A model generated the notes under the pieces. The model ran no database searches. It was given only the letters and a program-made list of their open reading frames with translations, and was not told the DNA's origin. Shown piece by piece: positions 1-64,000 of a stretch of 64,000 nucleotides of DNA. Made by a program: the position numbers and the translations under genes. The stretch is from Arctopsyche grandis (lineage: Eukaryota; Arthropoda; Insecta; Trichoptera; Hydropsychidae). Where the stretch lies: assembly GCF_051622035.1 (NCBI RefSeq), contig NC_135358.1, positions 23,626,501 through 23,690,500 of the forward strand, given 5' to 3'. Position 1 is the first letter of the stretch; the number at the start of each line of letters is the position of its first letter.

Positions 1-285
1 TCTGTTTGCATTATTTTTATTAATGACCAAGTTTAAGTAATTTCATGTCTTCAATTCTTCAAAAAAATATAGATAATATGGATTATTTATACGTAGTCTA
101 CTTTTATACTATACCTACTATACATATAGATATTGACAGGTCACTCCAAAACCTAATTTTTAACTTAAAATTGACAGCTAATTTGATACAATAATTATAA
201 TCACGTAGGTATGTACATACTATGGATGTACATACATATGTATGATCTAAAGTGGCTTTTATTTTAATCGTGGATTTATTTTCAG
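1..285 (+). other. intron of pointed-like gene
   Basis: AT-rich sequence ending in the splice acceptor TTTATTTTCAG at 285, just before the first coding exon in the window. It contains runs of the dispersed palindromic TACATATGTA motif and no coding signal. Confidence 0.7.
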
Positions 286-3200
286 GTGGTTATACGTCGA
301 GCGGTCAGCCGGGTGGAGGTGGCGGAGGCGGAGGTGGAGGCGTGGGCGGAGGCCCCGGTGCGGGCACTCCGCCCCCCGGCTTCATTCAGGGCTACGGATC
401 GGGGCCTGGAGCGGGCGCTCCTGCCACGGCCCCCGGAGCTTACCTCTCCCCCGAGCAGCACGAATACCACGCGCACCCCCATGCGCACCCTCTCGACCAT
501 CACCAACCCCCACCTCATCACCACCAGCCCCATCATCAGCACCATCATCAGCCTGCTCCCTACGCGGACAGTTCGCCAGAGTTCTACGCTGCGTCGCCCC
601 AAGTGCTCGAGCACAAATATCAACCCCAACACTACGTCAAGCCATACCCCAGATGTAAGTATTAAATATACCCATGTTTTACGTTATTTATCTATTGTAA
701 ATTCAGGTATGATCATCGATGCTATCTTTGGAAATATGAATTTTACTGTATTAGCTTAGTTAGAACGGTGAATTCATGACTGAAAGCTAAGCGTACTGGT
801 GCTTATCTATCGTGGAAATACTTATTTTTTAATTGGATCTATTTAGTTTTGCTCAATAGAATCAGTGTTTTTGTTTTTTTTTCGACGTTGGTCAGCATTC
901 AAAGGGTTTAACGGGAGTTTGTATATTGTGTACAAAAATGTATTTGGGTACATGTTTGTAATATCTTTAATATACAAGGCATATTGTGGCCATTCATAGT
1001 TTTTTAGCTATTAAAACATATTTAAAATATCAAAAAATCGATTTTTACTATATATTATTTTTATTATTATTAATGTTTATCTCGTAAAATAAGTATTTCA
1101 CTATGTAAAAAACTTTCGGATATGTGTTTTGTTTATATACAAACTCGACGACAAAATACACTGAAAAAGTTGAACGAGATATTGCATGTTCATGAAACGA
1201 GGTAGATCCTAAATATACATATATTTTTACACAGGCCCGTCCCAAGGGGATCGGCCACCCGCGTTCAGAGTTATCTTAGCCCTCTCCCTCATGCATTTCC
1301 AAACGAAATTTTTTCCTATATCAGTTTATTGAAATAATAGTTTTGAAATAATAATTTTCCTATATCAGTTTATTGAAATAATAATTTTCCTATATCAGTT
1401 TATTGAAATAGCGAAATGATAATCGAACATTAAATACGTTTAATACCGAGACGCGCACCACAGGCGAAATTTAAAAATTTGTTATAAAAATAAATTAACT
1501 AAAAATATTTCAACAAATAACAATTATAATTTGCACCCTCCGTCAATCTATCATTTTATGAATAGGCGAAAGTATATCATTTAAATATTATTAAGTGTTA
1601 TATAAAACGTTATTTTATTACAAGGCTATTATATTGAAAATGAAGATTTAGCACACACTACAATTACATAGATGTACCTACACATGTATGTATGTTTGTA
1701 TAAAAGCACTGAACTATAAATAGTTACTCTATGGATTTCATACATTGTATGTACGTGAATATAATCAAACTGTCCGCTTTTCATATTACATTCATACATA
1801 TTATAGCAATGTATTATATTTATTTAATATAAATTAATTGCGAAATTCTTCCAATATTTATTGGAAAATATTATACAGAATTATATTTTGACAAGGAATA
1901 CGCAATAATAGCATTAATGTATTATTCAATTTATTGGTAAATTATTTAGTTGTATATAGTTACAAATGTTGAAATTTATTTGAATGTACGTATTTTTTTC
2001 TCGAAATTGTTTTAAATAACAATAAAGTTCGTTTTTTTGTTAAGGGATAATAAAGTGACATCTATGCAATAAATTTATTAACCATTAAATATCATATTCT
2101 TAAACCACTTGTTTTTTTCGTTTATACAATAATACATTATTTTATTGCAAAACTATAAACATTTATATATGTATATTTGGATTTATGCATCTTTTATTTA
2201 ATTTAAAAAATTAAATAAGTTGCAACTATACATAATTGATTTAATGGTGGCAAATCTATCTTACTTATAAGATTTTCAAAGATTTTCAATTATAATACAA
2301 AATGTGAATTCAAAATTTTATTCATACCGTTGAAATATGATTCGGTGAGTGCACATACGCACACTTTACATTACGGCAATCCACTGAATATTCAACGCAT
2401 CAAACCGTCTGCATTTATTACGTCGCCTTTTGTATGCAAAATACACCATAGAGTAGATATTTCTACGTGCTTGAACAGACTATGCATTGAAATTAATAAA
2501 ATTTTATCATTATTTGCAGCACGGTATCATGACACGTATAGTAACGAAGGTGGATACCCATCACCATACGATACCTTTCAAGGTGGTCCCGGAGGTGGAG
2601 GCGGCCCTGGTGCTGGACCCGATGGCAGTATTTGGGGTCCGCCTGCAGATCTTCAGCACGCTGGATTCCTCACCCCCGATAAGATGGCCGGGGGATACCC
2701 ACCAGCTGGACCATGCTTTACAGGTACTATTATTGGCTTTGAAGTTAATGTTGCATTTCATGATTTGTTATCGATACTAATTTATGTGTTTTCTTTTGAT
2801 AGGTTCAGGACCAATTCAGTTATGGCAATTTTTACTAGAACTACTTACGGATAAGTCATGTCAAGGGTTCATTTCATGGACGGGGGATGGTTGGGAATTT
2901 AAACTCACCGATCCTGATGAGGTAATTTATAAATTAATTATATTTATTGTTGAATTTGATTATCATTGGAATTGGTTTTTAAATTAAATTTATTTTATAG
3001 GTTGCTCGCCGGTGGGGTATTCGCAAAAACAAGCCTAAAATGAATTACGAGAAATTGTCGCGTGGTTTACGATACTATTATGACAAGAATATTATTCACA
3101 AAACTGCAGGAAAACGATATGTGTATCGATTTGTATGTGATCTTCAAAACCTATTAGGGTATGTGTTTATCTACATATGTATTTGTATTTATTAATGGTA

Positions 3201-3312
3201 TGTGCGTTAAATTTTATTGTTTTATTTATTGATTTGTTTGTTTTATAGGTATTCTCCAGAAGAACTTCACGCAATGGTGGATCTCAAACTGGAAAAGAAA
3301 GACGACGATTGA
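286..3312 (+). CDS. pnt: ETS-domain transcription factor, pointed (Ets-1) orthologue, 3' exons
   Basis: Partial gene; the 5' exons lie outside the window. Exons: 286-654, 2520-2723, 2803-2921, 3001-3158, 3249-3312 (stop TGA). The first exon encodes a low-complexity segment: a run of about ten glycines, then a His/Pro/Gln-rich stretch. The second is Gly/Pro rich. Exons 3-5 encode a complete ETS domain beginning [15 protein letters not shown], with the recognition helix segment [15 protein letters not shown] and the winged end [17 protein letters not shown]. All boundaries are GT/AG and the phases join. The ETS domain and the short tail ending LKLEKKDDD match Drosophila Pointed, the nuclear effector of EGFR/Ras/MAPK signalling, which binds GGA(A/T) sites. 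The Pointed (SAM) domain with the MAPK site would be upstream and is not seen. It is set apart from other ETS genes by near-identity in the recognition helix and by the C-terminal tail. Confidence 0.93.
655..2519 (+). other. pointed intron with short tandem repeat
   Basis: 1.9-kb intron bounded by GTAAGT and TTTGCAG. It contains the tandem repeat annotated at 1308-1410. Nothing else coding was recognised. Confidence 0.7.
1308..1410. repeat. 36-bp tandem repeat, about 3 copies
   Basis: The unit TTTTCCTATATCAGTTTATT followed by GAAATAATA occurs three times in direct orientation, with a short variable spacer between units 1 and 2. It lies inside a pointed intron. It lacks the regular unique spacers of a CRISPR array. 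Confidence 0.85.
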
Positions 3313-4224
3313 ATTGTTCAGACGAGGTCGTGTACCAAATTTGATAAATGTGCAAATGCTTTTTAGAAATTTTATAAAAAAGATAATCAACTACAACAAC
3401 AACAAATAATCTATGAATATTTGTCATGCAAGAGAAGTTTCGCTGTGTTGGCCTGAAGTATAATAATTTAATCATAATAATAACCTATCAACGTGACAAT
3501 CCAGTATTTTTTTAATATTTAGTATTCTTCGTAAATTACTTGTGACATTACATATGTATTGACAATTTTTTTCATTATTTCACGTATAAACTAAAGTCTC
3601 GCACATACTAGATAAAAAGCACAGTGTGACCACTACATCTTGATCGAGTATGCTGCTGTGATATTTTTTCTTTTGACATATCATTTCATATATGTATAAT
3701 GTTATATAATATATAAAGTATGTTCTTGAAATTGCTGTTACTATAAACTACTGTTTTGATTGTTTCAATTCGCTCAGTGCCTTTTGTTGACACTTACTTT
3801 TTTTAAACAAGTTAATGCCACTTATGAACATTGTGTGATTGATTTTTTTCTTGTAAATTACATATAATGTAGAACTTTAATGTTGTGCAATCTTAGGAAA
3901 ATTTATACAAATTAATAATTTATTTGCTATGCACATAAATCTTTTCCATTATTTTACGATATTTCTCAATTTTTATCATGATAAAAATTGAATTTTATCC
4001 CAAAATAATTCGTACATGTTGATATAAAAACAACACAATTTCGTAAATATTTAATGATTTTCAGTATTATAATTTGTTTGTTATAAATTGATTGAATGGC
4101 AATTTGTATCGCACTAGTATAACTAATCATACTCAAATAATCGAGGCCAACACCAGTAAGATTATAATTACGAAGTGAAGAGAACGTGGTGAATTCTGTC
4201 TATTTTGTAAATATGAGATATTCA

Positions 4225-4258
<34 letters not shown>

Positions 4259-6277
4259 ATTAATTGAAGTGCGTTTTAAGTTAACACTACTTAAAATAAA
4301 TAAATAGACAAAAAAGGATATTTGAGTGAGTGAGAGACGTTTGCAAGTTTTAGCGAATGTGTAAAAAAATATAACGTGAAAAAGAGAGACAATGATAAAA
4401 TCTTTGCAATTGATTCTTGAAACGAATCTTCTACTACATATACATAAATATACATTTTTACTTTCTAAGGTGCACATTTTTAAAGGAAGTCATTTTTACA
4501 AAAAATTGATTTGATTGATTGTAAAATAGGGTTATAAATATTTAAAGTTAAAATACTATGAGAAATCGTCAAATTCTTACATTGTTGTATTTATAAATAT
4601 ACATTTCCATACAGTTTTTTATTTGAAATTGTTATGCTTTGGAGTTGTTTAGAAAAAAGCTTTAATTGTACTTTTTGTTTCCAAAGCGATTAAATGGTTA
4701 ATATCTTCTCTGTTTTGTTCACATGTTGTGATATTCTTGTTAGTGAATTTATTGTGTATTTCTAATGAATTTTCAGAATTTTATTTCAATGAATTTCGAC
4801 CTTTATTTTCTAGTGTTCATTAAACAAAAGATTTACTTCATGAAGTTTGTTGGCCAAAGTAAAAAAAGAATGTATAGACAAAATATAGATATTTTATTTT
4901 TATAATTTTCAACCAAAATGAATCTTTGCAATGATTTAATTTAAAAATTCAAATATAAATAATAATCCCTTCTCCTCACAATGAATATGAGATAGTAAGA
5001 CATTGTATGCAGTTTACAAAAAAAGAAATGTAAAACTGTCTCACGAAAGTGATTGATCTCGTTTTAAGGGATTCTGTTTTATTTTTACGAACGATAATAA
5101 TTTTTTCTAGGTAATAATGTGATTAATTTTATTTTTAGGGTTAAATATTGCTTCATATGTATACATAATTCTACTACTTGGTTTTTTTTACTTTTACAAA
5201 CTGTGGTTATTTTTACGTTGTGAATTGTGAAAAAAGCCTGCACACGTTTCCATTGTATTGGGCTTTCCCGTAAAAGAATTGTTAAATTTTTTCATTATAA
5301 AAATAGTTCTTATTGTTTCCTTTGATTTCATACATATTGACATTATGTATTGATAAATATGATGTTAAAATAATTGAAGAAATATATATTTATGATTTTT
5401 ATAATTTTTTCATTTGTTCAAAATCCTCCACATTGTTTAATCATATGATAACAATCAAATTTCTAACTCGGAGAAATCCAAATAAAATATGATCATCACC
5501 GAATATTCACAAGCAAAAGTTAGGCTTTTGCAAATATAAATCACTTATTTTTTTAAATTAATATGTACATTATTAAAAAAGTGTGTGAAAATCCTAAAAA
5601 TATATACAGATATTAAAATAACACATTAAACATAACATAATTTATTACAGAAAAAAAAAATATTTTGTAATTTTATGCTGCTGAAAATAGATGAATTTTA
5701 ACGAAGATATACTTCATATATGAATAAAATATTATTTTAGAATTTTACTTCTATTTACACACTGAGACTGTCTAGATGTGCAGTTTCCTGGTATTTGTAT
5801 ATTCCAGTAGCTGCTGTTGCAACAGCTATAATTATAGAACATTTCCCCTTCGTCTGCCCGTCGCTCCACTTATTGTGAACAGAAATTATTCCATCTTTTG
5901 ACTTCGACGAAGACACACATTGAGAACTGATCAGGATATAAAACAAGTTCAAAATAATCTGGCAAAAGTTCATCATTAAGTATAATGTGTGAAAACATAT
6001 GTACATATGTACATTTATATTTATATTGACGAGAGTGTTAAGTGTTCTTCCCGTGAAATAAAACGTAAGAGTTATTCTTTCAAGTGCCAAAAAGAAGTAT
6101 TGTGTTTCAAAGCTAACAAACACATCCATCTTAGTATTTATTTTCGTTCATTCAGTGGTATGTGTGTCGTGAATCATCCCGGTTTACTCTTGAAATAGTG
6201 TGTAGTTCTCGTAGTACATAGTGCGTTTTATTTTAGACATTGATGTGTAAACAAAACGTCTTTCAGTACTGTGTAAT
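3313..6277. other. pointed 3' UTR and intergenic region
   Basis: AT-rich region. Its first part is presumably the 3' UTR of the pointed-like gene, but I cannot fix the polyadenylation site. It holds an (ATT)n microsatellite at 4226-4258. A minus-strand open stretch at 5755-5930 has an acceptor-like CTGATCAG before it and codes for about 55 residues ending in a stop. I do not recognise it and see no partner exon. Confidence 0.6.
4226..4258. repeat. (ATT)n microsatellite
   Basis: Eleven consecutive ATT units in the region downstream of the pointed coding exons. Confidence 0.9.
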
Positions 6278-9200
6278 ATGGCCGCTGTCAAAATTGCCTT
6301 GCGCGTCAGACCACTCTCTGAAAGGTAATTTATATTCAAATAAATACAATTTTAAGATTAAAATATTCTGTATACTCAAAAAAATTTAAATTACATAGAG
6401 AGAAACTAGAAGATCAATCGTCTCTAGGTGTGATTGAAGTTGAAGATGATCAAACGGTTGCTATTACAAATCTAAAGGTGGAGTTTATAGTATAAAATCA
6501 TATTATATTATTTTAAGTTGGTTTTTATTATAAATAATGTATTATTTTTATGATAGGTGCCTACAAGTAATGCTGGGGATAGCAGAGCCAGAGTTAAACG
6601 TTTCAACTTTGACTATTGTTTTGATTCAACGTCTCCAGAAAAAGAAAATTATGCCACCCAAGAAACGGTATTGTAAAGTTCGTCTGATCACTTTGAGAAC
6701 CGCTGAACAGATTCGTCAGCGTGAAAGAAATATTAAGGAAAACAGAGAGTTTGGAGGGAGAGTTAAATATAAACTTTCAGTTTTATTCATCTTTTAGTGG
6801 AAATTCCATTTCGTCATTTTTTTCCTTATGAATTTCCTACATTACAAAGATTTTTTTTCGTATATTAAAAATAACATACAAACGATAAACAAGATAACCA
6901 TTTTTTATATGTACATAACTACATAAACCATGATCATTTCTTTCTATCGATCTATTTTTTCTTTTTCGTTTATACATAAATATAGAACAAAGAAACTCAT
7001 ATTGTAGAACCGTGATTAAATATGTTATTATTATTTTTCTTCGTTTGATGACTGTAAGAAGCTCACGGCTTTTTATTACAACTACATATATGAAGATAGC
7101 ACACACTTTAGAAGCTTCAAATCCATGTCTCATGATTATATCTATGTACATGTGTCAATAAATATTATATCACCAATATATACAAAATATTCAACATGGT
7201 ATTATATGAGCCGTTATATTTGAAAGTGATCCAATTTTCAGTTCCAAAAACACTACTTCTGTTTGACTTAATTTACAAATTGTTATCACTTCTTTTAATT
7301 TGATATGTCCAGAATCTCGGAAAAGCAGAATAAACGTATAGCAGGCCACCAGTATTTTTAAATTTTGTTAAACATTATATTTAATGTTTTGCGAGATATT
7401 TCTCGAAATAAGGAAAGTGGACTAATTCCACTTTCAATTATAACAGCTCATATATAATATTATATTTAAATGAGAAGTATTGCTAGTTTAGAGATATTGT
7501 AAGAAAAATTGTTGAAAATGTTTTGAGTAAAATTTAGGTCGAATATTTTTAATTCATTTACAAATTAACGCAAAAAATCATTTCAAGATCCAACTCGAAA
7601 CTAATTTACTTCTTCAATTTCGATCTTTAAAAATGAAGTTTTCCTTTTTGGATCGCGGGTGAAAAAATCGGTCACATTTACAGATATTTGAAAAGATCGG
7701 CACATTAGTGTTGAAATCTGCATCAGAAGGACGCGATGCGTGCGTCATGGCATATGGACAGAGCGCATCTGGAAAAACACACACAATGCAGGGTTCAAAA
7801 TTTCATCCAGGGCTTGTGCCAAGATTATGCGACGCTCTGCTCAAAGCTCAAGGAGATGAACCAGTTCAAGCCACACTCAGGTACCCAAATACAATGCACA
7901 TTAGCATATTAATAAGTTTACGCTACTCATTATTAGATCTTGTGCTAATCTATTGCCTATCTTGTGCAACATTCACCCATTGTAATAGATGCAATATGTT
8001 AAGAACAAACTCGAAAGAGTGGCACGAGACGTACTCGGGGTTCCCAGCTGTGATGGACGTATCTTTATGTCACTGTTAATTCTTACGATATTATTATTTC
8101 GACGGTTTCTCCCACATTTCTTCAAATATGGAAACTACCGTTTTTCGGCCACTGTTAAACATACATCAATACACGGATAAAATATCACTTAAAACACTCC
8201 AAGGGTGAGTTTTGCCAAGGATCGCAATGGTATGGATTAGGCGTGCTAGCGTTCTTTTTGCATGTGCAAAACTATCTAATAAACACGTACCCAGTAGCGG
8301 TTTGTTATACATTAAAAAAAATCGCGCTTGGGGCCCCCATGATTCGGGGGCCCCGAAGTGGACCTTTACCACCAAAATTTACAACTTACAAATTATTATC
8401 ATTGACAACAATACGTTCGTAAGCCAAGAATAGATGGAATTGATACCTATTTTACACAGTATTTTAAAATACTACCTATTTTATTCCGAAAGTTGTTAAT
8501 GTTTCAAGTACATACAGTGAATAAATAAAAAAAAATTGGGTTTTGTAAAATCCTTATGAAAAACCATATACTGAAAAGCATGGTAAAAAAACGTTGATAG
8601 CAGATTTTTACTGAAGTGAGGGTCTCAAATTTCAAAATTCACTGAACGTACCACTATGTGTGTCTGCACCTTTACTTCTTTATTTTTTTTTGATTTTTAA
8701 ATGCTTTTTATTATTACGAAATTATGTTCACAATACATCTTATATCTATTTTAATAGCTACTGATCTACTGATCATTTTCTATTTTACAATTTTAATTTA
8801 ATTTGGTTAGTAATCACAGTATTATATTATTTTAATGTTAATCTAAAGCATAATAGGAAAAAGAGCTCAAAAACCTATTTACAATCTTACTTCTTTATGC
8901 TTCTCCTTATTTCAATTATATTTTCATACATCAACATCGATAACAAATATCTATAATATTTCCAAGTGTAACAGAATATTTATTTTGGAATCAATAATGT
9001 ATTTATTCTTCTTTGAATTTAGTCATGTTCACAATGTGATCTACATTCTACATATATATGAATGTATGGATATTAAAAAATATTATTGTAGGATTTTTTG
9101 GATGAAAATGATGTGTCTTATCGCCATTGTTTTAAATATAAACACCGTGTCAGGATGGTACGGGGGCAACGTAATAATCGGCCTCTAGAATCGAATCACG

Positions 9201-12200
9201 AATAAGGGGGTGGTCCTGGGGGTGGTGTGGTGTGGGTGGTTTTGAGTGGGGTTGTCAATATGTGCGAGTGTGAATTTCACTATTATAGTTGACGTCGCGA
9301 ATCGAGTCGGTCGCGTATCGCTACGCTCTCTTTCTATGTAGTTTGTACATACGTAGTGCTTTTTATTATTGTATTTTTTCGTCGATAAGTGGATTGCTTT
9401 GAATTTTATGATATGTCTATATAATAAATAAAATCATTTCGAGACCTAACTAGTGCTTTAGATCTAAAAAGGTAACTACGATATTTTTTTGGTTGTACAT
9501 AAAAGGCTTATGGGATTATGGTGATTGTGATATATGTATTTTGGATGATGTTAGTTTAACATATTGATAAATATGTACTGTATTTTATTTAAGAATTGTT
9601 ATAAAATTTATTATCATATTAAAATGGTGGTAAATTAACAAGCTATTCGAATGCTGATACGTTTTTCTAAAATATTTGGCACCGAGTGTTTGCTTCTATA
9701 TCATTTCTAGTAACGTAGTTTTTGAAAATTTTAAATGTGTTGACAAAAAATTGAGAAACTTAGATTATATCATGTTTTACTGTCGATCAGATAAATTATA
9801 TCTCTTCAAATGTGCATGCAAATTCAAATTAAAAACTCTCGATACCAATTGAGATTGTTCGCATTGATTATTTTTTGATGTAGACAGAATTCAATGATAG
9901 TCACAGTTAGTTTGTTTATATGCACCTTTAAATTGATATTTAAATTATAATAATATACACGGTAATTAAAAAAGTACGTATTGAATTTTACCATTTGAAT
10001 CAATCCACATTAATTCCACTTTCATTTTAATTCTCAGAATTAATCTGACTTTACCATAGCGATTGTTTCGAAATATGTGTTTTTATCAGGTTTGTAGATT
10101 ATATCTACAAACTTACAAATTTGTATAATGTATTTTTTAATTATTTAATTGTGAAAAAACTTGATGTACATACACGTACATACATATGTATACGTATTGT
10201 ATATTTTTGTATGTACTTACACTGTTTTTTTCTCATGTAGGCGTATTTTATATCACGATTCGCACTAGTAAAATAGGTGTATTTTCGTTCGACGAATAAA
10301 GTCTTCATATTTTTATTCGAGGGAAGATAATACACCCCTTTTACTAGTGCAAATCGTGATATAAAATATATTTATAATTTTCGCCACATTGAGAATCTTC
10401 GCTAAGAGGTTTCAGCACGCGACCCACGCAATGAACGCCAAAGAAATGTGAAAATGTTCATTATGTTTAGGTATTTAGGTTCAATTGTCGCACATGAAAA
10501 AATCCGTCAACTTCGAACAATGCTAATGACGTGTCTGTCTGTCTGTTTGACGTCGTGCTCGACGTCCATCATCACTATCATTGCATTTCACCAACGAGAA
10601 ATCGTTATGATTTGAATTGTCGCAGACATATGACCGACACCATATTTTTACATTTTGACTTAAAATTATATATGATATTTAATTTGTAAATTAAAAATTT
10701 TGGTTTTGTTTTAATTCTAAAATATATACATACATATGTATGTACAAGTAAAATTTTTAGACATTATGTCGCGTATACATTTTGTCGCGGACGTTGTGTC
10801 GTTCGCCGTTGTGTACGGGGACGTTTCGTCGTGAAACCATAAGATAACTATAAAACAACTAATCAAATGGAGTAAAAATCTTGACGTTCAAAGTTTTCTG
10901 TTATAATTTAAGCGTCAAATATGATTAATTCACTATACACAATGTAATCTGTCTATTGCGTTTTTGACGCTAATTATAAAGCAGTGAAACGTTTTTCGTA
11001 AGAATTCGTCATTGGGACTTCCGGATGCGTTATATGTGTGTATGTACATATTTACATATGTATATATGTATGTCTTTTTCAAAGTTTTGCTGTTCTTCGC
11101 GCATTCGCATGTAAAAGATGGGTGTTGTCATTAAAAAAATAAATTAGAAGCGATTATTAGCGTGGCAAAAATTAGACCGCAAAAAGTCGAAAGGAATAAA
11201 GCTGATCGTGCATTTGTATATAATTTTATTGGATGTTTTCAACTTCGCTGCGGACAGCTTTTTGCGTTTTCCAAACTTTGTTCCCAGTAAACTTTCACGA
11301 TAAAAGCTTAATTGCTTGACAAGGCGACGGGCCTATTAGTCGTGAAACATAGCACGATTATTATCAAAACTATTGTTAGATAGCGCGAGGAACTGCTGAA
11401 ATTTTACTCAAATTTATGTATTCAAAAGAACATCTACCAACAATGTGTATTGTTCTGTTTATTTTCATAAATTAATTAATCGAAAGCGATATGAATTATA
11501 TTTCAATAAAAATAAATTTAAAACTGGATTGAATTTATTCGGATAGGCGGAGATTCGTCTCATGAAGAGTTTGGTTTTATCCATTTGATTTTATTTTATT
11601 TTATTTTTAATTTATACCAGGAAGCTCTAACAGGTAACCCCAATGCGCCTTCCTGGCCAGAAACATTGTACATTTGATTCAAATATTATTAGTATTGTAA
11701 CGTATATTAAACAGAGCCGCCGAGTAATTGCGATTGGATTAGACCGGGTAGCGTCCTGAGAGACCGTGTGAAGTGGTTTTAAGGATTAGCGACAAGCTAA
11801 GTGCATGAAACAATGATTGCACTTCTCATACCGTGGGAATACATATCCGAATACGTGACTATACAACAGGTAAACAGATTAGGCGTCCTGAGAGATCTAC
11901 CCTTTATAAGGCGGTACGTAGGCGATATCAGGTCATTCTGGACGGAGTAGTGACAATGCGTGTATCTCCTTAATCATCAATAAATGCTGTGATACGACTG
12001 TTGGCCTTTTACTTGGATCCTCCACCCACCCCTACGCAACAGTATTATACAAAGTACGGGTCTGGTACACTGCATCGAAAGTCGAAAGATCGAAAAGCAA
12101 ATATCGGAAAGCAAAGATCGAAAATCGAAAGATCTTAAATCGAAAGATCTAAAAGAATGTATGCATGGAAAACCGGTCTCCGTGACGAGCCAGAATGTTA

Positions 12201-15200
12201 AATTACAGAAAACAAAAATATCGGAAGGCAAAGATCGAAAATTGAAAGATCTTACGTCGAAAGATCAAAAAAAAAAGGGTGCATCGTAAACGGTACATAC
12301 TCAGTTAATTTGCACGAGCAGGATACAACAGGAACAAGAGGAACAGGCTTTTCCTCCCGTATTCTGCGCGCGCACATTAATACGGGAGGAAAAGCCTGTT
12401 CCTCTTGTTCCTGTTGTATCCTGCTCGCGCAAATTAAGTGAGTATGTACCGTTTACCATGCACCCTTTTTTTTTTTTGATTTTTCGACTTAAGATCTTTC
12501 GATTTTCGATCTCTGCCTTCCGATATTTGCGTTTTCGGCCGTTTCACATTCGGGCCCGTGAGGGAGACCGATATTTAAACTATAATAGTTTTTTGAGAAT
12601 TTTTACTTGGTCAATTAGTCAATTGATCAATGTCATATTATACAACGTTTAATAAAATAAATATGTTCTTTTAAAATTTTACATTTAAAAACGTGGATTG
12701 TTTTGGAAATCGTTCTAAAAAGTATGCGCGTGTATCACATGAAAACGTGGAAACCTAGCAAATGATAAGTCTTTACTTACTTACTAAGGAATCCTCTGTA
12801 TGCTATGTGTTTATGTGTTTGTATGCCAATGTTAACAGTTTAGTATGATTTACATTTTTATTACAGCTATTTCGAAATTTACAACGAGCGTGTGAGAGAT
12901 TTATTGGCAGCTGAAGATGTAGAAACTTCTACGGTGAACTATACTCGTAAGGATCTCAGAGTACGAGAACATCCCAAGAAAGGACCTTACGTCGAAGGTA
13001 ATGAAAAGTTAATCTTCATATTGGGTTTCATAAAAATAAAAATAAAAATTGCCTTTTTTAGAGTTGACCAATTTAGAAGTTAGTAGTGGTGAAGAGTTAT
13101 GTGCTGCTTGGTGGAATGGCGCTCGACGTAGAAGAACTGCATCTACGGCGACCAATGCACGTTCTAGCAGGTCTCACGCCTTGCTTACCATCAGAAAAAA
13201 TCTGCCCCATCCTCCAGTAGTGCTCACACTTCTTGATTTGGCTGGAAGGTGAAATTTTTTATATATATTTAGTTAGTCTAAAAAAAATTAAGATAGTATC
13301 ACTTAACATTACTTTTTCTTGGAGCTGGTATAACTACTGAATAGCATTAAATTTAACGATTATATATTAGAAACATGTATAGCTTTAAAAATCTTTACAT
13401 TCGTCTCTAACACTAATATACATACATATGTATATTAAAAATAGTGAGTGAGTGTAAATAACACTGTTCGACACGAAAAATGTTTCAGAGACGAGATATG
13501 ACTTTTCTTATAGATCTATGACCAGTAAACACGAATCTGGTAATAAAAAATGTTGATTGGCTCAAGATTTTTCTATATTTTGGTGTTGTTCGGTCGATGT
13601 ATCAAAATCCGTCAATTTTGTGTTCAAAATGAATATTGGAATCTATAGTCGGGTATTTTATCTTTCATTTGTAGTACTTTTCAGCTTTCAAATCTCTCTA
13701 AGTAGTCGACCAGTTCAAATCAAAAGTCAAAAGTACGTATTTTCACTTGGGATTTTTTCCCACTGTTAATACTATTTTATATTGAGTATTTTCTGTTGAA
13801 ACATGTTTATTGGGATAGTGATCTAGCTAAATTATTTTTTGTTTTCGTTTAAAATGGTTAATTGGAAGTGTGCTGAATTTTAAATCGGTAAAATTGCGAG
13901 TTAACATCTCGTACTATTATTTACTCGTATTAACACGAATCTGAATTGAACTAATAGGGATAATATATTAAATCACGAAAATTGACAGATTTTGATACAT
14001 CGACCGAACAACACCAAGATATAGAAAAATCGCGCGATTTAAAAAACACACATATCTACGAATCTCGAGCCAATCGACATTTTTTATTACCAGATACGTG
14101 TTCACTGGGCATAGATCTATAAGAAAAGTTATATCTCGTCTCTGAACCAAAGAAAAGTCGTTGTTTGTGGAACAGTGTAATTTGTGAAAAACAAAACCTC
14201 CATCGTAAACGATATATTTGCACACTTTCCAAAACATAATATGATACTTAAAACGAAATACACGTGTTTGTTGAGATACTCATTATGTATGTATATCATA
14301 TTACCATATTATGAATGCACTTTGCATCGAATCGATACACGAAAATCAAAATTAATGTACCGCATCGAATTCGAAATGATTTTGATCGAGTTCGAAATAT
14401 GTATGTGCAAACATAAAACATAATGATCAGCAATCAAACGCTTTTGTGAATATGAGAAATTCTGATATGGCAGTTTCAAAGTCATCGGAAATTTCACCTG
14501 GCATTAAGTATGGGATATAAACGTAGTATAGTCTATATATAAACGAATGTAGGGCTATATGAGTTGAAATGAACAGTAGCGTATTTGTATATATGTATGT
14601 ATGTATTTAATTGGAACATCAAGGTCCTTCTAAATTTGCCATTTGCCGAAATATTTATAGTACATATAATTATGAATAATTGGCATGTGACTTAAAATAG
14701 TAAATTTTCTAAAATTAAATCAGTTTGTTATCTATTTAGTTTAATTCTAGCTTCAAACCAATATACATATATACATATGTATGTAGGTACGTACACATTT
14801 GACACAATTTACCTTCCACGAATGTGTTTCTTTACTTCCTGCAAGATTATTTTCGAACTTTTGAAGCATTTCGACAAGGAATTATAAATTCGCACCCCCT
14901 TGGGAAATACTTCTTCCATATTTTGTTTTTTAACCCCAAATACGGTGACAAAATCTTGCATGAATTAAAAATTTGCATATTGTATGAGTTAAAAATGATT
15001 TTTTTTAAGTGATTCTTCATATTTCAAATATTTCATAATCACTCGAAAAATGATTGGATCTATTTTATAATAAATATCTGGAAATTTGTAATTTTTTTAT
15101 TAATTTTTAACTATCATTTTCCGTGTACTTTTACCAAATATTTTGATAAATATTTTAAAAATGTTATTTGTCATTAATGGCTTGATATATTCAATAATCT

Positions 15201-18200
15201 TTTAAATATTTTAGCGAGAGGCCGAGTAGAGCTAATCAGAGTTTACCTCGTCAAAAAGAGGGTGCAAACATCAACAAGTCTTTAGTAGCTTTGGCCAATG
15301 TAATATCAGCACTTGGTAAGTCCAAGAACACTTAACAGAATGATATTGTAAACATATACATATATCTAGACATTAATTGCTGTTGTATGTATCCGTTATA
15401 GTGTCTGCTGGTCCACGCGGTATTGGTTACGTGCCTTATAGGGATTCCGTGTTGACTTGGTTGCTGAAGGACACGTTAAGCGGTGGTGCCACGACTGTTA
15501 TGATTGCTAGTGAGTTTGAAGATAATTTTTATTGCGATAAAATAGCCCTTAGATTGATATAGTGGTTCTCGATGACAAAGTTAAATTGGAAAGAAAAATG
15601 AAGTGTTCGTCCGTTTGTGGATGTGGATGTGTCGGGGTAATCGCAGTTGTTGAAAGTTTCCCTTGAGGATTTAACAGTGTAATGGCACGCGATATCCACA
15701 AATGTTGACTATAAAACATATTCACACCAGCAAAGGTCACAAATCGATATGTGGGGGTTGTTTAATGGGTTGAGCGATAGCGAATCTCTTCCCTTCGGAG
15801 TCAGATTTGTCTTTTATATACCATACAATGCTTATAATTGTAAATTTCTAGTATGTATTTAGTCCTAGAAATTTTATATATGTATGTATGTAAAGAATAT
15901 AATATAATATTTTTTACTGTGAATGTTTCAGTATTTTAAAGTTTTTAATACTTAATAATATTTTATTTTGCAGCCATTCTATTTAATATGATAAAGGTAA
16001 GTTAAATATATGAGCCGTTATATTTGATACTGGCGGCAAGTCTACTCTTTTTCGAGGAATATCTCGCAAAACATTAAATATAATGTTTTGTGTTTTACAA
16101 TATTTAAAAATACTAGTGGCCTGTAATACGTTTATTCTACTTTTACGAGATTCTGGACATATTGAATTAAAATAAGTGGTAACAATTTGTGAATCAAGTC
16201 AAACAGAAGTAGTGTTTTTGGAACTGAAAATTGGACTTCCGCCACTTTAAAATATAACGGTGCAATTAAAAAATAAGTAAATGGAATACTTATTTTTTAA
16301 TTGCACTTAAAATGTAAAATAACAACATTATTTAAATAATAACTCAAATCAAAAATAATTTAAATATATCGTTTTATAAAAAATTTAAACAAATATGAAA
16401 TATTGTATAATTAATTCAATATTGTATTTTCACATTTTATTATGATATATAATATACATAAATTATTTTTGGAAAGATGGGATTGAAATCCAATCCAATA
16501 GAGTGGTGAAAGTTTTGAAATAATTCGTTATTTGATTAGTTCATTATTAATTTTTTTTTTCTTTAAAAATCAATTCCTTAACACCAATTTATTTTTAATG
16601 CACTGAATTACATGTTGTTTTGTTACTATTTCGATTTTTCATTATATTTATCATAAAATTTACTTCATATAGAGAAACCTTTTGGGCTCATTGGTGCCTG
16701 TGATCCCTTACCCAAGTATTATATGTATTCTGTACAGGGCTTTTCTTCCCATGTAACACGGTGGAGCGTCGTTCCGGCACCTTTTTGTCTCAGCATGATT
16801 TATGTTTCAAACGAATATTCTATATAATATAATGTTTTCCAATAAAATCTTGACAAGAAGTGGATTCCGGCACATTTTGTTGAAAAAAAAGCCCCGATAG
16901 TGTATATAATATGTCTTTAAATATACATATTATGTACGTACCTATATAGCAAAATATTTATGCTGTTAATTTCATAAAATTTTATTAATACTTATAAACC
17001 AAAGTTGAAATTGAAATACATATTGAATGAAACACTAATTATGTATATTAACGTTATGAATGATTTCAGCTGTGTCGCCGTCGTCAGCGTGCTACTCGGA
17101 AACTGTGAACACGATGAGGTGGGCAGCACGTGCAGCTCGCATTCCGCCAGGACTGTCACGTGCTCCTGATGCGCCACATGAACGTGTTCTAAGACAACTA
17201 CGTGCAGAAGTAGCAAGGTTGCGTGCCCTGTTAGCCTCAGCCACAACTAATAACACTTCAGTAAATTTCATCCTCAATGTATGCTTTACATCTATAATAT
17301 CCAATTCATCAATAATTTGACTATTTTAGAATCCCGAACAATCGCCAAATTTAGAAGAACCGAGCGAAATGTCAGAACCAACTTTGAAGCATGAAGCGGA
17401 GAGTTCAACGCAAGCTAAGTTGAATGAAGGAGAAGATTCTTTAGATTCATTAGCATCTTCAAGGATCAGTTTGGCTAGTATGGATACTTTATCAGGAAAT
17501 AATAGCAATCCATCTACACAAGGGTCTAATCTCAATTCTAGCCAAGCCGAAGATCTCTTTGGACCGAGGCTTCATAGAGCTGGAAGTGCTCATGACGTAA
17601 AACCTTCAGTACCTCTCAGAAGTAAAAAGCGGCAGTACAGCTCTCACGAAGTACTACCTTCAAATGATAAACAGAATAAGAAATCCATTAAAAATACTAA
17701 AAATCAAACGAAACCTTCAAAAGCAGATGTACAAGATAAGAGTAAAGAAACCCCTAAACAAAAAGTAACAATAACTTATCAACCGTTCAATAAAAGAGCT
17801 GAGATTGTAGCATCAGTTACAGATAGACTGTATTCAAAGTTGAAAAAGAAAGAAGAGGAGAAGGTTCAAAAACCTCCAACACCGACAATAGAACGAAAAT
17901 CAAGTCAACCGTTGAGTGAATTGCAAATTTGTAATAATGCAAGAAAAAGATTGTACGATTTGAGCTATAGGGCTTTGAAGGCTTCGCGTCGTTATAAAGT
18001 TGTCCCAGCTGAAACTCAAACGGAAAAACCCTCCTCTCTGAGGGTTAAAGAAGTTGGCACTGATGTACCAAATGATATTGAAATTTTTTCTAAAGATCAT
18101 TCTGATAAAATGTTCAAAAGTGTATCAACTTCTACTGAAATTCAGACGATGCTATGTAAAGAAGTTTCAGTTGGTAGAATTGGTGGATCTATTCATATTA

Positions 18201-19810
18201 ACGATGCTAGCATTGAAACTGACAAAGCACCCGAGACGTCTAACTTAATTATGACCAGAACTTGTGGTAATATGACTGAAGAAGTTTGTAATTTCAGCAC
18301 AATTGCCACTCAAACTCAAGAAGCACCTCCAAGGAAGAAACATTCTTCTTTCACAAAGTATCTAAAAGTGCCCCCAACGCTACAGACCAAAGTTAATGAT
18401 GGCAAGTCATCACCTACTGTATTAAATATAAGCATATCACACGATTGCAATAATTTAGAAAACGAATTAGATTGTATATCAGACGATAGTCTGGAATTGG
18501 AAGCAAAATCGAGTGATGCTAAACGACTAGCTGCACCTCCAGATCTTCTCAATCATAATTCGAATGAAAATATATCCTGTATTGATAGTAATAAATCAGA
18601 CTGCTCAAATGAAATACATAATAAAAATAAACATGTAATTGAAATAAAAAAACCGAATAGTTTCATACGTAAACCAGAACAAAATGAAACTGATAAGAGT
18701 ATTATGGATAAAGACAAAAAGTTGAATAACAATTCTATACAATCTAAATCAATTCAAGTGGTTCATGAAGCAACATCTACTGATTTTATCGATGATTTAT
18801 ACGTACCATTGCCAAGAATATTCTTTAATACAGAGTACTGTGTAGATCATTGGCCGACTATGAAAAATATAATCTTGGGAAGAAATGAAAATATATATCC
18901 TTATAATATAAAATTGTCACCTGCAAAGGAGCCATCGAATAAAAGACGACTCTCTAAAACAGTGTCATGGAAAAATGAAGTTGAAAATCACACTGTGCCA
19001 TCAACAAGCTCAATAAGACATTCGATAATGAAAAAATCACCAAAAAATTATAATTATAGCAGTGAATCAGATGCAATAGATAGTGATGATATTAAATGCG
19101 AAGATGTCTCTGACAGTGATACAAGTACAGATTATTTTAAGGGAATATATTGCTGGGGTGATAAGGCACCATTTATTACTCCACGTAAAAGAAAACGTAT
19201 TAAACATTCGTCTCATAACAAAGGCTGTACTCAATATGCCAAAGTAACATCTGAATTCATAACTGAAGCTACAAATCTAGTATCAGCTTTGACAAAGGTG
19301 TCGGATAAAATAAAGGAACCGACTTGTAATAATCTATATGTTTCTCCAAGTTGTAATGCTTCATTACACGCTAAGGACGAAACTAAAAATGTTTCCAAAA
19401 TTGAAGACATTGCTACTTCGATCGAAAATATTGTCAAATCGATGAATTGCTCTCGTATAATTAACGATTCGTTAGTAAATAGCGATGAGCACAACAAAAA
19501 GTTTTCCATATCAAACGATGATAGGTTGGAAGCTATTGAAAAAGATCTGTTGGATTCACTGAGTAGGCTTGAGAGTTGTAGGAAAACAAGTAATGAATAT
19601 TTTAATACTGTGAATGATCGCTACAGACAGAAGTTTAATAGAACTTTGCCAAATGTTCCAAGTACACCTTGTTCTGATGAAAATTCGTCATATAAGTATA
19701 CGAGACGATATCCGAGTGATTATTTGAAACAGTTATTGGAATTGAGGAAAGATCTAGTGGAGTCGACAAAACGAGATGAAGATATTTGTAAAAGTTTTCA
19801 AATGAAGTGA
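6278..19810 (+). CDS. kinesin-3 family motor protein (KIF16A/STARD9-like head, long unstructured tail)
   Basis: Ten exons: 6278-6324, 6399-6477, 6557-6667, 7684-7880, 12867-12997, 13062-13248, 15215-15315, 15402-15509, 17070-17260, 17330-19810. The exon sum is 3633 nt, i.e. 1210 residues plus stop, which supports the model. The N-terminal motor (about residues 1-350) starts [16 protein letters not shown]. It has the P-loop GQSASGKT (canonical GQTGSGKT), switch I with NARSSRSHA, switch II LLDLAGSER, and the kinesin-3 signatures [14 protein letters not shown] and [15 protein letters not shown] short neck coil ([16 protein letters not shown]) follows. The last exon encodes about 826 residues rich in Ser, Lys, Asn and Asp. 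I see no FHA, PX, START or PH domain in it. The segment [16 protein letters not shown] resembles KIF16A/STARD9 more than KIF16B. Expected role: microtubule plus-end motor; its cargo cannot be read. Translation probably starts at 6278, because the conserved beta-1 strand follows immediately. Confidence 0.92.
7203..7454. mobile_element. MITE with TATATGAGC...GCTCATATA ends, copy 1
   Basis: The terminal inverted repeats start TATATGAGCCGTTATATTTG and end with the imperfect complement. The internal sequence matches, in inverted orientation, the copy at 16007-16262 in another intron of the same kinesin gene. There is no coding capacity, so it is non-autonomous. The TA-rich ends would suit a Tc1/mariner-like TA target, but the family is not identified. 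Confidence 0.75.
8690..8880 (-). repeat. interspersed repeat family A, copy 1
   Basis: Homologous to 29320-29465 and 58345-58530, which are in the opposite orientation. Shared blocks include AGATGTATTGTGAACATAA and AATAAAAAGCAT next to an A-rich tail with AAAATCAAAA. The tail suggests a LINE or SINE 3' end. Orientation is given with the A-rich tail as 3'. Confidence 0.75.
10244..10370. mobile_element. small palindromic MITE
   Basis: Two arms of about 35 bp, beginning ATATCACGATTYGCACTAGT, are inverted around a spacer of about 50 bp. No coding capacity. Only one copy was seen in the window. Confidence 0.7.
11696..12041. mobile_element. solo LTR (gypsy-type) with GTAT target duplication
   Basis: A 346-bp block starts TGTAACG and ends GCAACA (the TG...CA rule), flanked on both sides by GTAT (11692-11695 and 12042-12045). 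Inside are a TATA-like CTTTATAAGG near 11910 and an AATAAA near 11979. This is the expected promoter/polyA layout of an LTR. No internal gag-pol sequence or second LTR is present, so it is a solo LTR. The 4-bp duplication suits Ty3/gypsy. Confidence 0.78.
12065..12170. repeat. fragment related to foldback arm
   Basis: A stretch with several TCGAAAGATC and CGGAAAGCAAAGATCG words matches the arm of the adjacent foldback element but lacks its terminus. It may be a remnant of an earlier copy or an aberrant extension. Confidence 0.65.
12174..12570. mobile_element. palindromic foldback element, copy 1
   Basis: A nearly perfect inverted repeat along its whole length. The ends are CGGTCTCCGTGACGAGCC and its imperfect complement. 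Arms of about 185 bp meet at a short centre that includes CTGCGCGCGCAC. The arms contain TCGAAAGATC subrepeats, an A8/T10 block and the GAACAAGAGGAACAGGC block. Open frames here are artefacts of the palindrome. No clear target duplication was found for this copy. Confidence 0.88.
13445..14190. mobile_element. foldback element with arms of about 180-210 bp, in kinesin intron 6
   Basis: 13445-13625 and 13975-14190 are inverted copies of each other. Shared blocks include TTCAGAGACGAGATAT, CTTATAGATCTATG, GGTAATAAAAAATGT and GTTCGGTCGATGTATCAAAA. A spacer of about 350 bp separates them. No coding capacity was found. Open frames within it are not believed. Confidence 0.78.
16007..16262. mobile_element. 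MITE with TATATGAGC ends, copy 2 (inverted relative to copy 1)
   Basis: It begins TATATGAGCCGTTATATTTG and matches 7203-7454 in reverse orientation, including ATATCTCGCAAAACATTAAA and the segment around TTCTGGACATAT. The right end is degraded (TATAACGGTGCA). It lies in kinesin intron 8. Confidence 0.75.
16735..16896. mobile_element. possible hAT-type MITE
   Basis: It begins CAGGGCTTTT and ends AAAAAGCCCCG. The two flanking 8-mers (ATTCTGTA, ATAGTGTA) match at 6 of 8 positions. Internal TTCCGGCAC words sit near both ends. The assignment is tentative because both the end and the duplication are imperfect. Confidence 0.45.
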
Positions 19811-20309
19811 CAACATTCAATATGTATGTTTATTGTTGTTATATATGAGTGAAGTGATCATTGCAGTATGTAAGTATGTAAAATATATGCAACGTGGTAA
19901 TGTAGATCTCCGAAAACCACAAACAAAGTTATTCAAATCAATCTTTTGTAATAAAAAATAAACAACCGGACATTATTATTTGAATAAATTTTTATAGTCA
20001 TTTAATGATTTTGAAAAAAATATCTTAATTTTTTTTAGGCCGATCCAAGGTACGTCATTGATGATATGTTAGCTAAAATGATAAATATTTTGGAAAGTAC
20101 ATACATATGATTTGTCAGTGTAAATTATTATGTAAAGTATAAATAAATTTTGACGAATTGAATAAAATTTCAATGAACTTATCAATTAGATGTCTACAAA
20201 GTTTTGATTTATTAATTAGAAAAATAAATTAATGATTTAATTGTACAATTAATAAATGATATAAAAAAAACAAAACATTCTGTACATATTAATTGTTGCT
20301 AAACACCAA
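19811..20309. other. kinesin/P450 convergent intergenic spacer
   Basis: 500 bp between the kinesin stop and the stop of the convergent P450. AATAAA signals near 19953-19965 could serve the kinesin transcript. Nothing else was seen. Confidence 0.6.
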
Positions 20310-22101
20310 TTATTTTATACGTTTAGTTAATTTTAACATCATATCCTTTGGAGTCATCAATAAGGATTTATTGATAACTTCCAATGTGTTTTCTTTCTTT
20401 GTCCCAATGCTAACATTGTAATGTTGTAATATGGACAATAACGCTATGCGTATTTGCAACATAGCAAGTGGTTTTCCTGCAATGAAATAAAAGTTTATTT
20501 TTAAATTTAATACAGGTATAAATGAATAAATAAATGGATAAAATTGATACCTATGCAGATGCGAGGTCCTTCTCCAAAACTCAAAAATGAAAAATTGCTT
20601 CTTGACGTATTTGGCGAAAATCTATCTGGATTAAATTTTTCAGGATCAGGATATATATTTGGATCATTTTGAATACCCAAAGTTGATATTACAACAGGCG
20701 TGCCCTTTTCTATGACGACATTTGAATTTGGAATAATATATTCTTTTGTACATATACGAAACAATTGAGGAATCGGGGGATGTAAACGTAGACTTTCTGC
20801 AATTTTTTTATATTTAATTAGTTAATGTATTATTTCTTCTTTATAAATGCAAAGAGATGGTTTTAAATACCCTGTATAACTTGCTCCATGTAAGTCATTT
20901 CGATGAGAACTTCATATGACACTTTTCCATTATGTTTCTGTAGCACGTCATCAATTTCTTTGGATAGTTTACTTTGAATTTCAGGATGTTTAGCCAATTC
21001 ATAAAATAAAAATCCTGAAGATGTTGAAGCAGTTTCAAACCCACCAACGAAGAAACCAAAAGCTTGTGCCGTTATTTCGAGCATGTTTAAATGGATATCC
21101 AACATTTCATTATATTGTATATCCACTGTATCTGCAAAATAAATATAAAGCCATTTACGATAACTTACTTTAGTATATATATAATTATTTATTGTCTTGA
21201 CGTTTAAATATGCATACTATATACCAATAAACTCATCAATATTTTCATTGCCTCGTAGGTGCATCAAAAATTGTAACAGGTCATTTTTAACTATGTTGTT
21301 TTTTTCTCTATATTTTGCAGTATCCTCAATCATATTTATGAAGAAGTTTGTGACACTTTTATCTAAAATTAAACCGTTTATTATTTTATACAGTTCTGGA
21401 ACGAACAATGCAATGAACATGTTAATTCTTTTTTTTGTAGTAACTTCGAAGACTTTTTTTCCAATATTTCTAAATTCAGCATCAGGACATTTGAAACTAT
21501 TACTATCAATTCCAAAAGCACAAGAAGTTATAACGTCAGTTGTAAATTTTGCCACTGTATCTTTTATATCAACGTCTAGTCCCGATTCTGCAAAACTTTT
21601 CAAATGCTCGGTGAGTTCTTCACCACATTTTGAAATTCCTTCAAACATAAGTTTCATCTTATTGGGTGTGAAAGCGGCATTCAATTTCGTCCTAATTCTC
21701 TTCCATTTGGTTCCGTTGACGTTGAATAAGTGGTTCATCAAAGGCTGAGTTTTCTCATTAAAATAGAATCCGTGATCGGTGAAGTAGACGAAGTTGGCAG
21801 CAAGAACATCTTTGATTAGATCGATGTCGTTGATTATAATAGCCGGTCTGTGGAACAGATATATCCCTGCAAACGGCAAATCTTTCGTCTTTTCGTAAAG
21901 ATACTTGAAATGAGCTCCCAAGTGATGTCGTTTGGTAAACAACTCGACCATATTTCCAAATATGAATGTTGGCTTGGGTCCTTTTACTTTTTTGAATTTC
22001 CAATAATTGTATTTGTCACGAAGGAGTATGATGACGATCGGTATCATTAAAACGATAAATGTTGTAAAATAACTGAGAATTAGGATGATGGTTGACGCCA
22101 T
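20310..22101 (-). CDS. cytochrome P450, CYP6-like (clan 3), intact
   Basis: Four exons read from the high coordinate: 22101-21225, 21131-20871, 20796-20551, 20476-20310. The sum is 1551 nt, i.e. 516 residues. All three introns are phase 1. The N-terminal hydrophobic anchor (about residues 4-25) predicts a microsomal enzyme facing the cytosol. Next comes the proline-rich KKVKGPKPTFIFGN hinge and the C-helix WKRIR. Exon 2 carries the I-helix GGFETASTS. Exon 3 carries the K-helix ESLR, the PDRF motif and the heme loop FGEGPRICIG with its cysteine ligand. Exon 4 continues KPLAMLQIR. The start MASTI is preferred over an upstream in-frame MHSFST because it begins the anchor, as in the paralogues. 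Expected role: NADPH-reductase-dependent monooxygenase, typically for xenobiotics or plant compounds. The substrate is unknown. Confidence 0.93.
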
Positions 22102-22559
22102 GGTTGAAAATGAATGCAAACGTCAACCCGGCTAACGGTATTACGAGCACTGAGCAATCTGACAGTGTTTGTTCTTTGTTGACAGATAATTTTTATCAAT
22201 TTTTTTTGTTTGATAGTCATGTACATATTTATTATATATGTACAGTTCGGTTTTTTATTGCCGATATTGTTATAATAAACGCTTTGAATTCAAGCGGCGT
22301 GTGACCCTAGCTGTGGAATGCAATCCACACCATGTGACCATGCGAATATGCGAATACGCGCATGCGAATATCGACGTTTTTATTATATAGATTTTCGAAT
22401 TATAAATACATTTGACTACACACACAAATTTGCTTTTCATTATTTATTTTTTCCATAATTAATTATTAAAGGGAGAAGTCTATTTGTCACGAATTGAAAC
22501 TATTTTTTTTTTACAATGGACATATGTATCATTAGTTTGCTAAACGAACCAACCGGGGC

Positions 22560-23870
22560 GCTTTAGCTATAATGAAAAATATCAAGGACCCGAACCGGAA
22601 CCTAACCGAAAACCGAAACCGAACAGATATTTTTTTTCGGTTAGGTAAAATTAATATACGTATACACTTTGGGAAAATTTATTTAAAAAAACAAAATTTA
22701 TTATAGTAGATAGAATGCAAACAGACACCGGGAATCCAACCTTGGATGGAGAGGTGATAGAAAGAGTAAAAAGATTCAAATACCTGGGTACCTGGCTGAA
22801 TGAAGAGATGAACCCAGATGAAGATCTAAGAATCCGCATCGAGATGGCTAGAACAACATTTTTAAAAATGAATTCGGAGCTTACAAACAAGCATCTCAAT
22901 CTTCATACGCGGTTGAGATTCGCGAAGAACTACGTCTGGACAGTATTACTACACGGATGTGAGACGTGGACTCTGAAGACCAAGATGATCAGCCGCATAG
23001 AAGCTTTTGAGATGTGGGTCTATAGGTGTATGCTGAAGATTCCGTGGACCAAAAAGATATCAAACGAAGCTGTCCTCGCCATGATGGGGAGAGGCAGGGA
23101 ACTTGTTTCTGTCATCATCACCTCGGACACATGATACGGGGTTCAAAATACGAATTTCTCCATTCGATAACCATGGGGAAAACAAATCTAATATGATCAA
23201 ATTTGTCAACTTGTTAGAAACCGAAATAGACAAAGAAAACCATAATATTAATTATGAAACAAATATGCTACCTTCCGTTGGGAACTATTCTTTCCCTCAT
23301 CTCATCGGAATAAAATGTGATTCTATTAACGATTCCGATTTAAATACAATTATATGTGAAGCTTGCGAGTTTTCATTGAACTCATTATATATCATATATA
23401 TCAATGAACACATTATAATTTGGCTATCAATAGTGCGCGAATCAAACACCCGTGAACGAAAAAGCAAGAGTAAATACACCCATACCTGTAAAAATTAGCT
23501 TCTAGAATAAAACAAATTACTACATAGATTCTTTCTAAACTGTTGTCGCACTTTTGTTCCTAAATGCGGGGCCCGATATAGAGAAAGTCAAAGAAAGTCA
23601 GAGAAAGTCAAAAAACATGTATTTTGTCTGCATTTTTAGCTACACCAGAATCCACCCTCTATTCCGCAGTGCACCAGCGGCAAGCTGCACACGCTAGGAA
23701 ATATTCTTTGACATTTTAATTATGTATATGATCACAATAAGTTATAGCGAAAAGCCGTATAAAGAGAGGTATAGACAGAGTGGGTGTACATATTTACATT
23801 AACTTGCTAATATTTAAATACAAGAGAACCGAAAACCGGAACTGAACGGATATCGTTTTATTTTATTTAT
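22560..23870. mobile_element. degraded retroelement island
   Basis: Similar CCGAAAAC-rich stretches (near 22598-22627 and 23828-23852) flank a segment holding a LINE reverse transcriptase remnant and low-complexity DNA. It is probably an old composite insertion between the two minus-strand P450s. The exact limits are not resolvable. Confidence 0.45.
22715..23196 (+). pseudogene. non-LTR retrotransposon reverse transcriptase, C-terminal remnant
   Basis: The segment reads RFKYLGTWLNEEM, then LRFAKNYVWTVLLHGCETWTL and EAFEMWVYRCMLKIPWTKK. This is the typical end of a LINE RT ORF after the polymerase core. After about residue 130 a frameshift moves the continuation to another frame (HHHLGHMIRGSKYEFLHSI), which ends at TGA 23194-23196. 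The catalytic FADD box and the endonuclease are absent, so it is 5'-truncated and dead. The same LINE type appears at 63640-64000. Confidence 0.85.
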
Positions 23871-24236
23871 TTTTTTAATTTGTACATACGTACCTAAAAT
23901 ATTAATATATTCGTTAATATTTTTATTTATAAGCAAATAAAATTAATGAATACACAAAAAATAAATAAATTTGATTGCATTCGTATTTTGTTTATTTTTT
24001 ATTTAAATCGTAAAAAAACAGCAGATTGTATATAAAATATAGCACATGATGTTTTAATTATAAGTAATGTAATTATTTTGAATAGATATAATCACTTTAC
24101 TTATAATCAAAATATTTGATTTGAAGAGCTTGTTCAATTTCTAATTTCATTTGGCTGAAACCATAAATTATAGTTACATACATAAGTTTACTGCAGCAAT
24201 AAGTATATGTATGTATTTCAGTTTGAATTTTAAAAA

Positions 24237-26477
24237 TCATATTGTTCGTTTTGTCAATTTCAAATTCATATCTTTTGGTGTAACAAGGAATGAATTGTTG
24301 GCCACTTTGAGAGTATTTTCTTTTTTTACACCAATATTGACTTCATAACGGCGTAGAATTGAAAACAAAGCAAGTCGGATTTGCATCTGTGCGAATCGAT
24401 TTCCTAATAAAAAAATAAAAATTGTATTCACATATGTCATTCATATTATTTCGATTCTTTTTTTATATATTCTATCAGAATTGGACTGACCTATGCACAT
24501 ACGGGGACCTTCACCAAAAGGTATAAAGGAATAATTGTGCCTGGATACTTTATTTTTGGGAGAAAATCGTTCAGGATCGAATTTCTCTGGATCAGGATAG
24601 ATTTCAGGATCATGATGAATACCCATCACCGGAAATATTACCATGGTTCCCTTGTCAATCACTACGTTTGTGTGCGGTATGACATATTCTTTAGTGCAAG
24701 CTCGGAAGAGTAGGGGAATTGGTGGATTCAATCGAAGTGTTTCTAAAAATAAACAAAATTAAATCAGGACATATAAATATGTTTATGAATGTAATGACAA
24801 TTTTTTCAATTAATTACCATCTATAACTTGTCCCATGTAGGTCATATCGGTGAGAGTCTCGTATGTTAATTTTCCAGCATGCTTCATTAAAACTTCATCT
24901 ATCTCTTGTCGCATTTTGAATTGAACATCTACATGATTTGCTAGTTGGTAAAATATGAAGCTCAATGATGTTGAAGAAGTTTCAAACCCAGCTGCAAAAA
25001 ATCCAAATGCTTGTGCTGTCATTTCCAGCATGGTCAATTGAAATTCTAACGTTTCATTTTCTTTGGCTTCAGCAGTATCTACAAATAAAAAAATAAAACT
25101 TAAACTCAACATAAATATATCTGTGCATATGTACACATTAGTATTAATTTAATTAGATTAACGTAATTTAATTATTAATTTGAAATAAGAACAAAACTGC
25201 TTAGCAGTCATCAGTAAAAATTGGTTACGATAATTAATAAAAACATACATATTATAAGAGCATTTAATTTTAAAATTGTAGTACATATTTTAAATTTAAA
25301 GATTTATGTTAAAAAAAAGTGGAAAAACCAATGTGGGCAAATTAGAAAAGAAATATATAATATATTTTTATCAAAAACATATGTACATACATAGGTAAAA
25401 TAAAAATTACATAATTGTTTAGAATGTGTTTCACTTCAAATGTGTTTAATAATATTTTACACATAAATAAAAAATAAAATAAATAAATTGATGATAAATT
25501 GCAAGGAATATTTTTCTATGAAATATAATTTTTTTCATTTTTAATGAAATTGCTGAAATATTAAAAAAAATTATATACATACATATATGAAAAACCTCAC
25601 CTATAATATCATCTATGTTCTCATTGTTTTTCAATCGAATCAACAATTGCAGCAAATCGTTCCTAGTTATGTTGTTTTCTTCTCTATATTTAACGGTCTT
25701 TTCTACTGCTTTGGTAAAGAAATCTGTAACACATTTCTCCAAAATTTTACCTTTAACTATCTTTTGAATGCTGGGTAAAAAAATTGTCATAAACATAATG
25801 ATGCCTCGTCAAAAATCAAAATCGAATACTCTTTTGCCCATTTTTCTGAACTCGGCATCAGGATACTTAAAACTATTACTTTCAATTCCAAAAGCACACG
25901 AAGCAATGACATCGGTACTGAATTTGGCAACAGCATCTTTTATATCCACCTCATCTCCAGTTACAGCGTAAGTTTCCAAATATTTAGACAATTCTTCTCC
26001 ACATACAGCCATGGTTTCAAACATGTACTTCATTTTGCTTGAAGTAAAAGCTGGAGTTAATTTATTTCGAATACCCTTCCACTTGGCACCGGTTAAGTTG
26101 AACAGATGGTGAGCCAAAGGTTGAGTTTTTTTGTCGAAATATAGTCCGTGATCCGTGAAATGAATGAAGTCCTTCACTAATATCGTTTTCATCAAATCCA
26201 AATTGTTAACTAATAAAACGGGTCTGACGAATAGGTGTAGGCCAATAAATGGTAGATGTTTATTTTCACTATACAGGTTCTTGAAATGTGTTCCCATGTG
26301 AAGCTTCTTCATAACCATGTTCTTCAAATTTCCAAATGGGAACACAGGTTGAGGTCCTTTCACTTTTTTATTTTTCCAATAATTGTATTTAAGTCGAAAC
26401 CATACATATATAATGATGCAAAACAGAGATGTGAACAGCAGAAAATTCCAAGCGAACGATTCGAACAAAAATGCCAT
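24237..26477 (-). pseudogene. cytochrome P450, CYP6-like, with one in-frame stop
   Basis: Four exons: 26477-25601, 25078-24818, 24742-24491, 24403-24237. The sum is 1557 nt, exactly divisible by three, with the same phase-1 introns as the neighbour at 20310-22101, from which it clearly arose by tandem duplication. The features are intact: an N-terminal anchor from MAFLFESF, C-helix WKGIR, I-helix AGFETSSTS, ETLR, PERF and the heme loop FGEGPRMCIG. The exception is TGA at 25811-25809 (codon 223), where the paralogues have a sense codon after the KRVF block. The frame is open on both sides. This could be a very young pseudogene, a null allele or a sequencing error, since CGA or AGA in place of TGA would restore it. 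Confidence 0.85.
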
Positions 26478-28211
26478 GATTTTTACTAGAAAAATAACAA
26501 TTTGTATAAGTATGTAGACAACAGAGCACAGTGAACGATTGAACACAGTGAACAATGAGTAGGAGATTCGATAAACAATAAAGTATATATTTGATAAAAT
26601 TCTAAAAATAATCGTATACATGTTTGTTGATTTAATTTTAATATATAAAATATTATATTTAAACACCTTATATTAATGCTCTTAATAAATGATGGGTCAA
26701 ATTTCCAATGTTTACGTTTAAATTGTTTTATAATAGTTAATCAGAAAAATTCCACACAATTAAAAAATGTACAAAAACTGGCTTAATTTACGTACAAATC
26801 GAACGGTGCGTCATCTTTTTACTAACCTCTTCTTATTTTCTATCTAGTTTTCAGGGTCACCTCAACTATCGCGTAATTGTATGTAAACATAATGATGAAT
26901 TACTTTATTTTAGCACATTATTCCTACATAATATACATATACATATATTGCACCATATTTAAGTTTACTGAAATCAACCACTGAGGTGCATAATAAAGAG
27001 TATAAAAATCAAAACATAAAATCGCGTTTGTGTATATAACCGAACTGACATTGACCATTAGGGCTGACACATTCTTATAAATTTACTCGTCTTTACATAT
27101 TTATCGTTCACTCATCTTTCTTCGTTTCCTTTTGCATCCTATAAGATAACATTAGATTACAGTACATATGTATTTCCTTTGTTCATTTGCTATCAATTGG
27201 TCTGTCTATAAGTCTCACCCATTGCCACTAACTTTTTAGGTCGCTCAGCTATCTTTTACTTTAGTCATGCTTCTCACCCATAAATCTGTTATTTAAACTC
27301 TTCTATTCCAAGCATGTATCTCTTTATACTTCCCTGTGACTAGTATTAACATTCTAAAAAAACAAACATTGTTTTATCAATCAATCAAATAAATTCATTT
27401 AACTTTTCTGTATGTTTTTTCTCTTCTAAAGGCTTCATTTAATTTTAATTTGATTCTATTCAAATACTTTTGTTTCTATATGGTTTTGTGTATATTTCCA
27501 TTTAGTAAGTTCTTTGTCAAATGACATATTATTATTTGAATGTCTGAATAAAAAAATCCACTGAACTACTAGAAAAATCTCATATCACCAAAAATGATGG
27601 ATCATATTTTGGGACCAAGCCGCTTCTCTTAAGAATTATACATACAAAAAATGAATATGCATGTACAAATATATTATTGAGAAATCTGTTTATGCAGAAA
27701 GAGTGTTAAATTTCATACACATATGTAGCCAGCACGACATATCTATATAATAGAGTGGTAACCCTATAATTACAAAACATTGACTCTTATTATATTTGAC
27801 TGTGTACATGTTATACAAAATATATTTTGCAAGTTATGTACATATTTAATATATACTATGTACATACACATACAGTAAATATTATATACTTCAACTGTAG
27901 TAAATACATATGTATATAAAAAAATAGTCAAACATCACATATCATTACGATTCTGCATTATACATATATCATACAATTATGCATTATTATATGTATGTAC
28001 TCACATATTAGATACGAATGGAGTCGATACTTCCTCTCAAATCAACTAAACAGAACAAACTGACGTTTCACATGTTGTGTACAATTTACGCCTATCTCAT
28101 ATTCCCAAACATTTATTAGTGATTAAGTTTGAAATGTTTTTGGAAAGTACTACATGATTTCTATGTATAGGTATTTATACTATTCACAATGGTTAATAGT
28201 TATCAGTACAA
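26478..28211. other. P450 upstream region / spacer between divergent P450 groups
   Basis: AT-rich DNA between the minus-strand P450 at 24237-26477 and the plus-strand cluster. It contains many TACATATGTA-type palindromes around 26930 and 27820-28020. No gene was recognised. Confidence 0.6.
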
Positions 28212-28220
28212 ATTTATTAT

Positions 28221-28752
28221 GGTTGTGGCTATTTGCAGGTACTATATCTGCACATTATTGGCTATTTGCAGGTAATATATCTGCGAATTATTGGCTATTT
28301 GCAGATACTGTATCTGCGACAGGCGCAAAGCCTTCTGCGCATGCGCGTGAACTGTCACTGTCAGCGTGTTTAATGTTAAAATTTTGTTTTAAACCTCTTA
28401 AAATTTAGTTCGAACTCTTAAAGTGACGAAGAGTAAAAAATATAATCCAAATTAGTTAATATTATTAATTGTTAGAAAATTATGATCATATACAACGTAT
28501 AATACCTACATACAAGTGCAAGCCGCGAACTTAGCTATCACTAAATGATATAAATCTATTATAAGAACGTGCGAAATTTATTTGCCTCATGTATAATGAA
28601 CGATTTATTAAACAAGTCTAGCATACATTAAATGTAAGAAATTATAATCGGATTATAAGTTCACGCGTATGAGGGCTTTGCGCCTGTCGCAGATATAGTA
28701 CCTGCAAATAGCCAATAATTCGCAAATATAGTACCTGCAAATAGCCACAACC
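28221..28752. mobile_element. TIR element with internal repeats and 9-bp target duplication
   Basis: It begins GGTTGTGGCTATTTGCAGGT and ends with the exact complement. The flanks ATTTATTAT (28212-28220) and ATTTATTTT (28753-28761) match at 8 of 9 positions. The left arm carries three copies, and the right arm two, of a unit of about 32 bp centred on GGCTATTTGCAGGTA. A GCGCAAAG block lies inside both arms. No transposase was seen. Confidence 0.82.
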
Positions 28753-28837
28753 ATTTATTTTTGCACAACAAGTGCACTGTTAAAATCAAAATAAATTATA
28801 AGTGTTAAAAATTCTATTAAATGTATTTATGTACGAG

Positions 28838-29034
28838 CAGTGGTGTAGTGCTGAATAAAAAAGAACCAGGTCGGTGTTTAATTTTTAGGAGCACCCCTTA
28901 TTTTTACGAAATTTTAGTCAAAATATTTTTTAATTGTACTAGAAAAACAATGTTTGTATCAATCAAAGTGCCAGGGCGGCGACCTGGCTCAAAAAGAAGT
29001 ACCAGGGTGACGACCTGGCCTGACTACACCACTG
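28838..29034. mobile_element. hAT MITE with perfect 8-bp target duplication
   Basis: The ends are CAGTGGTGTAGT and ACTACACCACTG. It is flanked by TGTACGAG at 28830-28837 and 29035-29042, a perfect 8-bp duplication as made by hAT transposases. Inside, two CCAGG...GGCGACCTGG-type blocks are repeated. The open frame spanning it is fortuitous. Confidence 0.88.
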
Positions 29035-29042
29035 TGTACGAG

Positions 29043-30433
29043 TAAGTATGCTATGTACCCAAATTTTCGAGCAAATACATATGTATGCGGGTAAAAATTA
29101 CCTGAATACATATGTATTTTAAAATTAATAATTTCACGCTACCTGCGTGAACATGCAGAACTCAAAAATATTTCTTAGAATTTGAAGAACTTTTCCTTAT
29201 TCAATATAAGCTTTCAATTAGCATTGAAACCAGTCATACATACATCTAAATATTTGTATTTAAAAAGTAAATACTGTTCGTTCATTTTAGATAGATTTTA
29301 ACCATTTTTTCCTATTATGTTGTACACTAATGTTAAAATAAGATAATACTATAAATAAAAATATTCAGTTGATTAGTAATAATTATAATAGATACTTATA
29401 AGATGTATTGTGAACATAATTACAAACAATAAAAAGCATTGTAAAATCAAAAATCAAAATATTATTTTTAAATAAATTTGGGGTACAAAATATTTAAAAT
29501 GTTTCAATTGGTTACATCAGAATTAACATCGTATCATTTGTATCAAATAGTATTTACAAGTACATTAAAAAACAGGTTTAAATGATTTTCTGCATGACGC
29601 AGCATTGTGAAATTTTATATTATATTGTGTATTCCGAATACAAATTAGTGAATATGATTTTCGTTTTGTTAATCGATTGAAATGAGTGTTTTGTGATGAT
29701 CATATAAAAATAATATTATAGTAAATATTATATTTTAGTTACATCAAGTGTGGATTAATTTTTAAAAAATGTATTATACATACAATTATGTACATACATA
29801 CTGACATATATGTATGTTTTAGATTTAGAAAAGCTAACAAATTCAAGAAAGGAATAAAAAAGAGAGAAAATCAAATGAAAATATAAGAAAATGATAGAAC
29901 GTTTAAGTATATTTTAATTAATTTTCTTTTTTTTTCCTCTTCTGTAATATTGATGTCGGATGACATACGAGGCATATACTATTTTTATCATGAGCGATAT
30001 GTGTTAAGATATTATATAGTGTGTTTTAGCGGGAGTAGCGATCGTATGCGCAAAAAGCATACGATAACACTTTTTTTTGGTAAACAAGTAAAATTTGATC
30101 TATTTGTTCAAGCTATTTGTATAAGTTATTTTATTGATAAGTTCATATCTGCTATTCGAATAGGCAAATTGCAACAAAAAATATTTAACAGTTTTAATAA
30201 CACTGTGTTTATTTAACACTGGGCTTGAATTTTAGATTAAAGTCGTTCAATCAGCGATAGTTCGTTTAATGGCTTCGAAGCAGTGAGACGTGCTGCAGTT
30301 TTTGAATTGCCTTATACGACATTTGATAGCATTCGGTAAAATATTTCTATTTGGAATACCAGATGTGACTTAAAAGATGACGTTAGCTTTCAATGTGTAT
30401 GTATAATAATAAACATTATGTATTTTTAGATCA
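29043..30433. other. spacer upstream of the plus-strand P450 cluster
   Basis: AT-rich, with a copy of interspersed repeat family A (29320-29465). The region just upstream of 30434 should hold the promoter of the first P450 exon. I see no convincing TATA/initiator pair there. Confidence 0.55.
29320..29465 (+). repeat. interspersed repeat family A, copy 2
   Basis: Shares CCTATTATGTTGTA, AGATGTATTGTGAACATAA and the AATAAAAAGCAT plus A-rich tail with copies at 8690-8880 and 58345-58530. Confidence 0.75.
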
Positions 30434-31302
30434 ATGGCGTTCACGATAATATCGTTTTGGTGGGATACATTACTGTTGGTCGTCGTATTACTGACCAGTG
30501 TTTACTTTTTACTTAACAAAAACTATGGCCATTGGAAAAAGAAGGGCATACCAGGCCCACAGCCTACGTTTTTTGTTGGAAACATGCCCAAAACTCTAGC
30601 CGGAAAAATGTCAATGGGCGAAGAATTCACAGAGCTGTATTACGAAACAAAACATTCGCCTTATGCGGGAGTTTACATGATGCAAAGACCCACTTTTTTA
30701 ATCAACGATGTAGATCAAGACGATATTCACAAAAGACTTTGTTCACTTTTCCGATCGATCTTTCCAAGTGAATATAAAGTATGAGCCGCTTGCAGATCAT
30801 TTATTCAACGCGACTGGATCCCGTTGGAGGACCATGAGGGCTAAAATGACTCCGACTTTCACATCCAGCAGGATGAGGGAAATGTTCGACAGTGTCTTCA
30901 GATGCACTGTTGAGATGTTGAAGTATCTGGATGCTGGTGACACGGATCAGATATTGGAAGTCAAGGAACTTATGGCCAAGCTAAATACTGATGTCATAGC
31001 GACGTGTGCTTTTGGAATCGATTGTAACACGTTTGAAAATCCCGATGGTCGATTCAGACAGATGGGTAAAAGGTTTTTCAACTTGAAATGGTGGCAGAAA
31101 ATCATGCAAATGTTGGTCTTCTTCGCACCGAAGATTGTGTGGTATTCCAGAATCAGTATGTTGGGGAAAGAGATGAATGACTTCTTTTATGGAATTGTGA
31201 GAGATGCTATCAATTATAGGAAAGAAAATGGAGTTGTTCGAAAGGATTTTCTTCAAATTCTCATACAGATGATGAAAGAAGACGAAGAAATTGGCAAAAA
31301 AG
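30434..31302 (+). pseudogene. P450 first exon, frameshifted, without own exons 2-4
   Basis: Homologous to CYP6-type exon 1. The protein starts MAFTIISFWWDTLLL (anchor) with KKKGIPGPQPTFFVGN. The frame breaks after NDVDQ near 30718 and the correct continuation (IKTIFTKDFVHFSDRSF) is in another frame. The second part runs open through KYEPLADHLF, the C-helix WRTMR and VRKDFLQILIQ to a phase-1 donor at 31302 (AAAG then GTATCC). The break fits loss of 5 bp at a short ATCAA direct repeat. No I-helix, K-helix or heme exon lies between here and the next first exon at 31675. It is not functional as read. Confidence 0.85.
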
Positions 31303-31553
31303 GTATCCATATATATGTATATATTTTTTTAATATTACACATTTATAGAATTAGTATGTACCTATAGATATCGTTTAAATCAGTTTTAACCTTATTTATA
31401 TACACTTAACATAAAAAATACGCGTATTTAAATAAAATCGAATGTTGCAACACAAATTCACGCGATTACAGTGGGACAGTTCTTGTTTCACCATCAAAAA
31501 TCATACATACATATTCGGGACCTCAGAACTGCGATTCAGAACCACTGGGCGTG

Positions 31554-31586
31554 TATATCAAGGAAAACTGGCCATGCGCAGTCAGT
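31554..31586 (+). promoter_or_regulatory. candidate core promoter of P450 first exon D
   Basis: TATATCA at 31554 is followed 30 bp later by the arthropod-type initiator TCAGT (A at 31584). This lies 91 bp before the ATG at 31675. The words AGTCAGTGATG are shared with the equivalent position upstream of the first exon at 33883. Confidence 0.55.
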
Positions 31587-31674
31587 GATGTTTTGTCCGT
31601 CAAGGTATAGCTTGGCAACGTGAATTAACTAAATTAATAATCAAGTCACAAGTGTGTATGTTTACGGTGTAACA

Positions 31675-32554
31675 ATGGCATTTTTGCTCATCTCTTTCTG
31701 GTGGGACTTGCTTATTTGCGTCGATGTATTGCTGGTGTTAATCTTTGTTTACATTAAATACCAATATGGCTATTGGAAGAAGAAGGGTTTATCTGGTCCA
31801 GATCCTACATTTTTAGTTGGAAATGTTGGAAATGTAATTTCTGGAAAGCTTACGATGGGTGAAAGATTTTCGGAGCTATATTTTCAATTGAAGGATAAAC
31901 CATATGCTGGGGTTTTTATGATGCTGAGGCAAACCCTAATGGTGAACGATCTTGATCAGATTAAGACCATATTGGTTAAAGATTTTTCCCACTTTACTGA
32001 CCATTCCTTCGAGATGAACGAGAAGTATGAGCCGTTGGCTAATCATTTATTCAATTTGGGAGGCGAGAAGTGGAAAAATTTGAGAATTAAAATGACGCCG
32101 ACCTTCACTACTAGTAAAATGAAGATGATGTTCGACTCCATCAACTCCTGTGCCGATGTTATGAAGAATTATTTAGTAAATGACATTAAGGACGGAAACA
32201 TTGAAGATGTGAAGGAAATATTGTCCAAGTTCAGTACTGATGTTATAGGTTGTTGTGCTTTCGGCATAGAATGTGATAGTTTCAAGAATCCCAATTCCCA
32301 GTTTAGGAAGATGGGTAAGAGAGTGTTTCATATGCCGTTCCATAAAGCCGTCTTACAGATGTCATTATTCTTCTTTCCCAGTATGGTTACTAAAATAAAT
32401 TTTAGTATTTTGGGCAGTGATATGAATAACTTTTTTTATAATCTTGTGAAAGATACCATCGAATATAGAGAGAAAAATAACATAGTGAGAAATGATTTTC
32501 TGCAGTTGCTTATGGAATTAAGAAATGAAGAATCCGCAAACAATAGCGTCGATG
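31675..32554 (+). CDS. P450 first exon D: intact, orphan or alternative first exon
   Basis: An open CYP6-type first exon of 293 codons plus one base, ending at a consensus donor (GATG then GTAAGT) in phase 1. It encodes the membrane anchor (MAFLLISFWWDLLI), hinge KKKGLSGPDPTFLVGN, the C-helix WKNLR, and FSTDVIGCCAFGIECDSFKN through NIVRNDFLQLLMEL, i.e. helices A-H with substrate recognition sites 1-3. No homologous exon 2, 3 or 4 occurs before the next first exon (33883). The only same-strand exons 2-4 are at 42164-43221. Spliced to them it would give 1557 nt (518 residues) in frame. It could be an alternative first exon of that gene, or a recently truncated duplicate. Confidence 0.8.
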
Positions 32555-33063
32555 GTAAGTTTTTGGATAATATAATTTTTATATTAAATTTAAGAGCTAT
32601 GCCCTATTCAGCTGAATTTGTATCAATGCAATATTTAAGTTATTATAATTGTAATGTGGATGCTCTCCCAAATTCTCAGCCCACACGTATCATTTCTAGC
32701 ATATGTTTATTTGAAACACATGTCTTTACAAATCTCAACATTACTCTATTTTTGTCTACTAATGATAATTTTCAACCCCACATAGTTCGTTATTGCAAAA
32801 GCATGTTTCTTTAAATCTTTCCTATGGTCTTACGACCATTATTTATTGACTCCCCTAGCATACTTATTACTTAAACCCTGTAATCCGCACATATGTAAAG
32901 ACTTAAGTTTTATTACTTCTTTCTCCAGATTGTTATTAAAATACTTTGTTTCAAAATTAAACTCTAGTTATATTCAGATTTAGAGATATGTTTCACTGTT
33001 CTCTGATTGGTTGATTTTACCCAGCAGATTTTATATAGACAACCACCAGTCCTTTGTTAAGGC

Positions 33064-33190
33064 ACTTGCGATTTGACTGCCTAACTAGTAACTTGCGATT
33101 GAACTGCTTAATAAGTAACCAGTAACTTGTGATTTAAATACATAATTAATAACTTGTGATTGAACTAGAACCTTTTACTTTAACTACTAA
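33064..33190. repeat. degenerate tandem repeat with ACTTGYGATT units
   Basis: Four direct units of about 30 bp carry ACTTGCGATT or ACTTGTGATT followed by an A-rich segment. Confidence 0.65.
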
Positions 33191-33748
33191 TTTGTGTTAT
33201 AATTCGAGACTTGTATCATGAATCTCAAAACATGTCAGCATAGATTTCGTAAACATAAACTGCTTTGGGAAATATAATATAGGCACATCAAAATTGTGTT
33301 TATAATTTTTATAATCTCCTACTCGTCCCCGTAACATAATTTAGTCACGTGTAGAGTTTTGGGTTGAAAGAATTTTGGGATATGGAGTAGTATGTGTGAA
33401 CAATATCAGAAAAAATCACATTACAAGAAAGTCTACATTTTAAAATAAATCTAAATTTTTCAGACTTCATGATTTCATATTGTACAATATTTCGCATTGA
33501 AATTTTTTTAAATAGTATAAATTGTATGAATTACATACATACATATGTAGATATGTAGGTGCATTCACAATATTATATGTACATGTACATACATTTGTAT
33601 GTATGTATGTATATTTATTAAAAATGAAGTTAATTCGTACATACATATGTATGTACGATTCAAGTGATTTGATTTTTAGATCTTTGGTTTTCATGTGATG
33701 CGCATTTGCTGTTATTTAAGCAGCAATACAAAATGGGTACCTCTGGTC

Positions 33749-33793
33749 TATAAATACCACACAAACTGGAAATTGCAGTAACAGTTAGTCAGT
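33749..33793 (+). promoter_or_regulatory. candidate core promoter of P450 first exon E
   Basis: A consensus TATAAATA at 33749-33756 is followed by CAGTAACAGTTAGTCAGTG (about 33776-33794), with initiator-like A residues about 31-42 bp downstream. The ATG is at 33883. This is the clearest TATA box in the cluster and argues that exon E has its own transcription start. Confidence 0.6.
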
Positions 33794-33882
33794 GATGAGT
33801 TTTTGTACGCGGTGGTTGCCCATTTGGTTGCTGTATTTTGTACCATTCTGTAACCCTCTTTTATCAAATTAAAACTTAAAAA

Positions 33883-34759
33883 ATGATACTGATATCATTT
33901 TGGTGGGATTTGTTAATATGCTTGACGAGCATTGCGACATTTTTTTTATACACCTACGTAAAGCGTAGACATTCATATTGGGAAGAGAAAGGATTGAAAG
34001 GTCCCGCCCCCTCATTTTTAATTGGAAATTTGGGTGGTGTGTTTACTGGAAAGGTGGGTTTCCCATTGAGATTTACTGAATTATACTATGAGCTGAAGAG
34101 CGATCCATTTGTTGGAATATATATGATGCTGAGGCAGACGCTGATGGTAAATGATTTGGATCACATTAAGAATATATTAGTGAAGGACTTTGCCCACTTC
34201 ACAGATCATTCCTTTGGATTTGATGAGAAAACAGAACCACTATCAGCTCATCTGTTCTCATTGAAAGGAGAGAAGTGGAAAAAATTGAGGTATAAACTGA
34301 CGCCAACCTTTACCACAAGCAAAATTAAGTACATGTTTGAATCTGTCAACAAGTGCGCTGATGTCATGATGAATTTTTTGAAGGAAAATATAGTAGACGG
34401 TCAGGTCGAAGAGGTTAAAGAAATAATGGCAAAGTTGAATACTGATGTTATTGGGTGTTGTGCTTTTGGAATTGAATGTGACAGCTTCAAGAATCCTAAT
34501 TCTCAGTTCAGAAAAATGGGGAAGAAAATTTTCCAACTGTCATTTTTCGGTTCAGTAATGAGAATTTGCTCGTTCTTTTTCCCCAAGGCAATGGCCAAGA
34601 AGAAATTTAGTATTATAGGTAGCGATATTAATGATTTTTTCTACAATCTGGTGAAAGACACGATAGAACACAGAGAGAATAATAACATTGTAAGAAACGA
34701 CTTTTTGCAGTTACTAATACAATTAAAGAACGAGGGCTCTATTGCTGACGAAAATCTGG
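33883..34759 (+). CDS. P450 first exon E: intact, orphan or alternative first exon
   Basis: Open for 292 codons plus one base from MILISFWWDLLIC to a phase-1 donor (CTGG then GTATGC) at 34759. It has the anchor, the hinge EKGLKGPAPSFLIGN, the C-helix WKKLR, and LNTDVIGCCAFGIECDSFKN through NIVRNDFLQLLIQLKN. It is clearly paralogous to exon D at 31675 but differs at many positions. As with D, no exons 2-4 follow before the next first exon; joined to 42164-43221 the total would be 1554 nt (517 residues) in frame. Candidate alternative first exon with its own TATA promoter; a truncated duplicate is the rival reading. Confidence 0.8.
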
Positions 34760-34860
34760 GTATGCCGAAAATTAAAATTGTATATTTTTTTATTTTATAA
34801 TAATATTTTGACCAATAACATGTGTCAACTGAAATATATCAGAATCATTAATAGTCGATT

Positions 34861-35150
34861 AAAGGTCCATTTATATTATCCAGCACTGCACGGAAAAGAC
34901 TATTTCTATTCATACTGTTCAGCACCGTCCGTTTTCGCCACGTTCATACTTGTTTTGACAAAATCAGCTTACATTTACATTACAGAGCGTGACGATATGG
35001 TGCAATATTGCTAGGGTCGTATCGTCGGGTCAATGTTGTCACAATATGACGTTTTTGAAAATATTCACATGCACATGCTAACACTTTCATTAGTGCGGAT
35101 GCACTCACCACTATGAAGTTACATCATGTGTGAATATTTTCAAGAAAACC
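34861..35150. repeat. interspersed repeat family B, copy 1
   Basis: Homologous to 63261-63505: shared TTTATATTATCCAGCA, TGCACGGAAA, AAATCAGCTTA and GTGCGGATGCACT. Internal short inverted words TGAAAATATTCACATG and its complement occur. No coding signal. Confidence 0.75.
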
Positions 35151-35225
35151 CGTGTAGTTGTCGACTTGAGCTGTTGTGGTATAAACGAACCTTTTGTCCA
35201 AACATTTCTACTGTTTGTGAAACCA

Positions 35226-35754
35226 TTAAGAGGGCTGGACAGCAGCGCCTTGTCCATACAAACGTACTATACTTCTCCCTACCTCAATTATGGCACTAGA
35301 GAAATTATTTTTTAATATGCTATAGATATCCACCATTGGGGTGCATCTATCGTTTTATTTTTTTGATTAATTATTTTTTATATGAGGTAGGAGCCACCAA
35401 ACATCTATAAAATCGCCTCTTTTTTACACCTACGAAATGAGTCTAGCGTGGTTATTTAACGGTCGATTTAAAAAAAAATACGCCAATAGATGCACAGAAA
35501 ATATCTTTCTCATACCGATGATGAAATTTTTTTTAAAATTGGTCCAGTTTTGGAGGAGAAAATAGTAGAATACGAAACCTTGATTTTGTCAATTTAAAAC
35601 ACGTTTTATCTGGTCGAAGCGCAATTGTCGCATTCACTCAATATATATATTGATATATATTGTCGCATTCACTCAATTTATACATACACTCAATATATAT
35701 ATCGAAGAAAGGAACGGTAACAAAATTAAGGTTTCGGGTGTACAGCCCTCTTAA
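35226..35754. mobile_element. TTAA-flanked TIR element
   Basis: TTAA at 35226-35229 and 35751-35754 flank a 521-bp element with ends GAGGGCTGGACA and TGTACAGCCCTC. The TTAA target and short ends fit a piggyBac- or Kolobok-type non-autonomous element. There is no transposase; the superfamily is not decided. Confidence 0.72.
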
Positions 35755-36086
35755 GGCATTCATACATATTTATATTAAAACGATTATTTACGTATGTATG
35801 TATGTATGTACATTCGATTGTTGCTTATCTATTGTTAATGAGCATCGGTTTTTATATGCCTCAAGCAAAAGATTTAACCGTGTTTAAACTTTCTTTATAA
35901 TACATACTTCATACGAAATTTATATTGGGTATATCTAATTATGTAAATATGTAGGTTTTTATCTAATCGAGACAGTTAATATAATAATTAATATCAGAAT
36001 CAGTCGCTAAGGAGACGTTGACTTTGAGTGTTGTTTGCTTTGAATAAATATTGTACATATGTACATGGATACAACCTCAAATTGAA

Positions 36087-36545
36087 TATCATCGAACAAA
36101 ATGCGTTTCTTATCATTTCGTTTTATTGGGATTTGATAATATACATCGGTATTGCACTAATGCTGCTTTTTACAAAGATCAAATATGAATATGGTTACTG
36201 GAAGAGGAATGGTATGCCTGGATTAAAGCCCACATTCCTAGTTGGTTATCTGGGTGAACAAATGACTGGGAATAAGGACTTTGGATCTGTGTTTACTGAT
36301 TTATACATACAATTAAAAGGAAAACCGTATGCTGGAGTTTACTCTTTACTGGAGTTTACTGAGCTAAGGCCAACATTAATAATGAATGATCTTGATACCA
36401 TTAGAAGCTTGCTCCTAAAAAAATTACTGATTGAAATAAATGAGAAACATGAACCTCTAGGAGGTCATCTTTTCAATTTAAGAGGAGAAAAGTGAAGAAT
36501 CTAAGAAACAAGTTGACGCCTACGTTCACTTCTAGTAAAATGAAG
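36087..36545 (+). pseudogene. P450 first exon F, decayed and truncated
   Basis: Recognisable CYP6 first exon: AFLIISFYWDLIIYI, then YGYWKRNGMPGLKPTFLVG and LRPTLIMNDLDTIRSLLL. The start codon is out of frame because the expected ATGGCG reads ATGCG. The region of the KDFxHFTDH block is replaced by a short deletion. The C-helix codon TGG has lost a base, giving GEK then a stop; the continuation KNLRNKLTPTFTSSKMKL is in another frame. Homology ends near 36545 and the rest of exon 1 is missing. Confidence 0.88.
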
Positions 36546-36835
36546 CTTGCATCAACGCTATCTTGCGTACGCTCACGGTAAATGAACAAGTGTTTCTAAC
36601 GCAATTACCCGCCGAGTTAGTACGATTAGATAAAAAAAAATATTGATATAGAAAAACAACTCTTTATAAATGTGGTGAAATAAAAAACTGGCCAAATAAA
36701 CGCAAAATAGCACGGAGAAAAAATCCGTAAAAAAAAAATTTGACTTTTAAAATTCGCTAGACAATTAATTATAAGTCATTTAAAACAATAAAAATCACAA
36801 TGAATAGAAAAAACATCTGAATATTGATTCCAATA

Positions 36836-37080
36836 CTCACTTTGAGCACATCGATACTAGATTTTGAGTTAAAGACCACAAAGGTCAAAAAACTATAAAA
36901 ATCGCGCGGTTTTTTCAACGCTCTTATCTCGTAAACGATTAACTAACCAACAAAAATAATTATCATATTCGAATTTAGTGGGTCTTAGAAAAGATTGGTT
37001 AGTCTCCGCCCTGGTAACTCAAAAAAGTGATTTTTTGTCGCTCAGTGTTATAAAGTTGGTGGAATAGAATATATCAATTA
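36836..37080. repeat. interspersed repeat family C, copy 1
   Basis: Homologous in inverted orientation to 48620-48775: shared blocks are ACTGAGC(G/A)ACAAAAAA, ACTAACCAATCTTT and CCCACTAAATTCGAA (as read on the minus strand here). Confidence 0.7.
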
Positions 37081-37259
37081 ATAATTGACTAAAAAAGTTT
37101 TATCACAAATATACTCAATTATCTAATGACAAATTGAATAACTGAAATTTTAAAATCAGATATTTATATACATATGTATGTATACTCTATGTATTAGCCG
37201 TATCGTAATGAGTCTATTGCATGTAGACGTATACATATGTCCAAACAAATGTGTGAATG

Positions 37260-37838
37260 CAGTGATGTGCTGCTAAAATTCTATCAACCGGCTTGCACCT
37301 TGGCAAACACCCCCCCCCCATTTTTATACAAATTATTTTTTTCACAAAAAAAAATTTATCATACATTACAAAATTATTTGTTTACATAAATTCATTCCAA
37401 ATGGTGTTTTGATTTTTTTTCGAACCTTTGGCCGTGACGGGTCTAATTCGTCTATCATCTGCTGGGTGATTGATGTGACTTCTGAGCTATGATTTAACGA
37501 ATGGTGTGGAATCCCATGAAGTACTCAGTGGCAAACCTATCAAATTAATGTTTATTAAGTCTATATGTGTCTAATACCTAAATTTGCCCTTTTTTCTGAA
37601 CAAATAGTATTCATGATCGAAAATCCTCGCTTAGCCTCCGCAGAGCTTATTCGCAACGGTCGCAAGTTTATACTTTATCCATATCGGATCAAGTATTGTG
37701 TTCGTGTGAAAATTTGATGAAAAATATGTATATTTAAAAAAAAAAATCCGTATTTTAAGAACCAAAGCTCTCCGAACCAAAATTATTTTAGCAACCGGCT
37801 CGACAGAGCCGGTGCGAACTCATAGCAGCACATCACTG
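37260..37838. mobile_element. hAT element, non-autonomous
   Basis: The ends are CAGTGATGTGCTGCTA and TAGCAGCACATCACTG. The flanking 8-mers TGTGAATG (37252-37259) and TGTGTATG (37839-37846) match at 7 of 8. The interior, read on the minus strand, has weak similarity to transposase coding sequence but is full of stops. Size 579 bp. Confidence 0.82.
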
Positions 37839-38355
37839 TGTGTATGTACAATGAACATATACATGTAGGTACTGATTGTTGTTTCGGTCGAGTTTGGGCT
37901 GTGTTTTTATATGTACACGATGAACGCATGATTGTATCGTGTTTTTTTTTTGTTTAGTTATTACAAGGTTAACTCCACATAAGTACACCAAATTGTTTTA
38001 TAAACTAACCATTAAATAGAAATTAAGTCAAGTAGAATTTATTGACAGTATTTAATGACTTGACTTATTATATTATGATAGATTCAAAGATAATATCACA
38101 ATAGCAATTTTACGATTATTATCTTGAAACAGATGATTAACGATACTATCTGCAGATTAAAAATCAGGTATGGTTAATCTTAAAAGTGATAAAAATTTTG
38201 AGTAAAATGTAAACATTTCATTACTTTTTGACATGTAATACAATTTTTATACCTGATATAATTCAATTTTTCATCGCATTAGTTTCTACATATATACATA
38301 CCAGTATTTAAGTACTAACTACATGCTAATTATGTGCTACTTATTCAACACTAAA

Positions 38356-39160
38356 TACTACATCAGATTTGGCTGGTGGATTTGGGTTTTATCACAGACA
38401 TCATGGAAAAAATGAACTATTTAAACTTGGGAGCTACAAGGAAAAGACAAACATGTAGCTAAAATGATGAGTTCTGTAAACTCGTTTCTGTCTCTCGTGT
38501 ATTTCCCAAATATGTAGGAAATGGCAGGTGACACTGAATTCAACGTGTCATTATTGGTTAAACACCTTCGAGTGCTTCAAGAACAGTTTGAAAAGAGATT
38601 TCAGCAGTTTACTATAATCGAGCCAATGGTCTCCTTTTTTATTGTTAACCTCTTCTTATTTTATTTACAAGGCTCTTCTATGTATATATCACTTCGCTCA
38701 TTGGTCTGACAACATAACTTACATTCTTCCGATCGTTTCGAAACTTTGCTATTTTGCGTGGTTTGGTCAATGATAGATATTTAAATCAATTCCGCCAGTA
38801 CGATGGTGAATAATAATCGTAATAGACACGTTTAAAAATGCAAAAATTGTCAGTAGCCTTATATATTTTCTTTTTCGCCACCCTCTCGTTTTGTCAGATT
38901 TTAATTGTTTAAACGCCTATAACTTTTTCTTTTTCACACAATATCTTATAGTTATCAATCCTTTTATTTGCAAAATAAATATAATAGTCAATTGCAGAGC
39001 TTGTTCAAGTAATGGCAGAACTGGAGCTAGAGATTTTGAACCTTCAGAATGATATTATGCTAAAATCCTTTATATCAGATAAGGACTTCTGGAGTGCAGT
39101 GGACAGGAAAACGTTTCCATTCATAAAAAAGCGGCATACAAGATAAAATCATTTTTCGGT
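38356..39160 (+). pseudogene. degraded hAT (ZBED/GTF2IRD2-like) transposase, interrupted
   Basis: Reading across frames gives a domain typical of hAT transposases related to ZBED5/GTF2IRD2: DIMEKMNYLNL, then MAGDTEFNVSLLVKHLRVLQEQFEKRF (from 38521). After an interruption at about 38632-38998 it continues LVQVMAELELEILNLQNDIML, then SDKDFWSAVDRK. Several frameshifts and stops occur. The interruption contains a copy of repeat family D. It is a dead insertion between first exons F and G of the P450 cluster. Confidence 0.75.
38690..38830. repeat. interspersed repeat family D, divergent copy
   Basis: Shares CCGATCGTTT, ACTTTGC(C/T)AT and TACGATGGTGAA with copies at 41333-41515, 43911-44073 and 45372-45452. 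Confidence 0.6.
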
Positions 39161-39205
39161 TCGACATACCTTTGTGTATCATTATATATATCATTACATA
39201 TATAT

Positions 39206-39472
39206 CGAGTAAACGGACTACTAGTCATATGTGAACCAGTCACAGGACAACCGGTCGCTCTAGATCGGTCACACGTGATCACCCATCACACTAAAACTGG
39301 TCACGAGAAAACTGGTCACACCCTAAAACTGGTCATTAGAAAACTGGTCACACCCTAAAATCGGTCACGAGAAAACTGGTTGACCGATTTTAGGGTGTGA
39401 CCAGTTTTAGTGTGACGGGTGATCACGTGTGACCGGTTGTCCTGTGACCGGTTCAAATTTGACTAGTAATCA
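39206..39472. mobile_element. foldback element built from ACTGGTCAC units
   Basis: Arms beginning ACTAGTCA...GAACC(A/G)GTCACAGGACAACCGG are inverted about a centre near 39380. The left arm carries extra tandem units of ACTGGTCACACCCTAAAA. No coding capacity. Confidence 0.8.
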
Positions 39473-40050
39473 CCGAACCATATATCGATACATTTGAGCT
39501 AGTAAACAAACGGTCAACAATTAAAATGAATATTCATTTTTATATACTAAGTATATACATGGCAATTGACAATTGCAATTGACACTTTGACATACATGGC
39601 AATTGACACTTTGACAATTGGCTTGTAATTTGATATATTTATGAAATTCTATTATGCTGTAATGCATAATGAAATGATTTTTTGAAGCCGAAAAACATAC
39701 GAGTGATTTTCTGTTTTTATAGAATGAACATTAGGATTAAACCAATATTTATTTAGTATTTACTAACCAAATTAATAAATTAGAAACCAAATTCATTACT
39801 GATCAATTGTTATTAATAAATGACCAAAAATTTGATTTCCTTTTTTTATGTACACGATTATTTGTTATGTACATATGAATTCGGCTACAAATATATAAAT
39901 ACTTAAATTCAATATGAAAAATTGAAATATTGTAAATAAAATATTGCCAAGCTTTAGCACTTCTGTATCAGCATGACATCGAATAAAAGTATGCACACAT
40001 ATATGTATGTAGATATATACATATGTACATATGTATGTAAGTAGGTGTTA

Positions 40051-40088
40051 TATTATAACTCAGTGGACACTCGCTCTCTGTCCAGTTC
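40051..40088 (+). promoter_or_regulatory. candidate core promoter of P450 gene G
   Basis: TATTATAA at 40051-40058 lies about 33 bp before a TCCAGTTC initiator-like word (A at 40084); the ATG is at 40151. Moderate support only. Confidence 0.45.
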
Positions 40089-40150
40089 GACCGTCAACTG
40101 AATTATCATTCATAGTTCAAAATTAAATTACCATCTGTTTTTCACGAGTC

Positions 40151-43100
40151 ATGGCATTTTTGCTAACATCAATATCATGTGTCACGTTATTGATTTGTGC
40201 CTGCTATTATTGGATAATGAGAAGATATTCCTACTGGAAGAATAAGGGAATAGCATCCCCGAAACCTAGTATACCATTCGGAAACATACGCAACACTGTA
40301 CTAGGAGCAAAACAAATCGGAGTCGACTTCTCAGATATATATAATAACAACAAAACAGAGGATTACGTTGGCGTTTACATGGTGCTCAAACCGACGTTAG
40401 TCATAAATAATTTAGATTTAATTAAAACAGCTCTGACGAAGGACTTTGTTCACTTTTCTGATCACGGTTTGCCGTTCGACGAAGAAGCTGAACCGATTTC
40501 GGGACACTTATTCAACGTAGGAGGTGCAAAATGGAAGAATCTGAGGGCGAAACTAACTCCAACTTTCACTTCGAGCAGGATGAGATCTATGTTTGATGTC
40601 GTGCACGATTGTGCAGCTGAAGTTGCGAAGCATCTGGATCAATGTACAGAAGACGATTTAGATGTGAAAGAAATACTTGCCACATTCGGAAATGATGTGA
40701 TAGCTAGTTGTGCCTTCGGGGTTGAATTAAATACGTTTAAGAATCCCGATGATAAGTTCAGGAAGATGGGAAGGAGAATCTTCAAGCAATCTCCTTTGGA
40801 GGAGATTGTCAATGTGTTCGATTTTTTTCTTCCGAATGTGATCACTAAGTTCAAACCTATGATACTGGGCAGGGAAGTTGAGGAATTCTTTTACAGTATC
40901 GTGGAACAAACTGTGAACTTCAGGGAGAAGAATGGAATAGTTCGCAATGATTTTATGCAGTTGTTAATCCAGCTGAAAAATACTGGATCCATTTCAGAAG
41001 AAGGCGTCGGTATTTGCATACATACATATCTACCTATATTATATTCGGTAAAATAATAATGATAGTAATAGCTGCGAATAATTTAAACTGAAAGTCTATC
41101 AAAGTTTTTCGTGTAAAATATAATTATTTTTTTGATAAATTTTTGTCTATTACATGCATCTGTGCTCTTTGGTATACGGATTATTGCGCAAATTGCGATC
41201 ACGTGCACGACAATCGTGCCACAAAAATCGCGAATACAGAATAATTGGCACTTAAGTTCGATTGATGAAGTTTTTGGTGCCAGATGTTCTGTGATCGAGG
41301 TTTTTGGTGACGTGGGCGAGATCCCTTTTTTATTATTACAAACTTCCTTTATTATTATTATTATTACAAACCTCCTTTACGTTTTTATTATTACAAACCT
41401 CCTTTACGTTTCACATTAAGATGACTTTTTAATATCTCTTATCTCTTATCCGATCGTTTTCATACTTTGCCATATTGCTCATTTTGGTCATCAATCATTA
41501 AAATTATGATCTCGGCTTAAACTAATGTAATTAAATATATTACTAAGATGTTTGGACCGCTTTTATATCATCATATACGTACATATATCATCACATGCGG
41601 CCCAAACCTCTTAGTAATATATTTAATTACATTAGTTTAAGCCGGGATCATAATTTTGATTGAAACCCCAATCATTGAAAACTCTTTAATTGAAATATTA
41701 ATCATGAAATCCCACATATTTGTACATTTGTTGTTGAAATATTGTTTAAATTGCCTTTTTATTTTATTTATATTTTAGTACATTATTTTATTACTACAGT
41801 TTTATTAAATACATTTATTTTTTTACTACAGTTTTTTTTATTGGAGAATAATCACTGAACCGAATGATTTATGTACGTATGTATGTTCTATACGAATTTA
41901 TGCACATGAATCAACCAAATACGTATTGTATATTAGGAATATATGGAAACGCTATTTTAAAAATGCAGCATTTGGTGCTGAACTCGGTCATATTGTGTCA
42001 AATTATTTTTTGTTTTGTATGATTATGTACATTATTTTTAGCTCGTAATATGTAGATATCTGAATCTCATTTTAAATCATTGAGGATTTCATAGACATAT
42101 ATAGATAATATTCATAAGTTAGATTACAATAAAATGACTTAAAATTAATTATTTTCTTTTCAGACAAGTCAGAAGCGCCTCCTGATGATGGCACCAGGCT
42201 GACTATGATGCAATTGGCCGCTCAGGTCTTTGTATTCTTTATTGCTGGTTTTGAAACGTCTTCCACGACGGCTAGTTTCGCTCTATACGAGTTAGCTTTG
42301 AATCCAGATGTCCAGAAAACATTGACTGATGAAATTGACGACATATTAGCTAAACACGATGGAAAAATAACGTATGACTCTCTGGGTGAAATGACTTACT
42401 TGACCAAAGTCATTGAAGGTGTGTTTATTCTTCCTACAGCATAAAATTGCATTTTTTACCTTTACCTGTCATTCAGTAAGAATTAATATTTGATATAACT
42501 ATTATGTACTTACATGTAAATTTATACCGAATCTATCAATTGAACTTTGCTTGTAAAACGCTTATCATGTTCATAGTATACATTTTGTTTAAATTAATTA
42601 TTTATTCTCTATCTTATTTTAACTTCAATCAGTAAATAATATTTAAATTTGGCTCAATTCACAGAAACTTTAAGAAAGTATCCTCCACTGCCAGTATTGT
42701 TCAGAATATGCACTAAGGATTACATATTGCCAGATACGAATATTAAAATTGAAAAGGACACTCCTGTGATGATACCTGTGTATGGAATACAGAGAGATCC
42801 TGATATTTATCCCAATCCAAACAAATTCGATCCAGAGAGGTTTACTCCCGAGAACAAAGCAGCCAGACATCACTTTGCGTATCTGCCATTTGGCGAAGGG
42901 CCCCGTATTTGTATAGGTATTACTTCAAATGAGATGTAATTTAACCATTAGAATGTATTTTTAAAATAGCATGATTGGTTCATAACTTTCAATATATTGC
43001 ATAGCAAGTACTAAATTAAGTCCATACTAAAATTAAAATTTAAAATTTTAGGTAGTCGCTTTGGTATGATGCAGACCAAACTGGGATTAGCTACATTTTT

Positions 43101-43221
43101 GTCTAAATATGAAGTATCCGTCTGCGATAAAACACTCATACCAATGGAATATGATAAAAGGTCATTCGTTTTGACGAGCAATGGTGGTTTGTGGTTGAAG
43201 CTCAAGCGTAGGTCTAAATAA
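40151..43221 (+). CDS. cytochrome P450, CYP6-like (gene G), intact; possible shared 3' exons
   Basis: Exons 40151-41009, 42164-42418, 42665-42916, 43052-43221; the sum is 1536 nt, i.e. 511 residues. All introns are phase 1. Exon 1 has the anchor MAFLLTSISCVTLLICA, the hinge KNKGIASPKPSIPFGN and the C-helix WKNLR. Exon 2 has the I-helix AGFETSSTT, exon 3 the K-helix ETLR, PERF and FGEGPRICIG, and exon 4 SRFGMMQTKLGLA. The stop is followed by an AT-rich 3' UTR. This is the only complete P450 on the plus strand. Four other first exons (30434, 31675, 33883, 36087) lie upstream in the same orientation and end, where complete, in the same phase, so exons 2-4 could be common to several transcripts. 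Expected role: microsomal monooxygenase; substrate unknown. Its first intron (1154 bp) contains repeat family D and a foldback. Confidence 0.93.
41333..41515 (+). repeat. interspersed repeat family D copy, inside P450 G intron 1
   Basis: Contains ACAAACCTCCTTTACGTTTC (its left part doubled), ATATCTCTTATC, CCGATCGTTTTCATACTTTG and CATATTGCTCATTTTG, shared with 43911-44073. An (ATT)n run precedes it. Confidence 0.75.
41503..41659. mobile_element. palindromic foldback MITE in P450 G intron 1
   Basis: Arms of about 60 bp (AAAATTATGATC, CGGCTTAAACTAATGTAATT, AAATATATTACTAAGA) are inverted around an AT-rich centre near 41580. Its left end abuts repeat family D. Confidence 0.8.
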
Positions 43222-43616
43222 ATTATAATAAGATTTATAAAATATTTGCGGATCAAAATCTTATTCAAATTAATATGTAGTACATAAATTGTAACTCATT
43301 TACATGATTTTATTAAACTAACCCGTATTATATTATAAGCTTATTTTACATTATATGTTTTTTTAACAATTATATTTGAATTTATAATAAAAATGTTTAA
43401 ATAATACATACCTTTATTTCAATTATTTTTAATATAATGTTTTTAGAGTAATGTAATTTATTTTAAAGTTCTAATTAAAGATATTCGAAATTTTATCTGG
43501 AAACGCTTAAATTAAAATACATATGTATGTAGATACATCATGATAATCAATATCAATTCAATTTAGTTCTCGAATGTCTATTAAAAAATACTAAAATCGT
43601 ATTATACATATCTAAT

Positions 43617-44151
43617 CGGTCTCCGTGACGGGCCGGAATGTGAAATGCCGGAAAACGCAAATATCGGAAGGCAAATATCGAAAATCGAAAGATCTTACGT
43701 CGAAAGATCAAAAAAAGGGTGCATCGTAAACGGTACATATTCACTTAATTTGCGCGAGCAGGATACAACAGGAACAAGAGGAACAGGCTTTTCCTCCCGT
43801 ATTCTGCGCGCGCACATTAATACGGGAGCAAAAGCCTGTTCCTCTTGTTCCTGTTGTATCCTGCTCGCGCAAATCAAGTGAGTATGTACCGTTTACCATG
43901 CACTCTTTTTACATACCTCCTTTACATTTCACATAGTTTTCGTGTAAGTGGTAACTTTTTATATCTCTTATCCGATCGTTTTCATACTTTGCCATATTGC
44001 TCATTTTGATCATCAATATAAGTTAAGGTATCATCCGCCATTACGATGGTGAAAAAATATCGTATTATTTATTGATCTTTCGATTTTCAATCTTTGGCTT
44101 CCGATATTTGCGTTTTCCGGCATTTCACATTCCGGCCCGTGAGGTAGACCC
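43617..44151. mobile_element. palindromic foldback element, copy 2, with nested insertion
   Basis: Ends CGGTCTCCGTGACGGGCC and GGCCCGTGAGGTAGACCC. The same arms and centre as copy 1. The right arm is split at about 43910/44074 by a 163-bp copy of repeat family D, after which the arm resumes with GATCTTTCGATTTTC. Confidence 0.88.
43911..44073 (+). repeat. interspersed repeat family D, inserted in foldback copy 2
   Basis: Starts ACATACCTCCTTTACATTTC and ends near TATTATTTATT. It interrupts the right arm of the foldback element, giving relative ages: the foldback is older than this family D copy. Confidence 0.78.
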
Positions 44152-44229
44152 ATATACTATATATAAAAACAATGTCTCGGTAAATATGTATATAAATATG
44201 TGACGGACAACGGGCGCAGTATGGTGAAT

Positions 44230-44420
44230 TTTTTTTTTCTTCAGTTTTTTCGTTTTTTTCATTTATTTAATTTATTTCATTTTTTTCAGTTTTTTAATTT
44301 TTTTCAGTTTTTTAATTTTTTTCAGTTTTTAATTTTTTTTGTTTTTAATTTTTTCAGTTTTTTCATTTTTTCAGTTTTTTTCATTTTTTCAGTTTTTTCA
44401 TTTTTATCATATTTTTCATT
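44230..44420. repeat. TTTTTCAG-type low-complexity tract
   Basis: Repeated TTTTTTCAGTTTTTT/CATTTTTTCAG units. Open frames here (Phe-rich) are low-complexity artefacts. Confidence 0.85.
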
Positions 44421-44429
44421 TTTGTGCTA

Positions 44430-44603
44430 CGGGCGCCGGAGGCGTCCGGAGCACTGGGGGCGAAGGCCCAGGGGCGCCTGAGGTGCCGGGGGCGTCAGGG
44501 GGGGAAGGCCCCGGGGTGCCGGAGTCACCGGGGGCGAAGGCATCGGGCGTCGGCGCCGCTGGGGGCGAAGGCGTCGAAGGTGCCGGAGGCATCGGGGACG
44601 CTG
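44430..44603. repeat. GC-rich minisatellite
   Basis: Degenerate units around GGGGGCGAAGGC and GGTGCCGG in an otherwise AT-rich window. Many G-runs of 3-5 on the plus strand. All frames are open by composition, so coding is not inferred. Confidence 0.85.
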
Positions 44604-44745
44604 GGTTCGTATTCACTTCGTAATTTCTAATTCATGCATCAATTTCTTTCCGAAACCAGTCAATTCAATATCTTTAACTTTATTTTTAGTCGAGTTTCAA
44701 TTTCTTTTCGAAACCACCCGTTGAAATCAACGGGCCCAACACTAG

Positions 44746-44961
44746 TATAATATATAATTTCGAAAGAGACTTTGTATGTAAATAAATATGTAATGTTGGT
44801 TGGTAATATCGAAAACGAATCGAAGCTTCGATGACGATTCGATATTTTTTTTTTTCGATTCAAATAAATTTAATAAAAAAAGAAATGAATATTTGCTATT
44901 ACATAGATTCGCCATGTTTAAGCTGTTTATATTACAAATACTGAGCGAAGCCGGGTAAAAC
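44746..44961 (+). repeat. interspersed repeat family E, uninterrupted copy
   Basis: From ATAATTTCGAAAGAGACTTT to the tail ACTGAGCGAAGCCGGGTA. It matches 59030-59640, which carries a foldback insertion; this copy is the empty site. Confidence 0.8.
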
Positions 44962-45371
44962 AACTATTATTAAATATATGTAAGTTGTTGTCAACTTTTA
45001 GTCTACATATGTAGTAATTGTGTAATTTTAGACACTAACATTCAGCTAATAACAGTTAAATGGTTAAAATTCCTCATCCTAATCTGTTAATTATGTTTTG
45101 TAGTGTAGATATTTTGGTATATTATACAAAACGATCCAAATAGATAAATTGAAGATAATAAGGAAATTTGGCATATTTGACTTTAAAGTTTACACAGTAA
45201 TTTCTAGGCAAGATGAAAACTGTCAATTTTTATTCTCCGAAAAATTAATTTTAAATTCATTTAAAGTTTTTTTCCACATTTACGTCTGATGGTTACTATG
45301 GTTTAAGTAAAAAATATGTAGATTAAATGATTCTTAATAACATTAAAGATCCATTAAATGAAGTTGCATAA

Positions 45372-45452
45372 ATAAAAAAAGATCGGATAAGAGATATAAA
45401 AAATCACTACTTACACGAAAACCATGTGAAACGTAAAGGAGGTATGTAAAAA
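45372..45452 (-). repeat. interspersed repeat family D, inverted copy
   Basis: Reads GATCGGATAAGAGATATAAA through CGTAAAGGAGGTATGTAA, the complement of the family D start. Confidence 0.75.
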
Positions 45453-45582
45453 TAAATTGTAATTGAGTAAATAATAAATATAAAAGATGCATTGAAATTA
45501 TTTATTATGAAAATGTAACATACATACATGAATAATATTGAATAATCTATTAGGAGTTTGGTGTGAAATAATTTATTTCAAT

Positions 45583-46938
45583 TCATTTTTTTCTTAATGT
45601 GACAAAATCATCTGTAAGTGGATTAAAAGTATTGACTCGCATACAATTATAATTTTGCTCGATGACTTCAATCTTGCTTTCAAATAATTTAATATCATCC
45701 TTCTTCATATTTATAATGAATTTTCGACTCTCAATAATAAGCACACCATCATTACTCATCACATTCATAAGACATGAGTCAACTTTGTCGACGAAATTTT
45801 GAGAAACATACAACACGTCAAATCTTCCACGAAATTCTTCTTTACATGTAAAGTTATTCAATGCTGATGGCGAATGAAAAGATACAGTAACACCTTCTAT
45901 ATTTATCGAAGGCGAATTATTTAAATCGTATTCTGAAACTAATCCACCATCAATCTCTTCGCTCATTTTTGTATCCAGTTGAGCCGTAGTAACCAATCCT
46001 AAATTGTGATTTTCGATTTTAAAGATGTCCGGATCAAACGATTTCCTCGATTGCACTTCATACATCATCCTCATAATATTCCTTTCACTAATATCTGTAG
46101 ATCTTTTAACATGAACTCTATTAGACACTTGCATCATATATTTATCGATGCAGTCCAAACCGAAAGCAATGTACGGACCGGTAATAATATCACCGATATA
46201 GCCCCGGTGGCAAAACTCATCTCCACACTTTAACACTCCAGCTGCTAGTGTATAATTTGGTCGACACACTTCTACTTCCAACCAAGTAAAAGCCACTCCA
46301 GTGTTTCGAAAATGCTTAAACTCTTGCAACGACACAACGGCACCTCCAATATCTTTAAACCTCATGTTATAATCCCAATCAAACACACCAAACTTGGCAT
46401 CATATCTAGTTCCGAGAGCAGCTCTTATCCTTTTGTCCCACAATTCACAAATGTTGAACTGATTAGTGTTACCCTTTCTCCAAAACTGCAACAACATTTC
46501 AATGTAGTCCCGTTCCCGATATTTAATTCCTTCAAAAGACACATTAGGAAGCATTTTAGCCATGTAATCCAAATCGGTTATCATTTTGATAATTTCTTTC
46601 GATTTAAAAATCATATATTTAGATGTGGATTGACGTATTAGTGTATTTCCATATATTTCGAGGTACAACCGGGTTTTTTCCAGAAGACCTAACTGTCGAG
46701 GGTTCTCTAGTGCGATCGATAGAAGCATCAGTTGCCGAGCAATCAATTCAAGACAACCCTCGATAATGTGAAAGTTTATTCTTGTACATTTGTGGCGATA
46801 CATCTGTGCAATCGTTTTCAACACATGTCTTCCATCACAACCTCCGATCAATATGATGTTGAGTTCACTTTTATCTATGTCAACATACTTTGTATACTCT
46901 TCCTGCAGATCCAAAGCGGTGGTAAGTCCCCAATACAT
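45583..46938 (-). CDS. DNAAF3: dynein axonemal assembly factor 3, intronless
   Basis: A single 451-residue open frame. It begins MYWGLTTALDLQEEY, corresponding to the conserved WGLSPALDLQ start of DNAAF3. It then shows LIGGCDGRHVLKTIA, NFHIIEGCLELIARQLMLLSIALENP, KYRERDYIEMLLQFW, RYDAKFGVFDWDYNMR, QEFKHFRNTGVAF, and RGYIGDIITGPYIAFGLDC. These follow the human DNAAF3/Chlamydomonas PF22 order throughout (methyltransferase-like N-terminal half, then the DNAAF3 C-terminal domain). Role: cytoplasmic preassembly of inner and outer dynein arms for motile axonemes, in insects sperm tails and chordotonal neurons. The length is somewhat below the human 541 residues; the C-terminus (FNPLTDDFVTLRKK) appears natural. 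No introns are seen, so it may be ancestrally compact or a retrocopy that became the functional gene. Confidence 0.93.
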   Translation of the reverse strand: MYWGLTTALDLQEEYTKYVDIDKSELNIILIGGCDGRHVLKTIAQMYRHKCTRINFHIIEGCLELIARQLMLLSIALENPRQLGLLEKTRLYLEIYGNTLIRQSTSKYMIFKSKEIIKMITDLDYMAKMLPNVSFEGIKYRERDYIEMLLQFWRKGNTNQFNICELWDKRIRAALGTRYDAKFGVFDWDYNMRFKDIGGAVVSLQEFKHFRNTGVAFTWLEVEVCRPNYTLAAGVLKCGDEFCHRGYIGDIITGPYIAFGLDCIDKYMMQVSNRVHVKRSTDISERNIMRMMYEVQSRKSFDPDIFKIENHNLGLVTTAQLDTKMSEEIDGGLVSEYDLNNSPSINIEGVTVSFHSPSALNNFTCKEEFRGRFDVLYVSQNFVDKVDSCLMNVMSNDGVLIIESRKFIINMKKDDIKLFESKIEVIEQNYNCMRVNTFNPLTDDFVTLRKK

Positions 46939-47171
46939 GTTGAAAATGTTTAAATTAAAGCAATTGCAATATGCGAGACGTCTGTCAACTAGGTCAAAGT
47001 AAACAATTGGTTGCTAAGATAATATCTAATTCATGTATCATATTATTTATTGATCGCAGACAATCATACATTTTTTGTACTTATTTACAGAATACATAAT
47101 TACGAAATCTACATATTTTGCAAAAATGTAATACAATATACCTGATTGAGGTTTAGATTTTGTATTATGAT
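46911..47171 (-). repeat. DNAAF3 5' flank, original copy of a 260-bp direct repeat
   Basis: Spans the first ~9 codons of DNAAF3 and about 230 bp upstream. It matches 47567-47829 with small differences (for example a short insertion after TACTTAT). Shared words include GCGAGACGTCTGTCAACTAGG and CCTGATTGAGGTTTAGATTT. Confidence 0.88.
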
Positions 47172-47177
47172 TTCGGA

Positions 47178-47568
47178 CACACATTTAACTACATTCTTTG
47201 TATGGGCATATAACAAAAGTTAACGTCACAATATTCGAATATGGTACAAATGGTGATCGGAAAAATGCACTCGAGATATTTGCACTCTTGAGACATCCAA
47301 AAATTCAAAGATGCTTTAGGAGAACCAACGCAATAGAATTCCACAAAAAAGCGTCAAGGGGTATTTGAATGTTACCAGAGGCTACCAACTTTTTTCTGTG
47401 GAATTCTATTGCGTAAGTTTTTTAGAAGCGCCTTTGAAAATTACGACTTCTCGAAACTGCACCACTATTCAGTGGAATTTAGTGCATATTTCCAGGAACT
47501 GGTACAAATTTACGTTAGTTTATGCACATATTTATCTTCACATAGATGTGATTGATTAAGGTTGTTCC
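47178..47568 (-). repeat. duplicated fragment of the IDI 3' end
   Basis: Matches 50812-51594 with the foldback element subtracted. Read on the minus strand it still encodes WNNLNQSHLCEDKYVHKLT and the stop TAA, i.e. the last 19 codons of the IDI gene, then its 3' flank. It has no splice acceptor or upstream IDI exons, so it is a non-functional gene fragment. Confidence 0.88.
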
Positions 47569-47829
47569 AAAGTGGTGGTAAGTCCCCAATGCATGTTGGA
47601 AATGTTTAAATTAGAGCAATTGCAATGTGCGAGACGTCTGTCAACTAGGTCAAAGTAATCAACTGGTTGCTAAGATAATATCTAATTCATGTATCATATT
47701 ATTTATTGTTCGCAAAGACAATTATACATTTTTTGTACTTATGTATTTACAGAATACATAATTACGAAATCTATTTTGAAAAAATGTAATACAATATACC
47801 TGATTGAGGTTTAGATTTTGTATTATGAT
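47567..47829 (-). repeat. DNAAF3 5' flank, second copy
   Basis: Direct repeat of 46911-47171, including an ATG and eight following codons (MHWGLTTTL) before running into the IDI fragment. It abuts the 3' end of the P450 at 47850. It may carry a duplicate promoter with no DNAAF3 body behind it. Confidence 0.88.
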
Positions 47830-47849
47830 TTTTACAAATATGTATTACA

Positions 47850-50157
47850 TTATGATTCAAATTTCAAGGGAGATTCTCTTCTTCTCAATTTTAAATTTAA
47901 TCCACCGACAGGAGTTAGAATAAATGAATTCTTCTCAAAAGAAAATGGTCTAATTTCTTTCTTATCTATTGTTACAACGTATTGTGAGAGGATAGCGACC
48001 AGACCCATTCGTGCCATCAGAGCACCGAAACGATTACCTGAAAAATGTATAGATAAAGATCACTTTTAACATGTCAATCAATGTAAGGTAGTAAAATAGT
48101 AGCAAATTGACACATGACCTATTTTGGTAATGTTATGACTGAAAATCTGGGGCAGGTCAGAAAAATTAAATTCTCATTTTTAAGCCAGTCAATTCACTCT
48201 AAGAGCTATTTTGAAACCAAAATAAGTGTATATAAATTACCCATGCACATTCTTGGTCCTTCACCGAATGGCAAATGAGCGAAGCGGTGTCGTTCAGCTT
48301 TGTTTTCAGCTGAGAATCTGTCAGGATCGAATTGCATAGGATTCGGGAAGATATCCGGATCTCGATGGATTCCAAGCATCGGAATCATCAACGACGTACC
48401 TTTGTCGATGGTTATATTCGTTTCCGGAATAGTGTAGGTTCTTGTGCATACTCTGAGTAAGAGCGGTAGAGGTGGATACATACGCAAAGCCTCTGAAACG
48501 TCATAGATTAAAAATGAGAAAACATAAAGAATATTTTGTATACATATTGCAAAGCAAAATCATTGATGATAAACAATTTATATGTACCAAAGTTCATGCA
48601 AAAGGTTAAAGGAAATAAAATACTAATAACACTGAGCAACAAAAAAATATAACTAATCAATCTTTACTAGATTTAACCCACTAAATTCGAAAATGATAAT
48701 GATTTTTGTTTGTTTGCTCTTGTTTATCAGATATGAGCGTTTAAAGAAAATTTTTGTTTTGCTCAGTTTAATTATTTATTTTTCTGAAGTAAATTATTAT
48801 AAAAAATAAATACCTTCTATGACTTGGAATAAATATTTCATTTCTGTTATTGCTTCAAACGTTAATTTTCCGTCATATCGAGTAACGACTTCGTCTATTT
48901 CGTTTCTGAGTTTTTCTTGGATGTTTGGATTACGAGCAAGTTCATATAATGCAAAACTGGCAGTTGTAGAAGATGTTTCTGCACCATCAACGAAAAATAC
49001 GAAAAATTGAGCGGCCAAATCGCCGATTGACATTGAATCATCATCTTCAGTTTCAGCATCTGAATTGAAATTTTATCTAATATTGGAATAGTAATTTACA
49101 ATAATATTATAAAATAAAATAATTTAAAATGCTATTTATAAAAAAAATAGATGTTTTTGTTGAGATATTTATGAATTTATTACATTCTGCATAAATCAAA
49201 AACATCTGTCATGAAGATTTTATATGAAAGAATGTTAATAAAAAATTTATGTTTATATTCATTCATACCTACTTGTTTTCCTTGTTTTTCATACATTTCA
49301 CGATCATCTCTAAGTTTCATCAGCGTTTTCATGTAATCATTTCCATAGAGGTTCTGCTCTTTGCGATATTTGACAGCATCTTTGGCTGCTTTCATGAAGA
49401 ACTCATTCACATCATTTTGATACATGCTGACTTTCAACTTTTTGACAATCCAAGGAGCCATCAGAGACATTGACTGAATAATAGAACGGAAGAAGTTTAA
49501 GCGTTGCGACTTCCGACTCATCATTCGGAATGGACTCGATTCTTCGCTGATACTTTTACATTCAATTCCGAACACACAAGTACCAATTACATCAGTCGTA
49601 TATCTCGATAAGAGCTCTTTTAAATCAACAGCATTTCCAGCTTCAATGTGTGGCTTTAAATACTTCTGTACTTCAATAGCATGGTATACGAGCGTATCGA
49701 ACATTACCTTCATTTTGCTCGATGTGAAAGATGCTATGAGTTTGACACGTAAGTTTTTCCAACGGTTGCCATTGACATTGAATAAGTGACCTTCCAAAGG
49801 CTCGGATTCTTCATGGTGCACCAGGCCATGATCAGTGAAATGTATGAAATCTTTCACTAAAATATTCTTTGCCAATTCTAAATCGTTGACAACTAAAGCG
49901 CACTTGTGAGCTAAATATATGCCAACAAAAGGTTTACTTTTCGTTTCATAGTAAATCTTTTCGAATTGTTCGCCGATGTGAAGAGTACCATCAAATAATT
50001 CTTTAATGTTGCCAACGGGAAACTGAGGTGGTGGACTGTAAACGCCTAGTTGGGTCCAATATGTATATCGTTTCCGGAACCACAAATATACAACACCGAT
50101 TAACGTTAGTAACAACGCAGCAAATTCAATTAACGTTGATTGAAACATTAAACCCAT
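47850..50157 (-). CDS. cytochrome P450, CYP6-like (gene H), intact
   Basis: Four exons: 50157-49269, 49059-48814, 48492-48241, 48037-47850. The sum is 1575 nt, i.e. 524 residues, with phase-1 introns at the same positions as the other P450s. The anchor is near residues 8-28 (EFAALLLTLIGVVYLW). Then come the hinge YSPPPQFPVGN, C-helix WKNLR, I-helix DGAETSSTT (the usual AG is DG here), K-helix EALR, PDRF, and heme loop FGEGPRMCMG followed by NRFGALMARMGL. It is more diverged than the A/B pair or the plus-strand cluster. The donor of exon 1 was placed at GTAG then GTATGA, to keep phase 1; a GTAGGT donor 5 bases earlier would break the frame. The stop lies only about 20 bp from the duplicated DNAAF3 flank, so part of its 3' UTR may come from that duplication. 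Expected microsomal monooxygenase. Confidence 0.92.
48620..48775. repeat. interspersed repeat family C, copy 2, in P450 H intron 2
   Basis: Inverted relative to 36836-37080; begins ACACTGAGCAACAAAAAAAT. Confidence 0.7.
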
Positions 50158-50811
50158 ATTTTAATGAAGTATTAAGCCCAATGAGAAGTGCACGTCTGTG
50201 TGATTTGAATGAATCTTATTGTTAAAGAGCTGAGTGTAAAATTTTCCTTATCGACAAACACTATTTAAATACTTTGTGTCTTGACCTTTTAATAGCGATA
50301 ACAAGTATGTAAGTATGTATGTTAATTTTGTGACAATCTGCAAATATTATTATCTTATGTTGTATTAGGAATAAAGTGACAATAAAAAATGGGATTTTAT
50401 TAACTCAAGTATAATTGTATTTCATATAAAAATTCGAAAAATATTAATTTCCAATATATGTACATACATATATATGTATATACATATATATGTATATATA
50501 TTATGCTTATATAGTCGTTCAGAAACATTACTATATAAATTAAATTTATGGGTATGTGTACATATACATTTAGATAAATAAGTAAACATACAGATTTATG
50601 AAAATTTGTAAAAATATTGATATTAACATTATTAAATTCAATTTCTTGTCAAAATAATCAAATACAAAGAAAAAAATCAAAACTAAATTGTACTTTTGTG
50701 TTGGAAATATTTAAAGCTTAAATAAAAATGTATTTTTTCTATAATTTTTGCACACAATAAACAAATTAGCCAATAATACATGACATTGAATAGACTTTAT
50801 ATACCATCAAC
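50158..50811. other. P450 H upstream / IDI downstream spacer
   Basis: AT-rich spacer between the start of P450 H and the IDI 3' flank. It holds a dense TACATATATATGTA palindromic run at 50456-50500. No gene was recognised. Confidence 0.6.
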
Positions 50812-51006
50812 ATAAACATTAAACTACTTTCTTTGTATGGGCATATAACAAAAGTTAACGTCACAATATTCGAATATGGTACAAATGGTGACCGGAAAAA
50901 TGCACTCGAGATAGTTGCACTCTTGAGACATCCAAACATTCAACGATGCTCAAGGAGAACTAACGCAATAGAATCCCACAAAAAAGCGTCAAGGGGTATT
51001 TGAATG

Positions 51007-51382
51007 GGGTCTATGTGACGACACAGAATGTTAAATTACAGAAAACACAAATATCGGAAGGCAAAGATCGAAAATCAAAAGATGTTAAGTCGAAAGATCA
51101 AAAAAAAGGGTGCATGGTAAACGGTACATACTCACTTAATTTGCGCGAGCAGGGTACAACAGGAACAAGAGGAACATGCTTTTCCTCCCTTATTCTGCGC
51201 GCGCACATTAATACGGGAGGAAAAGCCTGTTCCTCTTGTTCCTGTTGTATCCTGCTCGCGCAAATTAAGTGAGTATGTACCGTTTACCATGCACCATTTT
51301 TTTTATCTTTCGACTTAAGATCTTTGCCTTCTGATATTCGCGTTTTCTGTAATTTAACATTCTGTCTCGTCACGGAGACCGA
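51007..51382. mobile_element. palindromic foldback element, copy 3, in IDI 3' flank
   Basis: Flanked by TTTGAATG at 50999-51006 and 51383-51390. The duplicated fragment at 47178-47568 shows the uninterrupted site (GTATTTGAATGTTACC), which proves insertion with an 8-bp target duplication. Same arms and centre as the other copies; ends GGGTCTATGTGACG and CGTCACGGAGACCGA. Confidence 0.92.
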
Positions 51383-51527
51383 TTTGAATGTTATCAGAGG
51401 TTAACAATCTTTTTCTGTGGAATTCTATTGCGTAAGTTTTTTTGAGCGCCTTTGAAAATTACGACTTCTCGAAACTGCACCACTATTGAGTGGAATTTAG
51501 AGCATCTTTCCGGGAACCGGTACAAAT

Positions 51528-52648
51528 TTACGTTAGTTTATGGACATTTTTATCTTCACATAGATGTAATTGATTAAGGTTGTTCCACCAAAATTGCAAA
51601 CGATGTTTGTGAATCAATTTGAACCACGGTGAAATTGGCGCCTCGAATTTAGAAAGTGTCCTAAAAAATTTTCCGAGCATAAATAAATGTACAAAGTTAC
51701 ATATGAATATTGTAAAAAACTTATTACATTAAACTTACTCATCCAATTTCTCCTTTTGAACATAGCACACTTCAGTGATTTCATCTGGATTTGGATCTAA
51801 GTACACATCTTTTTGTAAAAATAGTATATAATCGATTTCATGTTCACCCCATTTTCCATCACCGGCGTGATGATAATGTATGCGAGTCAGTAAATTGAAA
51901 TCAGTCGGAGATATCTAAAAATTGAATATTAATCGAAATTCGAAATCGACATAATGATAAAAAAAAGCGAATGATGATAAAAAAAAACCTGCTCGACTGG
52001 AATTCCAAGTTCATAATTCAATCTGCGTTGAGCTGCTAAAAAAATGTCCTCTTCTTTGTCTCCAATCCATAATGGATGGCTACAGCAAGCGTTTGCATAC
52101 ACATTTGGAAATGTAACCTATTACAAATTAAATCTTTCATACAAAATATAAATGAATTTCGTAAATTCATATTAAAAAAATACAGACTTTTTTGTTGCCT
52201 CTCCGTTGCATTAACATTTCACCTTTGGTATTAAAAAGAAAAACACTGAATGCTCTATGGAGTGGTATTTCGCCATTAGCTCCAACTATGTGACACATTC
52301 GTTTCGACGCTGAGCCAATTGTATTGTCGGCTTCGTCCACTAATATACAATTTTCTTCATCTAGAGCAGCCTCCTGAACGAATTATAAATAGGAAATATA
52401 ATTTAATTACCATGTGAAATAGTGAAAATATTTGTTCCTATATAATAAAATATATTAAATTAATATAGAATTATAGAAACACCTCTCACATATCACATAG
52501 TACATATATTTCAAGTTAAATATACTATGTGAAGCGGTCATACCTGTGAAACATCTATATTTTGAACAGCAAACGTTCGATAAAACGTTCCTGTAAGTTG
52601 ATTTTTGAGATGGTGTCCTAACTTACGAGATATATTTGCCAAAGACAT
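51528..52648 (-). CDS. IDI1: isopentenyl-diphosphate delta-isomerase
   Basis: Five exons from the high coordinate: 52648-52544, 52373-52188, 52117-51989, 51914-51739, 51660-51528. The sum is 729 nt, i.e. 242 residues. Key segments: SKRMCHIVGANGEIPLHRAFSVFLF, NVYANACCSHPLW (catalytic Cys in NxCCSHP), AAQRRLNYELGIP, GKWGEHEIDYILF (catalytic Glu), LDPNPDEI, and SPWFKLI...FWWNNLNQ. The order is that of type I Nudix-fold IDI. It interconverts IPP and DMAPP in the mevalonate pathway, which feeds farnesyl-PP and hence juvenile hormone in insects. The first coding exon starts exactly at the ATG and encodes a basic, Ser/Arg-containing leader (MSLANISRKLGHHLK) that could target mitochondria or peroxisomes. 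An upstream non-coding exon is likely, because an acceptor (TTTTTCAG) directly precedes the ATG. Several exons are under 190 bp, so no long ORF marks this gene. Confidence 0.93.
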
Positions 52649-53985
52649 CTGAAAAAAAAATCATTTTTTTAGAATTATGAATAATACACACAATAAGATA
52701 GAAAAGAAACAGATGATTATATAAATTGGTCAGAATGACGTTTTAAAATATGATGTATGTACTTTGAACGAACAATCAGCTAATGCAAAAGGAGGAGAGT
52801 GACTGAAGTACTCGCACCGAGTTAGTTCTTTATATAGTACTTATCTTGAGAATTTATGAATGTATTCCACATACGAAAAGGGTCAAATAATTTAAATAAT
52901 AATGACTCGTCGAGTTTTGTCGAAAAAAATAGCGTACAATGAGAGCGTACTCTTATTTTCATTTAAATTAGTCTTTAGTTATACTTGATGTTATCACAAG
53001 TAAATCGGCAAAGGTTAAAAATACAAAGAAACGCTGACACATTCAAACCTCTGCAGAGATGATGTGTTTGAATTATATTATAGATGCAAATAATTCTTTC
53101 AAATAGACGAGAGGCCTCATACAAATTATTCAAATTTTTTTTAGAAAATAAAGTAAAAACAGTCTATATATACATCGAACGAGTGAGTATTAAATGCAGC
53201 AGTCATTCATAATACTTCAAACTATTGGGAATATTATATATTTTATATGAACATACATACAAAGCGAGGCAAGGTACGTATATTCGTTAGCATACAATTA
53301 AAATTAATTTGATATCAAAATCATTATATGGAAATTACATCAGATCTTTTCGAGAAATATGTTCTCAAAAAATTAATGTTAATACAGCAAAAATTTATCA
53401 AAATCAATAGAAGTAGTTAGATAATATGTATATAATTTGGAGATAGATATAAAATAAATTAAGCAACTATACTGACTTCGCTTCAAAGGCTACTTTCGAA
53501 TGACAACGTGTTCGAGAGACTGACCGGAAAAATCGTTGATTATGTGGGTTACGGTAGCTTTCAAAAATTACAAGTATGTTAAGAATGCGGCGTAACCGCT
53601 TTTCCAAATATTCAGTAGTGATCACGTCATATGAACTTTCGGTAACATAAAACACCCTTTAAAATGTCTTTATATTGCATTTAGATGCAACCAAAGTTCA
53701 AAAATAGCTCGGAAATATGAAATGACGTCTAAAATGTGAATTAAAAGTAAGCATGCGCCACGGCACTTTGACACATCGGTGTTGCTACAGCGAAAAATCT
53801 TTGGCCGTAGCACGAAATTTTGCGTTGTTTTACAATTATAAAAATATTTTTTAAATACTATCTTGGAATAAAAATCAGATATGTGTTATATAATCCTGAA
53901 GCATTTAAAGTTTCATTGATTTTAAGAATCCATTATTAGTTGACACACATTTCCAACATTCTCGTATTCATATATTATATATCTT
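52649..53985. other. IDI upstream region
   Basis: AT-rich with no recognised gene. The IDI promoter and any 5' non-coding exon should lie here or further upstream, but I cannot place them. Confidence 0.55.
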
Positions 53986-54632
53986 TGTGACGCTACAGGT
54001 GTCGCACTGTTCATGGGTATGCTAGCGCGATCCCAAATTCACCTGTACTGATAATGCCCCACGTTGGGACAGGTGTAACGCGTACATGTGTGGCCGTTTC
54101 CAATTGGAATATACCACGTAGTTGTTCGCATCACGTTTGTGGACGTTCTGGTGGGGTGCCACCTGGTACCTCCCACGTTGGTGGAGACGATGGAAGGGAA
54201 CAAGTGGACTGGCCTGGACGTGTCGTAGGGGTTGTATGGAGTTCTCAAGCGCAGCCAGCAGTAAGAGCTGGCGGGAGAAAAGCTGGATACCCGGTTACGA
54301 GATCCTTCCTCTACGTAGACGGCTTCTGACTGTTCGTCAAACAGTTGCGTATGAAAAGGGCAGGAGTTCCACGAACTGTACAGCTACTACTGGGCTCAAC
54401 CGCACGTGGATTCCTCGGCTCACTCTCAGGATGCAGCTGGGACAGGGAGAGACTCCAATTGTTCCTTGGAGGTCTGATGACAAGAGAGAGAGAGAGAGAG
54501 AGAGCGCGTTTCCTCTCGCGCTCGCGGAGATCTATCTCTGGGGAGTGGGGGTCGTTCGGTTTAGCAGGATGCCAACCTAACCATTACCATAGCTGCCAAC
54601 TGAAGGGACGATGAGGAAGACGTTGTGTTACA
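53986..54632. mobile_element. solo LTR with TCTT target duplication
   Basis: A 647-bp GC-rich block starts TGTGACGC and ends GTGTTACA (TG...CA), flanked by TCTT at 53982-53985 and 54633-54636. Its composition differs sharply from the surroundings. It contains an (AG)n run at about 54484-54505. Overlapping open frames on both strands have no recognisable protein. The 4-bp duplication fits Ty3/gypsy. No internal retroelement genes. Confidence 0.72.
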
Positions 54633-54799
54633 TCTTGTGGTAATTTGGGTAAAATTCAATCCATTCGTTAAATATTTCATTGTATGTGTATAAAACCGTA
54701 TTAAAATTTAAATCATAACACGCTAATTATTATAAATAAAAAAAATCACAAAAATCTTTATTTTCACTGAAATGTTTTTCGGCATGAAATATGTCTATT

Positions 54800-55001
54800 C
54801 ATGTGCGCGCGCAGAATACGGGTGGAAAAGCCTTTCCTCTTGTTCCTGTTGTACCCTGCTCGCGCAAATTAAGTGGGTATGTACCGTTTACCATGCATCC
54901 TTTTTTTTGATCTTTCGACTTAAGATCTTTCGATTTTCGATCTTTGCCTTCCGATATTTGTGTTTTCTGTAATTTAACATTCTGGCTCTTCACGTAGACC
55001 C
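54800..55001. mobile_element. palindromic foldback element, copy 4 (half copy)
   Basis: Only the centre (GTGCGCGCGCAGAATACGGG) and the right arm remain, ending CTTCACGTAGACCC. The left arm is missing, as expected for loss of one arm of a long palindrome. The centre reads in the opposite orientation to copies 1-3. Confidence 0.85.
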
Positions 55002-56499
55002 ATATATTGTTTGTGGCTTTTTTTATACATTTGCGCTCAATTTGTATCGAAAATGCTGTCATAGCTATTAGTATTTTTACTATATCTATGCACGTAGTAA
55101 CAAGAGATGAAGTTTTGTGATAATGTGAAAATTCGAATTCGAGATTTTGACTGATTCGAACTCAGAATCGATCACTAATCACGTTTTCATGATCTAGAAA
55201 AAAATGCGTGTATGTGTGTCTTCGTATTTTGGGAATTTTTTGAGCACCGTTAGTGCTATCGAACTGAAACTTAGTATCGGTTACTGAAATAATTTTTTTC
55301 AAATTTTTAAGTTGACCGGAAATGGTACCTCCCCTTATAGGTGTCCTCTTTTTTAAGTTTTTGAATTCAATTATCTCCCAAACCACTAATTTTATTATGA
55401 CAAACTGTAAACGTATTTATTCTGGCGAGAAAGTGAATGCTTGAGTTTTAATGTTTGACATTTTCGGTTAAACTGGTAGCTTAGCACTAAACAGAAAGAA
55501 TATTCGAAAATACTTGGGTTAGTTCTTTTAGACAGATTTGTGTACATTCATTTCTTAATTTAAATGTACGTAGTTTGTAACTGCAACTTTACTGTGATAC
55601 CTGGTGGTGGAATAGACTTTGGAATGCGTGTAAAGATGTATTCATATTAACGACGATAGATAAACAGGAAAAGTAGAGTCAATATCTAGTGCCGCAAATG
55701 AATGAATAAATAGGCAATTTAATTACCATACTAATAAATATGCATTTTATTTAATAGATCTACATATATAATACTTTTTGAGGATTAAAATATGAACAAA
55801 ATGTTACAAGCAGAATGTCCATAAAATTGGTAATTTTTCATCAAAATTCAAAAAATTATCTTTAAATATGGATTTCAACATAAAGATTGGATTCTAAATT
55901 GAAAATCAAATAATAATAAAAAAAATATCCCAGTAAATGTCAACCTTTAGTTACGCTAGTGATTGCAAGATAATTGTAATTTCAAAAGTACTTTTTAGTG
56001 GAGATTTTTAAGTGGGCTGTTTTTGTTTAATAGTCTTTATACTTGTCAGCTATTTCGACTCGACTTTAAATTAAATTAAAATATAGCTTCGTATTGAATT
56101 ATTGGAATTTTAAAACAATACTGTTGTGGATTAACTGCTCTACGCAAAAAAAATATCCATATTTTGTATGGGGGTTGTGATGATAATTTCTTTAAAATTA
56201 AATATTAAAATAAAACAGTGTATGTACATGTGTACATATGTAGGTGCGTTTTCCTGTGCGATGTTTTGTAACAACAGACAGCTTATATTTTTCGTTTTAT
56301 TATACCATTTCACAGAATTACCTCGTGTACTCAAAATTATAGCTTTTTCTTTCGCGAGTTTGTACGAGACGTGAACAATGTATCTATACATACATATATC
56401 TACATATGTACATATATGTATATACATCAGGTTCAAAGTTCAAATCAACCAAATCTACATAGGTATGTATGTAATTACAAACGATGTATCATTAACTCA
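55002..56499. other. gene-free AT-rich stretch
   Basis: No gene recognised. A block at about 55180-55440 (GACCGGAAATGGTACCTCC and neighbours) is more complex than its surroundings and could be a transposon remnant. TACATATGTA-type palindromes lie at 56220-56430. Confidence 0.5.
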
Positions 56500-56720
56500 C
56501 GTAAATTTTTTGAAACATGAGAGTTTGAGAACCATAGATACCAACGTGTAATGTGAATGGATACAAGTGAGGATAATGATTGGTATGAAACTGTGAACGA
56601 TCGATATGCCATTCGGCCATTTTATATCCACACATCAGCACCGTGCAAAAACCAGGTCATCCAGGATAAAGGTGAAAAAGTCAATCACTGGATTGAAGAG
56701 ATAATACAATTTAAATTTTA
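56500..56720. other. possible short coding exon, strand uncertain
   Basis: On the minus strand a 40-codon frame (from ATG at 56621, MAEWHIDRSQFHTNHYPH onward) runs into a consensus donor (TAC then GTGAGT) at about 56502. On the plus strand, ATG at 56559 opens 54 codons (MDTSEDNDWYETVNDRY onward) to a stop. I recognise neither. Higher complexity than the flanks is the only reason to list it; the minus reading could be a 5' exon of a gene transcribed toward IDI. Confidence 0.25.
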
Positions 56721-57017
56721 AAACGATTGAATTGAGAAAAGAAAAGTAAAAATACAAATAGGAAGTTGAAAGCTAAATGTATGGTTTCAGTTACTGGAAA
56801 TACAAAGTTATGATAGATCCCTTTTGAATTGTTAGTGAATCATAGTTATGTATTTTCATTCAATGCATATATATGTACATAATACCTCTATTTAGACATA
56901 ATACGGTACTCGGCAGCCACGGGTTTCACGCATAAGTACTTGTACTCGTAATTATTATGGGATTACATCAAGGATGGAATCCCTGTACATGCACAACAAT
57001 GTAAGAAGTAATTAATA

Positions 57018-58052
57018 GAGACGCGTATTTTGGGCATTTTGCTATTAATGCTTAATTGATGCTAAAATTCTGAATAGATGGTCATCGGTGCAAAATTCGT
57101 AAAATACGCGAATAGATGCTAAAATAACAAACAAAAGTGAAATTTGCATAAAATTTATAAAATTAATAAACAATTTAGAAGGTTATTCCTATCCCTTTGC
57201 CCATTTATTATGTGAAGAAATTGAGGGGATAAAACAGAGCTTGCAGTTTACCATAGACGGTTGTTTTCCTGTCGAAACCAAGCAACCTCTTTTGTCTACT
57301 ACTGTAAACAAAAGAAGACAGTTGGAGCTGTGTATCCAAAAGGCTGCTCAAAAAATCGTCTTAAAACTAGACTCGCACTCAAGACTAAATGAGACGAATC
57401 TATTCCTCCAAACATTGAATAAACTATTCAATCCATCTGTGGTAGGTACAAAATCTAATATTAATGTTAAAGAACAGTTTGTTTTTTAGAAACCTGCCAT
57501 TGTTTAATGTATTAACGGAGGCTCAATGTTTGGAAGGATATCAGCACTTTTTAGACAATTAATAGAAAATATAAAAAGTGGATCCACGCCGGATTATTGA
57601 TGGCAACAAAAATTAAATATGAAAAGTTTGGTTGTGCAGCTCTAAAATCTATTTGATGTCCCGTCAATAGTGTGGATGTTGACAGGTATTTTAGTAAATA
57701 CAATATAATTGTTACCGATCGTCGCACGAATCTCAAAAAATAATATGTAGAAATATGCTCCATGTTGAGTTTTAATAAATTTTAATTGGTACTATATTTT
57801 TATATTCATATTTTTTGTCTTTGTATTTTTATATTCATGTTTTTTTCATTGTAATTTTAAATCCTAAATTTTTTTTAATTTTTCTATTATTTTTTAATTG
57901 TTGTGTTGTCTTTAAATTGTATATATACATCTAAAATTAAACTCTTCATGAAAATAGATGCTAAAATTGAACATTTTTAATGCCCTAAAACGCTAAAATG
58001 CAAAATGAAAATGCTAAAATTGACAAAAATAGACGCCCAAAATACGTGTCTC
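57018..58052 (+). mobile_element. defective hAT element with transposase remnants
   Basis: Ends TAGAGACGCGTATTTTGGGC and GCCCAAAATACGTGTCTCTA, flanked by GTAATTAA and GTAATTAG (7 of 8; the T at position 2 and A at position 7 fit the hAT target preference). Inside, two fragments resemble hAT transposase: an open stretch at 57241-57489, and the C-terminal dimerisation motif SVDVDRYFSKYNIIVTDRR near 57670-57735. Stops and frameshifts make it inactive. About 1.0 kb, so most of the ORF is deleted. Confidence 0.85.
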
Positions 58053-58344
58053 TAGTAATTAGGTATAGTTTTCATACTACATATGTACATATATGAGTAA
58101 AATAGTTGTGACAAAATGAACAACTAGCCATTTAAAGTATTTCAATAGGAACGGTTTTTCTTTTATTTATTTATTGTATATACTTCTTACTATATGTAAT
58201 TGATTTTGAAAATTTTTCATTGAATGCATCGTGAGGAGCTTTACTAATATTTGTATATTGGCATTTGACAGTACAGCAAGGGTACGTTTTTAAAGGTTGG
58301 GAGCTACTTTTCATTTAAATTTTTTTAGGTTTTCATTTAAATAG

Positions 58345-58530
58345 GTTTTTGAGCTCTTTTTCCTATTATGCTGTAGATTAACATTAGAATAATATAATAC
58401 TATGATTACTAACCAAATTAAATTAAATTGTAGAAAATGATCAGTAGATCAGTAGCTATTAAAATAGATATAAGATGTATTGTGAACATAACTTCGTAAT
58501 AATAAAAAGCATTTAAAAATCAAAAAAAAA
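58345..58530 (+). repeat. interspersed repeat family A, copy 3
   Basis: Begins AGCTCTTTTTCCTATTATGC and ends AATAAAAAGCATTTAAAAATC plus A-run. It closely matches the reverse complement of 8690-8880, including the doubled GATCAGTAGATCAGTAGC word. Confidence 0.8.
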
Positions 58531-58839
58531 ATCATTTAAATTTTCATGGTCGATCGACTATTTAATTAAAAATATTCTTTTTTTAAAGGCAAAATATCTT
58601 TGAATAACTCTTTCAAAGATTAAATTGAATTTTAATATTTTAAATTTTAAAATTAAAATTTAATTCAAAATTAAATTTTAATATTTTAGTAGTTTTTTTA
58701 TAAATATTTTATAAACGTCCTTTAAATACAAACAATGCAGCATTTTTTATTACACAAGTCGCTGAATTACGAGACATTGAAAACTCGCAAATTAACAAGA
58801 CATCTATGAATTGTACATAAATTTTATTGTACATTCATT

Positions 58840-59024
58840 AATCATACTCAAATAGTGGTGACATAGTAAGGAAGGATTTTAGCCAAATAAATCGGGAACC
58901 GTTTCAACACTGAAATCAGAGAAATTGACAAAGTCTGATAGGAAACGATCGACCTGGAGTCACAAATATCCAAGTCTGACCAGCAGCACAATAGATGTAC
59001 TCTTAACGACTGAGCTATGCTGCT
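58840..59024 (-). mobile_element. tRNA-derived SINE
   Basis: Reading the minus strand from 59024: AGCAGCATAGCTCAGTCGTT contains an RNA polymerase III A box (TAGCTCAGTCG, matching TRGCNNAGYNG), and a B-box-like AGGTCGATCGTTTCC follows near 58955-58940. It then continues into a non-tRNA body. This is the layout of a tRNA-headed SINE. It cannot be a functional tRNA because the arms do not pair into a cloverleaf. Confidence 0.65.
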
Positions 59025-59029
59025 AAAAA

Positions 59030-59640
59030 TATATATAATTTCGAAAGAGACTTTGTAACTATGTAAATAAGTATGAAAAGTTGGTTGGTAACATCGAAAA
59101 CAAATCTAGTTTCAATGCCGACGATTCGATATGGTTTCGTTTCGTATATATTTTTTTCCGGTCTCCGTGACGAGCCAGAATGTTAAATTACAGAAAACGC
59201 AAGTATCGGAAGGCAAAGATCGAAAATCGAAAGATCAAAAAAAAGGGTGCATGGTAAACGGTACATACTCAGTTAATTTGTGCGAGCAGGATACAACGGG
59301 AACAAGAGGAACAGGCTTTTCCTCCCGTATTAATGTGCGCGCGCAGAATACGGGAGGAAAAGCCTGTTCCTCTTGTTCCTGTTGTACCCTGCTCGCGCAA
59401 ATTAAGTGAGTATGTACCGTTTACCATGCACCCTTTTTTTATCTTTCGACTTAAGATCTTTCGATTTTCGATCTTTGCCTTCCGATATTTGTGTTTTCTG
59501 TAATTTAACATTCTGGCTCGTCACGTAGACCCATTTTTTCGATTCAAATAAATTTAATAAAAAACAAATGAATATTTACTATTTGATTCGCTATGTTTAA
59601 GCTGTTTATATTACACATACTGAGCGAAGCCGGGTAGTTA
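59030..59640 (+). repeat. interspersed repeat family E, copy interrupted by foldback element
   Basis: 59030-59157 and 59533-59640 together match 44746-44961, ending with the same ACTGAGCGAAGCCGGGTA tail. The gap is the foldback copy 5. Confidence 0.82.
59158..59532. mobile_element. palindromic foldback element, copy 5 (complete)
   Basis: 375 bp, ends CCGGTCTCCGTGACGAGCC and GGCTCGTCACGTAGACCC. It is flanked by ATTTTTT(T) on both sides, which is single in the empty family E copy at 44746-44961. Centre orientation (AATGTGCGCGCGCAG) is opposite to copies 1-3 and the same as copy 4. Confidence 0.92.
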
Positions 59641-62600
59641 TATTAATGCCATAAATTTTTAACATTGAAAAATTGAAACATTTAAAATAAAAATCTTAGT
59701 CGCTATTGAAAATTTTAAAACAAAAGTAAAATTCAAAAAAAATTTTGTGCTTTGGAACAAATTCATGTAAATTAATATTAAATCGCACCTTGTATCAAAT
59801 ATGATACAAAATATATACACAGGAATTTAATTATTTTCGTACCGAACGACGTGTGATTAAATATGATTAGTTTCGATTGGATTTAAATATTATATTTCAG
59901 CGGTTCCGGTAGCCATCATTTGCACCCATTTTAATTAATTTCAGCAGCAGCCGCTCGCAAGTTTAAATTTTGTCTGAGCGGACACAAACTGAAGGGCAGG
60001 TAGGGGGTTCAGAGAGGAAGGGCGAGGGCTGAAGGTGATTTTCAGCATATTATTGACCAACAACAGAGGCATCAAACGGCAATCGGGGTGCGTCAAACCG
60101 GGCCATTCTGGCTATTACAACCCATTGTTTGTTTCTTCCTCATCATCAAGCAATTTCCATTCCGCGCGGACGCTAGATTAAACAATGTTCACACTACGTT
60201 AGTCGGGAATTTTCTCCCATTATGGCCACGAATAATTTTATTTTAACCACCGTCCTATAAACAACGGCATTAATTCTGTACCGCGACTTAATGTTGTACA
60301 CTTTATCTTGCGACGAAGACTCCACTTGAATTTATCAGGCAAAAACCGCCACTACACATCCTTGTGAGTGAGTGGTCGAAGCAATTAACAATTGTAATTT
60401 CCATAACCACAACGATATATCATTTGGTAGGGTACCTACTAACAATCCAAACTGACCATTTTGAGGATTTTGAACTTCACGTGTTAATTTTGAGGACTAA
60501 CTATTAAACGTCTGTACTCTCAAGGTATCCTTGTAGGTTATCTTTCTTAGTTGACGTTATTTGAAAATACTTGCACATTTGAATTCAGCGTCAAATTTAT
60601 ATAATACATTGAAAATTTTAAAATAATTAGGCTTGTCTAAAATTAAATAAAATTATGCATCTTCTGAATTTTGATTATAAATATATTTTAACGTCAAAAA
60701 TATTTACATTTCTGAACATAAGTGATTGATAGCCTATAAAAACCAATATTTCTTCCTTCAATTGGATAAAATACCTTCAAATGGATAAATGAGTTATGTA
60801 ATGGGCTGGCTATACTTATCTTCTGGCAAGATTTGAATGATTGATCAAAATCCTGATAAAATCATTCCATACTATGTACATATGTACCTTTTTTCTTTGT
60901 TTTTCAAAAACTATCAAAGAAGTACATGTATACTAATATATTTCACTTCGTAATTTTACTGTACATACACATGTATATGTACAGAAAAAATTGATCGCTA
61001 CCGGTAGTCCCGATACCTACCGATTTATTTATTTATTGCAATTAGTGCAATAAAATATAATTAGTTACATTAATTGATTTTTTGTAGATTAATTTTTCAA
61101 TTAATCGTTATTTTAATCAGTTTCTTTCTTGAGGGTTCTCATTGTCAGTTATAAATAATTATATGTATTCAGAAATACAACATAGTTTAAGATTTAAGAA
61201 CGATGCTTTCAGCATTCTTTATCTTTGATTTTAAATGTATGATACATTTAACGGCTCCTTTGAATAGCAGATCAAAGAAAGATGTTGAAATTTGATTCAT
61301 TCTTCGACTAATCCATAAAAACTAGCAGATACAACGTTTTCTTCTTAATTTGAAACAATTCATCTATCATAACATTGAAATTATTATATTTCGGTTCTAC
61401 CCGTAGTCTATTTTGTATTACCGATAGAACCCAAGGTTAAATTCAACCCGAAAACCGGTAGAACCGATTTTGGCAGTCCGGTATTGGAATACCTAATGTG
61501 TATATATTTATATTGTGTGTACATACGTGTTTGAAATTTTAGTCACACGCAAATTGAGTACATCACATTAAAAGAATACATTTCAATTTCACATAATTCA
61601 AATGGTATATCATAGTAAAAAAATCCGATTTTTATAATTCTACGCCTTAAAATTTTCCGAAAAGCGGCGATGAAATTAAATATAAATCACGCTGAAACGG
61701 AGGACCCAATCGAACCGGGAATATTCCTTGCGGCCACACTGTGTTCATATCGAATTATTAAATTTATGTAAATACATTTGGAAAGTTTTAACTGGAAATT
61801 ACGCTTCTCAAAGTTGAGAGCCGCGGAAGCACCCCGCCGTCAAAACTGTTTGAACCCGAAAAACTTTGCCAGTCGCGTAATTAACGGAAATGTGACCCAA
61901 CTGAAAAATTGTATGTTTTAAACTAAAATATAGCTTAAAAATGAATCAAGTCTTATACGCATGTAAATGCAAGTTTTCTTATTCAATTCAAGCAAACAAG
62001 AATGATTTTTCCTTCATACATATTTACATGTATGAAGAAAATGTTACATTAAAATGGTTATTTTCAGTGAAATTTTAATTTCACTGACTCAAGTAGTGAG
62101 AACGGATGTAACAATAGAAATACAAATTCACTTCGCAATGTCAGGTAATTTGTAATTCAAACGCTAATGCACCATGCGATAGTGCACGTAGTACTACATA
62201 CCAACCCACCGTGCATTTGAACGCTAGCTAGCCAGCCGATATGATAAAATGCAATTTTTCAAGAAAGTCGTTTACTTTATTAAATACACAATTATTTCGA
62301 GGATAGAATGTGTGTTTCATTCAGTTTGGGGTGAATGTTAAAGCGTCATTTGGGTCATCGTAATCAGAAACTTTATTTTCATAGTACATAATATCAATTA
62401 ATTATTGAATCGTAAAGCATTCTATAATATAACATTAAGTTGGTATTTCCCTATCATTCAACCGTATTATTTCACTAATAGGGGCCAGTGAATATGTAAT
62501 TTCTGTAAAAATACAATATGTAATTAAGTAAAAATATAACTACCCAGTAGAAATGTAATTGGACATGAATTCACTGAAACGTCAGTGTAATTATAGTCCC

Positions 62601-62700
62601 ACTGTAACATAATATTTGAACGCTTTCAATTCGATATTATCAGTATGCATGTCGTAATCGAACATATGAAAAGTCAACAAAAACCTTGAACCACAAAAGT
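59641..62700. other. gene-free region with two higher-complexity blocks
   Basis: No gene recognised. Blocks at about 59910-60380 and 61650-61910 have higher G+C, few homopolymers and none of the microsatellite palindromes that fill the rest. They could be conserved non-coding elements. A block at about 60990-61490 with ACCGGTAG and GGTAGAACCG words looks like an old repeat. Confidence 0.5.
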
Positions 62701-63260
62701 GCTATCGCAATTAAAGTAAATATTGCAAGGAAATGGAAATAGATGAGACTTTAACAATAGTAAACTTTATTTTATGGATATATGAGAGCGGATGGAACGG
62801 TTGAGATTTTGATAGGTCTTGGTTGGTCCTTTGGCAGCAGCCAGCTCCACGATAAGATCTTCTTAACCTGTGCACAAAGTGCCAAGTGCTACAAACACTT
62901 TGTTGAGTTAACAACTCTTTTGTTTCGGCTGCTGCCAACTTTAAAAGAACAAGCAATGCATTGTTCGCGAGCGCGGTTAAACTTTAACTCAAAATTACGC
63001 TGCAGGGGTCTTTGGAACATTACTTAAATGTGTACTTACCAAACGTACAAGCTGGACCAAAAATATTTATTATATTAAAATTTTTTTGTTACATATGTAC
63101 ATATAAAATAAACAAATGTTTTAACGCGATATTTTTTTTCAAATCCTCTCTACCCATTGACGATAGCTTAATTATTTTACAGAAATAAACTAACGATTTT
63201 GGTACACTGTTTTTAAATTCATGAAGACCTATTTTATTTTAAATCGCAATTCGTTCTAGC
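62701..63260. other. unassigned stretch with overlapping short open frames
   Basis: 62711-63027 is open on both strands for about 80 codons and is GC-richer than its surroundings. Neither translation resembles a protein I know and no splice-consistent partner is evident. Left unassigned. Confidence 0.35.
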
Positions 63261-63505
63261 AAAGGTTCGTTTATATTATCCAGCATTGCACGTCAACACT
63301 GCACGGAAATGACTACTTATAATCGCCCGTTTTCAGCATGTTCATATTTGTTTTGGACGAGTGCAAGGCAAAATCAGCTTATGTATACATTACAGAGCTC
63401 GACGATACGGCTTAATATTGCTTATGTGCGGATGCACTTGCCACTGTAACGTCATGTCATGCGAGATTATTTCCACGGTGCCAAAGAAAACCGGTTCTGT
63501 TTGAT
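63261..63505. repeat. interspersed repeat family B, copy 2
   Basis: Homologous to 34861-35150 (TTTATATTATCCAGCATTGC, AAATCAGCTTA, GTGCGGATGCACT). Confidence 0.75.
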
Positions 63506-63639
63506 ACGTTTCGGTGACATGTACTGCTGTATAATGTGTCGATTACTGCTGTCTCGGTACACCACCTGCACATTACTGAACATATGAATGTGTCCATATA
63601 TGTATGTATAATGTACTAAATAATATTTTTCACACTGCT

Positions 63640-64000
63640 GTTTACGTGCTAAAGCTACTGGATCGGATCTGATTCCTGCCGATTTCCTCAAGTTATTGGA
63701 CGACGACAACATATGTAGAAGATCTCAAAAAACTCTTCAATAAAATATACTTATCAGGCGAACTACCTAGCGCTTGGTTACAATCCATATTTATCCCGTT
63801 GCCAAAAAAGAGTAACGCGAGGACGTGTAGCCACTTCAGAATAATTAGCCTAATGAGTCACACATTGAAGATCCTACTTAGGATATGAAGAGGTGATTGG
63901 CAGACAGCAATTTGGGTTCAGACGAGGCTTGGGTATCCGAGAGGTCCTTTTCTGCATGAAAACAATACTCCAAAGATGCAAGTAAAGCTGTGTACATCTG
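63640..64000 (+). pseudogene. LINE reverse transcriptase fragment, cut by window end
   Basis: Across frames it reads KATGSDLIPADFLKLLDDDN, then DLKKLFNKIYLSGELPSAWL, FIPLPKKSNARTCSHFRIISLMSHTLKILL, and, in another frame, RQQFGFRRGLGIREVLFCM. This is the fingers/palm start of a non-LTR reverse transcriptase (motifs 0-2a). Frameshifts near 63715 and 63885 show it is dead. Probably the same LINE type as 22715-23196. Confidence 0.85.

Follow-up and report, generated by a model that had tools for sequence, protein, structure and literature searches.

On the + strand of the window (the whole 64,000-nucleotide stretch of Arctopsyche grandis DNA analysed here), five P450 first exons, termed A, D, E, F and G, lie upstream of just one exon 2-4 set (42164-43221), as read from the sequence (Table 1). 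First exons A, D, E and G all end in phase 1, and joining each of the three intact ones to exons 2-4 keeps the frame (3/3), giving predicted proteins of 518 (D), 517 (E) and 511 (G) residues, each with one terminal stop; the D frame also stays open for about 86 codons past its own donor. The arrangement has the anatomy of UGT1A, with tandem first exons in the same orientation and phase upstream of one 3' exon set. The original prediction had described much of this, and the single exon 2-4 set of the cluster (the other sets in the window belong to minus-strand genes), the four phase-1 ends and the open, in-frame D and E were all borne out. The five first exons it listed are indeed present on the + strand, but A is frameshifted and F is a relic; to speak of five recognition modules would be an overstatement, since only three of them (D, E and G) remain intact. 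The window contains no N and gave no matches with Rfam or ARAGORN.

Table 1. P450 exons, genes and upstream motifs in the window.
Feature	Position	Strand	Remarks
First exon A	30434-31302	+	open apart from one frameshift near 30715; phase-1 donor after 31302
First exon D	31675-32554	+	intact; 293 codons plus one base; phase-1 donor GATG/GTAAGT after 32554
First exon E	33883-34759	+	intact; 292 codons plus one base; phase-1 donor CTGG/GTATGC after 34759
First exon F	36101-36548	+	decayed, truncated relic
First exon G	40151-41009	+	intact; closest to exons 2-4; phase-1 donor GTCG/GTATTT after 41009
Exon 2	42164-42418	+	I helix AGFETS; sole + strand copy found
Exon 3	42665-42916	+	ETLR, PERF, heme FGEGPRICIG as far as the splice
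Exon 4	43052-43221	+	C-terminus and stop
TCAGT initiator-like motif of D	31582-31586	+	-93 from ATG; TATATCAA 28 bases upstream of motif
TCAGT initiator-like motif of E	33789-33793	+	-94 from ATG; within 11-mer AGTCAGTGATG, matched exactly in D
TCAGT motif of F	36000-36004	+	-101 from ATG
TCAGT motif of G	40060-40064	+	-91 from ATG
P450 gene	about 22.1-20.3 kb	-	own exons 2-4
P450 gene	about 26.5-24.2 kb	-	own exons 2-4; one in-frame TGA at 25809-25811
P450 gene	about 50.2-47.9 kb	-	own exons 2-4

Pfam searches matched PF00067 (P450) to D (7e-24), E (9e-28), G (9e-23) and the 3' part of A (1e-18), while the 5' part of A, and F, had no Pfam match at an E-value of 0.001 and could be aligned to D by tblastn. 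At the same threshold D, E and G matched PF00067 only, and no UDP-glycosyltransferase domain. The heme motif FxxGxRxCxG occurs four times in the six frames of the window, and its copy in the shared set (42889-42918), together with PF00067, places the locus in the P450 superfamily; the C-helix motif W...R.K[LM].[PA][ATS]F occurs seven times, the three extra copies being those of A, D and E. CYP3A4 is the best solved relative of both the E first exon and exons 2-4, and these CYP3A matches suggest that the locus belongs to clan CYP3. CYP6 membership is set by an identity above about 40% to named members of that family, and no named CYP6 protein was among the matches in the collections searched; the CYP6 label of the locus is our assumption from sequence features. 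A viral contig collection yielded seven pattern matches and no relative, and a match at 41% over about 56 residues to a rumen Clostridia MAG in the genome contig collection (locus L001) was treated as chance.

The three minus-strand P450 genes each have all four exons, with introns at the same positions as in the + strand locus. Since every other P450 gene in the window is thus four-exon, lone first exons are exceptional here. Splicing them to exon 2 would imply introns of 7.4 kb for E and 9.6 kb for D, compared with an intron 1 of about 0.1 to 1.2 kb in G and the three minus-strand genes, a difference that tells against such splicing.

We asked whether the first exons carry promoter-like sequence of their own. 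Among 28 pairs of local upstream alignments D-E alone stood out (6/200), which was not significant after counting pairs, and positional motif tests were therefore used instead. TCAGT lies upstream of four of the five first exons at distances from the ATG that fall within 11 bases (0/3000 shuffles), and A lacks it at the corresponding place. D and E have an exact 11-mer in common at equal distance from the ATG (5/5000 shuffles). Against this, such clustering of some pentamer at four of five first exons arose in 26/300 shuffles, mostly with A+T-rich pentamers, and in 1/300 for pentamers with at least two G or C; the unrelated pair of D and the 50 kb gene has a 9-base run in common at the same ATG distance (2/300 shuffles). 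A bacterial promoter scan was discarded as irrelevant to this organism.

A dN/dS near 1 for D and E had been named as a result that would refute a shared catalytic module. The joint omega was 0.06 (2 delta lnL 176.5 against omega 1, with the same optimum from three other starts) and did not refute it; synonymous sites between D and E are saturated. Of the 184 residues identical in D and E, 93 are encoded by different codons; over one 28-residue block the proteins match throughout despite 13 codon changes. If one branch alone had been neutral, 3.4 stop gains would be expected in D, 6.5 in E and 9.9 in A, with probabilities of none of 0.033, 0.0015 and 5e-5, respectively (indels not counted). 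By these measures neither D nor E is old debris. With dS saturated, tests of omega = 1 on single branches had little power (2 delta lnL 3.5 for D and 2.5 for E), and for E alone a neutral-branch model fitted no worse than one ratio. An omega of 20 estimated for the branch of the 26 kb gene was rejected as an artefact of the same saturation.

Remnants of exons 2-4 were sought in the four intervals between first exons. None was found there, the best profile match having an E-value of 1.7 and the best tblastn match one of 0.21 over 18 residues. An initial control, in which the G copy was decayed while G was also among the queries, was too kind and was replaced by a leave-one-out control in which each of the four complete sets was decayed and searched by the other three only. 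Decayed copies were recovered in 160/160 cases at 0.1, 156/160 at 0.25 and 11/160 at 0.5 substitutions per site, the same limit as in the initial control. The D-E and E-F intervals are near-equal in length (1235 and 1241), with no significant residual homology between them (28/300 shuffles). Fifteen pairwise alignments downstream of donors, which included the minus-strand genes near 26 kb (N26) and 50 kb (N50), gave four pairs at 0 or 1/60 shuffles (A-D, A-N26, D-E and E-N50); all four lay in A+T-rich or TATG-repeat sequence and were not used.

The main rival explanation is that A, D and E were complete genes until lately, when independent clean deletions stripped each of its exons 2-4, too short a time ago for D and E to have decayed. 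Birth-and-death turnover is known in P450 clusters, two of the first exons (A and F) are already defective, and the otherwise complete minus-strand gene near 26 kb has an in-frame TGA; moreover, neutral decay of less than about 0.05 substitutions per site would have a fair chance of leaving D and E open (1.7 and 1.8 stops expected). Against this, three deletions would be needed in a short span of time, each taking all of exons 2-4 and sparing the next promoter and first exon. The stretch between the A donor and the D motif is only 280 bases long, and the search above found no remnants. We regard recent loss as unlikely, if still to be reckoned with.

Less probable again, in our judgement a long shot, is that the solo first exons are expressed but not spliced to 42164, yielding truncated products, a regulatory RNA or trans-splicing to another P450 transcript. 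Strong amino-acid constraint and promoter-like motifs suggest use but do not identify the 3' end, the D frame runs on past its donor, and a precedent is human CYP3A43, whose exon 1 can be joined to exons of CYP3A4 or CYP3A5 (PMC1890557). However, A, D, E and G retain donors and phase-1 ends, it is not obvious what activity a P450 without its I helix and its heme loop would have, and cis-splicing to a downstream P450 acceptor in the same orientation is simpler. An assembly in which tandem copies of exons 2-4 were collapsed or dropped seems very improbable: tandem P450 arrays are reported to mislead annotation software (PMC2678163), and the single lesions in A and the 26 kb gene could be errors, but the window is free of N, the same error would be required in at least three intervals, and in the 60 top self-matches listed over 29-46 kb the D-E match is only 70% identical and confined to the coding part.

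The anatomy, the joint purifying selection on D and E, the lack of detectable remnants and the common motif position fit a UGT1A-like reading, and we think it probable that variable, separately promoted first exons are spliced to one shared catalytic module. The locus would form a single P450 transcription cluster in which several coding first exons, all driven from core promoters of their own, use shared exons 2-4. Transcripts begun at D, E or G would extend to the common 3' end, the first-exon donor would join the exon 2 acceptor at 42163/42164, and intervening first exons would be removed with the intron. Differences between the products would fall in the membrane anchor, the B-C region and the F-G region, and the I helix, ExxR and heme loop would be common to all; both the long splices and a functional difference between products are what we infer from this arrangement. 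In its fullest form, which we favour by a slight balance, this would be a combinatorial detoxification P450 in which one catalytic half, from the I helix to the heme loop, is linked by alternative promoters and long-range splicing to no fewer than three recognition halves under separate promoters; a UGT1A-type design would then have arisen independently in a P450 and been kept until first-exon synonymous sites were saturated. The original prediction of one catalytic module serving several recognition modules is thus partly supported, with two limits on its wording, the count of five and the share of the pocket in exon 1. The I helix, ExxR and heme site do lie in the shared exons, but exon 1 holds only part of the substrate pocket, because SRS4-6, at their usual positions, fall within the shared exons as well.

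As in the vertebrate UGT1A locus, where every first exon has a promoter of its own, several coding first exons, here with putative promoters, precede one shared 3' exon set, and first exons outnumber functional enzymes; the enzyme family and fold differ, and the P450 locus has three intact first exons and its heme site in the shared part. Beetle odorant and gustatory receptor genes encode receptors, whereas this locus encodes enzymes. Drosophila Cyp4d1 is likewise an insect P450 with more than one coding first exon, but has two N-terminal exons rather than an array of roughly 290-codon modules with SRS1-3. In the human CYP3A43 system every gene has a complete set of exons and a short first exon, whereas the + strand upstream units here lack 3' exons and exon 1 makes up more than half of the protein. 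Two reports describe CYP3A43-CYP3A4 and CYP3A43-CYP3A5 hybrids, in which a P450 first exon is joined to another P450 gene's exons at canonical sites (PMC1890557, PMC5793191). Titles and abstract openings among the literature matches listed mention no P450 array of coding first exons with shared 3' exons, which is not proof of absence. On our best reading, the architecture would be a known, UGT1A-like one, new in being a P450.

Insect P450 diversification is usually attributed to whole-gene duplication. If duplication can be limited to first exons that share one catalytic module, half the cost could be enough to widen the substrate range, and the catalytic half would be protected because every product uses it. 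The numbers of genes counted in P450 clusters, and the practice of dismissing lone exons as debris, would then need checking, and the locus would offer a natural domain-swap experiment in which the anchor and F-G region are separated from the catalytic core.

Two of the five first exons are damaged, which we count against the shared module. On either side of its frameshift A is stop-free, over 94 and 196 codons, while in F frame breaks are present and recognisable sequence stops near 36548. In a tree D, E and F form one group with an ultrafast bootstrap of 84, and these three with A form another at 69; a single origin of the solo state would be the simplest history, not a firm one because these bootstraps are modest. 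A is best read as a recent casualty and F as an old one.

Within the window (64,000 bases, zero N, G+C 32%), which contains a P450 cluster, the exon coordinates on the plus strand bear out the original prediction of five same-orientation first exons (A, D, E, F and G) served by one set of exons 2-4. As also predicted, D and E joined to the shared exons keep the frame, giving 518 and 517 residues, and G likewise gives 511. The frames flanking the frameshift in A are stop-free across 94 and 196 codons, while in F the frame breaks and the 3' half is absent. A six-frame motif scan of the window found seven C-helix motifs versus four heme motifs, the surplus three being A, D and E. Full exon sets are present in all three P450 genes outside the array, and in this window incomplete sets occur in the array only. 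The gene at 26 kb is complete but for one in-frame TGA, at 25809-25811 of its exon 1 (minus strand); sequencing error, polymorphism or a recent null could each explain it. We take the array P450s to be CYP6-like.

Coordinates of features in the window
Feature	Position	Strand	Remarks
First exon A	30434-31302	+	one frameshift near 30715
First exon D	31675-32554	+	in frame with exons 2-4
First exon E	33883-34759	+	in frame with exons 2-4
First exon F	36101-36548	+	relic
First exon G	40151-41009	+	in frame with exons 2-4
Exon 2	42164-42418	+	
Exon 3	42665-42916	+	
Exon 4	43052-43221	+	
P450 gene (22 kb)	about 22.1-20.3 kb	minus	exon 1 + own exons 2-4, same phase-1 boundaries
P450 gene (26 kb)	about 26.5-24.2 kb (about 26477-24240)	minus	exon 1 + own exons 2-4, same phase-1 boundaries
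P450 gene (50 kb)	about 50.2-47.9 kb	minus	exon 1 + own exons 2-4, same phase-1 boundaries
476-residue uninterrupted frame	45583-47013	minus	DUF4470 + DUF4471 (Pfam)
Open frame, 826 codons	17330-19810	+	
MITE-like element copies	43614-43910, 12171-12470, 51008-51301, 59240-59535, 54796-55003		

On balance, we favor an array that works like UGT1A, with D, E and G sharing exons 2-4. D, E and G would most likely each drive their own transcript, with each donor spliced to the acceptor that precedes 42164 and the intervening first exons skipped. The design would operate as in UGT1A, yet with P450 rather than UGT exons. In the portions of the literature covered, UGT1A (PMC9209448) and beetle chemoreceptors (PMC8956072) are precedents for the architecture, and human CYP3A for P450 exon mixing (PMC1890557, PMC5793191); for long coding first exons arrayed in a P450 locus there was no precedent among the matches listed, in a search that covered few subscription-journal papers.

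The strongest rival, which we regard as unlikely, is a recent clean deletion of exons 2-4 in several neighbors. By codon position, D and E diverge by 0.285 (first), 0.168 (second) and 0.588 (third). Under a GY94 type codon model (F3x4, seven first exons with F excluded, stop avoidance ignored), their common omega is 0.061 and not near 1, the value at which the original prediction was to be abandoned; fixing it at 1 loses 88 log units (2 delta lnL 176.5), and three further starting points gave identical optima. A, D and E jointly yield 0.056 (2 delta lnL 186.4). Single-branch tests against omega 1 are weak because dS is saturated (2 delta lnL: D 3.5, E 2.5, A 10.3, G 12.8; minus-strand genes at 22 kb 39.4, 26 kb 0.4, 50 kb 31.6). 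Had D alone been neutral along its branch (0.10 substitutions per site), 3.4 stop gains would be expected, with a probability of none of 0.033; the corresponding values are 0.175, 6.5 and 0.0015 for E and 0.27, 9.9 and 5e-5 for A, indels uncounted. For E alone, setting omega to 1 on its branch does not worsen the fit relative to the one-ratio model; what speaks against its neutrality is the joint test, together with the open frame.

To look for lost copies, we used the four complete sets to make profiles for exons 2, 3 and 4, and scanned with them the intervals between first exons (A-D, D-E, E-F, F-G), the intron of G and the flanking stretches (27000-30433 and 43222-47990). Positive controls that were complete scored 4e-33 or better; an exon 4 truncated at the edge of an interval was still recovered, in pieces (3e-20 and 4e-5). 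No match between the first exons was better than E 1.7; in the G intron and flanks, controls aside, the top match reached only 0.44 (G intron, minus strand), and a tblastn search of the inter-exon intervals with the exon 2-4 proteins of all four complete sets gave a top E of 0.21 (18 residues, F-G). When each set was randomly neutrally decayed and queried by the other three only, it was detected in 160/160, 156/160, 11/160 and 1/160 trials at 0.1, 0.25, 0.5 and 0.75 substitutions per site; a more lenient control, in which G was also a query, gave 30/30, 30/30, 16/30 and 1/30, and 0/30 at both 1.0 and 1.5. Neutral evolution of D and E for as long as 0.25 substitutions per site is improbable, and exons 2-4 of their own would therefore not simply have rotted after loss of function. 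Either those of A, D and E were removed by very recent, separate clean deletions, or they were never present in these duplicates.

The simplest reading of the history is a single origin of a first exon without its own exons 2-4, followed by tandem duplications. An unrooted tree of exon 1 joins D, E and F, and likewise A, D, E and F, with modest ultrafast bootstrap support (84 and 69, respectively), and G sides with the other genes. Distances from donor to next TCAGT motif are 280 (A-D), 1235 (D-E) and 1241 (E-F). The near-equal pair hints at a repeat unit lacking exons 2-4, to which we give little weight, since residual homology between the D-E and E-F intervals was not significant (28/300 shuffles, 5/57 rotations). 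Palindromic, insert-like elements lie at 39216-39471 (F-G) and 41497-41660 (inside the G intron), and may explain part of the longer spacing there.

In D, E, F and G the pentamer TCAGT, which forms the core of the arthropod initiator, precedes the ATG at -93, -94, -101 and -91, respectively; A and the three minus-strand P450 genes lack it at the corresponding place. Its presence in four of five first exons within 11 bases was reached in 0/3000 shuffles; some pentamer or other did so in 26/300, and one with at least two G or C in 1/300. Exactly two copies of the 11-mer AGTCAGTGATG occur in the window, one in front of D (-95) and one in front of E (-96). As a bare word it is not rare (two matches at up to one mismatch in 25/100 shuffles); a run as long at equal ATG distance arose in 5/5000. 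Among 28 pairs tried, D and the 50 kb gene also share a 9-base run (2/300 shuffles), and F and the 26 kb gene an 8-base run (30/300). TATATCAA sits 28 bases ahead of TCAGT in D, and TATAAATA 40 bases ahead in E, beyond the usual distance. Duplication of promoter and first exon as one unit, G included, fits these motifs. Inspection by eye only also places TCAGCGATAG at about -183 in A, with what may be a 5' UTR intron immediately before the ATG (30249-30433); were this spliced, the motif would stand at about the D/E distance.

On CYP3A4 chain 5vcd_A, E exon 1 aligns with residues 3-261 and exons 2-4 with residues 269-458, and we therefore place the joint between what we take to be the H and I helices. 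Exon 1 would accordingly hold the anchor, B-C and F-G regions (presumably SRS1-3), and the shared exons the I helix, ExxR, PERF and heme loop (presumably SRS4-6). D and E differ most densely in the membrane anchor (one bin, 13 of 15 residues), across aligned residues 211-240 (19/30, about the F-G region) and over the final six residues, all of which differ.

Elsewhere in the window, searches of Pfam, NCBIfam and solved structures gave no match for the 826-codon frame, and we take the 476-residue frame to encode a protein of the dynein axonemal assembly factor 3 type. A repeated, partly palindromic, MITE-like element of about 200-300 bases is also present, its copies being 90-93% identical to the one at 43614 in direct comparisons, among the matches listed.
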